Origin: Agapetus fuscipes
Taxonomy: Eukaryota > Arthropoda > Insecta > Trichoptera > Glossosomatidae
Assembly (NCBI GenBank): GCA_951799405.1
Contig: OX637352.1
Span: 15,138,820-15,202,819, forward strand
DNA length: 64,000 nt
Reading direction: 5' to 3'
Shown: positions 1-64,000 of the stretch, in pieces
How positions within the stretch are numbered: the first letter of the stretch is position 1
Layout of the letters: each line of letters opens with the position of its first letter
The notes under the pieces: model-generated
Told to the model about the DNA's origin: nothing
The model's input: only the letters and a program-made list of their open reading frames with translations
Databases searched by the model: none
Translations under genes and position numbers: made by a program

Positions 1-81
1 TAAGTTTTCTTCTCATCGTTTCCATTATCCAAATCTAATTTATATAAATAGAGGCAGGACAAAGTCTGCCGGGACAGCTAG
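1..81 (+). mobile_element. Helitron-like 3' terminus
   Basis: The sequence contains a short hairpin (GGCAG-GAC paired with GTCTGCC) about 8 bases before CTAG followed by T. Helitrons end with a subterminal hairpin and CTRR inserted before T, and this form is very common in Lepidoptera. Only the end is in the window; the rest lies to the left. Confidence 0.5.
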
Positions 82-105
82 TAATTTTAATAAAATGTAA
101 TGATG

Positions 106-175
106 CTTAAGGTAATGTTTTACTTCCAGGGGGGAGCAGCTGCCCCCACTTGGCCCTTCCTGGGTACGCTCATGG
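106..175 (+). repeat. Partial copy of the CCTGGGTACGC MITE
   Basis: This is the right half of a small palindromic element that is complete at 35639-35788 and 57399-57519. It holds the TTACTTCCAGGGGGGAGCAG tract and ends in CCTGGGTACGC. The left half is missing here. Confidence 0.55.
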
Positions 176-202
176 AAGCATGTCATCTAAACTGAATGTG
201 TG

Positions 203-412
203 ACATGTAACATTGGGGATTCACATTATATTCATTCTCACAAGCACACACATACAAGTTCGCGCTTGCACATTCCGCATGTGAACCTACAACATAACAA
301 CCCTGCTACTCTTGCTGAACTTCCCTGAAACAGGGGTAACATTGGCAAAGTGAACCATTTTTTACAGCATGGGTGGTCAGCCGCATACCAACCTATAAGT
401 CAAGGAACATAC
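203..412 (-). repeat. R1 SINE-like repeat, reverse copy
   Basis: R1 is a ~250-bp family with at least 15 copies in this window. In sense orientation it starts TTCCTTGACTTATAGGTTGG, contains GGTTCACTTTGCCAATGTCA, and ends near TTTGCAGCTTAGATTAGATT with a TAGATT-type tail. I see no clear pol III A/B boxes, so its promoter ancestry is unknown. This copy lies next to the MITE fragment. Confidence 0.7.
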
Positions 413-454
413 ACATTATATTTTTTAAATAAACTTTTAATAATATGTATGTAG

Positions 455-735
455 GTGTAGTAAATGGAAGGTTGTAGATTCGGATCCCGGCGGAGCACAA
501 AAATATACCATTTATATTTCGAATGTGCTCTTCGCTGGGTTGAAAAATTCATAAACCTTTACCAATGACCGGTCACCAAAGGTCCATCCAGCCTTACAGC
601 AACTGGGTCTTGCTTGAGTATTGGCGCTTTGTAGCGACGACCAAGCTCGTACACCTCTGCGGCACTACAACAAGTGTTATAGACCCCTAGAGTCTTTAGA
701 ATCTAGGGAGTCTCCCGCACAGGATTTCTTAAAAA
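455..735 (+). repeat. S2 tRNA-derived SINE, long variant
   Basis: The copy starts inside the tRNA-like head (B-box-like GATTCGGATCCCGG). It continues through the family body (CTTCGCTGGGTTGAAAAATT; AGGTCCATCCAGCCTTACAG) to a 3' extension ending GGAGTCTCCCGCACAGG plus an A-rich tail. The copy at 11403-11731 has the same 3' extension, so this is a subfamily. Confidence 0.7.
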
Positions 736-837
736 AAGGTTTAGGTAAAAATTTAAAACAAATACAAAATTCTAATTTATAATTTAATTTTTTTTTAGAA
801 AAACCTTAGTTTTAACCGCCAACATTAAAGATCAACC
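736..837. other. AT-rich spacer
   Basis: Short AT-rich stretch with no recognisable feature. Confidence 0.4.
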
Positions 838-1131
838 GCCATTTCTCTGTCCTTACATACTTATTTCCTATCATCCAGAGTCATAACTTCTTCATACAAT
901 GTCTGTTATGTCTGTGGATATTACCTTCATTCGCTATTTCAGAAATTTGATCCATCCATACCTTTCTCGGTCTTCCTGTACCACAACATCCATCTATTTT
1001 TGCAACATACAATTTGTTTGTCAGTCTTTCCTCATTCATTCTCTCCATATGCCCGAACCATCTTACATAACAGACCTCTTTTAATCTTCACTTTCTCTCG
1101 CACCACTTTCTTTTCTTGCAGATTTCATATA
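838..1131 (-). pseudogene. LINE reverse-transcriptase 3' fragment (antisense)
   Basis: On the minus strand this encodes the C-terminal region also seen at 28158-28637 and 59163-59654, with the family hallmarks RWFGH-ER, GRGRPRK and K-VCKDRKKW in degraded form. It is broken by stops and frameshifts. It sits head-to-head with the sense LINE fragment at 1140-2575, so this is a nest of LINE pieces rather than a gene. Confidence 0.6.
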
Positions 1132-1139
1132 TTTCATTG

Positions 1140-2575
1140 AATGATAGTTTTAAACAAGCAGTGAGAGAGAAGAAAGAGAGCTATTTAAATGGGTTAGTGA
1201 GATGGAAAGAATATTTTAATGAGGTTTTTGGTGAAATAGAATGTGATTTAGCTGTGAAAGGAGATTATATGAATGTGAAAGGAGACAGATAGTCGAAAAA
1301 TAGCTGGCCGTAAATAAAAAGGTCTACGCGGCTTTTGTAGATCTTGAGAAGGCCTTTGACTTGGTGGATAGAAGTATGATGTGGTGTGTGTTAGAGAGGT
1401 AAGGAGTGAACAAAGCACTTTTGAACACGATACGCGCCATCTATCAAAATAGCAGGGCGTGTGTGAGGGTGGATGGAGAATATAGCGAGTATTTTATTGT
1501 GTACAAGGGTGTGAGACAGGGTTGCATAATGAGCCCATGGTTATTCAATATAATCATGGATCATTTAGCATTTGTAAGCGCGAACTACACGTGCTTATTT
1601 GTGGGCATTCATTTGAGAGCTTTAAATGAATATATCCTTGCAACTAGATTATATTATTATTATTTTTGTGTTAAACAAGTGAATCTGGCAACGAACGAAC
1701 ATGGCATTCAGATTGGAGAGAGAAAAGTCGGAGTTCTACTTTATGCTGATGACGCAGTATTAATTGCTGATTCAGCAGCGGAACTTCAGGCAATGCTCTC
1801 TAGTCTGAACCATGCTCTGTGTGTGAACAAGCTGAAAATTAATGCAAGTAAGACGAAAGTACTGATTTTTGACCGAAGGGATGAATCTGAAGAATGCACG
1901 TTCATGTTGAATGGTATGAAAGTTGAAATTGTGGATGAATTTAGATACTTGGGAAGTATATTTGAAAAGAATGGAAAGATGACCAGAGAATTTGAGAATA
2001 GGGTGTGTAAAGGAAAGCAAGTGGTCGTTGCAATAGGAAGAATAGCAAAGAACAAGTGATTGACGATGGATCTAAGAATGGCAGTACACAATGGCATATT
2101 GTTACCGACTTTGATGTATGGAAGTGAAGCATGGACAGTGAATGATAGCGAAATGAGTGAAGTATGTACGGTGGAAATGAAGCATTTGAGAAGCATGACA
2201 GGAAAAACTTTGAGGGATAGAGTTAGGAATGAATGGGTAAAAAAAGAATGTAATTTGAAAGAGGATGTGAAAGTTAAGGTACAAAAGAATGTGATGAGAT
2301 GGTTTGGGCATGTGGAAAGAATGAATGATGATAGACTGACAAAGTATGTATACAAAGAAAGTGTGAAAGGAAAAAGAGGGAAGGGACGACCGAGAAAAGT
2401 ATGGAGTGATCAGATTGTGGAGATTGTGAAAGAATGGGATATACAAAGTGAGCGTAAAAGAAGAAAATGCATGAAAAAGGTGATGGATATGAAGGAATTG
2501 AAAGAGGTATGTCAGGATAGGAAAAAATGGAGGCAACTCTGCAGAGGCTCTGGCCACCCCTAGCGGAATGGCGAC
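1140..2575 (+). pseudogene. RTE-like LINE reverse transcriptase, degenerate
   Basis: Open reading resumes after several breaks. About 1317-1402 encodes an RT palm start (FVDLEKAFD), stopped in frame by TAA at 1400. 1406-2059 continues with VRQGCIMSPWLFN, the catalytic YADD motif (LLYADDAVLIAD) and the thumb-like YLGSIF region. 2060-2563 carries the C-terminal RWFGHVERM and KGRPRK motifs. The copy ends just after the stop with a GTTACA-repeat tail. The short 3' UTR and microsatellite tail resemble RTE-clade LINEs, but clade assignment from motifs alone is tentative. An R1 fragment is inserted in the RT between the fingers and YADD. With a premature stop, a frame break and an insertion, it cannot be active. 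No endonuclease domain is visible upstream. Confidence 0.8.
1563..1672 (+). repeat. 5'-truncated R1 fragment inside LINE RT
   Basis: The stretch beginning CATTTGTAAGCGCGAACTAC matches the 3' third of the R1b subtype (compare 25180-25268 and 28908-28998) and ends in an ATT-type tail. It lies between RT blocks that are contiguous in related LINEs. It adds about 35 codons and happens to keep the frame open. A 5' truncation with a simple-repeat tail is typical of target-primed reverse transcription. Confidence 0.7.
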
Positions 2576-2604
2576 AGAGTTACAGTTACAGTTACAGTTA
2601 CATG
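2576..2604 (+). repeat. GTTACA tail of LINE
   Basis: Four tandem AGTTAC/GTTACA units directly follow the LINE 3' UTR (GGAATGGCGACAG). The same junction ends the next LINE fragment near 2920. Confidence 0.7.
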
Positions 2605-2925
2605 TGAAAGATAAGGTACAAAACAATGTGATGAGATGGTTTGGGCATGTGGAAAGAATGAATGATGATAGACTGAGAAAGTATGTATACAAGAAAGTGT
2701 GAAAGGAAAAAGAGGGAAGGGACGACCGAGAAAAGTATGGATTGATCAGATTGTGAAAGAATGGGATATTCAAAGTGACTGTAAAAGAAGAAAATGTATG
2801 TAAAAGGTGATGGATATGAATGAACTGAAAGAGGTATGTAAGAATAGGAAAAAATGGAGGCAGCTCTGCAGAGGCTCAGACCACCCCTAGCGGAATGGCG
2901 ACAGAGTTACAGTTACAGTCATTCC
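2605..2925 (+). pseudogene. Second LINE 3' fragment, tandem to the first
   Basis: It repeats the last ~320 bp of the upstream LINE (RWFGHVERMNDDRL, KGRPRK, K-V-KNRKKW) with frameshifts, ending with the same GGCGACAG and GTTACA tail. The tandem arrangement suggests insertion into, or slippage within, the GTTACA tail of the first copy. Confidence 0.7.
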
Positions 2926-3218
2926 TCACCCTATCACTCCTTTTTTCCCAATCATACTTCTTAGAAAGTCCCTTTCAACCAGTCTATGTCATGATAGGAA
3001 TGAGTGGGGGAGACTCTGCAGAGGTTCTGGCCACCACTAAGGGAACGGCGCAAGCGTAACAGTTTAGGTACATAGTGGGACACAGAGGCAAGTATCCATC
3101 TTAATACGACTCTTCCCACCTGAATGGCTACATACACCTTGGGGCAAATCCGCCACTGCCGGTCATTCTCATGTTGACATACTATTCAAATACACTCCAA
3201 CATTTCAAGCTAAACTAA
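2926..3218. other. Intron DNA of ZF copy 0, shared with ZF gene 2 intron
   Basis: This is near-identical to 57812-58115 and lies immediately 3' (minus strand) of a ZF first exon in both places. It includes a degraded LINE 3' remnant. It marks the left edge of the segmental duplication visible in this window. Confidence 0.7.
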
Positions 3219-3229
3219 TTAATACTGAC

Positions 3230-3485
3230 CTGAATACCCCTCAATGTTGATTCTCTCCACAAGCACGCGGCATTCCTTCAACAAGCCATCAGGTGGAGGG
3301 GCAGAGTCCTCATTCTTCACATTATCCACCACAGAGTCCTCGGCAAGCCATTCCTTCTTAATATCCAGTCTCTCTTGCTTCACATCGCTCTCTTCAATGT
3401 ATATTTGTTCATCTGAGTGCGCTAGTTGTGCATCCATAAACTCCGAGTCCGCCTCCACCTTCTCAACCTTCACAACAATGTCCAT
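3230..3485 (-). CDS. C2H2 zinc-finger gene, copy 0, exon 1
   Basis: First coding exon of 85 codons plus one base. The protein starts MDIVVKVEKVEADSEF and is acidic, with several short K-x-E motifs (VKVE, VKQE, IKKE) of the kind used for SUMO attachment. There is no finger in this part. The exon ends CAG with a donor GTCAGT on the minus strand, at the same place as in the two paralogous exons (36038 and 58127). The ATG context is conserved in all copies. The matching finger exon should lie left of the window edge; the intervening DNA holds LINE fragments and SINEs. Reading past the donor gives only a few extra codons before a stop. Whether this copy still has a finger exon cannot be seen here. 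Confidence 0.7.
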
Positions 3486-3609
3486 CGTGACTTAATCACT
3501 TGTGCAAAACAAGCAAACAGCAATCCTCCAATATCTATTGGACTTTACATCTACAAAACTACTAATTTAATCAAAAGCCGGTGAGACGAATATCTGTCAG
3601 TGGCCGATG
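3486..3609. promoter_or_regulatory. 5' flank of ZF copy 0 (conserved among copies)
   Basis: The 120 bp upstream of the ATG are almost the same as 58383-58510 and partly the same as 43803-43990. This is the candidate 5' UTR/promoter of the family. No TATA box stands out. Confidence 0.45.
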
Positions 3610-3617
3610 CTCAAAGC

Positions 3618-4122
3618 CAGTGTTGCCACCTTAGTTTTAGTACTTGGGGCAATTGAAGAAGCTAAAAAGGGCTAGATCGGGCTAAAAGGAGCACAAAAAG
3701 AGTTGATGTAAAAAAAGGCTAAAAAAACACCTGGACTAATGATTTTAATTACTTATGTATTTATTTTTTAGTTTGAATCACACTATTTTTTTTCAAAATT
3801 AGGTTAAAAAATTAAAGATATTAGTTATTTTACAAACTAAAATTAACAAATTTTCCGTTTAGAATCATTTAGTTGCCATAGATATGTTGCCTTAATCGAA
3901 CAAATGGTATCTACCAAAAAAAAACAATAATATGACAAAAATCACGAAAGTTCGATGTTATCGCGATGTTAGCATTGGCGCAAAATTCAGATTTTCATAC
4001 AATATTTTTAAGTAAATGAAAAGGGCTAGATAGCCCCTTTCGGGCTAAATCATTAAACAACGAGTTCACCTACAGTAAAAAGAGCTAGATCTAGCCCCAA
4101 AAGGGCTAAGGTGGCAACACTG
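3618..4122. mobile_element. hAT-type MITE, TIR CAGTGTTGCCACCTTAG
   Basis: The element is 505 bp with 17-bp perfect inverted ends (CAGTGTTGCCACCTTAG / CTAAGGTGGCAACACTG), flanked by an exact 8-bp duplication CTCAAAGC (3610-3617 and 4123-4130). It has no coding capacity. Paralogous DNA at ~45670 and ~58513 lacks it and reads straight through the target (CTCAGAGC), giving a true empty site. TSD length and CAG-TGCC ends place it in the hAT superfamily. Confidence 0.9.
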
Positions 4123-5566
4123 CTCAAAGCTGTCATGCAAGATCCGGATCAATGAGATAATTCGTGTCACGGCAAATCTGTCAAGGATAACTCGTCTACA
4201 GACAGCTCGGTCATTGACATTGCGGTCACGGACGATTCGGTCACACGATAGTTGTGCCAGACGACTTTTCTGTCACATGTAATGTAAGATTCACGTACAT
4301 CGATGAACGTGATGAAAATCTCAACCTTGTAGAACGTCACTTTTGAAAGATAATTGTGATGTTTTTTGAGGCATCCCTGCCTTTATGAGACTAAAATTTT
4401 TTTTTTTAATGAAATAATGTCGCGTGCCACATGCCATGGAAATAAAGATGCATCAAATGTTTGTGTTACTTCAGATTTTTAATAAAAACAAAAATTAATA
4501 CACGGAGGAAAATAATTAAGTAGATTAATTAAGCAGAAAATACACGTCGCTATTTAAATATATTTTTAATACTCTATCTATAACATTTTTTATTTTTTCT
4601 TATCCACTTTTATTTTTCCTTCTCATTCGCGTGCCATGCAAAATCGTCTCGCGTGCCACCTGTGGCACGCATGCCATAGGTTCGCCATCCTTGGCGTAAA
4701 GCCTGGGCCCCTCTTACCTATGAAATAAATAAGTTCCACTTGCCACATCTTTTTGGGGATAACGCGGCAAGATGCTGCGCTATATGGAGCCCTCTATGAC
4801 ATATGTGTTGCAGAACCAGAATTCGGATGCGAGATTTCCAAGCATCTTGTGTTGCTTGTCCACACTCCTGAGGGCCTTTAGTTGGTGACTCTGCTGGTCT
4901 ACATTGTTATAAGTAATATTTCAACACTGAGAGCAGAATAGTCCTTGTGCTCCAAGCTTTACATCAAGTGCCTTTATAACATTGCTCCGCTTGTGGGTTC
5001 TCACATCTTCCTACTAAGCTGCAGTATAAAGTGTGTATCATCAGTCCAGCAAGGTTTCCAACCAAACATGAAGTGATGTTGACTTACTTTTGCATATATT
5101 GTTAAATATCTGTTGAGCAGAAAGGAAATGTTGTCGGCATTATTTGAAATCCCATAGATTATGTTTTATGCTAACTGATGGTTGAAAGATGATGAATAAT
5201 AAAGTTGTCCCACGGGATGTTTTGTTATCTGTGACATTTGTCAAGTTGCTTGCTTTACTCCTTAAGTGAGCGACCGCCCGCGCCCCTGCACTACTTTATA
5301 ACCACTGTGAAGATGGACACAATAAAACAACACAAAGCTTCAATACTCTTTATTATGTCTTCTTATATGTTCACTCATTCTCCAAAACAGACAAATATTT
5401 ATGAAGGAACAAAGCTATTATTTTGGTGGCAGAGTCCAAACAATCAAATCACAAATGCCAGGAATACTTGGGTATTTTTTATTTATTTCGGATATCCAAT
5501 AGTTTCGGTTACGGGTACAGATATCCAAAACATCCCTGCTCTTTAACCAGTACATTACTTATACTG
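4123..5566. repeat. Segmental duplication, copy A (upstream of ZF copy 0)
   Basis: About 1.4 kb collinear with 45655-47040 (copy B) and with 58505-59008 plus 60201-60920 (copy C). The open frames at 5238-5546, 46760-46993 and 60603-60803 are shared only because the DNA is duplicated, and they show no protein family. Around 4690-4790 lies a diverged 3' part of an S1 SINE (also 46205-46310). Copy A lacks the Harbinger, LTR and hAT insertions of copies B and C. Confidence 0.75.
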
Positions 5567-6075
5567 TACTTATGAAAGAAGCCAAACTTCACACGAACAT
5601 GAGCCTTACAACTTTTGCCGCCATTTCTCTGCACGAAGTGGCATTGGCAAAAGTTAACAAAGTTTTAACAGCATGGGTTTAAATTAAAAATGGTTCACTT
5701 TGCCAATGTCACCCCTGTTTCAGGGAAGGACGGCAAGAGTTGCAGGGCTGATGTTTATTTGAGATTGGGTTTTTATATTGTAGGTCCACATGGGGCATGT
5801 GTTAGTGCGAAATTATACATGTTTGCTTGTGGGAATGCATTTAATATAAATCTTAAATGATATATATCTTTGCAGCTTAGATTAGATTAGATTAGGGATC
5901 AGTTTCATATTATCCTATTAATGAGGGAACAAAATAATACCAACAGGTGGACCCAAACTATAGTAGCTATTAGATAACTAGAACAATTATATGCTAAATT
6001 AAATAATAAACTAATGAAGGGCTACAAAGCAAATGCCTTATCAACTAATGAAGATGAAATTAAATTAAGAGCGCT
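5567..6075. repeat. Duplicated flank, matches 50290-50575
   Basis: Collinear with 50290-50575 except for the R1 insertion at 5690-5893. It ends in AAATTAAATTAA, where the two copies diverge (palindrome in one, unrelated AT-rich DNA in the other). Confidence 0.7.
5690..5893 (+). repeat. R1 repeat, 5'-truncated
   Basis: It starts within the body (AAAATGGTTCACTTTGCC) and ends in (TTAGA)n. The paralogous site at about 50397 lacks it, so it inserted after the duplication. Confidence 0.75.
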
Positions 6076-6984
6076 CTCGAATATTTTTAATTTTAAAATC
6101 TGCGTTCGCTTAATTCCTATCTATGCCACAGCGGCGCGCTCGGCGCTCTACTCTCTCGTTCCTTTGTAGTTTTTGAAAGGTACGTATATTAACTTATAAT
6201 ATCTGTGGACTAGAAATTATTTTAACCAAAAAAGACATATATATATATGTATATGTCTCAACTTACTTACGAAAATGGTCATTAGTAATAAAAATAACAA
6301 AGAACTTCACAGTTGCATTTCCATGTGTACAAAAAACTCGGCACAACGAAAAAAAAATCTTGAATGTTGGTACCATTTCAAATAACGGCTGCCGACTAGA
6401 CCGGAAATAACTAGAGTTGACAGATAACACACGTTATAAATATTGTGATCGCCAAAGTCGTGCCAATATTTCATATTTTAACTTTATCACTCATTTCATT
6501 ATAACCACTGCAACGTGTGACAGGAGAGAAACGCAAGTGGTAGCATGTCGCTGCCTTTGTTCTTGTTTGCCGTAGAGACCATTAAGCTAATTTTACATGA
6601 GAAATGTTTGCATGTGTACTGGACCAATGTGTCTTATGAAAACAGGAAATTGATTTCAAAAATATTTAAAACAACTCTCACATTACGAATTTTACGCTTA
6701 TTCTTAGCTCAGATTGTGTAGAATTTTATTCTTATGACAACTGCAGTATGTATCAAATCAGCACGTTAGTTTCCGCTCCTCTATGTTATTACTCATAGTA
6801 GCTATGCAGTACAGTTTTTGCCAGCCATTTTTTTATGCCGGTCAGATAGACTCAACCTTTTCCATCCTTCAATAGCAATACTAAAAATGTTCAACAATAA
6901 ATCAATAGTTTCGCAAATTATATTTTTAGTAATAATAATATCAGGATGATTTTTGCGAGCGCTGTTTTTGTGTAAATCACACCC
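6076..6984. other. AT-rich DNA without recognisable feature
   Basis: No coding frame with family features was found. There is a short AT dinucleotide run near 6236-6258. Confidence 0.4.
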
Positions 6985-7092
6985 CAAGAGCCCCCAGCGA
7001 GCTTGGTCGTCGCTAAAGAAAGCGTCGATTCTCAATCAAGACCAAGATGCTGTAGGGCTGGATGAACTTTGGTGACGGGTCTTGGTAATGGT
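6985..7092 (-). repeat. S2 SINE body fragment
   Basis: Reverse-oriented, diverged fragment of the S2 body (GCGAGCTTGGTCGTCGCT; AATTCTCAAGCAAGAC-like). The tRNA-like head is missing. Confidence 0.6.
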
Positions 7093-7444
7093 TTGTGTAT
7101 TTCCACTTTATTAATTCATTAGAACTTTGAAAAACATTAAATAAAAAAAAACAAGTTTTTAGTTACTCGTAAGCGTAACTACATAATAATGTTATGGATA
7201 TGTGAAGGTTCCAAGGAATTTTCTGAAAATAGTGGTCAATATAGTGCATACACGCAGTATTTCTCAGTAAATATTTAGTTTTTCACATACTGTAAAATTG
7301 CATTTCCTTTCTCGCAATTTCGCTTTCTTGATGACTAGAATTATTTTATTTTTTGCGTAAGATCCGCAGGATGAAGAATGTCGACCGATTATTTCTAAAA
7401 TAGTAATGATAAATTTCTAAGTTAAGTATCAAAGTCTTAATCTA
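7093..7444. other. AT-rich DNA
   Basis: Nothing recognisable. Confidence 0.35.
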
Positions 7445-7640
7445 AATTAAAGTTGCAAAGATATATATCATTTCAGATTCACATTAAATGCATTCCCACA
7501 AGCACACACATAGAAGTTGAACATAAGCCCTGCAACTTTTGCCGACCTTCCCAGAAGCAGGGGTGACATTAGCAAAGTGAACCATCTTTGTACAGTATGG
7601 GTGGTCAGCTTCATACCAACCTATAAGTCAAGGAATGTAT
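7445..7640 (-). repeat. R1 repeat
   Basis: Reverse copy from the tail-proximal TTGCAAAGATATAT to the head CCTATAAGTCAAGGAA. An internal deletion of about 40 bp removes the GCATGTG block. Confidence 0.7.
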
Positions 7641-8394
7641 TATTAAGAAATTGTTAATTAATAATATTATTAATAATATTTTTGTAAAAATGTAACATGG
7701 AAAATCGTAAAATGTACTCGCTTCGAAAATGTTGCATATCACTTGCCGACGAATCAAAAGTTTTTTATGAGAGAGTTTTAGCTAAAAAAAAAAAGTGACG
7801 CAGGTCCGTCCTCTGTGGGCCTCGGAGGCGGTCTGTGGATTTACGCCGCGAATCTCGCATTTAAAAGCCATTTGTAAAATAATAATAAAAAATAGATCTT
7901 ATGAAAAAAAAAAAATTTAAAAAAATTTAAACTAAGCTCAAGATTATATTTTTTTATATTTAAAAATAATTGGGCACAAATAACCATTTTTTGAGATTTT
8001 ATTCGAAGATACAATGTACACTTTTTTGTCAGTTTTTGCTTCTAGATTTTTTGTTTTAATTCAGTTTTTTTCGTCTCAATCACATTTTAAATCACACCAC
8101 CAACTAAAACAGGATATTAAGTGTATTTGTAACTTTTTTTCAGGTTTCAAAACACCACCAATTTACAGAAAAACTGGTTCAAAAATTGTATGTTTTATAC
8201 TTACCGCAAGAACGTGTTCGTAATTTTTATTTTTTCAGGTAATAAAAGCGTTTATAGACATATATTATTTGATTCATATTGCAAATGAAAGGTTTAACTA
8301 ACTCGAACAGTTGTCAAAATTTTATATTTGTCCATATTTATTGAACAAAAATAACGTCAAAAACTGTGTTTTCGAGAAATTTCCTAGCACCCTC
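7641..8394. other. AT-rich DNA, no gene seen
   Basis: Long A and T runs. The frame at 8014-8223 has no recognisable family. Confidence 0.35.
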
Positions 8395-8771
8395 TTAAAG
8401 GTTTACACAACCCCTAAAAAGTTGAAATTAAATTGGAATTTAAAGCCCTATGGAAAGCAAATAGACAAATACCATGAAACAGCCAGTGTTAACAATAAAC
8501 AAATCGTTTTTGTGTACTTTCAGGTTTGGCCATGTTCTATTTGCAGCTCCTAAGAACGGAAGCCAAATGAAAAAAAAAAGAAATAACTCACCAAAAAGTC
8601 CACGGCGTGAAAAAATACTTGTAGAAAAAAGGCTCCACCTTTACTGTACATGAAAACTCTGATGCTCAATAAAACAGTGAGCTCCAAGTATGATAAAGGT
8701 GGGTTTGAAAAAAGCCTTTGATTCTTCAGTCATTACGTGTGACGTGCGAAAGCTTTTATTTTTAAAATCCT
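8395..8771. repeat. Segmental duplication, unit 1 (matches 50846-51000 and 53124-53346)
   Basis: 8395-8552 matches 50846-51000 and 8553-8771 matches 53124-53346. The two blocks are adjacent here but 2.1 kb apart in the right-hand unit, so either the right unit gained DNA or this one lost it at CAGCTCCTA. Confidence 0.7.
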
Positions 8772-8795
8772 GACGCAAACGCTACTAAGCTACAC

Positions 8796-9435
8796 TGTTA
8801 TGTTATTTTAAAATAACAAACAAAAAACAATCTCCAAGTGTACACTGTGTTTTGTGGGCCGAACGGAGCCGAACGGTCACGGAAGCGGCCGAACTGCGCC
8901 GTGTGATCTGATCGGGCCGTCGGTCATCAGTTCCCGGCAAGATGCCAACCGATTAAGACGTTGGCGCCCAAGCACCAAGCGGTGCAAGAGGGGGCATTAC
9001 AATGGAGCTCCCTCCTCCCCATCTACTTGGATTTCCTGCCAGCAAGGCACCCGCCTTGTGGACCAGAGGCATAGGAGACATAGTGCTTAGGAGCGCCCAC
9101 CCAGGGGCTCCAACGTGTGGAGGCGTCCGCCTCGTGAGCCGCCGCTAGCCTGGGGCGCTGCCCCAGGCCATTCAGTTCGGAACTCCGGACAACAGAGTAG
9201 GGAGTGTTTTAGTGACAGGTTTCGGTATGGCCATTCCCTTATTTCCCCTTTTTCCCCCATATTAGTAAAGTTAATAAACCCTTATTTGTTCATGGTAAAC
9301 TTATCTTTTTTTATACAACCTTCCCAAAGTACAAGTGAGCAACACAAAGAAAGAACCCCACGCCCTGAGAGTGATGCTGATGAGAGCTAGCCGGATGTAA
9401 GTATCCTGGAGATACCCTCCCATCAAAACATAACA
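8796..9435 (+). mobile_element. Solo LTR inserted in an S1 SINE
   Basis: A 640-bp, GC-rich insert with perfect short inverted ends TGTTATG / CATAACA, flanked by the 4-bp duplication ACAC (8792-8795 and 9436-9439). It contains AATAAA near 9270. It splits an S1 SINE whose two parts join as AAGCTACACATATAGTG. TG...CA ends with a 4-bp TSD fit an LTR retrotransposon, probably Gypsy-like. No internal region remains, so it formed by LTR-LTR recombination or belongs to an unseen family. Confidence 0.75.
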
Positions 9436-9748
9436 ACACATATAGTGTAACTTCTTGCCGCGTTATCCCCGAAGGGGTCGCATGTGGTGAGTTGAACCTA
9501 TTTATTTTTACAGGTAAGGGGGCCGGCCTTACGCCAACCACTTCAGTTGAAGTGGGAATTTCTCAGCTCCCGAGGGGGCTGGTACTCATTTCTTGTGAAG
9601 GCTGAGTAAACCTCGCCGGTATTTATATTATGGGGTTTGCAATACACACCGAAATAGGAAATCATTTCTGACACCCTCCTCGGTGGGATTCGAACCCGAG
9701 CTCACGGGGTAGAATGCAAGCACTCTACCAACTGAGCTATCGACCGGA
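9436..9748 (-). repeat. S1 tRNA-derived SINE (with 8774-8795 across the LTR)
   Basis: Reverse copy. On the minus strand it starts GGTCGATAGCTCAGTTGG (A box) and has a perfect B box GGGTTCGAATCCC, followed by the family body (GTGAAGGCTGAGTAAACC; TTTTTACAGGTAAGGGGGCC). Its 3' end (GCTACTAAGCT) lies beyond the solo LTR. Transcription would be by RNA polymerase III. Confidence 0.85.
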
Positions 9749-10072
9749 CACCGATGAAAAATCATAAAAGTAGGGAAAAACTAATGTTTTCATTAACAAG
9801 AAAATAATATTTAAACACATATGATGCCTAATTAGATAACACATTTTAGGTACTATTAAAATTCACATGATGCATATTAGGGTGTTGAAATATTTGAACA
9901 TGTGAAAAAAAAAGAGTAGGTAAAGGAACTCTTGAAAATATGTACAAAAAAATATTTATGTTCTAAAGCAATTCCTTGATTCTTAATGACCTAACACATT
10001 GCTGTAGAAAGATTTTTCATTAATATATAATATTCTCTTCTACAGAAATTATCTCCAAAGTTAAATACCTAA
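9749..10072. repeat. Duplicated AT-rich DNA, matches 53998-54313
   Basis: Collinear with 53998-54313 upstream of the paralogous Harbinger element. No gene seen. Confidence 0.65.
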
Positions 10073-10762
10073 TGCCTGATCCACACGCTTGCCAAGCCTC
10101 GACAAAGCGTCACAAGCCCGAGCGTGTGGATAGACGTTTGGCTCGGCTTGTGTAGGTTTGCAAGAGCTTGTGGCCAACCCGACCGAGTGTCGGTTTTTTG
10201 ACACGAGTCAAAGGGATTTGCCGCAAGCGTTTGCCACGTATCCACACGCTTGTGCGCGTTCATTCTGATCGGTAGCGAGCAGGCGCGTGCTATTTACAAA
10301 TTCTGTCATTATAAGGAATTATTTAAAACTCCTCCATCACTAATTCTTCCTTGACAACCTATGTCTACAAAAATGAAATTATAATTGCTATCATGTAATG
10401 CCAGAAGAAATATACTAAAAGATTTTTTACGGTTGAAATATTCAGTTTCACTATGAAATTGGTTTTCTAGAACTATATGTTTTCCATCCCAAATTCTTAG
10501 CCTAATTTTTCATTTCCTTTTGTTTTCTCTCTTTTAGTTTGTTTTTTTTTTGTAATAAAAATAAGTTGAATCCATTGACTTATAATATTATGGTTAAATC
10601 AAATGTTATAGCTGACTACAGCTGGACTTCCGTCATGCTTGCTTCTTCAAAGCACACTGACGCACTGGCAAACATGTGGATACCGCTGTTGGGACACTTT
10701 ATTTGCCCAAGCGTTTGTACAGGTTGTGGTTTGTCACAAACGGCAAGCGTGTGGATCCAGCA
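10073..10762. mobile_element. Harbinger-like non-autonomous element, H1
   Basis: A 690-bp element with related ends (TGCCTGATCCACACGCTTGC / GGCAAGCGTGTGGATCCAGC) and a 3-bp TAA duplication (10070-10072, 10763-10765). A 3-bp T-A-A target and CACACGCTTG subterminal repeats suggest the PIF/Harbinger superfamily. The outer ~200 bp on each side are rich in scattered CAAGCGTGTGGA-like motifs. There is no transposase. Paralogous copies are 47047-48103, 54314-55010 and 60924-61682. Confidence 0.75.
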
Positions 10763-10856
10763 TAATACATATTTTTTTTACAGAATTCTCAAAAACATAT
10801 GACATTGAACAGACGTAATTTCAGCAGTACAATAATAATCATATGCTAGTCCAGTC
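10763..10856. repeat. Duplicated spacer, matches 55011-55105
   Basis: Short AT-rich stretch between the Harbinger element and the S1 SINE, repeated in the right-hand unit. Confidence 0.6.
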
Positions 10857-11172
10857 CGGTCGATAGCTCAGTTGGTAGAGTGCTTGCATTCCATGCCATG
10901 AGCTTAGGTTCGAATCCCGCCGAGGGTGTCAGAAATGATTTCCCGTTTCGGTGTTTATTTCAAACCCCAAAATAAAATACCGGCAAGGCTTACTCAGCCT
11001 TCACAAGAAATGAGTACCAGCCCTCTCGGGAGCTGGAAAACCCCCACTTCACCTGAAGTGGTTGGCGTAAGGCCGGCCCCCTTACCTGTAAAAATAAATA
11101 GGTTCAACTCGCCACATGTGACCCTTTCGGGAATAACGCGGCAAGAAGTTACACTATATGTGTAGCTTAACA
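10857..11172 (+). repeat. S1 SINE, full length
   Basis: A box TAGCTCAGTTGG, B box GGTTCGAATCCC, body and 3' end TATATGTGTAGCTTA, without the usual GTTGCG-T run. The paralogous copy at 55107 is split by an R1 insertion. Confidence 0.85.
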
Positions 11173-11281
11173 CATTCTCTGCCAACAAGGTTTTTCATAA
11201 TATGTAAAAAAAAACTTTGTTTTTCAGTTATATTAATAAATTATGTAGAGATACAATTATTTAATTTAACAACATCAAAAC

Positions 11282-12121
11282 TAGGGATGGGCAAATGAAA
11301 AAAATATATCAATATATATAGAATCAATATTTTTTAACACTATCGAAATATATCGACGAAAAAATCTCAATATTACGATACTACATTACGATACGATACT
11401 TGGACCAGTCCGTAGTCCGTAGTGGCAACACTTCGGACTCGTAAATGGAAGGTTGTGGATTCGGATCCCGGCGGAGCACAAAAATATACCATTTATTTTT
11501 CGAATGTGCTCTTTGCTGGGTTGAAAAATTCATAAACCTTTACCAATGACCGGTCACCAAAGGTCCATCCAGCCTTACAGCAACTGGGTCTTGCTTGAGT
11601 AATGGCGCTTTGTAGCGACGACCAAGCTCGTACACCTCTGCGGCACTACAACAAGTGTCATAGACCCCTAGAGTCTTTAGAATCTAGGGAGTCTCCCGCA
11701 CAGGGTTTCTTAAAAAAAAAAAAAAAAAAACTACATCGATACTAAATAATATTGAAATTTTCCAAAAAAAAAATTTGGCCAAAAAATCTATCGACGGGGG
11801 AGGGAGGTGGAAACACAAACATTTATCTGAAAAACACCGTTGACGGAAAGGGGAGGAGGGGAGACTTGCGATTTGCTGCATAAAAATGTAGCTTCAAAAC
11901 ACAACCACCATGATAAAGTATGTAAAGTATGTAAAGTATGTAAAGTATGGGGGGCAAAATCACTTATGCAAAAAAAATATGATTTTTGATACAATTTTGA
12001 TTCTTTAAAAAAAAAATTAAAAAATCAATTAATCAATATTTCTAATATCGAGAATTTTTTTGATATTTTTCAAAAAAAATATTGGTACTTTTGATATATC
12101 GATATATTTCGCCCATCCCTA
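11282..12121. mobile_element. hAT-type MITE, TIR TAGGGATGGGCAAA
   Basis: 840 bp including a nested S2 SINE. The ends TAGGGATGGGCAAA and GCGCCCATCCCTA-like are inverted, and the 8-bp duplication ATCAAAAC is exact (11274-11281, 12122-12129). The body is rich in ATCGATAT motifs. The second family member, without the SINE, is 45212-45654. Confidence 0.88.
11403..11731 (+). repeat. S2 SINE, long variant, nested in MITE
   Basis: tRNA-like head (AGTCCGTAGTGGCAACAC...GATTCGGATCCCGG), body, 3' extension as at 455-735, and an 18-A tail. It inserted into the MITE, so the MITE is older. Confidence 0.8.
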
Positions 12122-12129
12122 ATCAAAAC

Positions 12130-12494
12130 AGTCGCACAGCGTCATCCTGACTGATACGTCGTGTCTGTATTTTGATAAATTAATAAAAACTTAATATTTG
12201 TGATTTTTATTTTATTTCAATATATAAATTTACTTTATGAGCTTGTTCCCACAATCATTTTAACGAGAATTGTGCGGCCAAGTTGCGGTAACATGCGGAA
12301 GGGCCGTGTCAGGCAAATCCAGTAACGTTTGACACAGAACTCGTGACTGACAGCACTGAATGGCAAGTTAAAGTAGGTACTCAGTGTCAGTCACCGGTGA
12401 CTGACAAAGCCCCATTGGAGAGTACTCTAGTGTCAGTCACCCGTGACTGATGAGGCGGTCTGCGTTTTTTTTTTTTTTGGGTTTTTGCAATCTG
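12130..12494. other. 3' flank of ZF gene 1 with GTCAGTCAC repeats
   Basis: AT-rich, then a cluster of palindromic motifs around 12340-12460. The exact 20-bp palindrome GTCAGTCACCGGTGACTGAC is at 12388-12407, with a near copy at about 12432-12446. TTTATT near 12208 gives a possible minus-strand AATAAA. Confidence 0.4.
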
Positions 12495-12633
12495 TTCCTA
12501 GGCTACACTGCGTACAGGAATCCAAACTTCCAATTTCGTCTGGTCCGGCTTTGTACCCGGGCTAAATAATCTCTTGATAAGACAATGGTGAAATGTAACA
12601 AGGAAGAGTAACTTATCAACATGAAAAAACCTT
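12495..12633 (-). other. 3' UTR-like region of ZF gene 1
   Basis: Conserved with 55700-55853 downstream of ZF gene 2, beginning at the T-run that borders a SINE in the right copy. Conservation next to both stop codons suggests transcribed 3' sequence. Confidence 0.45.
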
Positions 12634-13823
12634 CTATTTAGAGTGTTTTATTAAATGCTTTGTCAAGTGCCTTGAATAATTTGTTCTATACTCACACTGA
12701 TTGCAAACAAAACGTTTATACTCGGAATGTGTTTGTATATGATTTTTTAAATTGCGGGAACTTTTAGCTTTATAATTACACTGATCACAAGCAAATGGTT
12801 TATGCTCAGAGTGAGTAAATTTGTGAATTATTAAGGTGTGTGCTAGCTTACATTTAAAATCACACTGATCACAGGCAAATCCTTTATGCTCAGAGTGCGT
12901 TAACATGTGACGTTTCAAGTAGCTTAATAGTTTGACTTTATAAGAACATTGATTACAAGTATATGGTTTAAACTCAGAATGTGTTAATTTGTGTCTTTTT
13001 AATATACTTGGTTTATGAGCCTTGTAATCACACTGATCACAGGCAAATCCTTTATGCTCAGAGTGCGTCAACATGTGAGCTTTCAAGTATCTTAATAGTG
13101 TGGTTTTGTAAGAACATTGATTACAAGTATATGGTTTATCCTCAGAATGCACAAATTTATTATTACGTAATGATTTTGCTAGATTACATTTGTAATCACA
13201 CTGATCGCAAGCAAACGGTTTACACTCAGAGTGTGTTAACAAATGGTCTTTCAAGTTGTACAAGCGTTTGGCTTTATAATCACACTGATCACAGGCAAAT
13301 CCTTTATGCATAGAGTGCCTCAACATGTGAGCTTTCAAGTATCTTAATAGTGTGGTTTTGTAAGAACATTGATTACAAGTATATGGTTTATCCTCAGAAT
13401 GCACAAATTTATGATTACGTAATGATTTTGCTAGATTACATTTGTAATCACACTGATCGCAAGCAAACGGTTTACACTCAGAGTGTGTTAACAAATGGTC
13501 TTTCAAGTTGTACAAGCGTTTGGCTTTATAATCACACTGATCACAAGCAAACGGTTTAAAATCAGAGTGTATTAATTTGTGTATTTTTAATATACTTGGT
13601 TTATGAGCCTTGTAATCACACTGATCACAAGCAAAGGATTTAATTTTGAAGTTTGTTAATTTTTCCCTATGGTTTTTTTTCATTGATCCAGAAGCACATT
13701 TGTATGTTTCCTTGCAGCAACTGAACATCTGATGGATCCTCAGGAGTTTTCTTCCATTGACTTTGTAGCTGCAGGCATGGCACACATGATCCACCTTGAC
13801 TGAGTCCCTCTCACAACTGTCAG
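12634..13823 (-). CDS. C2H2 zinc-finger gene 1, exon 2 (12 fingers)
   Basis: Probable nuclear DNA-binding protein. The minus-strand acceptor (TTTACAG before CTGACAGTTGTGAGAGG) joins exon 1 at 36038-36284 in frame: 247 + 1190 nt gives 478 aa. It opens with an atypical Cys-rich unit (CHACSYKV...RIHQMFSC), then twelve C-x2-C-x12-H-x3-H fingers of the form FACDQCDYK. Linkers are H-S-E-x-K-x rather than TGEKP. Fingers 2-4 and 5-7 are a near-perfect tandem duplication (about 252 bp). In finger 6 the first zinc-binding His is Asn (LRNNKFVH), so that finger probably does not fold normally. It ends at TAA. The intron is about 22 kb because it contains the 13941-35630 element. No transcript evidence is available. 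Confidence 0.8.
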
Positions 13824-13940
13824 CTGTAAATATAACATTGCTCATTAGTTTTTGACACACTTAATGTAATTTTACACCTAATGCCCACCGACATAATGTC
13901 CAAAGACATAATATAGGTATGAATGAACTGAAAGAAGTAT
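13824..13940 (-). other. Intron edge of ZF gene 1 with LINE scrap
   Basis: Matches 56792-56906. The last ~24 bp (GAACTGAAAGAAGTAT) are a LINE 3' scrap into which the giant element inserted. Confidence 0.7.
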
Positions 13941-15125
13941 CCCTCGAAAAAATTCTAGCTCAGTCTAGCTAGACTTTTTTTTGTATTTTCTGACTCCAGA
14001 CTAGAACTTCCAAGAAGTTCGCAGAACGAGACAGCTATCGTCAGAAAAACAAAGAATTGCATAGACATATTTGTGAGACATTTGAAGAAAAACTTAGATA
14101 TCGTAAGAACTCATGAGCTATCTGAGAATTAACATGATATTCCTAGATGAAGCGAGATGTTTCAAAGACTGTACGCCATAGACCAAACTAGATTACCAGA
14201 GGTTTCCTGAGACTTAAGGCCCTTAGTGAGAATTATGTAGATGTAGCTAGAAGCATGACTAAGTCACTAACGAGAAATACATAGATTGCGTTAGAATAAC
14301 CCGGACACCATTGTGAAGATAGACTAGTACAGATTAACCGAGATGAAACCCGAAAATTAAATCTTAAGCCCTACCTAGATCAGGTGAGATGTACAGAGAT
14401 TGAGTAAAAGCACCCAATTATTGAAGATAAACAAAGACAAAGCGAGAATGTCCTAGACCGACTCAGAGACATTCCAATACAACCTGCCGGGACTGTCTAA
14501 GATATTCCTAGACAGGAGGCAGGAACAAAGTCCAAGACGGTCACATACTTCCTGAGACTCTCCTAGACCGCCCCAGAAGAATACTGAAGGAGCCTGCCTG
14601 GACTGTCTAAGATAACCCTAGACAGTGGGAGAAAAAACAAGTCCAGACACCCGACCTAGATTCACTAAGACCGCTGTAGATGCTCAGGTTCCCTTGCCCT
14701 GGATTCACCTAGAATGAGCAAGGAGTATTGAGACGCCTTCCTTTGCGGCCTAGACCTATCTAGATTCACCTACACCGCTGCAGTGCTCAGGTGCATTGCC
14801 CTGGGATTCACCTAGAGTAAGACAGGAGTAATAAGACGCCGTCCTGCTTTGCGACCTAGACCTTCCTAGATTCACCTAGACCGCTGCAGATGCTCAGGTG
14901 CCTTGCCCTGGACTCACCTAGAATGAGCGAGGAGTACTAAGACGCCTTCCTTTGCGGCCTAGATCTTCCTAGATTCACCTAGACCGCTGCAGTGCTCAGG
15001 TGCATTGCCCTGGGATTCACCCAGAATGGACAAGGAGTATTGAGACGCGTTCCTTCGCGACCTAGATCATCATAGATTCACCTAGACCGCTGCAGTGCGC
15101 AGGTATGCCTTGCCCTGGGATTGTA
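13941..15125 (+). repeat. Left arm of the giant element, tandem CTAGA-rich repeats
   Basis: The outer ~700 bp carry scattered CTAGA/TCTAGA motifs. From about 14600 to 15120 a ~104-bp unit (CCTAGACCGCTGCAG, GCCCTGG, GAGTA-TGAGACGCC) repeats about five times. It is the reverse complement of the right arm. Confidence 0.8.
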
Positions 15126-15919
15126 ACGGCCGCCTGGTGACGTTAGCATCGTCGGAACACCTGCCGGCTGAGAAAACCGTTTGTCGGTTGCTCACCAGTC
15201 GCGGACGTCATCCTGTTGCCAGGCGCAGAAATAGGGTATTTGCACTTTTTTATTTTATTTCATAAAATGGTAGGCTATATTTTTTTAAATGCATTTGCGT
15301 TTTTAAAAAAATTATATGTGCCTTAGTTTTTAAATTATAGCTCTTTAAAATTCGCGTATTTTCCATTTCCGCTAAAACAGGTCATTGCTTTATTCGGGCG
15401 GATATGACGTCAGATCTTCGGAGTTTAGGTGTCAAATGGCCCAGGTAGTCGGTTTGACAGCGACGTTTGTCGTCAAAATGACGACACACGTCCCTAACCG
15501 TTTACATTGCTTTTTTGGCGGGTTGTAAATTCTCCGCATTTTATTTTTCAAAATTATCAATGATATCTTTATTTTTACTACTTAAAAAATATATGGTTGT
15601 GATCCTTGAAATGTACTCTACACAACCATACTATTTTCAACCATTTTCCCTACCACTGCAACTTCCCTCACTCCCCCCTGCCTGCCCGTACTTCCCCTCG
15701 ATCATCTGGTGTGAGAAGCCGCGGGAGGTGCGCGCGCCGCCAACATCTTCGCTCTCAGGCCTCAGCTCCTGCGCTGGAGTTGCACCCGAGCTACGAGACC
15801 AAGTGGACGTACTCCGGTGGGACGAAAAATACATCGCGGATGCCAAAACCGCGGGAGGAAAATGATTCTCGCAAATTCGGTGATCGTAAATTAAAATGTA
15901 ATTGAACGGTGCAGTGAAA
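15126..15919. other. Unique region of giant element left of DIRS
   Basis: Mixed AT-rich and GC-rich DNA. At 15640-15900 a GC-rich stretch has several overlapping frames (for example 15515-15865), none with a recognisable family. 15890-15920 resembles 20640-20680, which suggests that the DIRS element interrupted one sequence. Confidence 0.4.
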
Positions 15920-16187
15920 ACCTATTGTGAGAGCTGTCCTGTTATCCAAGGCAGTTGAGAGAGTAATCATTGTTGTTTTGGCCAGTTCACGCGAGTTTGA
16001 CATTTTATACCTACCAGACTTGATTTTACAATATAGGGGTTCTTGATTTTGGCACCTGGCAGCTCTATATGTATGACGCTTGTATTTTCGTTATTCAATT
16101 GGTAATCAAATTTTGACAGTTAATCACGACTTTTGAACAAAATTTCTTTTTTTTTGAGTTTTTTGTTTCTTTTCTTTTTGAAAAAAT

Positions 16188-17339
16188 ATGAGTTTGAGTG
16201 ACCACTATCCCTCGGGTTCGGAGGATGAGGGAAGGAGCAGGAAAAGGGCGAAGGATTCGCTCCTGGAGTCCCTAGTAAGGGAGGTGAAGGAGCTCAAGGC
16301 CCTAGTGCGTCGTAGGGGAGTCTCTCCGGGCGAGAGCAGTGTTGGGGGGAGCTTCGCGGGCCCATCAGACGAGGAGACCATCCCGCAGCGCAACTCCTGG
16401 CGGCGCGATGCCGAGCGCCATTCACCTCAGGACCGCCCTCTCCTCCGGGCCCCGACCGTCCTTAACTTGGACGTGGCGTCGGGATCACAACCAGCAGCGG
16501 GGGGCGATTTCCGCCTGGCAGACCTGAGGACGTCACTCCGGGAGCCGCCGTACCCCCGCCCCGATGCAGGCATGCTGCGTGAGGTGCAGAACCTCCAGCA
16601 CTTTGGCAAGCCGGAATGGGCCAGCGTCCGCTATGCCAAGGTGATGAAGGCTCACTTGGCTGACCCAGGTTTTAAAGACCTGGGGACCAACCCCGAGGTG
16701 ACTGGGGAGAACCCGTCAACCCAGATGCTCGGGTTGGAAAGAGCCTGCGCTGCGCTAACGCACGCAGCGCTCAAAGAAAGGGAGGCTCTCCAGGCAAGCC
16801 TTCAACATCTCCTCTCATGGGGATTTGAGGCAAGGGAGATTTTATCTCCCGAAACCCTGCGAGAGAAGGTCCAGGAGATCTTCGGAGGACAGGGGGCCTG
16901 CATGGAGACATCGACCGATGTCCTCCAGATAGCCTGTGGGAAGAGAGCGGAGCTCATTGAGGGTCGCAGGGACAGGATCTTGGCCAAGACCCGAAACCAA
17001 TCAGACCGAGAGGTCTTGGCTAAGATCCCCCCATCCGTGTCACACCTGTTTGAGGAGGAAGCATTTTCTTCGGCCTTACAGAAGCTGGGAGGGGCATCAA
17101 AAGTGTTCAAGAACCAAATGCCTCCTCCCGCACAAACCCAGAGACCCGAGGCAGAGAGACAGCCTGTTCCTTCCCAGCAGAAGAAGCAGCCCCACTCCTT
17201 TCGTCCCTACAACAAAGTGCAATATCGTCCTCAGCGGGCAGACCCTGAGACATATTGCGGCTCCAGGCCCGGGAAGGCAGGAAAGCATAGGCCAAGCGCA
17301 AGGGGGCAGACCTCTCAGCGCGGTGGCTACCGGAAATGA
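16188..17339 (+). CDS. DIRS ORF1, Gag-like protein
   Basis: 383 aa starting at ATG after a T-rich leader. The N-terminus is hydrophilic and basic/acidic (EDEGRSRKRAKDSLLE), with a coiled-coil-like stretch (ESLVREVKELKALVRR, residues ~27-43), then a middle helical region and a Pro/Gln/Arg-rich C-terminus. I see no CCHC knuckle, which is usual for DIRS Gag-like proteins. By position and composition it is the structural protein that packages the RNA. It overlaps the RT frame at its 3' end, and its stop (TGA at 17337) lies where the RT-specific similarity begins. The ORF looks intact. Confidence 0.75.
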   Translation: MSLSDHYPSGSEDEGRSRKRAKDSLLESLVREVKELKALVRRRGVSPGESSVGGSFAGPSDEETIPQRNSWRRDAERHSPQDRPLLRAPTVLNLDVASGSQPAAGGDFRLADLRTSLREPPYPRPDAGMLREVQNLQHFGKPEWASVRYAKVMKAHLADPGFKDLGTNPEVTGENPSTQMLGLERACAALTHAALKEREALQASLQHLLSWGFEAREILSPETLREKVQEIFGGQGACMETSTDVLQIACGKRAELIEGRRDRILAKTRNQSDREVLAKIPPSVSHLFEEEAFSSALQKLGGASKVFKNQMPPPAQTQRPEAERQPVPSQQKKQPHSFRPYNKVQYRPQRADPETYCGSRPGKAGKHRPSARGQTSQRGGYRK

Positions 17340-19215
17340 TGGCACCTTCCAGGCGGGACGACTGAGGGGGTATCAGGAGGCCTGGAAAGCACTGGATGCA
17401 CCAGCCACCATCCTGAAGATGATCCAGGGCTACAGGATACCCTTCAGGCATCAACCTCCACTGTCCCTCCTGTCTGCCGCCCAGAAGGAAGGCTTCCGGA
17501 CAAAGCCCTCCGTCGAGATGACCCAGCAGGTAAGCAAAATGTTTGTTTCAGGGATCCTGGAGCCTGCAGAGCCAACAGCAGGATTCATGTCCCAGATGTT
17601 CCTGGTAAAGAAAAGCGACGGCTCAAATCGCCCCGTTTTAAACCTCAAAGCTCTCAACCAATTCCTGCAGCCCAAAAGGTTCTCGCTGATCTCACATCAC
17701 GAGATACCCGATTTTCTCCAGCCCAGAGACTGGATGGTCAAAATAGACTTATCGCAGGCCTACTTCCACGTCCCTGTGGCTCCTACACATCGCCGCTTTC
17801 TAAGAGTGCTTTACCAAGATCAGCTGCTCCAAATGACCTGCCTTCCATTCGGCCTGGCTACGGCACCACAGGCCTTTGCCTGCCTAACCAATTTCGTCGC
17901 AGGGATCCTAAGACAAGCGGGTCTCAGGGTTATAGTTTACCTCGACGATTTTCTCTTGTCTCATCAGAACAAAGAAAGCCTTCAGATCGACACCTCATAC
18001 GCAATCCGACTACTAGAGTCTCTGGGGTGGGTGATAAACTCATCCAAGTGCTCGTTTCGCCCATCACAGGCTCTCGAGTACTTGGGAATAATATGGGATA
18101 CAAAGGCCGAGATACGAGCCCTTTCAATAGGCAAGCAACAAAAGGTATCCCAAGTACTAAAGGATCTGCTGAAAAAGGGCGTTTGGACCCTCAGAATCGC
18201 ACAGAGCATTCTAGGGAGACTGAACTTTGCAGCCTTCATAGTCCCTCGTGGACGCCTGCACTCTCGCTACATGCAGATGCAGGTCCGCATTATGAGGACT
18301 TACCCGCCACATCGCAAAACACCCATAGGTCCCCTGGCAAAGCAAGATCTGATCTGGTGGCTGAACAATCTCCACAAGACCAGTACTCTGCACAAAGCCG
18401 GAGCATCGCACTTCTTAACCACAGATGCGGCAGACAGCGGCTGGGGAGCCCAGTTAGACGACCTAACCCTATCGGGAAGTTGGCAACGTCATCAACTGGC
18501 CTGGCACAGCAATCTCAAGGAGATGTTTGCCATTCACGAGGCATTACGACTGAAGCACAGCGCTTTGAAGACTTCTTCCGTGCTCATTCAGTCCGACAAC
18601 AGAACAGTTCTAGCTTATCTACGCAACGAAGGCGGCACAAGATCTGCTCCTCTGCTACGTCTGACACGTCAGATACTTACAATAGTAGACCACCACGAGA
18701 TAGAACTGGAGACCCACTATCTGCCAGGACGCTACAACGGAATAGCAGATCACCTCTCCAGAGGCAGAGCCCTTCCAGAGTGGCATCTGCTTCCCTCAGC
18801 AGTGAACAAGATTTTCAATCTATGGGGGCAGCCAGAGATAGACCTGTTTGCATCAACAACAGCCCACGTAGTGCAAGATTACGTAACCCTCAACGTGCAG
18901 GACAAGAGGGCTTTATTCCACAACGCTTTCAGCAGACCATGGCACTACAAGTTAGCATGGATATTCCCACCACCGTGTCTAATACCCAGAGTCCTGCGAC
19001 ACCTGAACAGATCCTCAGGGACCTACATCCTCATAGCCCCCAGATGGACCAGAGCATTCTGGCTTCCGGACCTACAAAGACGGGTACTCACGCTGCCATA
19101 CACAATCAGAGAGCTGTCCGATCACCTAATCGACACAATCTCAGGTCGACCACCACCCAGGGTGAGAGACTTACAACTGCAGGCATGGCTGGTTGGGGCT
19201 GGAATAACGCCCTGA
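16936..19215 (+). CDS. DIRS ORF2, reverse transcriptase / RNase H
   Basis: The open frame runs from 16936, but sequence up to ~17335 overlaps Gag and is probably not functional. The first in-frame ATG after that is at 17419. Domains from ~17450: an RT with MVKIDLSQAYFHVPV (first catalytic Asp), LPFGLATAPQAF and VIVYLDDFLL (YLDD active site). RNase H follows: FLTTDAADSGWG, the KEMFAIHEA Glu, IQSDNRTVLAYL and GIADHLSR supply the D-E-D-D set. The product would copy the element's RNA. The frame is uninterrupted over about 600 residues with all catalytic residues present, so the RT appears potentially functional. How it is translated after Gag (reinitiation, frameshift or splicing) is not clear. 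Confidence 0.9.
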   Translation: MGRERSSLRVAGTGSWPRPETNQTERSWLRSPHPCHTCLRRKHFLRPYRSWEGHQKCSRTKCLLPHKPRDPRQRDSLFLPSRRSSPTPFVPTTKCNIVLSGQTLRHIAAPGPGRQESIGQAQGGRPLSAVATGNDGTFQAGRLRGYQEAWKALDAPATILKMIQGYRIPFRHQPPLSLLSAAQKEGFRTKPSVEMTQQVSKMFVSGILEPAEPTAGFMSQMFLVKKSDGSNRPVLNLKALNQFLQPKRFSLISHHEIPDFLQPRDWMVKIDLSQAYFHVPVAPTHRRFLRVLYQDQLLQMTCLPFGLATAPQAFACLTNFVAGILRQAGLRVIVYLDDFLLSHQNKESLQIDTSYAIRLLESLGWVINSSKCSFRPSQALEYLGIIWDTKAEIRALSIGKQQKVSQVLKDLLKKGVWTLRIAQSILGRLNFAAFIVPRGRLHSRYMQMQVRIMRTYPPHRKTPIGPLAKQDLIWWLNNLHKTSTLHKAGASHFLTTDAADSGWGAQLDDLTLSGSWQRHQLAWHSNLKEMFAIHEALRLKHSALKTSSVLIQSDNRTVLAYLRNEGGTRSAPLLRLTRQILTIVDHHEIELETHYLPGRYNGIADHLSRGRALPEWHLLPSAVNKIFNLWGQPEIDLFASTTAHVVQDYVTLNVQDKRALFHNAFSRPWHYKLAWIFPPPCLIPRVLRHLNRSSGTYILIAPRWTRAFWLPDLQRRVLTLPYTIRELSDHLIDTISGRPPPRVRDLQLQAWLVGAGITP

Positions 19216-20192
19216 GAGACTGGTCCTCAGAAGAGCAAGATCTCCTAAGGTCCAGCTGGAGACAATCAACCTCTCAATCATACAACATTGCATGGAAGAA
19301 ATGGTATGAGTGGTCCACGAAGAACTCTATAGATACAAGCAATCCAACAGGCTCGCAGGTGGCACGCTTCCTAGCTCACCTCAGCTTAAAGGAGAAATTA
19401 GCTCCCAAAACTATAGCAGTTTACAAGTCGGCGATATCAATGTACTGCAATCCAGAGATTCAGAACAGAATAAGCAGCCACATCCTAGTGAAACAGGTGA
19501 TGAAAGGTATCACCAAGCGTTCCCCGCTTACAGAAAGACCGCCGATATGGGACCAACGGCTAGTATCCCAGTGGTTGACAACCAGCAATCCACAAGAAGC
19601 AACTCTGTTCGAAGCATCCAGAAGATGTGCTATGATTCTACTGCTAGCATCAGGTCGACGAGTTCATGATCTCACTTTGCTGAGATGCTCATCAGATCAC
19701 TTAATCGATAATGGGCATTCCATTATCTTGTGGCCAATATTCGGATCAAAGACGGACACAGACCAGCACCGTCAGTCCGGTTGGAAGCTGACAACATCCG
19801 ATGGGCAAGCAACAGATCCAGTCTATTGGCTGAGGAAGCTCTGTGAATTATCGGGTACAAGGAGACGACAGGCAAACAACATCCCTAACTTGTTCCTCAC
19901 AAGTAGAGGCCCAGCAAAGCCGGCCTCCCGCACAATCATAGCGGGCTGGATTAAGTCTGTGCTCAAAGAAGCTGGAATAGAGGCCACTCCAGGAAGTGCT
20001 AGATCAGCAGTTGCTTCATTAAACTGGATCGAGAAATAGCCTATCGCTGACATTCTACAACGAGGAAATTGGCAATGCGAAAACACCTTTATCAAATTTT
20101 ATCAGAGAGAATTGCTAACTGACGACAACGAGCCATCCGCTGGCCCATCATCTTCTCTAGCGGGTCTCTTTCAACCCATAGATCACAATTGA
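19185..20192 (+). pseudogene. DIRS ORF3, tyrosine recombinase, one premature stop
   Basis: Starts at ATG 19185 and overlaps ORF2 by 31 bp. It holds an N-terminal core-binding region (SQSYNIAWKKWYEW) and a catalytic domain with the first Arg in LLLASGRRVHDLTLLR and the second-Arg region GSARSAVASLNW. In-frame TAG at 20037-20039 then cuts it off, 51 codons before the natural end (TGA 20190). The segment beyond the stop still reads IADILQRGNW...FIKFYQREL, and the Tyr in FYQ is the predicted nucleophile. As read, the recombinase lacks its catalytic tyrosine. The single stop in an otherwise clean frame implies a young lesion, a sequencing error or readthrough. Confidence 0.88.
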
Positions 20193-20540
20193 TAATACAA
20201 AGCTCACACCTGGCGATAACAAACATGTCTCAACTGCCTTGGATACCAGGACAGCTATCACAATATACAAGTTTTACCATTAAAACTTTTATTGTGGTGC
20301 TTCCTTTATCCAAGGCAGGATGCAAGGACTGCCTGGTGAGACAATTGAATAACGAAAATACAAGCGTCATACATATAGAGCTGCCAGGTGCCAAAATCAA
20401 GAACCCCTATATTGTAAAATCAAGTCTGGTAGGTATAAAATGTCAAACTCGCGTGAACTGGCCAAAACAACAATGATTACTCTCTCAACTGCCTTGGATA
20501 AAGGAAGCACCACAATAAAAGTTTTAATGGTAGGTAAAAC

Positions 20541-20900
20541 TTGTATATTGCTTATCCGTGAATCAACTGGAACCTTGCCCTATAAATGGCACAGTGCATA
20601 GTAAATATCAATTGAACTGAGACCGACAAATGCTGATCGGAAATTAAAATGTAATTGAACGATGCATTGAAAAACTATTGCTTTTCCGTGAATTAACTGG
20701 AACCTTGCCCTACAAATGGAACAGTGAAAATTAAATATAAATTGAACGGTGACCGACAAATGTACCTGTGGGTTACGACTGGGACTTATATCTACAAATC
20801 GAAGCATGGACATTAATAATAAAGGGAACGGGCTAGTGAAGGAACAATTGTGCCCCCGTGAAGTGAACACCGTCAAGACTCTTTTTTTTGATAATCCGTA
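20541..20900. repeat. ~135-bp direct repeat right of DIRS
   Basis: Two copies of a unit with AACTGGAACCTTGCCCTA and TTGAAC-GTGACCGACAAATG (about 20546-20640 and 20681-20770). The shared piece AAATTAAAATGTAATTGAAC also occurs just left of the DIRS, so this is the interrupted host element. Confidence 0.6.
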
Positions 20901-20934
20901 AGTTAATATAGCCGTAACTATTATTAAGTAGATT

Positions 20935-21060
20935 TATGGTAGATGTAGAAATACAAACAGATAAGTGTTTTTTTTGTGGTTCCTGGAATAAGAGTGCTTC
21001 AAAGCTAATTCTTGTTTCTTTTTTTTCCTCTTTCATCTCCTTTTTTTTTTGCCTTCATTT
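20935..21060 (+). other. Possible captured exon start with CxxC
   Basis: An ATG-led frame encodes MVDVEIQTDKCFFCGSWNK with a Cys pair, followed downstream by a pyrimidine tract and TTTTTCAG near 21065, which could be a splice acceptor. It could be a fragment of a host or transposon gene. No family is recognised and confidence is low. Confidence 0.2.
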
Positions 21061-21179
21061 TTCAGTAACATCACCACCCCATCGCCCAAATGGGAGTAGG
21101 ATCCGCTCTGCCGAGAAGCGAAGCCAGGCCCTGGGTAGTTTAGAAGCTGCCCAGAGAAAAACAAACCTCTACATAATTG

Positions 21180-21620
21180 GCGCCAGACTGAGGCGGAAAG
21201 AAAACCGTACTATTATCAGGATCAGAAGAAGCAAGAGAAAGCTCGTCGGGCAGAGACAAATACAGCCGAAGACCAAGAAAGTAAAGAGAGAAAGAAAACG
21301 GATGAAAAGACACAAGAGAAAGCTCATCAGGGAGAAAAAAGGATAGTTAAAGACAGGTTCAGAGAGTACGAGGACAAACGAGAAGAAGGAAGAGAACGCT
21401 CATAAGGGAGAGGAAAATACAGTTGAAAAAGTCACACAGAGTAAGAAGACGGACCACAAGCAAGGAGAGAAAATAACAGTCGAAGAGAAAATCAGAGGGT
21501 AGAGAGATTAAGAAGAAAGACAAGAGGAGTGGAAAAAAAAATCCAGTAAAAGAGAAAGTCAGCAGAGAGAGAGTAAGAAGACAGACCATCAGAAAAAGAA
21601 AGGATGCTCATCATCGCAGG
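21180..21620 (+). repeat. Purine-rich low-complexity tract
   Basis: About 440 bp of GAGAAAGAAAA-like sequence. The Lys/Arg-rich frames through it are composition artefacts. The frame at 21604-21882 (GREKKSKIILNPVQGQ) is slightly more complex but unrecognised. Confidence 0.5.
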
Positions 21621-21854
21621 GAGAGAGAAGAAGAGTAAGATAATTTTGAATCCTGTGCAGGGACAACGTGTGAAATGTGGAAGTGTGCTGATGTCCAATA
21701 TTTGGAAGTGTCGTGTAAATGATGAAACTAGTATTGTTGTGCATCCAGATGATGTTCTTGAAACAAGTGTATTGGTCCAAGTTCCAAGAAAACGAGAGAC
21801 TCATGTATTTATTTCTGTGCTACCTAATACTTTTTTCTACTCCCATTTGAAGAG

Positions 21855-22096
21855 CCCTCTGCGAGCTTGGTCGTCGCTGTAGAAAGCGCCAATTCTCAAG
21901 CAAGACCCAGTTGTTGTAAGGTTGGATGGACCTTTCAGCGACCGGTCTTTGGTAAAGGTTTATGAATTTTTCGACTCAGCGAAGAGCACATTCGAAAGAA
22001 CACTGGTATATTTTTTGTGCTCCGCCGGGATTCGAATCCACAACCTTCCATTAACGAGTCCGGATTGTTGCCACTGGACTACGGACCGGGGCAAGA
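21855..22096 (-). repeat. S2 SINE next to 5S rRNA sequence
   Basis: Minus-strand copy with tRNA-like head GGTCCGTAGTCCAGTGGCAA and B-box GGATTCGAATCCCGGCGG, then the family body. Its 5' end lies within ~6 bp of the 3' end of the 5S-like sequence, in the same orientation. Confidence 0.8.
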
Positions 22097-22097
22097 T

Positions 22098-22180
22098 GCC
22101 AACGACACGCGGTGTACCTGAGCGGTAACCCATCCAAGTACTATCCGCGCCCAATGTTGCTTAACTTCGGTGATCTATGG
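22098..22180 (-). pseudogene. 5S rRNA-like sequence, 3' part
   Basis: On the minus strand this reads the 5S internal promoter and 3' arm, including GAAGTTAAGCAACATTGGGC and GGATAGTACTTGGATGGG, ending CGCGTGTCGTTGGC. It is interrupted exactly at the hAT insertion; the 5' part is 24305-24337. Together they give about 117 nt, the normal 5S length, with only a few differences from insect 5S as I recall it. Confidence 0.85.
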
Positions 22181-22353
22181 CAGCTATACTCTAAGTGTGT
22201 TTCGCGGAACCCTAGGGTTCCATGATACCTCTGTCGGGGTTCCGCAAGAATTTAGAAAAAAAAAATCAAAACACCTCTCTCTGGTCGCTCCGCAGATGCG
22301 CGGACTCCGCGGCCGCGCGGAGACAAAACGCTATGAACGTTATTTATTTATGT

Positions 22354-23047
22354 GTGTTATAAAGCTAAATCTGCCGTTTTTGTTTCTTACACTTTATGGT
22401 CTTAGCAAAATAGTTACAGTAATGAAAAAAATCAAGCATGTTTATTAATTTTTTATCTTAATTATAAAGCTTAAACAAATTATATAACTTAAGAATTGCC
22501 ACCACAAAAAAATACTGAAAAAAACGCGTTTTTTTTACATTTTTAGCTTTTTTTTCGTGTGTGCTGTATTTTGGATTTTTTTTTTGCTTTTTATTTACAG
22601 AACTATACATTGTTTACGTTCAATACTCAACAGTTTTTTAATAATGTCGATAGTTTTTGAGTAAATATGGAAAAACTGAAACTACTAAATGAATTAAATT
22701 TTAATTAAATCAAAGAACACAGTTTTTCCATATTTACTCAAAAACTATTGACATTATTGAAAAAATGTTGAGAATTGAATGTAAACAATGTATAGTTCTG
22801 TAAGTAAAAAGCAAAAAAAAAAAATCCAAAATACAGCACACACGAAAAAAAAGCTAAAAATGTAAAAAAAAATGCGTTTTTTTCAATATTTTTTTGTGGT
22901 GGCAATTCTTAAGTTATATATTTTGTTGAAGCTTTATAATTAAGATAAAAAATTAATAAACATGCTTGATTTTTTTCATTACTGCAACTATTTTGCTAAG
23001 ACCATAAAGTGTAAGAAACAAAAACGGCAGATTTAGCTTTATAACAC
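22354..23047. repeat. 694-bp palindrome inside the hAT element
   Basis: The left arm (22354-22677) is the reverse complement of the right arm (22721-23047) with few mismatches, and the centre is 43 bp of AT-rich DNA. The arms begin GTGTTATAAAGCTAAATC. There is no coding sequence. It is either a foldback insertion or an inverted duplication of hAT internal DNA. Confidence 0.85.
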
Positions 23048-23079
23048 GCCTTAAGTGTCACGAATGAAAAATAAAGCGC

Positions 23080-24112
23080 CTAATTGTAGTTCCAGTCATT
23101 ATATTCTGCATAGACAAGCACTTGCGATGAAGCAAATGCCGTCAAATCTAAAATTAGTTATGGGTGAAGCGGTAAAAATAATTAATTTTATCAAATCACG
23201 ACCACTACAATCCTGATTGTTCTCATTATTGTGTGAAGATTATGGCAGCAAACATAAAACACTGCTGCTCCATACAGAAGTGCGATGGTTGTCTCGGGGT
23301 AAAACTTTAACAAGGCTATTTGAACTTAGAGCCGAGTTACAAATGTTTCTTTCAGCAGATACTTCTTTTAATTTGAAGGACCGTTTGTATGATAAAACTT
23401 GGTTGTTCCGATTGTCTTTTATGGCGGATATTTTTCAAAAACTTAACGAATTGAATTTATCGTTGCAAGGTAAACAGACAACAGTGTTTCAGGCCTATAA
23501 TAAAATAACTGCTTGTCAAAGAAAATTAGATTTTTGGATCATTTCATTGGTAAGAAAGAAATAGAAAGCTTTACGTTACTCAGTGAGTTTGTTAGCGAAA
23601 ACGACTCAGGAATGTTTGAAGATGATGTGTTTGAAGAATTGGTCCAATATCTCAGTTCGATGCGCGCATCTTTTGAAAAGTATTTTCCCGAAGAACACAA
23701 TACAAAAATTAAAGTGAATTCATGGATTTATAATCCTTTTTTACCCAACTTGGAAAAGCCTGAAAACATGTCAAACGAGATATATGAATCTCTTTTAGAA
23801 ATGTCATCAGACACAAGTATGGAGTCACTGTTCAAAACGACGTCTCTCAATGAATTTTGGTGCAGAATCCAAGATTAATATGCAATGCTTGGCCAAATGG
23901 CTCTGGATATTCTTCTCCCGTTCCCAACTACATATTTGTGCTTGACAGGATTCTCTACCTACGCAGCCACGAAAACAAAATATCGCAATAGACTGGACGC
24001 CGAAGCTGATATGAGACTCCAACTTTCTTCCATCAAACCTGATATCAACCAATTGATGAAAAATAACACAACAGTTTCATACCTCCCACTAGTTAGATTT
24101 TTTCTTTTTTAA
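23080..24112 (+). pseudogene. hAT transposase C-terminal half (SCAND3/ZBED5-like)
   Basis: Successive frames read EVRWLSRGKTLTRLFELR, FLADTSF-like, then ENDSGMFEDDVFEELVQYLS, then the hAT dimerisation region TTYLCLTGFSTYAATKTKYR and EADMRLQLSSIKPDI. This order matches ZBED5/GTF2IRD2-type domesticated hAT transposases and their relatives. There is an in-frame stop near 23216, a frameshift near 23560 and a stop at 23876. The N-terminal BED finger and first catalytic Asp region are missing. It is inactive. Confidence 0.82.
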
Positions 24113-24304
24113 TGTTTTCTATTATTGTCCTTGCCAAGTGGTGAAGTAAATAATAATTAGTAACTGTTCCATTGTACTTTTATTATGCTGATTAACAAAG
24201 AATACACTTATAAAAACAATTGTTTTATTGTAGGGTTCCATCAAGTATTTTGCTTCCCAAAAGGGTTCCGTCATTAAAAAAATTTGAGAACCACTGATCT
24301 ATGG

Positions 24305-24337
24305 GAACCGGTGCTTTAAAAATGGTAACGTCGTTGA
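24305..24337 (-). pseudogene. 5S rRNA-like sequence, 5' part
   Basis: Minus strand CAACGACGTTACCATTTTTA then GCACCGGTTCC, which is the start of 5S rRNA with a degraded first third. It continues into 22180 once the hAT and its duplication are removed. It is preceded by CTTGACTTATAGGT, the first ~14 nt of the R1 family. Confidence 0.75.
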
Positions 24338-24345
24338 CCTATAAG

Positions 24346-24517
24346 TCAAGAAATTTATTTTTCACACATAGGTGTAATAAATTTACAGTATTAGTTACTT
24401 GATTAGTACGTTTATTAATTTATTTAATAAAAAATATTAAAACTGAATAAAAAGTTGAAATGCGAAAAAAAGTGTTTCTTTGCTCCTGGCGAGAAATTGA
24501 ATTTTATTTATTGGTAA
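24346..24517. other. AT-rich spacer
   Basis: Nothing recognisable. Confidence 0.35.
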
Positions 24518-24760
24518 AATTGACCGGTCCGTAGTCCTAATGGTAACGCTTCGGACTCGTAACTCGAAGGTTATGGGCTAAAATCCCGGCGAAGCACAAA
24601 AAATATACCATTTATATTTTCAAATTTGCTTTCGCTGGGTTGAAAAAATTCATAAACCTTTACCAAAGACCGGTCATCAAAAGGTCCATCCAACCTTACA
24701 ACAACTGGTTCTTGCTTGAGAATTGGCGCTTTCTACAGCGACGAAAAGTTCGGCTCTTGA
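24518..24760 (+). repeat. S2 SINE
   Basis: Head CCGGTCCGTAGTCCTAATGG, a degraded B box, then the body to GCGACGAAAAGTTCGG. It is followed directly by a reversed S1. Confidence 0.75.
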
Positions 24761-24786
24761 GGAGTGTTTCGCATCACCTTAGAATA

Positions 24787-25030
24787 AACACAACTAAGCT
24801 GCACATATGGTGTAACTTCTTGCCTGCATTAACCCCGAAAGGGTCGCATGTGGCGATTCGGGACCTATTTATTTTTACAGGTAAGGGGGCCGGCCTCACA
24901 CCAACCAGTTTCAGTTGAAGTAGGGGTTTTCCAACCTCTGACTGGTTCTCACTTCTTGTGAAGGCTGAGTAAACCTTGCGATCGAACCCTTGCTCTCGGC
25001 ATGGAATGCAAGCATTTTACCAATTGAGTG
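24787..25030 (-). repeat. S1 SINE, b variant
   Basis: Reverse copy with 3' variant CGATTCGGGACC. The head is degraded (B box GGTTCGATCGCAAGG region) and ends at CACTCAATTGG on the minus strand, where an R1 copy starts. Confidence 0.7.
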
Positions 25031-25268
25031 ATTCCTTGACTTATAGGTTGGCATGAGGCTGACCACCCATACTGTAAAAAATGGTTCACTTTGCCAATGT
25101 GTCAGGGAAGGTCGACGAAAGTTGTGGGGCTTATGTTCATTTGAGGTTTGGATTTTATTTGTAAGTACACATTCAGCATTTGTAAGCGCGAACTACACGT
25201 GTTGGTTTGTGGGCATACATCTGAGAGCTTTAAATGATTATATATCCTTGCAACTTAGATTATAGATT
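25031..25268 (+). repeat. R1 repeat, b subtype, full length
   Basis: From ATTCCTTGACTTATAGGTTG to CTTGCAACTTAGATTATAGA. The b subtype has AAGTTGTGGGGCTTATG and AAGCGCGAACTACACGTG. It has a small internal deletion after CCAATGT. Confidence 0.8.
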
Positions 25269-25517
25269 ATAGAGCTATCGACCTTTTTACGAGCTTGGTC
25301 GTCGTCGCTACAAAGTGCCAATTCTCAAGCAAGACCCAGTTGCTGTAAGGCGGGATGGAGCTTTTGTTACCGGTCATGAGTAAAGGTATATAAATTTTTC
25401 AACCCAGCGAAGAGCAAATTTGAAAATATAAATGGCATACTTGTTGTGCTCCGCCGGGATTCGAACCCACAAATTCCATTCAGAGTCCGAAATGTCACCA
25501 CTGAACTACGGACCGGG
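25269..25517 (-). repeat. S2 SINE followed by S1 head stub
   Basis: Minus-strand S2 (head GGTCCGTAGTTCAGTGGTGA, body) running into GCTCGTAAAAAGGTCGATAGC, the start of S1, which then stops. The same S2-S1 junction occurs at 33475-33500. Confidence 0.75.
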
Positions 25518-25936
25518 CATCACTAGAATAATTTCTATTATAAAGATTATGAAAAAAAAGACAATTTTTTTTGCAAAATATTTTACTATCCTTTATTATA
25601 ATATTTTTCTATTTGGTCGTCATCAATATATATAATGCCCTTCGCCGTCATCATTCGCTTACAATTTCAATTTTCAAAATTAATGCCATCACAGAAGATG
25701 AAAAACATTCCTGATCTATGGCAAATTAATTTTTGTATATATGCTGCAATGCTGCGAGTTTTCGCGTTTGTGTTTAAAAATATATGAAAACTTTTTTCAA
25801 TAAACCTGTTTCTTCATACTGAAAATGTATGGAAATAAATTGACATCTAGCGGCAAAACGTGAAAGTTTTTTTATATTTTCTTTTATTTCATGCAAATTA
25901 AAAAAAAAATACACAAAATAAAAATGGATTTAAATC
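25518..25936. other. AT-rich DNA
   Basis: No recognisable feature. Confidence 0.35.
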
Positions 25937-26570
25937 TGTAATCTAAGTTGCAAAGATATACAACATTTGAGATTCATATTACATGCATTCTTACAAGCAG
26001 ACATGTATAAGTTCGCGCTTACATATGCTGCATGTGTATTTACAACACGACTTTTCCTCAAACAGAGATAAAATTTGCATACCTTGACTGATAGGTTGGT
26101 ATGCGACTGACCACCCATACTGTAAAAAATGGTTCACTTTGCCAATGTCACCCCTGCTTCAGGGAAGGTCGGCAAGAGTTGCAGGGCTTATAATAATTTG
26201 AGATTGGGTTTTTTATATTGTAGGTCCACATGCGGCATGTGTGAGCACGAAATTATGCATGTCTGCTTATGGGAATGCATTTATTATGAATCTCAAATGA
26301 TACATATCTTTGCAGCTTAGATTTAGATTTAGAATTAGATTTAGATGGTGAACCATTACTTACAGTATGGGTGGTCAGCCACATACTAACCTTTTAGTCA
26401 AGGAAATTATTTTGTTTACTTCTATAATCTAAGTTGCAAAGATACAAGCACACACTTATAAGTTCGCGCTTACACATGCTGCATGTGTCCTTACAACATA
26501 AAAACACAATCTCTAATAAACATAAGCTCTGCAACTCTTGCCCATCTTCCCTCAAACAGGGGTGACGGCA
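25937..26570. repeat. Cluster of four R1 copies in both orientations
   Basis: Reverse partial at 25937-26075, forward full length at 26078-26343, reverse head at 26346-26405 and reverse body at 26425-26570. The forward copy is one of the most complete: head TACCTTGACTGATAGG, tail (TTTAGA)n. Confidence 0.75.
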
Positions 26571-27090
26571 AACAGTGACAAAACGATACATGACCAAACA
26601 ACAAAGTAACAAAACAGCACAGTGACAAAAAAGCACGGGGACAAAACAAACAGTGAAAAAACAGGAAGGTGATAAAAGAGCACAGTGACATAACAGCACA
26701 GTGACAAAAAATCACGGTGACAAAACAGCACAGTGACACACCAGCACAGTGACAAAACAGCACAGTGACAAAAAATGACGGTGACAAAACAACACAGTGA
26801 CAAATCACCACAGTGACCAAACTACACGGTGACAAAACACCACAGTAACAAAACAGCACAGTGACAAAGCAGCACGTTGACAAAACAGCATAGTGACAAA
26901 ACAACACGGAGACAAAAAAGCACAGTGAAAGAACAGCACAGTGACACAACAACACGGTGACAAAACAACACGGTAACAAAACAGCACAGTGACAAAACAG
27001 CACAGTGACAAAACAGCACAGTGAAAAATCAGCACAGTGTCAAAACAGCACAGTGACAGAACAGCACTTTAACCAAAAATCACAGTGACA
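26568..27090. repeat. 16-bp minisatellite (ACAGCACAGTGACAAA)n
   Basis: About 32 imperfect copies of a ~16-bp unit. The long minus-strand frames rich in Cys-His-Val (26491-27035) come only from the repeat. The array begins inside an R1 copy at CAGGGGTGAC, whose GTGAC-GGCAAA-GTGA string resembles the unit. Confidence 0.92.
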
Positions 27091-27235
27091 TAACACAAGT
27101 ACACTAGCAGACTCGTAAAAGTTCACGCTTACACATGCTGCATGTGGACTTACAACATAAACACCCAACTCAAATGAACATAAGTGCAACTCTTTTTGCA
27201 CTTATGTTCATTTGAGTCAAAAATTTTAATATTTG
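27091..27235. repeat. R1 remnant and short hairpin
   Basis: A reverse R1 piece (TTCACGCTTACACATGCTGC). It ends in the exact hairpin CAAATGAACATAAGTGCAA - CTCTTT - its complement at about 27172-27215. Confidence 0.7.
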
Positions 27236-27642
27236 CATACACTATCGATGTATTAATTTTATTAAGGTATAACCGTTTACAGTGCGGGATATTCCCAGTA
27301 TTTTTTTGTAATGGCGGATTTTCATAAATTTATTTTATCAAAGCCTAACAAATCTAAGTTAATGTTCTTTTACAAAAACTGCGTGTTTTTATTTTACATG
27401 TTTTATAATACTACGAAGTTTAACGCGAGGAAACTATGTGCAATATACACATTTCACAAATGTTAAGGGGTTGGGCTGCGTAGCAGCCAGGGGCAACGCC
27501 CCTAGTTGTAATATTATGTCTTTCAATGGAAATAGGATAATATGTTAAACAATGGTTCTTTGTTCAAATTTTACCTACCCCCATAAAAAGGATTCTCGAT
27601 TTTTGAGTGACATTTTTCTATGACTTATGCTTACCAAGTGAT
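27236..27642. other. AT-rich DNA with two small GC hairpins
   Basis: At about 27470-27512, GGCTGCGTAGCAGCC and GGGGCAACGCCCC precede CTAGTT. This could be another Helitron-like end but is not convincing. Confidence 0.3.
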
Positions 27643-27770
27643 CTTATCTAAGCTGCAAGGATATGTTACATTGGGGATTCACATTATATGAATTCTCACA
27701 AGCAGACACGTACAAGTTCGCGCTTAAACATGCCGCATGTGTACCTACAATATAAAAACCCAATCTCAAA
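27643..27770 (-). repeat. R1 repeat, 3' half (other half 30887-31012)
   Basis: Reverse copy interrupted at AACCCAATCTCAAA by the hAT element. The rest resumes with ATCTCAAATGAACATATGCC at 30887. Confidence 0.85.
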
Positions 27771-28147
27771 CAGTGGCGTGCCTACAGTTTCTGCCTTACG
27801 CATGCTGGATAATTAAGGTTGCACTAAATTACAAATAATAAATCTTACCCCGATGTTTATTTTCCCCAGTGCTTCTTAATTTCTTCAGACTTAGATTTTG
27901 GATTGAAACAATAAAACCTTCACACACTTAAGATCCTCACAAGGCACAACAATATTTTCACCGGAATTAATTTTATATAAGTAGGTACTATCAAAAAAGG
28001 TGGACAAAAAAGACAAAATTAAAAAGCAAAATTATTAATCTAATGATTATTAATTTTTAATTAAAAAACAAAATTAACAATCTTTGTTCCTTGACTTATA
28101 GGTTGTTATGCGACCGCTTGCATCGCCAGGAACCAAAATCTCTCAAA

Positions 28148-28645
28148 AAATGTTAGATTGGCGGTGCACGGTGGTATACTAGTGCCAACCTTGATGTATG
28201 GAAGTGAAGCCTGGACGGTGAGTGAAAGGGAAATTAGTAAAGTCCATACAGTAGAAATGGACTATCTAAGAAGTATGATTGGGAAAAAACGAAGTGACAG
28301 GGTGAGGAATGATTTTGTAAGAGAAGAATGTGGTGTAAGGGAAAGTGTGAAAGTGAAGATTAAAAGAAGTATGTTAAGATGGTTCGGGCATTTGGAGAGA
28401 ATGAGTGATGAAAGATTGACGAAGAAAGTATATGTTGCTAGAATAGATGGATGTCGTGGTAGAGGAAGACCGAGAAAAGTATGGAAGGATCAAATCTCTG
28501 AAATAGCGAATGAATGGGATATCCAGAGTCATAATAAAAGGAGGACTTGTATGAAAAAGGTTATGACTCTGGATGAAATGAAAGAAGTATGCAAGGACAG
28601 GAAGAAGTGGCGGCTAATCTGCAATGTTGATTTCTAATGTTGGTG
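28148..28645 (+). pseudogene. LINE 3' fragment, 159-codon open frame
   Basis: 28158-28637 encodes the same C-terminal LINE segment as 2060-2563: LVPTLMYGSEAWTVSERE, MLRWFGHLERMSDERLTK, GRGRPRKVWKDQ, VCKDRKKW. It is the least damaged copy of this region in the window but is 5'-truncated, with no RT core. It follows a 30-bp R1 head remnant (28087-28115). Confidence 0.8.
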
Positions 28646-28754
28646 TATTCATTTGCTACATTTTTTTTGCATAGGAAATTTTTGACTTTTTTTGTATAGA
28701 TTTCTTTGTAAGGTTTTGTTCTTTTTTATATTTAAATGTAATTTATTATTCATA

Positions 28755-29252
28755 TTCCTTGACTTATAGGTTGGTATGAGGCTGACCACCCATACTGTAA
28801 AAAATGGTTCACTTTGCCAATGTCACCCCTGTTTCAGGGAAGGTCGGCAAAAGTTGTGGGGCTTATGTTCATTTAAGGTTTGGATTTATTTGTAAGTACA
28901 CATTCAGCATTTGTAAGCGCGAACTACACTTGTTGGTTTGTGGGCATACATCTGAGAGCTTTAAATGAATATATCCTTGCAACTTAGATTATAGATTATT
29001 ATTATAGATGCGGCTGACCACCCATAATGTAAAAATTGGTTCACTTTGCCAATGTCACCTCTGTTTCAGGGAAGGACGGCAAGAGTTGCAAGGCTTATGT
29101 TCATTTGAGATTGGGTTTTTATATTGTAGGTCCACATGCGGCATGTGTTAGCGCGAAATTATACATATCTGCTTGTGGGAATGCATTTAATATAAAACTT
29201 AAATGATATATATCTTTGCAGCTTAGATTAGATTAGATTAGATTAGATTTAT
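28755..29252 (+). repeat. Two tandem R1 copies
   Basis: A b-subtype full copy (28755-28998) is followed directly by an a-subtype copy lacking the first ~25 bp (29005-29252), ending in (TTAGA)n. The tail of the first is the apparent target of the second. Confidence 0.8.
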
Positions 29253-29830
29253 AAAATAACAATATAAATATTATCTTGGTTTTGCAAAAAAGTGGATTCG
29301 ATCGCAAACAAGGAATAAGTCAATTATTCTGATATTCGAATAAAACACACCTGACGCGACAGTTTATTCAAAATACAATCGGTCATTCATACAACTGTAA
29401 ATGGCTCCAGTCTGGAATCGTAAAATTGAATGGACGAAAAGCTAAGCATATGGTGATATTATTATCATGTGTACTCCCAAGCACAATCTGTAATAATATT
29501 GTGTTCATTTATAATGACAAAAGAGCTTAAGCGACTATTTTCATACAAGCTCACAGAGATCAAGCTTTTTTCATGCGTTAAACAAAACAGGGATACATTT
29601 GTCAATAACGGTTGCGTAACAGAGTTAACTTCATCAATGCCTTGTCAGGTAGCTAGCATGTCAGATAGCTACCTGTGGAAAAAAAGAAGAAGAAGAAGAC
29701 ATGATCTGTCAAAACATTATACCTGTCACAGGAAAAATAATGTCATTACCAACTTGAAAGAAATTGAAGCGCATCTTTAGCCATAGAAATTGAACCGGAT
29801 CCCAATGAGAGGAAGAAGACAGGCTGAGAT
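29253..29830. other. hAT interior, unrecognised frame 29469-29780
   Basis: 29290-29420 matches 48580-48660 in the related hAT. The 103-codon frame that follows is Lys/Arg-rich at its end (KKRRRRRHDL) and has no recognisable family. Confidence 0.35.
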
Positions 29831-30720
29831 TGTCAGTTAGGAGGGAAACACTTAAAATCCCCCGTTAAGCTCCGCATCGCGCTGCTAGGGAGTTTATAAA
29901 AGGCGTCGACCTCCCACAATCGGGGACACAAACTCTGGGGACACAAGCTCTTCAACACCTGAACCAATAACACCTACCAGGCGTGGCCAAGAACCTCTAT
30001 CGGAGAAGGCTTGAGTCGCCGTTGTTGCCTGCAACACACAGCCCCTGGCCGCGCCTGGGTCCCCCGTGGCGGATTCCTCGGAAGGAAGGAGCCCCTGCTT
30101 TACCCGTCGCAAGCGCCCGCTTGGCTACTCCTTGATATCCGGAGCCCCGTGCCCAAAGTTCCTCGGGAGGACGGAGCACCGGCCCCGTCCAGCCGAGCGC
30201 ACCCGTCTTATCGCTGGCTGAGCCCCGTGCCGCAATTCCTCGGAGTGTGGAGCCCCGACATCCCGCCAAAAGCGTTGGCGTGCCCGAGGCCGGCGCCCCA
30301 GCATCGACTACCCGCATCCCAGCACCAAGACTTCTCTCCATCCCCGTGAGCTAATCGAAAATTTAAATACATTATCTAATTTCACTTAGAACCAGTCAGT
30401 CGTGCAGTTTAGCGTGGTGATGCTCTCATTTCTCATAATTTAAAATAAATCCCGTCTTTCCTTTACCCGGTTTTTCTCTCCATCACCTATATTTTTGAAC
30501 CTCTTTAGCATCAGTGGAAAGCGAGCAAGGTGTTGGGCCTGAACACCACCCTGAGGAGTCTTTAGCTAGCCGGGCAACTGCAAAAGCGCGCAACCTAACC
30601 TCAAAGGGCCCCCTTGTCAGTAGAACCCGTCCTAACCTCAAAATGGTCTGCCTTTCCAGGTAGGGCCATGGAGCGCCTGTAGTGGAGGCCTTCAGTGGCT
30701 TCATCACAGCCTAATAGTAA
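29831..30720 (+). other. GC-rich insert with TATA box, possible solo LTR
   Basis: A ~480-bp GC-rich block, preceded by TATAAAAG at 29896 and followed by AATAAA near 30446. TATA box, GC-rich leader and polyadenylation signal together resemble an LTR, but I could not fix TG/CA ends or a target duplication. Overlapping frames on both strands (29997-30349) look like GC-composition artefacts. The related hAT at 48131-50289 lacks this block. Confidence 0.35.
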
Positions 30721-30886
30721 TAACCTACTGCCACACACAGATGGCAGCAGCACGACTTTTGATGGGGGGAAATTTAAAAAGACGAATGACTTTATATGTC
30801 TGTAATCTACTCAAAAATATTCATTATTTGCATTTCTGAGAGTACGCATGCTTAGCTTTTTAGCTTGTATGATAGTCACGCCACTG

Positions 30887-31012
30887 ATCTCAAATGAACA
30901 TATGCCCTGCAACTCTTGCTTTCCTTCCCTGAAACAGGGGTGACATTGGCAAAGTGAACAATTTTTACAGCATGGGTGGTCAGCCGCATACCAATCTATA
31001 AGTTAAGGAATA
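30887..31012 (-). repeat. R1 repeat, 5' half
   Basis: Continuation of the R1 copy at 27643-27770, ending at the head CTATAAGTTAAGGAA. Confidence 0.8.
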
Positions 31013-31044
31013 TACACGACAAATTACATTTTTTAAATCAATTG

Positions 31045-31148
31045 TTAAAATTTGGCCAAACGCTATATTTTTTGTGCTCCGCTGGCATTCGAACCCACAA
31101 CCTTCCATTCAGAGTCCGAAGTGATATCATTGGACTACGGATTGGTTT
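31045..31148 (-). repeat. S2 SINE head
   Basis: Minus strand tRNA-like head (GTCCAATGATATCACTTCGG; GGTTCGAATGCCAGCGGAG-like). The body is absent. Confidence 0.6.
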
Positions 31149-31505
31149 GTTTTAAATAATATAAATTATATTCCTTTGCCCTCCGTGGGGATTCGAACCC
31201 ACGACCCTTCATGTCAATTTATTTATTTTTAGATTGCCGCCTTTGGTTTTATACGACTCATCTATAATAGACTTCAGGTAGTCTTTTGAATTACCAACAA
31301 AGAAATTAACAATACATTAGTCCCACAAGTTAAGCTGATTCCTAGAAAACCCTGTCTACCTGAGGACTCATTTTGTTGACATAATGACTTGTGTTTATAG
31401 TTACTTGCAGATTGTTTTTTTTTTTTCTGGTTTTTATTTGGTTGGCACTGTGTGACTGTATAGTCACAGATTTCATTTTTTAAAAAAGAAAAATATTTTT
31501 TTTTT
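31149..31505. other. AT-rich DNA with isolated B-box
   Basis: 31178-31212 holds a minus-strand tRNA-like 3' half (GTGGGTTCGAATCCCCACGG). No A box is close by. The rest is unremarkable. Confidence 0.35.
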
Positions 31506-31862
31506 CCGGTCGATAGCTCAGTTGGTAGAGTGCTCGCATTCTACCCCGTAAGCTCGGGTTCGAATCCCACCGAGGAGGGTGACAGAAATGACAGAAATGA
31601 TGTCATGAAATGATTCCTATTTCGGTGTTTATTTCAAACCCCATAATAAAAATACTGCCAAGGTTTACTCAGCCTTCACAAGAAATGAGTACCAGCCCCG
31701 TCGGGAGCCAAGAAACCCCCACTTCAACTGAAGATGTTGGCGTAAGGCCGGCCCCTTACCTGTAAAAATAAATAGGTTCAACTCGCCACATGTGACCCCT
31801 TCGGGGATAACGCGGCAAGAAGTTACACTATATGTGTAGCTTAGTTGCGTTTTAATCTAATC
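31506..31862 (+). repeat. S1 SINE, full length
   Basis: A box TAGCTCAGTTGG, B box GGTTCGAATCCCACC, an ACAGAAATG duplication just after the head, body, and 3' end GTAGCTTAGTTGCGTTTT, running into (TAATC)n. Confidence 0.88.
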
Positions 31863-32139
31863 TAATCTAATCTAAGTTGAAATAGTTATTTATGCCACTG
31901 CCAAGTAATGATAGTCTTTGTAACACGAGTGCTAGTTTGTGCCATGAGGCGCAGCCGAATGGCACAATAGACAGCAAGAGTGTTACAAAGACTAATTACG
32001 TGCAGTGGCATACACTACTTTTTCTACGACCATTAAATAAATAAATAAATAGTAAATAATGGTCATTATAATGTACTCGTCCATTTGAAGTAATTAAAAC
32101 CTTACCTTTGTCAAACCGTGTAATTTATCATTCCCTTCG
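31863..32139. other. AT-rich DNA with TAAA microsatellite
   Basis: No gene. (AAAT)n near 32030-32055. Confidence 0.35.
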
Positions 32140-32388
32140 GTTATCTAATCTAATCTAAGTTGCAAAGATATATTACATTTAGGATTCATATTAATATCAT
32201 GCCCACAAGCAGACACATATAAGTTCGCGTTTATGCATGCCGCATATAAGCTTAAACATTCAAATCCAAAACTTAAATAAACATAAGCCCTGCAACTATT
32301 GAAGCAGGGGTGTCATTGGCAAAGTGAAACAAGTTTTTACAGCATAGGTGGTCAACCTCATACCGACCTATTAGCCAAATAACTGTTT
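32140..32388 (-). repeat. R1 repeat
   Basis: Nearly complete reverse copy from the (TAATC)n tail to TACCGACCTATTAGCC. Confidence 0.8.
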
Positions 32389-32888
32389 AAGCTTGTTTAT
32401 TTTTGGCGGTGAAAATATCTCGCATTATTTTCCTTTCCTATTTTCTGTTTTCCTTTGAAAAAAGGAAAGCTACAATTTGGAGTATTTTGATAAATAAATT
32501 TAATGAATTACAACACTATTAACAAATTTTATTTGACTCTACACATAAAATATATTAATTTTCATTTGAACAAAGATTGAACATAGTGGGGAGGAACTAT
32601 TAATAAATTGAAAATATTCATGTAATGGCTGACGTTTAAACATGGTTGCTATGGAAACGGCAAATAATAGTTTGTTATCGGTCGTTTAGAAGGATAGCCT
32701 CATACAAGGTTGACACTCGAAATTCAAAAATGTTTCCATTTCTGACAATGCGCATGCGCACATTTTCATTTCAACACCGTTATCAGTTGCGTAATGTTAC
32801 ATTACGCAACGGGTGTAGAAATGTTTGTCATTGTGATTGCGTTAGCCGTTTTGTAATTAGTAAATTACCAAATGGGAGTAGAAAAAGA
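32389..32888. other. AT-rich DNA, no gene seen
   Basis: The frame 32646-33005 has no recognisable family and runs into an R1 copy. ACATTACGCAACGGG/GTTGCGTAATGT around 32790-32810 is a small hairpin. Confidence 0.35.
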
Positions 32889-33063
32889 TATATTTCACAT
32901 TACATGCACTCTAACAACCAGACACGCACAAGTTCGTACTTGCACATGCCTCAACATAAAAACCAAATGGGCATACACCCTGCAACTCTTGCCGTCCTTC
33001 CCTGAAACAAGGGTGACATTGGCAAAGTGAACCATTTTTACAGCACGGGTGGTCAGTCTCATA
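32889..33063 (-). repeat. R1 repeat, partial
   Basis: Reverse body from ACATTACATGCACTCTAAC to TGGTCAGTCTCATAC. The head and tail are missing. Confidence 0.75.
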
Positions 33064-33239
33064 CTGTGACACACACTGTATTTCGTTAATGAGTTTTGAA
33101 TTACAATATTCCTTTTTCAATTTCAAAAAACATGTCATTTATATAACAATTAGGTTTTTAAGTAATGTGAAAAAGAGCTTACTTTGATTAAATATACTTC
33201 GAATTTAAGTAAAGGGTCACACAAAATAATGGCTATCGT

Positions 33240-33482
33240 GGCCGGTCCGTAGATCAGTGGTAACACTTCGAACTCTGAATAAGAAGGTTGTGGGTTCGAT
33301 TCCCGGCGGAGCACAAAGAATATAAGTACCATTTATATTTTCAAATTTGCTCTTCGCTGGGTTAAGAAATCCATAAACCTTTACCAATAACCGCTGACCA
33401 GTCACTAAAGGTCCATCCAGCCTTACAGCAACTGGGTCTAGCTTGAGAATTGGCGCTTTGTAGCGACAACGATCATGCTCGT
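33240..33482 (+). repeat. S2 SINE, part of S2-S1 dimer
   Basis: Head CCGGTCCGTAGATCAGTGGT, B box GGGTTCGATTCCCGGCGG, and a full body ending GCTCGTAAAAA, followed without a gap by S1. Confidence 0.85.
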
Positions 33483-33750
33483 AAAAAGGTCGATAGCTTA
33501 ATTGGCAGAATGCTTTCATTCCATGCCGAGAGCAAGAGTTCGATCTCAAGGTTTACTCAGCCTTCACAAAAAATGAGAACCAGCTCCCCCGGGAGTTGGG
33601 AAACCCCACTTCAACTAAAAGTTGTTGGTGTAAGGCCGGTCCCCTTACCTGTAAAAATAAATAGGTCCCGAATGGCCACATGTGACCCCTTCGGGGATAA
33701 CACAGGCAAGAAGTAACACTATATGTGTAGCTTAGTTGCGTTTTTTTTTT
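33483..33750 (+). repeat. S1 SINE, part of S2-S1 dimer
   Basis: Starts GGTCGATAGCTTAATTGG, with a degraded B box (GAGTTCGATCTC), a ~60-bp deletion after the head, then the b-variant body and GTAGCTTAGTTGCG-T9. Confidence 0.85.
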
Positions 33751-34277
33751 GCGTGATGGGAGTTCCACAAAAGTCGTATGTAAAAAAAATTCTACAAACG
33801 GCAATAGCAAGTCGAGCATATTTTGTGGGGCTAAATCCATACGGTCTGAGGCGAAAGGGGATGGGGGGAAACGGGTCGCAACTTTGACAGCTTTCGGCGC
33901 GGTGCAACATGAGAGCGCCCCCTTAAGCCCATTTTGTAAAAAACCAGATAGGCAAAATAATAGGATCCAGGCCAATTCTTTTCTTTTCCATTCATATGGC
34001 TGAGGTGGAGCCAGCCTTGCTTTGCTGATGGAAGTTTTGCTTGCATCTGTTATTGTGTAATTTCAACCACATTTTTAATTAATTTCAGTTATATTTTTAT
34101 TTTCAAATTACATTTTTATAGGTAACTTATGTAAGATTGGGATTAGGTAAATGCTTATTGTGTCCTTGATCCATGTCCTTATCACCAAGTGATGCATAAA
34201 ATATAACACTGAATTGCCATCTATTGTTGTAAGTGTAGATATTTCCTAGCTGGATCCCTCTAAACGAATTAAGGGCC
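33751..34277. other. Unrecognised unique DNA of the giant element
   Basis: Overlapping frames on both strands (33553-34046) have no recognisable family. 34060-34260 is AT-rich. Confidence 0.35.
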
Positions 34278-34328
34278 GTGACGCACTAGGCAGCCTGGCT
34301 GCCGCAGCCAGGCTGCCTAGTGCGTCAC
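34278..34328. repeat. 51-bp perfect palindrome
   Basis: 25-bp arms starting GTGACGCACTAGGCAGCCTG around a single C. It is GC-rich and exact. It could be a short TIR-only element or a cruciform-forming site. Confidence 0.85.
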
Positions 34329-34689
34329 TAGGCTAAGTGCGCGGCGTCGTGGGTGGGCAACCCAGTAATAATTACTTCAACACTAGATTTAAATTTTTAA
34401 GTTAATAATTTTCCTTGGACAGCTGGACGCTCCTGTACCACAACAGGAAGATTTTCAGACGACGTGTGCGCTAGGTTGCCTACCCGCGCTTACACAAGCG
34501 CATTGCTGTATGTTGTACACTGTTTTTGCGTTCAAAGTACTAGGTACTGCCAAATAAAGAAATGTCCGACTCGTCGGCCACGTCGCCCTTGTGAGGTGGC
34601 CGGTCAGTCGGGCAGTTCTGGTTTCTCGTGATGATAGTGGTGCGAGTTCCCGTCGTCATGTACTCATCATTTCTCCTTCATCGTCAGCG
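34329..34689. other. Unique DNA before the right arm
   Basis: Mixed composition. A short frame from ATG 34562 (MSDSSATSPL) is not convincing. Confidence 0.3.
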
Positions 34690-35630
34690 AATCTTGGTAG
34701 ACGGTCCTCATAGGTCAGCGACACTCTAGGCAGGTCTAGGTCCCGAAGCAACAGCTGATTATAAGTACCAGCATGAGTCCCAGGTCAAGGCACCTAGGCA
34801 TCTGCAGCGGTCTAGGTGAATCTAGGGAGGTATAGGTCGCAAAGGAAGGCGTCTTAGTACTCCTCGCTCATTCTAGGTGAGTCCAGGGCAAGGCACCTAG
34901 GCACCTGCAGCGGTCTAGGTAAATCTAGGAAGGTCTAGGCCGCAAAGGAAGGTGTCTCAGTACTCCTCGCTCAGTCTAGGTGAATCCAGGGCAAGGCACC
35001 TGAGCATCTACAGCGGTCTAGGTGAATCTAGAGAGGTCTAGGCCGTAAAAGAAGGCGTCTCAATCCTCCTCGCTCATTCTAGGTGAATCTAGGGCAATGC
35101 ACCTGAGCACTGCAGCGGTCTAGGTAAATCTAGGGAGGTCTAGGCCGCAAAGGAAGGTCTCTCGGTACTCCTCGCTCAGTCTAGGTGAATCCAGGGCAAG
35201 GCACCTGAGCATCTACAGCGGTCTAGGTGAATCTAGGAAGGTCCAGGTCGCGAAGGACGACGTCTCAATGCTCCTCGCTCATTCTAGGTGAATCTCAGGG
35301 CAAGGCATTTGAGCATCTCCATCGATCTAGGTGAATCTAGATGGCCCCAGCCCTTACCGGATGACAGCTGGTAATTTCTCATTCATCCTAGGCGAATCTC
35401 AGTTAAACGACTAAGTACTGTAATCTGCAGCGGTCTAGGCTCGTCTGAGTGTGTCGAGGTTACGCATCTCACTTCTTCTCTCTAATTCTAGACTAATCCT
35501 GACTAAATGATCACGTACAGCATCTAGGTAAGTCTCGGGAAAAGGTTTCATTTTCTTACTAAGTCTAGCTGCCTGTTCTTCAAAATGGCTAGCTAGATCT
35601 AGATAGATTAGGCAAGATTTTTTTCGAGGG
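34690..35630 (-). repeat. Right arm of the giant element, ~103-bp tandem repeats
   Basis: From about 34795 to 35340, six copies of a ~103-bp unit (GCAGCGGTCTAGGT, TCTAGGCCGCAAAGGAAGG, CTCCTCGCTCATTCTAGG) are the reverse complement of the left-arm units. The outer ~250 bp carry scattered CTAGA motifs and end TTTTTTTCGAGGG. Confidence 0.85.
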
Positions 35631-35638
35631 ATGCAAGG

Positions 35639-35788
35639 GCATATACCCAGGATCACAACTAGGGAGGGACAAGCCATGGTCGTAAAATGGTCATTTCAAT
35701 AATTGCAATAAAAAAATTATGACGCTTTAGGCAATTTTTTACTTCCAGGGGGGAGCAGCTGCCCCCCCTTGGCCCTTCCTGGGTACGC
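35639..35788. mobile_element. Small palindromic MITE, CCTGGGTACGC ends
   Basis: Ends GCATATACCCAGG and CCTGGGTACGC are inverted. GGGGGGAGCAGCTGCCCCCC forms an inner hairpin. The paralogous copy at 57399-57519 sits at the same place in the ZF gene 2 intron, so it predates the duplication. Confidence 0.75.
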
Positions 35789-35789
35789 C

Positions 35790-36037
35790 TTCCTTAACCG
35801 TAAAAATAAATAGGTCCCGAATCGCCACATGCGACCCCTTCGAGGATAGCGCTGGCAAGAAGTTACACTTTATGTGTAGCTTAGTTGCGTTTGTTTTTGG
35901 TCCATCCATACCTTTCACAGCCTCTACCACGGCATCCATTTATTATTGCAACATATACTCTCTTTGCCGGTCATTCTCATGTTGACATACTATTCAAATA
36001 CACTCCAACATTTCAAGCTAAACTAATTAATACTGAC
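35790..36037. other. Intron remnants: S1 3' end and LINE scrap
   Basis: 35795-35895 is the 3' part of an S1 b variant; 35896-35960 is an antisense LINE scrap; 35960-36037 matches the intron start of the other ZF copies. Confidence 0.6.
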
Positions 36038-36284
36038 CTGAATACCCCTCAATGTTGATTCTCTCCACAAGCACGCGGCATTCCTTCAACAAGCCATCAG
36101 GTGGAGGGGCAGAGTCCTCATTCTTCACATTATCCACCGCAGAGTCCTCGGCAAGCCATTCCTTCTTAATATCCAGTCTCTCTTGCTTCACATCGCTCTC
36201 TTCAATGTCTATTTGTTCATCTGAGTGCGCTAGTTGTGCATCCATAAACTCCGAGTCCTCCTCCACCTTCACAACAATGTCCAT
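36038..36284 (-). CDS. C2H2 zinc-finger gene 1, exon 1
   Basis: 82 codons plus one base, nearly identical to the other two first exons but lacking three codons (VKVEEDSEF instead of VKVEKVEADSEF). It is acidic with K-x-E motifs and ends CAG with donor GTCAGT on the minus strand. The phase matches the acceptor at 13823, giving a continuous frame into the 12-finger exon. The start codon lies only 87 bp from the end of the 7.4-kb foldback element, so the original promoter has been displaced unless it is very short. Confidence 0.78.
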
Positions 36285-36370
36285 TGTGACTTATCTCTCG
36301 TACGAAACAAACAATAACAGTCCCTGCAATAGTTCTGGCTGTGAATCTACTAAATTACACTCAGAAAATA
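36285..36370 (-). promoter_or_regulatory. Remaining 5' flank of ZF gene 1
   Basis: Only about 86 bp separate the ATG from the foldback insertion, ending with one copy of the target duplication CAGAAAATA. This flank differs from the conserved upstream DNA of copies 0 and 2. That conserved DNA reappears beyond the insertion at 43803. Confidence 0.4.
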
Positions 36371-36619
36371 ACCGGTGTGAAGACAGCCTGACAGGTGCTA
36401 GCCTGACAGCTGAGGAAATCTGGGGATGTAAACGAAAAAACCCGTTTCCCTAAATGTATGGATTGGTTTTTTTTTAGAGAAAAAATTATATTTTAACAAT
36501 TTATAGGTATAAAAACATTTAAAGACCAAATACGTTCACAAATAAACTTCATTAATCTATCGCAAACAAAAATATACACGAAAAAGCGTATCCTTCACAT
36601 ATTCATGAAGCTTTGTAAA

Positions 36620-38680
36620 TGCCTTTATGTCAACTGTTTGTGAAAAACGAAATCATAGACTGTATTTTTTTACGACTGATTATGTTGACTATGGATGTAC
36701 TCAAGCATAATCAGCAATAAAATTTGGGAGATTCTACCCAAGCCATAGAGAAAAAAAATGTTGAAATTTTCATAGTCATATGAAAAATCATATTTTCTGC
36801 GATGGAAGATTGTGAAAAAACGAAAACATAGACTGTACTTTTTTACGATTGATTATGTTAACTAGGGATGTATTCAAGCATAATAAGCAATAAAATTTAG
36901 GAGATTCTACCCAAGCCATAGAGAAAAAAAATGTCGAAATTTTCATAGTTATATGAAAAATCATATTTTTGCGATGGAAGATTGTGAAAAAACTAAATCA
37001 TAGACTGTATTTTTTTACGACTGATTATGTTGACTAGGGATATATTCAAGCATAATAAGAAATAAAATTTGGGAGATTCTACCCGGGCCATAGAGAAAAA
37101 AATTGTCGAAATTTTCATAGTCATATGAAAAATCATATTTTCTGCGATGGAAGATTGTGAAAAAACGAAAACATAGACTGTACTTTTTTACGATTGATTA
37201 TGTTGACTAGGGATGTACTCAAGCATAATAAGCAATAAAATTTGGGAGATTCTACCCAAGCCATAGAGAAAAAAAATGTTGAAATTTTCATAGTCATATG
37301 AAAAATCATATTTTCTGCGATGGAAGATTGTGAAAAAACGAAAACATAGACTGTACTTTTTTACGATTGATTATGTTGACTAGGGATGTACTCAAGCATA
37401 ATAAGCAATAAAATTTGGGAGATTCTACCCAAGCCATAGAGAAAAATATTGTCGAAATTTTCATAGTCATATGAAAAATCATATTTTCTGCGATGGAAGA
37501 TTGTGAAAAAACGAAAACATAGACTGTACTTTTTTACGATTGATTATGTTACTAGGAATGTATGTAAGCATAATCAGTAATAAAATTTGAGAGATTCTAC
37601 CCAAGCCATAGAGAAAAAAAATGTTGAAATTTTCATAGTCATATGAAAAATCGTATTTTCTGCGATGGAAGATTGTGAAAAAAACGAAAACATAGACTGT
37701 ACTTTTTTACGATTGATTATGTTAACTAGGAATGTATTTAAGCATAATAAGCAATAAAATTTGGGAGATTCTACCCAAGCCATAGAGAAAAAAAAATATC
37801 GAAATTTTCATAGTTATATGAAAAATCATATTTTTGCGATGGAAGATTGTGAAAAAACGAAATCATAGACTGTATTTTTTTACGTCTGATTATGTTGACT
37901 AGGGATGTACTCAAGCATAATCAGTAATAAAATTTGGGAGATTCTACCCAAGCCAAGAGAAAAAAAAATGCTGAAATTTTCATGGTCATATAAAATTTCA
38001 TTTTTTTTGCGATGGAAGATTGTGAAAAAACGAAACCATAGACTGTATTTTTTTACGATTAATTATGTTAACTAGAGATGTAATCAAGCATATTGAGCAA
38101 TAAAATTTGGGAGATTCTACCCAAGCCAAGAGAAAAAAAAATGCTGAAATTTTCATGGTCATATAAAATTTCATTTTTTTTGCAATGGAAGATTGTGAAA
38201 AAACGAAACCATAGACTGTATTTTTTTACGATTGATTATGTTAACAAGGGATGTATTCATGCATAATCAGCAATAAAATTTGGGAGATTCTACCCAAGCC
38301 ATAGAGAAAAAAAAATGCTGAAATTTTCATCGTCTTATGAAATTTCATACTTTTTGCGATGGAAGATTGTGAAAAAAACGAAAGCATAGACTGTATTTTT
38401 TTTACGATTGATTATGTTACTAAGGGGTGTATTTAAGCATATTGAGCAATAAAATTTGGGAGATTCTACCCAAGCCATAGAGAAAAAAAAATGCTGAAAT
38501 TTTCATAGTCTTATGAAATTTCATACTTTTTGCGATGGAAGATTGTGAAAAAACGAAATCATAGACTGTATTTTTTTTACGATTGATTATGTTAACAAGG
38601 GATGTATTTTAAGCATATTGAGCAATAAAATTTGGGAGATTCTACCCAAGCCGAAGAGAAAAAATAATGGGGATGCTTTC
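36620..38680 (+). repeat. ~173-bp satellite, left arm (about 12 units)
   Basis: GATGGAAGATTGTGAAAAAA recurs at spacings of 172-176 bp (36801, 36973, 37146, 37319, 37492, 37664, 37838, 38011, 38184, 38358, 38534). Frames within it (for example 37574-37783) have no meaning. Confidence 0.95.
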
Positions 38681-38686
38681 GAAATT

Positions 38687-39033
38687 GAAAGCCGTATGAA
38701 TCCAGTTAGAATCTAACTTTTCATAAATATTTTATTTTATTTTATTTAATCAAAAAAACCATTACCATTTATTAAAAAAGAACAGTCAGTTAGCTGTGAG
38801 TTCGCGTTCTGTAAGAACAAGATCATCGTCATCATCATACTCCCCGCTGAAGAAGCCCATCGTAGGAATGGTCGAAACGTCCGAAAGCTCCAGCTCCCAC
38901 AGACCACGGTTACCGATCCCGGAAAATATCACTCTATCAAAAATAGACCGTTCTTTATTATATTTGGTAATATTTTTTTTTATTAATTAAAATATAAAAA
39001 AAGTTAAATTCCAACTGGATTCACACGGCTTTC
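38687..39033. repeat. Palindromic PLE-like centre of the foldback element
   Basis: ~35-bp inverted ends (GAAAGCCGTATGAATCCAGT and complement) surround a unique middle with a hammerhead-like core at 38847-38881. It resembles the hairpin at 50572-50810 in plan. Confidence 0.65.
38847..38881 (+). ncRNA. Hammerhead-ribozyme-like core
   Basis: CTGAAGA, then an imperfect stem (GCCCAT / ATGGTC), then CGAAACGTC. CTGANGA...GAAAC with GTC is the catalytic core of type I hammerhead ribozymes, which are known in Penelope-like elements. Deviations are one extra A before stem II and a C-T mismatch. Activity is unproven. Confidence 0.4.
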
Positions 39034-39184
39034 AAACTGGAAAGAATTCCCATAATGAAATTAGATTATATTTTTAATATTTTGGATAGTTGGTGCATTA
39101 ACACTGTAAAAATTTATATTTTCTTTAGTTATTCAAACTCTGTTATATTTTCACTCTGTTCCATTTTTTTAAGTTTTAGACACA

Positions 39185-39216
39185 AACGTTTTCGATTACG
39201 CAGTAATCATCATCAG
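39185..39216 (-). ncRNA. Hammerhead-like core, opposite orientation
   Basis: On the minus strand: CTGATGA, one T, a perfect stem GATTAC-tgc-GTAATC, then GAAAACG. The core is good and stem II perfect, with one extra base before the stem. The cleavage triplet would not be the usual GTC. Confidence 0.4.
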
Positions 39217-41302
39217 GTGGTAAAAATTATCGTTGTATATTTTTGAACATTTTCTTCTCTATGGCTTGGGAAGAATCTCCCTAATTTTATTGCTCAATAT
39301 GCTTGATTACATCTCTAGTTAACATAATCAATCGTAGAAAAATACAGTCTATCATTTCGTTTTTTCACAATCTTCCATCGCAAAAAAAATGAAATGTCAG
39401 GTGACTTTTAAAATTTCAGCATTTTTTTTCTCAATGGTTTGGGTAGAATCTCCCAAATTTGATTGCTGATTATGCTTCAATACATCCCTAGTTCACATAA
39501 CAATCGTAAAAAAAAACAGTCTAAGGTTTCGTTTTTTCACAATCTTCCATCGCAAAAAATATGAAATTTCATATGACTATGAAAATTTCAGCATTTTTTT
39601 CTCTATGGCTTGGGTAGAATCTCCCAAATTTTATTGCTCAATATGCTTAAAATACATCCCTTGTTAACATAATCAATCGTAAAAAAATACAGTCTATGAT
39701 TTCGTTTTTTCACAATCTTCCATCGCAAAAAGTATGAAATTTCATAAGACTATGAAAATTTCAGCATTTTTTTTCTCTATGGCTTGGGTAGAATCTCCCA
39801 AATTTTATTGCTCAATATGCTTAAATACACCCCTTAGTAACATAATCAATCGTAAAAAAATACAGTCTATGCTTTCGTTTTTTCACAATCTTCCATCGCA
39901 AAAAGTATGAAATTTCATAAGACTATGAAAATTTCAGCATTTTTTTTCTCTATGGCTTGGGTAGAATCTCCCAAATTTTATTGCTGATTATGCATGAATA
40001 CATCCCTTGTTAACATAATCAATCGTAAAAAAATTCAGTCTATGGTTTCGTTTTTTCACAATCTTCCATTGCAAAAAAAATGAAATTTTATATGACCATG
40101 AAAATTTCAGCATTTTTTTTCTCTTGGCTTGGGTAGAATCTCCCAAATTTTATTGCTCAATATGCTTGATTACATCTCTAGTTAACATAATTAATCGTAA
40201 AAAAATACAGTCTATGGTTTCGTTTTTTCACAATCTTCCATCGCAAAAAAAATGAAATTTTATATGACCATGAAAATTTCAGCATTTTTTTTCTCTTGGC
40301 TTGGGTAGAATCTCCCAAATGTTATTGCTCAATATGCTTGATTACATCTCTAGTTAACATAATCAATCGTAAAAAAATACAGTCTATGATTTCGTTTTTT
40401 CACAATCTTCCATCGCAAACAGTATGAAATTTCATAAGACTATGAAAATTTCAGCATTTTTTTTCTCTATGGCTTGGGTAGAATCTCCCAAATTTTATTG
40501 CTCAATATGCTTGATTACATCTCTAGTTAACATAATCAATCGTAAAAAAATACAGTCTATGATTTCGTTTTTGTACAATCTTCCATCGCAAAAAATATGA
40601 TTTTTCATATGACTATGAATATTTCAGCATTTTTTTTCTCTATGGTTTGGGTAGAATCTCCCAAATTTTATTGCTGAATATGCTTAATTACATCTCTAGT
40701 TAACATAATCAATCGTAAAAAAATACAATCTATGATTTCGTTTTTTCACAATCTTCCATCGCAAAAAGTATGAAATTTTATAAGACTATGAAAATTTCAG
40801 CATTTTTTTTCTCTATGGCTTGGGTAGAATCTCCTAAATTTTATTGCTTAATATGCTTCATTACATCTCTAGTTAATATAATCAATCGTAAAAAAATACA
40901 GTCTATGATTTCGTTTTTTCACAATCTTCCATCGCAAAAAGTATGAAATTTCATAAGACTATGAAAATTTCAGCATTTTTTTTCTCTATGGCTTGGGTAG
41001 AATCTCCCAAATTTTATTGCTCAATATGCTTGATTACATCTCTAGTTAACATAATCAATCGTAAAAAAATACAGTCTATGATTTCGTTTTTGTACAATCT
41101 TCCATCGCAAAAAATATGATTTTTCATATGACTATGAAAATTTCAGCATTTTTTTTCTCTATGGTTTGGGTAGAATCTCCCAAATTTTATTGCTGAATAT
41201 GCTTAATTACATCTCTAGTTAACATAATCAATCGTAAAAAAATACAATCTATGATTTCGTTTTTTCACAATCTTCCATCGCAAAAAGTATGAAATTTCAT
41301 AA

Positions 41303-41643
41303 CGCAAAAAAAAAAACGCAACTAAGCTACACATATAGTGTAACTTCTTGCCGCGTTATCCCCGAAGGGGTCGCATGTGGCGAGTTGAACCTGTTTATTT
41401 TTACAGGTAAGGGGGCCGGCCTTACGCCAACCACTTCAGTTGAAGTGGGGGTTTCCCAGCTCCCAAGGGGGCTGGTACTCATTTCTTGTGAAGGCTGAGT
41501 AAACCTTGCCGGTATTTTTATTATGGGGTTTGAAATAAACACCGAAATAGGAAATCATTTCTGACACCCTCCTCGGTGGGATTCGAACCCGCGCTCACGG
41601 GGTAGAATGCGAGCACTCTACCAACTGAGCTATCGACCGGACT
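41303..41643 (-). repeat. S1 SINE inserted in satellite, first copy
   Basis: Full S1 with perfect A and B boxes and an A-run head side (AACGCAAAAAA on the plus strand), followed by (TAAG) repeats at the other edge. It is identical in sequence to 42173-42513. Confidence 0.9.
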
Positions 41644-42172
41644 AAGTAAGTAAGACTATGAAAATTTCAGCATTTTTTTTCTCTATGGCTTGGGTAGAAT
41701 CTCCTAAATTTTATTGCTTAATATGCTTCATTACATCTCTAGTTAATATAATCAATCGTAAAAAAATACAGTCTATGATTTCGTTTTTTCACAATCTTCC
41801 ATCGCAAAAAGTATGAAATTTCATAAGACTATGAAAATTTCAGCAATTTTTTTCTCTATGGCTTGGGTAGAATCTCCCAAATTTTATTGCTCAATATGCT
41901 TGATTACATCTCTAGTTAACATAATCAATCGTAAAAAAATACAGTCTATGATTTCGTTTTTTCACAATCTTCCATCGCAAAAAATATGATTTTTCATATG
42001 ACTATGAAAATTTCAATATTTTTTTTCTCTATGGCTTGGGTAGAATCTCCCAAATTTTATTGCTGATTATGCTTGAATACATCTCTAGTTAACATAATCA
42101 ATCGTAAAAAAATACAATCTATGATTTCGTTTTTTCACAATCTTCCATCGCAAAAAGTATGAAATTTCATAA

Positions 42173-42513
42173 CGCAAAAAAAAAAACGCAACTAAGCTAC
42201 ACATATAGTGTAACTTCTTGCCGCGTTATCCCCGAAGGGGTCGCATGTGGCGAGTTGAACCTGTTTATTTTTACAGGTAAGGGGGCCGGCCTTACGCCAA
42301 CCACTTCAGTTGAAGTGGGGGTTTCCCAGCTCCCAAGGGGGCTGGTACTCATTTCTTGTGAAGGCTGAGTAAACCTTGCCGGTATTTTTATTATGGGGTT
42401 TGAAATAAACACCGAAATAGGAAATCATTTCTGACACCCTCCTCGGTGGGATTCGAACCCGCGCTCACGGGGTAGAATGCGAGCACTCTACCAACTGAGC
42501 TATCGACCGGACT
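42173..42513 (-). repeat. S1 SINE inserted in satellite, second copy
   Basis: Exactly 870 bp from the first copy, with the same flanks. It was therefore multiplied with the satellite, not by a second retrotransposition. Confidence 0.9.
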
Positions 42514-43083
42514 AAGTAAGTAAGACTATGAAAATTTCAGCATTTTTTTTCTCTATGGCTTGGGTAGAATCTCCTAAATTTTATTGCTTAATATGCTTCA
42601 TTACATTTCTAGTTAATATAATCAATCGTAAAAAAATACAGTCTATGATTTCGTTTTTTCACAATCTTCCATCGCAAAAAGTATGAAATTTCATAAGACT
42701 ATGAAAATTTCAGCAATTTTTTTCTCTATGGCTTGGGTAGAATCTCCCAAATTTTATTGCTCAATATGCTTGATTACATCTCTAGTTAACATAATCAATC
42801 GTAAAAAAATACAGTCTATGATTTCGTTTTTTCACAATCTTCCATCGCAAAAAATATGATTTTTCATATGACTATGAAAATTTCAATATTTTTTTTCTCT
42901 ATGGCTTGGGTAGAATCTCCCAAATTTTATTGCTGATTATGCTTGAATACATCCCTAGTTCACATAATCAATCGTAAAAAAAAACAGTCTATGGTTTCGT
43001 TTTTTCACAATCTTCCATCGCAAAAAATATGAAATTACATTTTTTAAAAAAAAAAAAAAATAAAAAAAAAATAAAAAAAAAAA

Positions 43084-43117
<34 letters not shown>

Positions 43118-43788
43118 AAGTGAATTGTAACAAAGTTAAAAAAGTATTTCTATGTACAAAAGTACAGTCTATGCTTTCGTTTTTTCACAATCTTCCATCG
43201 CAAAAAGTATGAAATTTCATAAGACTATGAAAATTTCAGCATTTTTTTTCTCTATGGCTTGGGTAGAATCTCCCAAATTTTATTGCTTATTATGCTTGAT
43301 TACATCTCTAGTTAACATAATCAATCGTAAAAAAATACAGTCTATGATTTCGTTTTTTCACAATCTTCCATCGCAAAAAATATGATTTTTCATATGACTA
43401 TGAAAATTTCAATATTTTTTTTCTCTATGGCTTGGGTAGAATCTCCCAAATTTTATTGCTGATTATGCTTGATTATGTTACTAATTAATATAATCAGTAG
43501 TAAAATTGTAGTGTCTATGTTTTAGTTTTTTCAATAATTTGCATTTTACTAAAAGTGCTCTAGTTATTGATTGCCGAGATTTTTATTACATTTTATTTAA
43601 TTTTGTAGTAGATTATTGTATAATTATTCATTTGGTTTAGTTTTATAAGTATTTTTTATAGTTTTATTGCTTTTTAATTAAGTTTAAATTATTTATTTTG
43701 TAATATGGGGAATTTTTGTTCAACCGTCAGGCCATCCCAACTGTCAGGCTGGCACCTGTCAGGCTGTCTTCACACCGGTCAGAAAATA

Positions 43789-43987
43789 CAATTATTGGAG
43801 CAGAAGTCCATCGTGACTTAATCACTTGTGCAAAACAAGCAACGATATCTATTGGACTCTACACTCCATGTCTTTCATATCCGGAGGCGGTTTCGGGTTT
43901 TCACAGCTATTATTTTAACTTTAACTTGATCAAAAGCACAATCAAAAGCACAGAGTATGTATTTCAAAAGCCAGTGAGACGAATACC
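43789..43987. repeat. Upstream duplication, copy B start
   Basis: From GTCCATCGTGACTTAATCAC (43808) this matches DNA just upstream of the ATG in copies 0 and 2, but no exon precedes it, so it is a truncated exon-1 boundary. Confidence 0.6.
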
Positions 43988-45197
43988 CACAGAGTAAAGG
44001 TTTATAGAGAGCTGAGTTCCTAATATTTCTTTGTATTTCCGGTTTTATCGAGATACGAGCACCACGTAGTGTTAAGAGCATTAACCACGACGTGTGCGTG
44101 TGTTAGTGCACTTATACATACGCGCTATGCCATGCTCCTATAATATTACCTCATATTATTATTCCATACCTACTCCTATTTCGTACACAAAATAAAACGA
44201 AAAGTGAATATTTACGTGTTTCATTTATTGGCAGATAACATACAAGATCAGATACAGAAAATTATAAAATATAACCTAAACTACCTTGGTTAGCAATTAT
44301 TGCAGTAACAAATATTTATTTTGACACTTTTCTCCAAAATCACAACACAAAATCACAAAACATTTTTTCACATTTTTCACCGGTGTATAGTCTAGTGGTT
44401 GAAGCCACAGATTCAATATCCAAAGGTCTTGAGTTAAGTTGCCAGCGGAGAACATAAACAGCGTTCAGCAAATGAATAAAATAACAATACACATGCCATT
44501 TTATGAGTAGCGGTCCATATAATCTTCCCGACGGATTTCTAATAAAGTTTTCTTCGAAGTGGAAGCGGCAATACACGTTTTTTGCGATACACGTACATTG
44601 GTTCAAGTTGAGACACTTCCTGGATCGCTTTTACCTGCGGCTTGAAATTCTTCTGGTCGAGAAAAACATGCATCCCACCTGCAAAAAAACAATATGATAA
44701 AATATCGTATCGGATGTTTCAAATGAACTTCACCATATAATAATAAGTGTAATATTACCTTCTCTACGAGAAAAACTTAAAGCGATGGAATATTATGTCC
44801 TTTTATTAAATATTTAACGTTTTTTGGATCGACGACAAACTTTTTCACTCCGCGCGGGGTGAAGTACCGACATGCAAACAACAAACGGAAATGGCTGTTC
44901 AATGTTGTTGATTTTTCTACATGCAGAGCGAGCGTAGTAATAATATTTCACTTTATAATTTGATCATGAATTAGACACGGCGATTTAAACAAAATTTCAT
45001 AAACCAGTGAAGTTATAAGTTTTACAGATTCTTGTATTTTATATTTCCTAATATCTGCCTTCATTGACCCAAAACTTGAACAAAAATGGTGATTAAGACG
45101 CATGATCCTTTAGTCAAACTGAGATATTAGCGCCTCTACTTATAAGAGCAGTCAAAGCTCTTTATAACGATAGGTAGGTCCGACTCTTCCGGGTCTG
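43988..45197. mobile_element. 1.2-kb insertion with 8-bp duplication
   Basis: CGAATACC occurs at 43980-43987 and 45198-45205, and copies A and C read through without the insert (GACGAATA-CTGTCAG). The length of the duplication suggests hAT. The ends (CACAGAGTAAAGG; GGGTCTG) are only weakly inverted. The inside is AT-rich and includes a tRNA-like head. Confidence 0.65.
44381..44452 (+). repeat. Possible tRNA-derived SINE head (S3)
   Basis: CCGGTGTATAGTCTAGTGGT resembles an A box region; the B box (GTCTTGAGTTAAGTTGCC) is degraded. Single copy in the window. Confidence 0.35.
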
Positions 45198-45211
45198 CGA
45201 ATACCTGTCAG

Positions 45212-45654
45212 TAGGAATGGGCAAAATATATAGATATATCAAAAGTACCGATACTTTTTTTTGAAAAATATCGATATTTACATCGATATTAGAAATATCG
45301 ATTAATCGATATTATTTTTCAAGTATCAAAATCGTATCAAAAACGATATTTTTTTGCAAATGTGACATTTCCCCCACACTTTAAAGGTGGCTGTGTTTTG
45401 AAGCCAACATTTTTACGTAGCAAATTGCATGTCTCCTCTCTCTCCCCCACCCGTTGACAGATTTTTAACTCAAAAATTTCGAAATTTTGAGACGTTACCC
45501 GCCAGCGACCAAAACGTGTTGAGGGAAAATATCGATATATCGATATTTTTTCCTCGATATATTTCGATAGTGTTTAAAAATATCGATTCGATATATATTT
45601 TGCTTTTGCTTTGCTTTGCTTTTTATCGATTCGATATACATTTGCCCATCCCTA
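45212..45654. mobile_element. hAT-type MITE, TAGGGATGGGCAAA family
   Basis: 443 bp, ends TAGGAATGGGCAAA / TTTGCCCATCCCTA, exact 8-bp duplication CCTGTCAG (45204-45211, 45655-45662). It is absent at the paralogous sites near 3600 and 58500. ATCGATAT-rich interior as in 11282-12121. Confidence 0.9.
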
Positions 45655-47046
45655 CCTGTCAGTCGCCGATACTCAGAGCTGTCATGCAAGATCCAGATCA
45701 ATGAGATAATTCGTATCACGGCAAATCTGTCAAGGATAACTCGTCTACAGACAGCTCGGTCATTGACATTGCGGTCACGGACGATTCGGTCTCACGACAG
45801 TTGTGCCAGACGACTTTCTGTCACATGTAATGTAAGATTCACGTTCATCCATGAACGTGATGAAAATCTCAACCTTGTAAAACGTCACTTTTGAAAGATA
45901 AACGTGATGTTTTTGATTGGCGTAAGGCATCCCTGCCTTTGTGAGACTAAATTTTTTTTTTTCAATGAAATAATGTCGCGTGCCACATGCCATGGAAATA
46001 AAAATGCATCAAATGTTTGTGTAACTTCAGATTTTTAATAAAAACAAAAATTAATACACCGAGGAAAATAATTAAGTAGATGAATTAAGCTGAAAATACA
46101 CATCGCTATTTAAATACATTTTTAATAGTATATCTATAACATTTCTTATACACTTATTTTTCCTCCTCATTCGCGTGCCACCTGTGGCACGCATGCCATA
46201 GGTTCGCCATCCCTGGCGTAAGGCCTGGGCCCCTCTTACCTATGAAATAAATAAGTTCCATTTGCCACATCTTTTTGGGGATAACGCGGCAAGATGCTGC
46301 GCTATATGGAGCCCTCTATGAAATATGTGTTGCAGAACCAGAATTCGGATGCGAGATTTCCAAGCATCTTGTGTTGCTTGTCCACACTCCTGAGGGCCTT
46401 TAGTTGGTGACTCTGCTGGTCTACATTGTTATAAGTAATATTTCAACACTGAGAGCAGAATAGTCCTTGTGCTCCAAGCTTTACATCAAGTGCCTTTATA
46501 ACATTGCTCCGCTTGTGGGTTCTCACATCTTCCTACTAAGCTGCAGTATAAAGTGTGTATCATCAGTCCAGCAAGGTTTCCAACCAAACATGAAGTGATG
46601 TTGACTTACTTTTGCATATATTGTTAAATATCTGTTGAGCAGAAAGGAAATGTTGTCGGCATCATTTGAAATCCCATAGATTATGTTTTATGCTAACTGA
46701 TGGTTGAAAGATGATGAATAATAAAGTTGTCCCACAGGATGTTTTGTTATCTGTGACATTTGTCAAGTTGCTTGCTTTACTCCTTAAGTGAGCGACCGCC
46801 CGCGCCCCTGCACTACTTTATAACCACTGTGAAGATGGACACAATAAAACAACACAAAGCTTCAATACTCTTTATTATGTCTTCTTATATGTTCACTCAT
46901 TTTCCAAAACAGACAAATATTTATGAAGGAACGAAGCTATCATTTTGGTGGCAGAGTCCAAACAATCAAATCACAAATGCCAGGAATACTTGAATATATT
47001 TTATTTTATTTTGGATATCCAAAACATCCCTGGTCTTTAACCGTTA
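45655..47046. repeat. Segmental duplication, copy B
   Basis: Collinear with 4123-5543 and with copy C. No gene is recognised in it. It ends at the Harbinger insertion. Confidence 0.75.
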
Positions 47047-48103
47047 TGCTGCCTCCACACGCTTGCAGAGCGTCGACAAACAGTCACAAACGCAAGCGTG
47101 TGGATAGACGTTTGGCTCGGCTTGCGTAGTCTTGCAAGAGCTTGTGGCCGACCCGACAGAGTGTCTGTTTTTTGACGCGAGTCAAAGGGATTTGCCGCAA
47201 GTGTTTGCCACGCATCCACACGCTTGTGCACATTTATTCTGATCGGTAGCGAGCAGGCGTGTGCTATTTACAAATTATTTTTAGGGTTTATGTATTCAAA
47301 CAGTGAAAAATCATTTTTAATACAAAATAAAGCATTTTTTTCAAAAATGTAGTTTTATTTTCACTATAGGACTTAATTAATTTTATTTGCCTCGAGTTTC
47401 TCTTGAAAATGACCTGAAACTTGAAGGTTGAAAGTACTCGAGACAAATAAAATTACTTAATTATCGTGAAAATAAAACTATGTTTTTGAAAAAACATTTT
47501 TATAAATTTTTTCATTGTCATTATAAGGAATTATTTAAAACTCCGCCATCACTAATTCTTCGTTGACAACCTATGTCTACAAAAATGAAATTGTAATTAC
47601 TATCGAGTAATGCCAAAAGAAAACATATTCTAAAAGATTTTTATAGTTGAAATATTCAGTTTCACTATGAAATTGGTTTTCATAGTTTTCATTCAGTAAA
47701 ACGTTCGTAATTTGTTTAAAGATTTTAATCTTTTTGAATAAATTTATCCGTGAAAATAAACAGTGTTTTTAATTCATCAAAAAATTATAAAATTAAATTG
47801 GTTTTCTATAACTATATGTTTTCCATCCCAAATTCTTAGCCTAATTTTACATTTCATTTTGTTTTCTCTTGTTTAGTTTGTTTTTTTTTTGTAATAAAAA
47901 TAAGTTGAATCCTTTGACTTATAATATCATGATTAAATCAAATGTTATAGCTGACTACAGCTGGACTTCCGTCATGCTTGCTTGTTCAAAGCACACTGAC
48001 GCACCCGCAAGCGTGTGGATACCCCTGTTTGGATCACTGTGTTTGTCCAAGCGTTTGTACAGGCGTGTGGGTTGTCACAAACGGCAAGCGTGTGGAAGCA
48101 GCA
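47047..48103. mobile_element. Harbinger-like element H2 with PLE insertions
   Basis: Ends TGCTGCCTCCACACGCTTGC / GCAAGCGTGTGGAAGCAGCA. Copy A at about 5546 is the empty site (AACCAGTACATTAC). Compared with H1 and H3 it has two extra inserts, at about 47277-47516 and 47695-47808. The second is flanked by the 12-bp duplication AAATTGGTTTTC. Confidence 0.78.
47277..47516. mobile_element. Palindromic PLE-like remnant in Harbinger
   Basis: Arms AAAATGTAGTTTTATTTTCA...TTTGCCTCGAGT and complement flank a centre CTTGAAAATGACC...GGTTGAAAGT, a decayed hammerhead-like core. The same insert lies at 61145-61383, and it is missing in the H1 and H3 Harbinger copies. Confidence 0.6.
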
Positions 48104-48194
48104 GTACATTACTTATGCTGTACTTATGAACAGTGGCGTGCCTTCGGTTTCTGCCGTACGCATGCTGGATAATTAAAGTTGAGTTTACTAAATC

Positions 48195-48408
48195 TTAAAT
48201 CTAAATCTAAGCTGCAAAGATATACATATTTTAAGATTCATATTAAACGCATCCCACAAGTAGACATGTATAAGTTCGCACTAACACATGCCGCATGTGG
48301 ACCCACAATATAAAAACCCAATCTCAAATGAATACAAGCCCTGCACTGCCGACCTTCCCTCAAACAGGGGTGACATTGGCAAAGTGAACCATTTTTTACA
48401 GTATGCAT
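48195..48408 (-). repeat. R1 repeat
   Basis: Reverse copy from (TAAATC)n to TTTTTTACAGTATG. The last ~50 bp of the head are missing. Confidence 0.8.
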
Positions 48409-48825
48409 AAATAAAAATCTTACTTTCTTTTCCTCAGTGTTTCTTAATTTCTTCAGATTTAGATTTTGGGTTTAAACAATAAAACCTTCACACTTAAAAT
48501 CCTCACAGGGCACAACTATGTTTTCACCGGAATCCATTGTACGAGTATCAAAAAAGGTGCTTTTTGGAATGCCAACAAGTCAATCATTCTGATATCGGTA
48601 TAAAACCGCGACAGTGTATTCAACATAATATACAATGATTCATTCATGAATTGTGAACGTGCGAAAAAGCTAAGCGTATCTTGATATCTGTACCTTAGAG
48701 CATAAACAACGAGAGTCCACTTTTTTGCGTTTTTGAGTTAATGATGCAGAAATTCTTATAATTAGCTGTTCTATAAGTGGTAAAAATATTGGAGTCCTCG
48801 GTCATAGTTACTGAGATATCGCAAA

Positions 48826-49112
48826 AACGCAACTAAGCTACACATATAGTGGCGAGTTGAACCTATTTATTTTTACAGGTAAGGGGGCCGGCCTTACGCC
48901 AACCACTTCAGTTGAAGTGAGGGTTTCCCAGCTCCCGAGGGGGCTGGTACTCATTTCTTGTGAAGGCTGAGTAAACCTTGCCGGTATTTTTATTATGGGG
49001 TTTGAAATAAACACCGAAATAGGAAATCATTTCTGACACCCTCCTCGGTGGGATTCGAACCCGAGCTCACGGGGTAGAATGCAAGCACTCTACCAACTGA
49101 GCTATCGATCAA
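48826..49112 (-). repeat. S1 SINE
   Basis: Reverse copy with intact A and B boxes; a ~40-bp deletion removes the TTCTTGCCGCG block near the 3' end. Confidence 0.85.
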
Positions 49113-49358
49113 ACAAGTGTAATAAATATGGGATGCACATAAAAGTGCGAGCATAAACAACGGAAGTTCCACATACGTTGTTCACATTTCTTCACATTAA
49201 ATAAATATTGATAAAAGAAGATGAACAGTTTTTACAGATCAAAAATATCTCGTCTAGTTTAGAAGTTATGATGGTTTAAAAAAGTGCACATTTTCACTAA
49301 AACTCGTCTCCTGCACATTTTACTAAATGTGACTACCGTTGTTTATGCTTAAGCCTAT

Positions 49359-49936
49359 CATGGGTCGGCAACCTGCGGCCCTTGAGGCGTCTTGGTGCGG
49401 CCCGTAAGATATTCGCCGCAACGCATGTGCCGAACGATATCATACACATACACAATGGAGTGAAAAAAAAATACAACAAATGTCGTAAAAATGGACAAAA
49501 AGCATTTTATTTTTATAACTTAAATATTTTTATGTAATTAAAATATTTGTATACAAATATTTTAGGCAATGACATGTGCTCCAAGCGTAGGGGCGGATCT
49601 TAGACGCGAAAGGTGGTCAAACTTATCCAAAGGGGGGAGTAGAATTTGTGGGTAGATTTTCCTATGTAGGCCGGTGTCGATTCGCATGGAGTTCCCTGGA
49701 TTGCGGGATTTCCAAACTGAATTGGCGGAAATCCTACAATATGAGATTTATTTTCATTTGTGTACGTCAATTTATCAATGTTCACGATACATGACGTGGC
49801 GGGGGGGGGGGGGGGGTGTTAGTCAGTGTGTGCTGAAATGCGCTGACCGTTAGATCCGCCACTGCCCAAGTGCGGCCCGCACTAAATCTCAAGTAAAATA
49901 TTTGGCCCTTTTACAACAAAAGGTTGCCGATCCCTG
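49359..49936. mobile_element. hAT-type MITE, ends CAGGGATCGGCAACC
   Basis: CATGGGTCGGCAACC and GGTTGCCGATCCCTG are inverted. Contains GCGGCCC motifs near both ends and another nested MITE. The 8-bp duplication is not preserved. Confidence 0.6.
49588..49864. mobile_element. Nested MITE, ends GGGGCGGATCT / AGATCCGCCACTG
   Basis: 277 bp with an imperfect 8-bp duplication (TCCAAGCG / CCCAAGTG). It contains a 17-G homopolymer at 49800-49816. Confidence 0.6.
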
Positions 49937-50289
49937 CTCTAAGGTACATATATTAATATTTTGTGTATTCGACACATATATTATGTGAATTTATGTGTGT
50001 CATATTGAATGAACAAAGAGCTCTATCGCATATGTGTGTACATCTCCATACAAACTTTACGACTTACAGGTATATCGCTTGACACATCAATACAGTTTTG
50101 TTCGAAAATGACCAATAATAAAAGCCTAGTACTATCCCACACAGATGGCAGTAGCATTAATTTTGACAACAGGAAATTTAAAAAGACGCATGATGATAAT
50201 ATCTTTAATCCACTCAAAAATATTCATTATTTTAATTTCTGAAGGTACGCATGCTCAGCTTTTTAGCTTGTATGATAGTCACGCTACTG

Positions 50290-50571
50290 CTTATGAAAGA
50301 AGCCGAACTTCACATGAACATGAGCCTTGCAACTTTTGCCGCCATTTCCCTGAACGAAGTGGCATTGGCAAAAGTTAACAAAGTTTTAACAGCATGGGGG
50401 GTCAGTTTCATTTTATCCTATTAATGAGGGAACAAAATAATACCGACAGGTGGACCCAAACTACAGTAGCTATTAGCTAACTAGAACAATTATATGCTAA
50501 ATTAAATAATAAACTAATGAAGGGCTACAAAGCAAATGCCTTATCAACTAATGAAGATGAAATTAAATTAA
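50290..50571. repeat. Duplicated flank, matches 5567-6075 without R1
   Basis: Empty-site partner of the R1 insertion at 5690-5893. No gene seen. Confidence 0.7.
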
Positions 50572-50810
50572 AGATGCTTGATTTTCTGGTTCCGGGTTTT
50601 GACCGTGGTCCATGTTTTAGCTTGTTTTCTTCTTTTTTCTTTTTTCTTTCTTGAAGACTTTAGCTCAGTAGCGAGCAGAACTCCGAAGAAGTCGCCCACA
50701 GAGGAGACGAAACGTCAGCTTAAGTCTTCAAGAAAGAAAAAAGAAAAAAGAAGAAAACAAGCTAAAACATGGACCACGGTCAAAACCCGGAACCAGAAAA
50801 TCAAGCATCT
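50572..50810. repeat. Perfect 87-bp-arm hairpin element
   Basis: Arms 50572-50658 and 50724-50810 are exact reverse complements (87 of 87 by my count). The loop, 50659-50723, carries CCGAAGA-AGTC...GAGAC-GAAACGTC, a hammerhead-like core with one change (C for U4). Confidence 0.9.
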
Positions 50811-51110
50811 AGATCCGGCCGTGAAAGCCTAAAAACATTAAATTAAAGGTTTACACAACCCCTAAAAAGTTGAAATTACATTGGAATTTACAGCCCTATG
50901 GAAAGCAAATAGACAAATACCATGAAACAGCCAGTGTTAACAATAAACAAATCGTTTTTGTGTTCTTTCAGGTTTGGCCATGTTCTATTTGCAGCTCCTA
51001 CATCTACCGACGTTTCACTTTCACAAGCAGAAAGCATCTTCAAGGCAAATTATCAAAGCGCCGTGGCAGTTTACATTGTCTTTTGCTATTTTCACAAAAA
51101 TAAAGTGTGA
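50811..51110 (+). other. Duplicated DNA with possible transposase end
   Basis: 50846-51000 matches 8395-8552. After TTCTTTCAG (possible acceptor) the frame FGHVLFAAPTSTDVSLSQAE ends with a stop at 51108. The PTSTDV-S pattern is faintly like hAT C-terminal dimerisation regions. Weak. Confidence 0.25.
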
Positions 51111-52429
51111 AAATCCTGTGGTTTTGAAGTTTGTCCAGAGCATTTCCTTATAATTAGTTCACTTACTGTGAGAAATTACACGCAATGAAATGTTTTATCC
51201 ACGATTTCTCAAATCAGTGAATCCGCACTTATTCAGTTTTACCTTTAAGGTGGCGATATTAAACTCAGAAGACAGGGAAGATGAAACCTAGCTGTGGAAA
51301 TAGTTGATAACTGCAAACTAAAATATATATGGGTATCGCCGTCGAAATTTGTACCTTTTGTCTTGTGCGTGTGTCCCCTAATGATTTTCAGCTTTTTCAT
51401 AAAAACTGGTGATCTCTTTTGAATTCTAAAATTATCAGAGTAAAGTAAATAAAAAGCGTATCGAAATACAAAAAAAAACTGCAAAAAGCATTAAGTGGCG
51501 ATGTAATTAAAAAATAAAACAAAAACGCCTTTTTTCCATTCCCATACAAATTTTACATGTCCGCAACCCGTTTTTGACCCTTTGATGGCATGATACGATC
51601 AAAATAGTCAAACGTTTTTAAAGTTGAGTATTTTTGCATATACCTTAGTAATGTATCTTCCATTTTCTGTACTAGCCATAATAATATTTACTTATTTAAA
51701 TACGAAATATTGATTGCTAAGGGTTGTCTCCATTTTTGGCTCCGAAATTTTTCTTTTAGTATGTTACCAATTCCATTGGAACTGACAAAAATCTTGCAAT
51801 CTTAAGTATTTGTTCACGTATGGTAACTCTTTGATGTAGTGTGGACAACACAAAAAAACTCATTCGATACCTTTATTTTCTTCTGAGAATGTTTACATCA
51901 GACTCGGGAATTTGTCGTGTGTGTTTTGAGTGGAAGTTAGCTTGGCATTATTAAGGTATGTATTCGAATATGTTGTCAGTTGTATATTTTTTACTTAGAT
52001 CCATTAATTCTTCTAATGATTGTATGTTTTTATCATTGCTGACAGTATTATTTTTCAAATGGCACAAGTTTAAGGTAATGTCGGGCGGTTTTTTATTTAC
52101 AATCTTTACCGTATGTTACCAGTATTAAGGTGTATTCACGTAGGTTTAAAAAAATACACCTACTTACCGTTAATTTATGGTTGACTAACAAATAACATTT
52201 ACGTACCTAATTGAAACATAAAACTATCTAATCAACCTTACTACATGCTATTAATATTTTAAATGCACCGTTTGATGTTTGTTATTCAAAATAGCAAAAA
52301 GGTTTATTCCGTGATCTGTGGGCTAAACGATTAAATGAAATTTGGACCACAGAGGTACCTAATTTTTATATCGGTGCTGGATACTGTGAAAAATGTACGC
52401 AAAAAAAAACATTGCCTATCTATCTAAAT
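51111..52429. other. AT-rich DNA, no gene seen
   Basis: 1.3 kb without recognisable coding or repeat structure. It is absent from the left-hand duplicate at 8552. Confidence 0.35.
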
Positions 52430-52655
52430 CTATGATAATCTATAATCTAAGTTACAAAAATATATTGCATTTAAGACTTTAAGTTCGTACTTAAACATGC
52501 TGCATGTGAACCTACAATATAAAACCCAATCTCAAATGAACATAAACCCTGCAACTCTTGCCGACCTTACCTGACACAATGGTAACATTGGTAAAGTGAA
52601 CCATTTTTTACAGTATGAGTGATCAGCTTCATACTAACCTATAAGTCAAGGAAAC
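52430..52655 (-). repeat. R1 repeat
   Basis: Reverse copy from AATCTATAATCTAAGTTAC to TATAAGTCAAGGAA, with a ~30-bp internal deletion. Confidence 0.78.
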
Positions 52656-53123
52656 TTATTGAAATACAATAAACGAACGATTTTAGGTAGTTATTAAATG
52701 TGCGTATTCATATTTTTATTAAACATTCATAGACAAACAACATTCATATTTATAGACATTCAAAATGGTGCTCTTATATTTTTTACTGAACAGTGTTTAC
52801 GAACTGCTATAAAATCTTGTATTCGTCGTCGAAAAAAGAAATGAGATATTGAAATGTAAAAAAACCTAATTTTTCGAACCTGTCCGTCATTTTGAATAGA
52901 CCTTAACTTAACTCACGATGTTTTCGTTTTCTTGAATCTTGCCGGTCGACAGTTATGGTACAAATTTAAACGGCGTTACCCATATATCAGTCTTTTTAAA
53001 GTTTGTGTATTCACACAGTGAAAATTCATTTTTATAAGAAATTATAAAAATTTATAAAACTCTGTGTTTTTTTATAGATTTTTATAATTTCTTATATATA
53101 TCAGTGTCGAAGGGTGAAATTCT
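52656..53123. other. AT-rich DNA with PLE-like terminal motif
   Basis: At about 53001-53095, GTATTCACACAGTGAAAATT is followed by a short palindrome of TTATAAGAAATTATAAAAAT. The same motif occurs at 47290, 53415 and 61160 beside other PLE-like remnants. Confidence 0.4.
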
Positions 53124-53400
53124 AAAGAACGGAAGCCAAATGAAAAAAAAAAAAATAACTCACCAAAAAGTCCACGGCATGAAAAAATACTTGTAGAAAA
53201 AAGGCTCCACCTTTACTGTACATGAAAACTCTGATGCTCAATAAAACAGTGAGCTCCAAGTATGAAGAAGGTGGGTTTGAAAAAAGCCTTTATTCTTCAG
53301 TCATTACGTGTGACGTGCGAAAGCTTTTCATTTTTAAAATCCTGACATCGATGAAAAATCATAAAAGTAGGGAAAAACTAATGTTTTCATAAACAAGAAA
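53124..53400. repeat. Segmental duplication, matches 8553-8771 and 9749-9785
   Basis: Right-hand counterpart lacking the S1/LTR found at 8774-9748. The PLE remnant follows. Confidence 0.65.
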
Positions 53401-53526
53401 TAATAAAATTTTCTAATGTTTGCACATTCACCGAGTGAAAATTCATTTTTAATTTAATAATTAAAAAACTTTTTTATTTAAAAAAACACATAGTTTTTAT
53501 TTTCACATATGAGTTATAATGCCTAA

Positions 53527-53557
53527 GCGCTGTCGAACCTGCTCGGTTCATCATCAG
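53527..53557 (-). ncRNA. Hammerhead-like core 3' of PLE ORF
   Basis: Minus strand CTGATGA, one T, a perfect stem GAACC-gagca-GGTTC, then GACAGC in place of GAAAC. It lies about 180 bp downstream of the PLE ORF stop, in the same orientation, and is decayed at the GAAA position. Confidence 0.4.
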
Positions 53558-53740
53558 AGGCTAACTGAAGTTTTTAAAATTAAAATACAAGGGTTAGAAC
53601 AAATACATTTTGGGAAGAGAAAGTGGGTTTTTTAAGTAGGTAGGTATTGTTAGAAAGGAATGCGTATTTATTTAGAGAGGAGAAAGTGGGTGGGTTTTTT
53701 TAAGGGTGGGCTTTGTTAGAAGAGAAGGAGTGGGTATTTG

Positions 53741-53953
53741 TTAATTAACAACATGGCTCAAATGTTTTTGAATTTCTAGAGTTTCAAGAGCCATTAGTTG
53801 TCTACCCTTGCACCCCGAGTGAAGGATCTTTACTCCTGTTATATCAAACGAATGGTCGTTTTCGATACAGTGATCCGCCATCTCAGAGTACCCAGATAGA
53901 CCCCTAAAAGCTCTTTTGTGCTCATTTATTCTTGTATGAATAGACCTGGAGGT
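53741..53953 (-). pseudogene. Penelope-like element, GIY-YIG endonuclease end
   Basis: 70 codons of the C-terminal part of a Penelope-like ORF: SIHTRINEHKRAFRG, SEMADHCIENDHSFD, KILHSGCKGRQLMALETLEI, QKHLSH and a stop. The R-x-x-EHKR, A-H-x-x-x-x-H and E-x-x-EI-KHL pattern is the distal half of the GIY-YIG nuclease fused to PLE reverse transcriptase. It is cut off by a TAG at its 5' side, with no RT upstream. It is the only coding PLE piece in the window and gives the identity of the hammerhead-like, palindromic remnants. Confidence 0.75.
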
Positions 53954-53997
53954 CTAATATTTAAACACAAATTAATAATATTAAAATCTAATATTAA

Positions 53998-54313
53998 AAC
54001 AAAAATCATAAAAGTAGGGAAAAACTAATGTTTTCATTAACAAGAAAATAATATTTAAACACATATGATGCCTAATTAGATAACACATTTTAGGTACTAT
54101 TAAAATTCACGTGATACATATTAGGGTGTTGATATATTTGAACATGTGAAAAAAAAAAGAGTAAAGGAACTCTTGAAAATATGTACAAAAAAATATTTAT
54201 GTTCTAAAGCAATTCCTTGATTCTTAATGACCTAACACATTGCTGTAGAAAGATTTTACATTAATATATAATATTCTCTTCTACAGAAATTATCTCCAAA
54301 GTTAAATACCTAA
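53998..54313. repeat. Duplicated AT-rich DNA, matches 9749-10072
   Basis: Collinear; no gene. Confidence 0.65.
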
Positions 54314-55010
54314 TGCCTGATCCACACGCTTGCCAAGCCTCGACAAACCGTCACAAGCCCGAGCGTGTGGATAGGTGTTTGGCTCGGTTTGTGTAGGTTT
54401 GCAAGAGCTTGTGGCCGACCCGACCAAGTGTCGGTTTTTTGACACGAGTCAAAGGGATTTACCGCAAGCGTTTGCCACGCATCCACACGCTTGTGCGGAT
54501 GCGGATGTTCATTCTGATCGGTAGCGAGCAGGCGCGTGCTATTTACAAATTCTCTGTCAATGAATTATTTAAAACTCCACCATCACTAATTCTTCCTTGA
54601 TAACGTATGTCTACAAAAATGAAATTATAATTGCTATCAAGTAATGCCAGAAGAAATATATTAAAAGATTTTTTATAGTTGAAATATTCAGTTTCACTAT
54701 GAAATTGGTTTTCTATAACTATATGTTTTCCATCCCAAATTCTTAACCAAATTTTTCATTTCCTTTTATTTTCTCTCTTTTCATTTGTTTTTTTTTTGTA
54801 ATCAAAAGAAGTTGAATCCATTGACTTATAATATCATGGTTAAATCAAATGTTATAGCAGACAACAGCTGGACTTCCGTCATGCTTGCTTAGTCAAAGCA
54901 CACTGACGCACTCGCAAACGTGTGGACATTGCTGTTTGGATCACTTTATTTGTCGAAGCGTTTGTACAGGTTTGTGGTTTGCCACAAACGGCAAGTGTGT
55001 GGATCCAGCA
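54314..55010. mobile_element. Harbinger-like element H3
   Basis: Paralogue of H1 with the same TAA flanks (54311-54313, 55011-55013), because the whole region is duplicated. It has a short GCGGAT duplication near 54496. Confidence 0.75.
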
Positions 55011-55106
55011 TAATACATATTTTTTTTACAGAATTCTCAAAAACATATGACTTTGAACAGACGTAATTTCAGCAGTACAATAATAATCATATGCTAGTCC
55101 AGCCTG

Positions 55107-55690
55107 GTCGATAGCTCAGTTGGTAGAGTGCTTGCATTCCATGCCGTGAGCTCGGATTCGAATCCCGCCGAGGGTGTCAGAAATGATTTCCCGTTTTAGT
55201 GTTTATTTCAAACCCCAAAATAAAATACCGGCAAGGCTTTCCTTGACTGATTCCTTGACTGATAGGTTGGTATGCGGCTGACCACCCTTACTGTAAAAAA
55301 TGGTTCACTTTGCCAATGTCACTTCAGGGAAGGTCGGCAACAGTTGCAGGGCTATGTTCATTAGAGATTGGGTTTTTTATATTGTAGGTCCACATGGGGC
55401 ATGTGTAAGCGCGAAATTATGCATGTCTGCTTGTGGGAATGCATTTAATATGAATCTCAAATGATACATATCTTTGCAGCTTAGATTTAGATTTAGATTT
55501 TAGCTTACTCAGCCTTCACAAGAAATGACTACCAGCCCTCTCGGGAGCTGGGAAACCCCCACTTCACCTTAAATGGTTGGCGTAAGGCCGGCCCCTTTAC
55601 CTGTAAAAATAAATAGGTTCAACTCGCCACATCGGGGATAATGCGGCAAGAAGTTACAGTATATGTATAGATTAATTGCGTTTTTTTTTG
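55107..55690 (+). repeat. S1 SINE split by R1
   Basis: The S1 head (55107-55242) and body (55503-55690) are separated by a full R1 (55243-55500). The paralogue 10857-11172 is uninterrupted. Confidence 0.85.
55243..55500 (+). repeat. R1 repeat, full length, inside S1
   Basis: Begins with a duplicated head (CCTTGACTGATTCCTTGACT) and ends (TTTAGA)n followed by TAGCTT. A short GCTT repeat flanks it. Confidence 0.85.
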
Positions 55691-55853
55691 CGTTTTTGTT
55701 CCTAGGCTACACTGCGTACCGGAACCCAAACTTCCAATTCCGTCTGGTCCGGCTCTGTACCCGGGCTAAAAAATCTCCTGATAAGACAATGGTGAAATGT
55801 AACAAGGAAGAGTAACACTGTTAGAATATAGATTATCAACATGAAAAAACCTT

Positions 55854-56791
55854 CTATTCAGAGTGTTCTATTAAATGCTTTTTCAAGTAATTAGAATAAT
55901 TTGTTCTAAACTCACACTGATTGCAAGCAAAACGTTTATACTCGGAATGTGTTTGTATATGATTTTTTAAGTAGAGGGAATTTTTAGCTTTATAATTACA
56001 CTGATCACAAGCAAATGGTTTATGCTCAGAGTGAGTTAATTTGTGACTTCTTAAAGTGCATGGTAGCTTACATTTGAAATCACACTGATCACAAGCAAAT
56101 CCTTTATGCTCAGAGTGCCTCAACATGTGAGATTTCAAGGTGCTTGTGAATTTTGTTTTAAAATCACACTGATCACAACTAACTCCTTTATGCTCAGAGT
56201 GTGTTAATATGTGATTTTTCAAGTTGTGTCGGCGCTTACATTTGAAATCACACTGATCACAGGCAAATCCTTTATGCATAGAGTGCCTCAACATGTGAGC
56301 TTTCAAGTATCTTAATAGTGTGGCCTTATAAGAACATTGATTACAAGTATATGGTCTATCATCAGAATGCACAAATTTATGACTACTTAATGAGGTTGCT
56401 AGCTTACATTTGAAATCACACTGATCACAAGCTAACAGTTTACACTCAGAATGTGTTAACAAATGATCTTTCAAAGTGCGCAAGCGTTTGGCTTTATAAT
56501 CACACTGATCACAAGCAAACGGTTTAAATGCAGAGTGTGTAATTCTGTGTCTTTTTAATATACTTGGTATACGAGCCTTGTAATCACACTGATCACAAGC
56601 AAAGGATTTAACTTTGGAGTTAATTATTTTTTTAGTATTGGTTTTTTTCATTGATCCAGAAGCACATTTGTATGTTTCCTTGCAGCAACTGAACATCTGA
56701 TGGATCCTCAGGAGTTTTCTTTCATTGACTTTGTAGCTGCAGGCATGGCACACATGATCCACCTTGACTGAGTCCCTCTCACAACTGGCAG
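55854..56791 (-). CDS. C2H2 zinc-finger gene 2, exon 2 (9 fingers)
   Basis: Acceptor TTTACAG precedes CTGCCAGTTGTGAGAGG on the minus strand. With exon 1 (58127-58382) the coding length is 256 + 938 nt = 397 aa plus stop, in frame. It starts with the same Cys-rich unit as gene 1 (CHACSYKV...QMFSC), then nine C-x2-C-x12-H-x3-H fingers, all with both His present. Linkers are H-S-E-x-K type. Relative to gene 1 it lacks the tandem triplet of fingers, and its helix residues differ (for example RIPSILKRH, KFTSTLKSH), so its DNA target should differ. It is the best candidate in the window for a functional host gene. Its role is inferred to be transcriptional regulation in the nucleus; the target is unknown. 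Confidence 0.85.
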
Positions 56792-56914
56792 CTGTAAATT
56801 ATAACAATGCTAATTAGTTTTTGACACATTTAATGTAATTTTACACCAAATGCTCACCGACATAATGTCCAAAGACATAATAGATATGAATGAACTGAAA
56901 GAAGTATGCAAGGG

Positions 56915-57393
56915 TCTGTAATGAACGCCAGCGCCCGCCTGATTTATGGTCAGAGCAAATACTGCCATATTTCTCCACTCCTGCAGAAGCTTCACTGGTT
57001 GAGGATCCCAGAAAGGATTAAATTTAAGCTGGGCCTCACGGTACACAAAGCGCTGCATGGAGTGGCGCCAGAGTACTTGCAGGAGCTGATACTATCGAGG
57101 AGTCTGCGCGAGAGGGGGCTCACTCTGCGATCTGCCGACAGTGCTCTTACATCTATCAGCACTCAATACAGAAAAAGAAGTACAGTGATCGGAGACCGCA
57201 CTTTCGGCGTTGCGGGACCGTCCACTTGGAACCAGCTGCCTCCTGAAGTGCGCGCCAAGAAAGGGATCGAGAGCTTCAAAAAGGGAATGAAGACCCATTT
57301 CTTTACCGCCGCGTCAAGCCTGAAAGCGCCCTTGCAGTGACAGTAGTCACGAAACGGCGCTATAAAAATCCTCATCATCATCATCATCATCAT
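56915..57393 (+). pseudogene. CR1/L2-like LINE 3' end in ZF gene 2 intron
   Basis: 5'-truncated. It encodes an RT C-terminal region: LIYGQSKYCHISPLLQKLHW, IPERIKFKL, ALHGVAPEYL, then RTFGVAGPSTWNQLPPEVR and SFKKGMKTHFF, a hallmark of CR1/L2/jockey-type LINEs. The tail is (ATC)n. The target duplication CAAGGG is at 56909-56914 and 57394-57399. Removing it restores the sequence seen on the two sides of the giant element in gene 1. Confidence 0.85.
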
Positions 57394-57398
57394 CAAGG

Positions 57399-57519
57399 GC
57401 ATACCCAGGATCAGAACTAGGGAGGGGCAAGCCACGATGTAAAATGGTATGACACTGAAGGCCATTTTTTACTTCCAGGGGGGAGCAGCTGCCCCCCCCT
57501 TGGCCCTACCTGGGTACGC
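57399..57519. mobile_element. Small palindromic MITE, paralogue of 35639-35788
   Basis: Ends GCATACCCAGG / CCTGGGTACGC, inner hairpin of G and C runs. Confidence 0.75.
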
Positions 57520-58126
57520 AAATAAATAACCCGTAAAAATAAATAGGTCCTGAATCGCCACGTGGGACCCCTTCGAGGATAACGCAGGCAAGAAGTTACA
57601 CTATGTGTGTCGCTTAGTTGCATTTTTTTTGGTCCATCCATGCCTTCCATACTCGGTCTTCCCCTACCACGACATCCATCTATTCTTGCAACATATCCTT
57701 TTTTTGTCAGTCTTTCCTCATTCATTCTCTCCATATGTCCAAACCATCTTAACAAACCTCTTTTAATCTTCACTTCCTCTTGCACCACTTTCTTCTCTTA
57801 CAAATTTCATCAATTTCATTCCTCACCCTATCACTCCTTTTTTCCCAATAATACTTCTTAGAAAGTCCCTTTCAACCAGTCCATGTCATGATAGGAATGA
57901 GTGGGAGAGACTCTGCAGAGGTTCTGGCCACCACTAAGGGAACGGCGCAAGCGTAACAGTTTAGGTACATAGTGGGACACAGAGGCAAGTATCCATCTTA
58001 ATACGACTCTTCCCACCTGAATGGCTACATACACCTTGGGGCAAATCCGCCACTGCCGGTCATTCTCATGTTGACATACTATTCAAATACACTCCAACAT
58101 TTCAAGCTAAACTAATTAATACTGAC
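57520..58126. other. ZF gene 2 intron: S1 3' end, LINE scrap, conserved intron start
   Basis: 57530-57628 is the 3' part of S1 b variant; 57640-57870 is an antisense LINE fragment; 57812-58126 matches 2921-3229. Confidence 0.6.
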
Positions 58127-58382
58127 CTGAATACCCCTCAATGTTGATTCTCTCCACAAGCACGCGGCATTCCTTCAACAAGCCATCAGGTGGAGGGGCA
58201 GAGTCCTCATTCTTCACATTATCCGCCACAGAGTCCTCGGCAAGCCATTCCTTCTTAATATCCAGTCTCTCTTGCTTCACATCGCTCTCTTCAATGTCTA
58301 TTTGTTCATCTGAGTGCGCTAGTTGTGCATCCATAAACTCCGAGTCCGCCTCCACCTTCTCAACCTTCACAACAATGTCCAT
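58127..58382 (-). CDS. C2H2 zinc-finger gene 2, exon 1
   Basis: 85 codons plus one base, starting MDIVVKVEKVEADSEF. It differs from copy 0 at only a few positions (DEQIDIEE against DEQIYIEE). Acidic, K-x-E-rich, no finger. Donor CAG|GTCAGT on the minus strand. Splicing to 56791 keeps phase and makes a Gly-Tyr-Ser-Ala junction. The 5' flank is of the conserved type shared with copy 0. Confidence 0.8.
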
Positions 58383-59008
58383 CGTGACTTAATCACTTGT
58401 ACAAAACAAGCAAACAGCAATCCTCCAATATCTATTGGACTTCACATCTACAAAACTACTAATTTAATCAAAAGCCAGTGAGACGAATACCTGTCAGTGG
58501 CCGATGCCACAGGCCGATGCTCAGAGCTGTCATGCAAGATCCGGATCAATGAGATCGTGTCACGGGCCACGGCAAATCTGTCAAGGATAACTCGTCTACA
58601 GACAGCTCGGTCATTGGCATTGCGGTCACGGACGATTCGGTCACACGACAGTTGTGCCAGACGACTTTTCTGTCACATGTAATGTAAAATTCACGTACAT
58701 CGATGAACGTGATGAAAATCTCAACCTTGTAAAACGTCACTTTTGAAAGATAATCGTGATGTTTTTTGATTGGCGTAAGGCATCCCTGCCTTTGTGACCA
58801 AAAATTTTTTTTTAATGAAATAATGTCGCGTGCCACATGCCATGGAAATAAAAATGCATCAAATGTTTGTGTAACTTCAGATTTTTAATAAAAATAAAAA
58901 TTAATACACGGAGGAAAATAATTAAGTAGGTACATTAATTAAGCAGAAAATACAGGTCGCTATTTAAATATATTTTTAATACTTTATCTTGCCCTCTATG
59001 ACATATGT
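58383..59008. repeat. Segmental duplication, copy C, with promoter region
   Basis: Upstream of ZF gene 2. Collinear with 3486-3617 + 4123-4620 and with 45655-46140. It lacks the hAT MITEs of both. A ~150-bp stretch after TTTAATACTTTATCT is deleted relative to copies A and B. Confidence 0.7.
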
Positions 59009-60200
59009 TGTTACAATACCCTTCCTATTGTACCTTTTTAACAATACTCTTAGTTTTGTTTCCTTATTTCAAAGGACAATATTTTATTTATGTGTCATTT
59101 TTAACATGCCTCTAACATTTCTAACATTGTCTTGTCTTGTCTTGTATCCTGCCGCCATTCCTCTAGGGGTGGCCAGTACCTCCACATAAGTGCCTCCACT
59201 TGACTCTGTCCCTGCATACTTCTTTCATCTCATCTAATTTCATCACTCTTTTCATGCATGCTCTTCTCTTGTTTCCACTCTGTAAATTCCATTCATTCGC
59301 AATCTCACTTATCTGATCAATCCATTCTTTTCTAGGTCTTCCCCTTCCACGCTTACCTATTACATTCCCTTTATACACTCTTTTTGTCAGTCGGTCTTCA
59401 TTCATCCTTTCAATATGTCCAAACCATCGCATCACACTTCTTTGAACTTTCACTTTCACGCTTTCTTTTACTCCGCATTCATTCAGAACCCATTCGTTTC
59501 TCACTCTATCTTTCAGTGTTTTTCCTGTCATACTTCTTAAATGAGCCATTTCTACGGTGCATACCTTATTTACTTCTCTTTCATTCACCGTCCATGACTC
59601 GCTTCCATACATCAGGGTCGGCAACAATATACAATTGTGTACCGCCATTTTCATTTTCTTTGGTATCCTTTTATTCTTCGCTATTCTAACATAGTCTATT
59701 TAAAATGTTTACAACAATACTTTACCATTGTTTCTTTAATTTCAAAGAGACCTTTTACTTGTATGTTACTTTTAACATGTACCTTCTAAAATGTGCCCAA
59801 AATTGTATTGTTTATTTTCTGTATTGAATTGCATTATTTCTATTCATTCAAAACCTGCGCAAAGGTAGGTCACACTCAAGTGCAAAGAGATAAGTTGACC
59901 ACCCGCTTCTTCCATAATATTATCCCTAGGCCCTTCCAATAATATCATCATCCCTTCCACCCTGTATTCTTGAACCTTTATATATCCCTGCCACACCCTC
60001 CATACAATAGATTACAATTACTGAGTTTGAGCTGTTCACAGTTCATGTTACCTTTGTACAACTAAAAGTATTATCAAATATATAGTTATACGATAAAAGT
60101 AAATCAGTCTTTTGTTAATCCACAAGAAGTTGTGTCACCGATTCTCCCCACTGAAGTAGAATAACACCTGAACCTGGACAAGAGAATTGATGCCATAACA
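59009..60200 (+). mobile_element. Solo LTR with nested LINE
   Basis: Ends TGTTAC / ATAACA, exact 4-bp duplication ATGT (59005-59008, 60201-60204). Copies A and B read through (GACATATGTGTTGC). About 627 bp without the LINE. It has a TATATAT-type box near 59978. A Gypsy-like LTR is likely. Confidence 0.85.
59128..59683 (-). pseudogene. LINE 3' fragment nested in the solo LTR
   Basis: Minus-strand 163-codon frame (59163-59654) with LLPTLMYGSESWTVNERE, MRWFGHIERMNEDRLTK, GRGRPRKEW and VCRDRVKW. 5'-truncated, ends in an (ACAAG)n tail. 9-bp duplication TTCTAACAT (59119-59127, 59684-59692). Confidence 0.88.
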
Positions 60201-60204
60201 ATGT

Positions 60205-60923
60205 GTTGCAGAACCAGAATTCGGATGCAAGATTTCCAAGCATCTTGCGTTGCTTGTCCACACTCCTGAGGGCCTTTAGTTGGTGACTCTGCTGGTCTAC
60301 ATTGTTATAAGTGATATTTCAACACTGAGAGCAGAATAGTCCTTGTGCTCCAAGCTTTACATCAAGTGCCTTTATAACATTGCTCCGCTTGTGGGTTCTC
60401 ACATCTTCCTACTAAGCTGCAGTATAAAGTGTGTATAATCAGTCCAGCAAGGTTTCCAACCAAACATGAAGTGATGTTGACTTACTTTTGCATATATTGT
60501 TAAATATCTGTTGAGCAGAAAGGAAATGTTGTCGGCATCATTTGAAATCACATAGATTATGTTTGATGCTAACTGATGGTTGAAAGATGATGAATAATAA
60601 AGTTGTCCCACAGGATGTTTTGTTATCTGTGGCATTTGTCAAGTTGCTTGCTTTCCTCCTTAAGTGAGCGACCGCCCGCGCCCCTGCACTACTTTATAAC
60701 CACTGTGAAGATGGGACACAATAACACAACACAAAGCTTAAATACTCTTTATTATGTCTTCTTATATGTTCACTCATTCCCCAAAACAGACAAATATTTA
60801 TGAAGGAACAAAGCTATCATTTTGGTGGCAGAGTCCAAACAATCAAATCACAAATGCCAGGAATACTTGAATATATTTTATTTTATTTTGGATATCCAAA
60901 ACATCCCTGGTCTTTAACCGTTA
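60205..60923. repeat. Segmental duplication, copy C continued
   Basis: Collinear with 4811-5543 and 46331-47046. No gene recognised. Confidence 0.75.
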
Positions 60924-61682
60924 TGCTGCCTCCACACGCTTGCAGAGCCTCGACAAACAGTCGCAAACGCAAGCGTGTGGATAGACGTTTGGCTCGGCTT
61001 GCGTAGTCTTGCAAGAACTTGTGGCCGACCCGACAGAGTGTCTGTTTTTTGACACGAGTCAAAGGGATTTGCCGCAAGCGTTTGCCACGCATCCACACGC
61101 TTGTGCACATTTATTCTGATCGGTAGCGAGCAGGCGCGTGCTGTTTACAAATTATTTTTAGGGTTTATGTTTTCAAACAGTGAAAAATCATTTTTAATAC
61201 AAAATAAAGCATTTTTTTCAAAAATGTAGTTTTATTTTCACTATAGGACTTAATTAATTTTATTTGCCTCGAGTTTCTCTTGAAAATGACCTGAAACTTG
61301 AAGGTTGAAAGTACTCGAGACAAATAAAATTACTTAATTATTGTGAAAATAAAACTATGTTTTTGAAAAAACATTTTTATATATTTTTTCATTGTCATTA
61401 TAAGGAATTATTTAAAACTCCGCCATCACTAATTCTTCGTTGACAACCTATGTCTACAAAAATGAAATTGTAATTACTATCGAGTAATGCCAAAAGAAAA
61501 CATATTCTAAAAGATTTTTATAGTTGAAATATTCAGTTTCACTATGAAATTGGTTTTCATAGTTTTCATTCAGGAAAACGTTCGTAATTTGTTTAAAGAT
61601 TTTAATCTTTTTGAATAAATTTATCCGTGAAAATAAACAGTGTTTTTAATTCATCAAAAAATTATAAAATTAAATTGGTTTT
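60924..61682. mobile_element. Harbinger-like element H4, truncated by LINE
   Basis: Same as H2, including both PLE inserts (61145-61383 and ~61560-61680). The right end is missing because a LINE starts at about 61683. Confidence 0.75.
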
Positions 61683-61872
61683 CTATTGTGGAGGTGCTCA
61701 TACGTACAAAGATTGTACAAACAAGGAGGGTCCTCCAAAATGTAAAAATTGCACAAAGCACAACGAAAGATTTAAGTTGTCTTTTCCTACGGAACATAGG
61801 GCCAATGATAAAATAAAATGCAAAATCTACTCAAAAATGCTTTTTCTTGCAGAACAAAATATTGAATATTAA
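61683..61872 (+). pseudogene. LINE ORF1 end with zinc knuckle
   Basis: Frame FYCGGAHTYKDCTNKEGPPK then CKNCTKHNERF: Cys/His pattern of a C-terminal CCHC-like knuckle of LINE ORF1 RNA-binding proteins. It is 5'-truncated at the Harbinger junction. The upstream part of that frame (61627-61682) is Harbinger DNA. Confidence 0.55.
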
Positions 61873-62300
61873 ATGCTTTCTTTTTATACTTCCTTTGCAC
61901 TGTTTCAGTACACTCTGTTATCTCTTCTTTTTATATTCTCTATCCTATCATAATATAATAATTCATGTATATGGTGGACCTGTGATTAGTAATGATACTG
62001 ATGTGTGTATATTGTTTTATTTGTACATTGATGATAGATATGTTGTGAAATGTAAATTGTTTTGTTGTATTTATGGATATATGATAGTGTTCGCACTTTA
62101 CAATGAATGCATTATTATAACATGTCTACCAAATATTTATACCTTGTATAATATGTATGTACTGACTTCTGTTTTATCAAATAACAATGATAACCTACCA
62201 CTTTTTATTTTGTACTTTTACCTGTCATGTATGCTTTTTACTTTATTTTTATTTTTTAACTCCTATTATGGCAGTCCTACGTCAAAAGTAAAAAAATACA
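61873..62300 (+). other. Inter-ORF spacer of LINE
   Basis: AT-rich. The 154-codon frame 61847-62311 is rich in Ile/Leu/Tyr, with no recognised family and probably non-coding. Confidence 0.35.
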
Positions 62301-63359
62301 ATGAGCATTAATATTATTGATGACGAGAGTGACATAGACTTTATAAGAGTGAATAGACTAGAAGACTTTATTGAGTTAAAGGATGGAGCCTATGATAAAA
62401 ATAATATTGTGTGTGTCCAATTGAACATTCGTTCAATTTGTAAATATTGGGATATTTTTAATGCATATTTTAGAAATTGTTTAAAGTTTATCGATATCTT
62501 AATGCTCTGTGAAACCTCAATAAAGGACTTCGAAACTTGTTTTTATAACTTGCCTGAATTCAATAGTTTCCACTTCTGCCGAAGTAGCAAAATGGGCGGG
62601 GGAATAAAATTGTATGTTAGTAAAAAATTTAATTTTGTACAAAAATCCCTCCAATCTCTTTGTTTTGAAAATGTCTTTGGAACTTTGACACTACCAAACA
62701 AATCTATTATTCACATTCTTGCTCTTTATAGACCACCTAACCTTAATAAACAGGGATTTTTAACTGAAATTTCATCATTTTTTAATGATTACACTAACAT
62801 AAATGATAATATATTATTTCTTGGGGATATCAACTTAAACTTGCTGAACGAATGTGATCCGATAACCATATCTTATGAAAACATATTAGCTAATAACTTT
62901 ATGGTAAAATGTATTTCTGATGTAACTAGAGAAGCAATAGTCAATGATATTGTTACAAAATCTTGTATTGACCATATTTATTTGAGGTATATAACAAATG
63001 ATCCTGTAAGTGTTGGGCGTGGTTTCTGCTCTGTAAATATACGTGCTTGTGTATGTGAATATCTTATAGCTGACCATTATGCGACAGCAATTAGTTTTCA
63101 GTATAGATGGAATAATAAATCTGATAATGTTGTCAAAAATAAACCAATGTTCGTTATGTCGCAAAAACGGTTAGATAGTAATATTATTAAAACTGACTGG
63201 AATACTCTTCTTGAAGAAAATGATTGCGAATTATTATACTATAAAATTTGTAATGCTTTTGATAATTTGTATAAAGAAAGCCTAATGCCCGCTTTCCACT
63301 GCGAGCGGGAAATAGCTGAGCGGGAGCGGGAAATAGCTGAGCGGAGCGTAGTGAAATAG
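62301..63359 (+). pseudogene. LINE ORF2, endonuclease domain, 3' truncated
   Basis: An ATG-led 352-codon frame with an apurinic-type endonuclease: VQLNIRSICKYWDIF (residues ~39-53), LMLCETSIKDF (catalytic Glu region), ALYRPP, FLGDINLNLL and SCIDHIYLR, then IADHYATAISFQ (terminal His). The order and spacing match the N-terminal nuclease of CR1/Daphne/Jockey-type LINEs that nicks target DNA. The RT domain that should follow is absent. From about 63290 the frame runs into an unrelated repeat (CGGGAAATAGCTGAGCGG), so the element was cut by a later insertion or rearrangement. Confidence 0.8.
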
Positions 63360-63520
63360 TTTTGGCCTTCCATTGCGAAAGAGTTTTAAAAAATAATGGT
63401 ATTTGCCTTCCACAGCCAACGAGCTCGGCGGAGTGAGCTAGGCGGGAAATGAGATGAGTCAGATGAAAGAGTTGTTTGCCTTCCATCTACAGCTGGCTTA
63501 GCGGAGCCAACTAGTGTGTG
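63285..63520. repeat. GAGCGGGAAATAGCTGAGCG repeats
   Basis: Two copies of CGGGAAATAGCTGAGCGG, then related CCTTCCA-T/ACAGC phrases (63366, 63408, 63478). Possibly the end of a DNA transposon whose other end is outside the window. Confidence 0.45.
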
Positions 63521-63890
63521 ACAGCTCGTTGCAGCCTACGCCCAGATCAAACGTTTTAATTATTAGTAAAAAAAGTTTTTTTTTTTGTTTCGAAAAATAA
63601 AAAGTAATATATTATTTTGCTTTAATACATAAAAAGTAGATGTTTGAAATAAAACATACATTTTAATATTTTCAAATTTATAAAATAATGTATGATGTGC
63701 AGTGTGTGACAGCTCGTTGCAGCCTACGCCCAGATCAAACGTTTTAATTATTAATAAAAGAGTTTTTTTTTGTTTCGAAACATAAAAAGTAATGTATTAT
63801 TTTGCTTTAAACATAAAATGTAGATATTTGAAATAAAACATACATTTTAATATTTTCAAATTTATAAAATAATGTATGATGTGTTTTTGT
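63510..63890. repeat. ~189-bp tandem duplication
   Basis: Two units beginning GTGTGTGACAGCTCGTTGCA (63513 and 63702) with near-identical AT-rich remainder. Confidence 0.9.
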
Positions 63891-64000
63891 AAATCATGTA
63901 TGGTGTGTTTTATCGCTGTCACGCAACTGCGCGGGTTGGCGCGGGGGGCACGGGGGAGCTGAGTCAGTTGAAAACTAGCGGCCGAGACCATGACACAGCG
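63891..64000. other. Window end
   Basis: A GC-rich stretch after TATGGTGTG; no feature seen. Confidence 0.3.

Follow-up and report, generated by a model that had tools for sequence, protein, structure and literature searches.

Here we describe a mobile family, present in many copies, by which satellite arrays are spread through the genome from which the stretch of DNA analysed here (the window, 64,000 nucleotides) is taken. The insertion of 7,409 bp at window positions 36371-43779, with CAGAAAATA on either side, is very probably one copy of this family: an apparently non-autonomous cut-and-paste element of foldback build, with mirror satellite arms that travel with its ends and an enzyme most likely of Mutator type. 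The end ACCGGTGTGAAGACAGCC has 183 exact occurrences in its own genome (618 Mb), against 0 for the reversed control. Together with the target duplications and the units in every element read whole, this supports the mobile foldback element bearing a satellite that had been proposed from the window alone. The family bears on the long-standing question of how satellite DNA gets to gene regions and moves from locus to locus, and its exact ends, its unit lineages tied to end-domain types and its many clean duplications allow insertion, array growth and homogenisation to be traced copy by copy.

Structure of the window element

We assigned the following features to the insertion and its surroundings, in window coordinates.

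36027..36290, minus strand: first-exon-like reading frame, with 86 bp between its ATG and the element
36362..36370: left target-site duplication CAGAAAATA, flush with the element end
36371..36411, plus strand: left terminal inverted repeat, starting with the palindrome ACCGGT
36412..36637, plus strand: left flanking domain, unlike the right flanking domain
36638..38662 (end approximate), plus strand: left arm, made of 12 lineage A units of the 173-bp satellite
38664..38731, plus strand: left inner domain, 81% match in inverted orientation to 38989-39056
38786..38953: middle domain, 48% GC, single copy in the window
38989..39056, minus strand: right inner domain, inverted partner of 38664-38731
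39057..39245: right-side inner segment, no left counterpart aligned, 96-99% identical in L014, L016, L017 and L022
39246..43533, minus strand: right arm, made of 20 units of the same satellite, two interruptions
41273..42142: 870-bp block, first copy, with three units (one shortened) and a dispersed repeat at 41300-41655
42143..43012: 870-bp block, second copy, with the dispersed repeat at 42170-42525
43013..43192: A-rich stretch replacing about one unit in the right arm
43534..43738, minus strand: right flanking domain, unlike the left flanking domain
43739..43779, minus strand: right terminal inverted repeat, paired with 36371..36411
43780..43788: right target-site duplication CAGAAAATA, flush with the element end

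The exact 9-bp duplication noted in the sequence-only reading is present at 36362-36370 and 43780-43788; as a chance control, random 9-mer pairs from the remaining window were identical in 47 of 2,000,000 draws. The inverted ends, first given as 39 bp, are real and extend over the outermost 41 nt, of which 39 match (random pairs: mean 10.7, maximum 33 in approximately 200,000 draws). On each side the ACCGGT tip is followed by two CCTGACAG repeats 15 bp apart. The left end and the next base contain two AGCCTGACAG-type repeats with this spacing (36385-36397 and 36400-36412), and the right end and adjoining bases contain two CTGTCAGG repeats (43738 and 43753) and a diverged third (43721), 17 bp beyond.

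Inverted similarity ends approximately 41 nt in and returns only at the arrays, and the inverted repeat of the window element is not continuous from the terminus into the repeat arms. The intervening outer stretches (about 226 nt on the left and 205 nt on the right) show no convincing mutual similarity, with local scores reached by 438/500 and 88/500 shuffles. The flanking domains were considered as decayed arms or decayed inverted repeats, which these scores do not support, although the global score, reached by 13/500 shuffles, leaves a weak signal. Because only about 41 nt are inverted and roughly 205-226 nt of dissimilar sequence precede the arrays, we describe the element as having a foldback build rather than as a plain long-TIR element.

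Tandem repeats of about 173 bp in opposite orientations around a palindromic centre had also been described, and the 12 plus-strand and 20 minus-strand units bear this out. The unit consensus is 173 bp and the mean identity approximately 90%, as in a homogeneous tandem array, with no units beyond the two arms in the rest of the 64-kb window. The arms consist of the satellite as first read, but they are not unbroken as far as the termini. Right-arm units follow in part a three-unit higher-order pattern. The two 870-bp blocks are equal at 864 of 870 positions, and the repeat inside them, which interrupts the right array, recurs elsewhere in the window. Mirror unit pairs L08-L12/R14-R18 share 94-99% identity, with 0/5000 shuffles as good.

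The palindromic centre is an imperfect inverted repeat flanking a GC-rich single-copy core. The inner domain (about 80%) is more diverged than the adjacent mirror units, so the symmetry of the arms does not simply record a single inverted duplication. The middle domain of the window element occurs in 5/19 other whole elements, one of these in part: it is 93-99% identical in L014, L016, L017 and L022 and covers 61 nt only in L020. The middle and inner domains are also common to L047 and L048. The middle domain was considered as a possible remnant of a transposase or as a captured gene, since it reads KERSIFDRV...LTAN and then a stop on the minus strand, but it has no Pfam, PDB or protein match. 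It carries 15-16 non-synonymous changes against 1 synonymous change (L043 and L044 against L014 only, a small sample), and coding constraint is therefore not supported. A hammerhead-ribozyme-like core at 39160-39235 on the minus strand was also rejected: there was no Rfam match of that kind, and its fold is no better than those of shuffles.

The insertion lies just upstream of a minus-strand ATG, as had been read, at a distance that we count as 86 bp rather than 87 bp. The neighbour had been called a ZF gene, an assignment that we treat as putative only, as the exon has no Pfam match. The stretch 35965-36314 is approximately 95% identical to 3157-3516 and 58054-58413. These paralogues align with the joined flanks to near the insertion point and lack CAGAAAATA there, and the start region is present a second time, in diverged form, in the right flank, so the paralogues yield no clean empty site. 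With a 7-kb inverted satellite this close to a start codon, expression effects would be measurable at this site.

Genome-wide family

Loci were defined as facing plus and minus end pairs no more than 17 kb apart among the first 100 of the 183 listed ends, plus the window, giving 26 in all. Nineteen pairs were read whole; of seven larger ones the ends were read, together with a middle slice in six cases. Two adjoining end pairs (L017 and L018) form one composite (outer CGAATCACA), taken as one locus but as two entries in the array table. C4 has two right ends, of which the nearer was taken, and L029/L030 may represent two different elements, one end of each. Within 17 kb, no exact partner faces 47 of the 100 listed ends, a number that includes the extra right end at C4. 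Degenerate copies are under-counted because the end search used exact matches only.

Target duplications in the 26 loci comprise 12 exact 9-bp, 6 exact 8-bp and 3 one-mismatch cases, with 5 absent. Further insertions with 9-bp duplications had been named as something to look for, and exact duplications of 8-9 bp were found in 18/26 loci. The match might equally have failed in other copies, but it holds with at most one mismatch in 21/26 loci; among mismatched pairings, 0/650 agree exactly and 1/650 with at most one mismatch.

All elements read whole (20/20, the window element included) have tandem units of 171-173 bp between their ends, which disposes of the concern that the unit might always occur without the terminal sequence. 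Sixteen of the 20 have a plus array followed by a minus array with a single switch, an order that reads identically from either strand. The other four (L010, L021, L025 and L027) have a single orientation, and all four carry exact 8-9 bp duplications; thus either two arms are unneeded for insertion or arms can be lost later. Runs range from 1 to 38 units per array. At end sites read with 1.5 kb per side, units were found at 6/8, always on the inner side. Six units at L061 stand without nearby ends (no end at up to 5 mismatches in 9.9 kb).

The unlike left and right flanking domains recur from copy to copy together with the ends. In nine other elements the left domain extends over 238-267 nt at 84-98.5%, and the remaining ten have its outer part only; the right domain is present at full length (92-99%) in ten other elements, and the remaining nine have it in part or at 71-76%. 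A viral collection contained no exact match to the 24-nt end, and viral and prokaryote collections contained none to a 22-nt word of the unit.

Unit lineages and inheritance of the arms

The units fall into lineages A, B, C, C2 and D, all of 171-173 bp, with just about 53% of positions shared by A and B. One end-domain type accompanies lineages A and D and another accompanies B, C and C2, with L027 mixed. We compared nearest units in other elements for the two-armed elements (six A, four D, three B and two C; L015, with one unit on one side, was omitted). For lineage D the nearest unit came from the same arm in 93/95 cases across its four elements, which indicates that the arms are inherited with the element. 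Same-arm counts were 97/162 (weak) for A, 45/84 (near even) for B and 45/73 for C, and mean identities in lineage C favour the opposite arm (93.5 against 91.6).

Selection for a nucleosome-length unit was considered and dropped. Between lineages there are 3 indels per 78 substitutions, 2 per 62, 1 per 30, 2 per 46, 4 per 81 and 0 per 32, ratios mostly in the within-lineage range (0.014 to 0.127), and the constant unit length follows from the low indel rate.

Transposase and proposed mechanism

The duplications of 8 or 9 bp lie within the 8-11 bp range of MULEs. Their mixed lengths agree with MULE features, as does the palindromic tip with subterminal repeats, an end layout that is not diagnostic alone. 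Our best guess is that the transposase would be Mutator-type. An autonomous relative with a transposase, which had been named as something to look for, was not found in the sequence read: the seven ORFs scanned, from five elements, gave reverse-transcriptase, endonuclease or nothing against Pfam, and the DNA read around the 12 MULE-domain (PF10551) places in the genome contained no convincing copies of the present ends. Two candidates were set aside. In L057/L061, where a MULE gene fragment lies beside B/C units, the frame is broken about where the units begin and there are no ends within 5 mismatches. A 97%-identical copy of this fragment, L062, reads on past the break, and in our reading L057/L061 is a stray fragment rather than an autonomous member. 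The 493-aa FLYWCH-MULE frames (L051-L053) sit in a repeated block with other boundaries; the near-identical copies L064 and L065 have a common block with quite different boundaries, one side being a 15-bp minisatellite.

We propose that a transposase provided in trans binds to the 41-nt ends, with the ACCGGT palindrome and the CCTGACAG repeats at about 15 bp spacing as putative binding sites. Insertion through a staggered cut of 8-9 bp, in a presumed cut-and-paste reaction, would produce the duplications observed. The arms, mirror tandem arrays of the 171-173-bp unit, would be moved along with the ends, so that every insertion would seed a dispersed satellite array. The three-unit pattern, the 870-bp duplication and the wide range of run lengths suggest that arrays expand and contract by unequal exchange within the element, and the similarity of mirror units close to the centre is consistent with partial homogenisation between the arms, possibly by recombination.

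The satellite may also be an obligate structural part of the transposon, kept through subfamilies whose units are now about half identical, with library evolution, homogenisation and dispersal taking place in mobile arms that serve the element without being required in pairs. This would make the family a standing source of dispersed satellites here. We hold this wider reading only tentatively and think it rather doubtful; if it is true, the arms could act, for example, as repeated protein-binding or phased-chromatin platforms.

Alternative explanations

The satellite block could be cargo, a pre-existing satellite captured by an ordinary short-TIR transposon whose transposition does not involve the arrays. 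The short inverted ends followed by unlike flanking domains, the exact duplications of the four single-array elements and the end-less block at L061 fit this, and we give it an appreciable but minor chance. Against it, units are present in every whole element, the relative arm orientation is the same in 16/16 two-armed elements and the lineages track the end-domain types apart from the mixed L027; the association of satellite and ends is old and without exception in the sequence read. The same mobile family might instead be moved by a non-Mutator class such as Merlin or hAT, which also make 8-9 bp target duplications. We regard this as rather unlikely. No transposase-bearing copy appeared in the sequence read and the FLYWCH-MULE copies L064/L065 have quite different boundaries, which leaves room for such an enzyme, but MULE-domain genes exist in this genome (the transposase search covered the MULE class only), and an 8/9-bp mix with subterminal-repeat ends has been described for MULEs (PMC5225508, PMC3169594).

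Arrays that moved or recombined alone, with the terminal sequence merely as satellite flank, would account for the six end-less units and the highly variable array size. The duplications abut the ACCGGT ends and not the arrays, which largely refutes this idea; ends and flanking domains also recur together, the flanks read contain no units beyond the ends, and we consider it very improbable. An assembly artefact or chance palindrome is harder still to credit: long inverted arrays are difficult to assemble, and L007 and L009 (one and the same place) and L010 contain runs of 200 N, but 20 elements share one plan, with locus-specific duplications, on many contigs. A mobile family of foldback build, most likely moved by a Mutator-type enzyme, is the reading that we carry into the comparisons below.

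Comparison with known elements

Literature searches, which were not species-specific, found no earlier description of the present family. The closest published case found of a foldback element feeding a satellite, compared by description, is Tetris of Drosophila virilis. It is an apparently non-autonomous foldback with approximately 220-bp tandem repeats in its arms, 8-10 bp duplications and no transposase found, and satellite arrays derive from it; flanking, repeat and inner domains surround a middle domain (PMC4079207). By these descriptions the present family is similar in its satellite-size repeats, its layout and the transposase not found. The Tetris flanking domain lies within the inverted repeat (up to 866 bp), whereas here about 41 nt are inverted and unlike, conserved domains follow. 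Three structurally complete Tetris copies are reported, and the allelic copies described have three or four left-arm repeats, against runs of up to 38 units (PMC4079207). A further difference is that the present family contains several diverged unit lineages.

The TIRs of FB4 from Drosophila melanogaster are built of short repeats. FB4 is described as non-autonomous, with transposase unknown, 9-10 bp duplications and long inverted repeats at its termini, and is thought to be MULE-type, all much as here, but its TIRs measure approximately 700 bp, against 41 nt here (PMC8277862). The MULEs Muta1 and Muta5 of Aedes aegypti share 8-9 bp duplications and a terminal motif, palindromic in Muta1, followed by subterminal tandem repeats, there of 12-15 bp; the authors of that study place Muta1 among the type 2 foldbacks (PMC5225508). 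Both differ in encoding a transposase and in having TIRs of 145 and 151 bp, and satellite-size repeats are unmentioned in the available parts of that report. Tm1, a Mutator/Foldback family of root-knot nematodes, similarly has composite, repeat-built ends and 8-10 bp duplications (45/53 complete elements, no target consensus), with repeats of about 14 bp against about 172 bp here; it includes groups with and without a transposase, which is Phantom-like (PMC3169594). Galileo of Drosophila belongs by its transposase to the P-element superfamily and differs in this respect from the family proposed here. It has foldback-like long TIRs in which tandem repeats hold extra transposase-binding sites, and may offer a model for the function of the satellite arms (PMC3688188).

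Structure of the window element

The insertion at 36371-43779 belongs to a family of dispersed elements with discrete ends and target duplications, and the satellite arrays are part of the copies. CAGAAAATA is present on either side of the insertion. The termini are 41-nt inverted repeats with 39 matching positions, their first bases being the palindrome ACCGGT. Within the ends, CCTGACAG is found twice per side as repeats 15 bp apart, and a diverged third repeat of this type lies 17 bp further on the right. Inward of the termini are a left domain of ~226 nt and a right domain of ~205 nt, between which comparison found no convincing resemblance. The arms carry the ~173-bp repeats in opposite orientations claimed by the sequence-only reading, with 12 plus-strand units followed by 20 minus-strand units; none was found in the rest of the 64-kb window. 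Inside the arms is an imperfectly inverted inner domain (~80%), which encloses a GC-rich middle domain, at 48% GC versus 21-33% in the other segments. In the right inner segment, 39160-39235 on the minus strand contains a CTGATGA ... GAAA sequence, which we take to resemble a hammerhead-ribozyme core; Rfam gave no support for it.

Dispersed copies and target duplications

We searched the Agapetus fuscipes genome (618,241,784 bp, 148 contigs), where exact ACCGGTGTGAAGACAGCC has 79 + 104 copies and the reversed ACCGGTGTGAAGACAGCC, a control pattern, has none. Among the first 100 sites listed were 26 facing end pairs 1.8-17 kb apart and 47 ends without such a partner. Merging two adjoining pairs into one composite and adding the window gave 26 loci. 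The 9-bp match looked to by the sequence-only reading recurs in part of the family: it is exact at 12 of the 26 loci, and the others have exact 8-bp duplications (six), one-mismatch duplications (three) or none (five: L015, L019, L020, L024 and L029/L030). The duplicated sequence varies from locus to locus, and control pairing of left and right flanks from different loci gave 0 exact matches and 1 near match in 650.

The composite L017/L018 (G000:C5:13937320-13949827) consists of two elements in tandem with a common outer 9-bp duplication, CGAATCACA; between them is CACCTGTC, a short stretch of terminal-repeat sequence, and the two perhaps moved as one. The duplication at L015 has two mismatches, and from its sequence this copy reads as an insertion in the terminal repeat of a sibling element. 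This C-lineage element also contains a 208-aa frame (5893-6516, minus strand) with no match in Pfam, possibly a captured or nested sequence.

Tandem units of 171-173 bp are present in all 20 elements read whole, including the window element, in arrays that differ in size. Plus units are followed by minus units with a single switch in 16, and four have one array only (L010, L021, L025, L027). Nine elements (L011, L013, L014, L016, L017, L018, L020, L022 and L024) match the window's left flanking domain along 238-267 nt at 84-98.5%, and the remaining ten match just its outer 94-126 nt, at 74-94%. The right domain is entire at 92-99% in the same nine elements and L027; elsewhere 125-189 nt match at 71-76%, with only 43 nt in L010. 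The middle and inner domains also occur in L014, L016, L017, L022, L047 and L048, partly in L020, and in a diverged version in L043 and L044.

Satellite lineages and array evolution

The units fall into the following lineages:
Lineage A: window element, L014, L016, L017, L020, L022
Lineage B: L012, L019, L023
Lineage C: L009, L010, L015, L021, L026
Lineage C2: L025
Lineage D: L011, L013, L018, L024, L027

Members of one lineage have consensus units with 87-100% identity; between lineages, the identity of the consensus units ranges from 47% (B-D) to 82% (A-D). For 93 of 95 units in lineage D, the most similar unit of another element lay in the same arm, and the arms are therefore inherited with the element. 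The same-arm counts are 97/162 in A, 45/84 in B and 45/73 in C, where mean unit identity is higher with the opposite arm. Selection of the unit for nucleosome length is not supported: indels per substitutions between lineages (3 per 78, 2 per 62 and 4 per 81) lie inside the within-lineage range of 0.014-0.127 per substitution.

Within the window element, units average ~90% identity, and similarity is mirrored near the centre. Left units L08-L12, next to the centre, best match their mirror partners R14-R18 in order at 94-99%, which was reached by none of 5000 shuffles; the two innermost right units, R19 and R20, lack a mirror partner. Because the inner domain is only ~80% alike between the sides and the mirror units are far closer, the sequence suggests later exchange between the arms near the centre. 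The outer units were amplified separately from the inner ones. The right arm repeats with a period of three units and contains two copies, identical at 864 of 870 positions, of an 870-bp block made up of three units and a dispersed repeat. Such array patterns would be explained by unequal exchange and inter-arm conversion. The dispersed repeat, ~315-350 bp, has many full or partial copies within the window:
41300-41655, 42170-42525, 9436-9749, 10853-11169, 31505-31853, 48849-49108 and others, dispersed repeat

One end of it looked tRNA-like by eye; ARAGORN found nothing, nor did Rfam at gathering score.

At eight end sites read 1.5 kb to either side, two of them both ends of L009, units were present at six, on the inner side only, and none was within reach at two. 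At the MULE-domain locus L061, six B/C units interrupt a MULE-gene copy, as compared with L062, and no ends at ≤5 mismatches were found near this block in 9.9 kb.

Candidate transposase and comparison with known foldbacks

Seven ORFs from five elements were scanned; those of L014 and L020 gave reverse transcriptase and endonuclease matches, and the others none. The MULE domain PF10551 is found at 12 places in the genome. Open frames of 493 aa are present in three copies that are nearly identical (L051-L053), and that of L051, the one scanned, matches FLYWCH and MULE domains. In the longer stretches L064 and L065, the FLYWCH-MULE block with its 493-aa open frame is near-identical and has a 15-bp minisatellite to one side (L064, 6385-6992, 40 copies; L065, 6727-7744, 67 copies). 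Minisatellites are mentioned in Rehavkus and aphid Phantom elements in the part of PMC6446971 consulted. No ACCGGT ends were found at ≤4 mismatches in 3.1-3.3 kb around each of the 12 places, or at ≤5 in three 9-10 kb stretches at MULE places; three 8-kb MULE stretches held only single 6-mismatch end words, judged chance level. Our best guess is nonetheless a Mutator-type enzyme, because the occurrence of both 8- and 9-bp duplications and the end layout match Muta1/Muta5 as excerpted from PMC5225508, and foldbacks appear for the most part to be Mutator elements (excerpts of PMC4079207). Such a transposase would bind the terminal repeats, and satellite dispersal would be a by-product.

The principle of a foldback with satellite-size arm repeats is already known from Tetris, which, in the sections of PMC4079207 used here, has ~220-bp arm repeats, 8-10 bp duplications and no known enzyme, and from which satellite arrays have grown. 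Unlike Tetris as described there, this family has a short inverted repeat at each terminus, next to which lie conserved end domains that do not resemble each other; its arrays also differ from those of Tetris in size, and its satellite units form several lineages that correlate with the type of end domain.

Neighbouring gene and other window features

The features around the element are:
36027-36290, minus strand, first-exon-like frame, ATG 86 bp from the element
12637-13860 and 55857-56798, C2H2 zinc-finger frames (Pfam)
16933-19212, long retroelement frame matching reverse transcriptase and, weakly, RNase H
26572-27095, 16-bp tandem repeat, ~33 copies (ACAGTGACAAAACAGC)
14654-15122 and 34780-35340, 103-bp tandem repeats ~20 kb apart

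The element starts just upstream of a minus-strand ATG, as proposed for a zinc-finger gene at 87 bp; the distance is 86 bp, and the frame has no match in Pfam. Its region (35965-36314) is ~95% identical to 3157-3516 and 58054-58413. A neighbouring zinc-finger ORF scores best against a protein of the water bug Ranatra chinensis (40% identity). The gene's 5' end is locally duplicated, with the element between the copies; the start-codon region on the left flank (36277-36355) is present again, in diverged form, on the right flank at 43806-43987 (compare 58377-58491). By eye, the two 103-bp repeats have the same sequence in opposite orientation.
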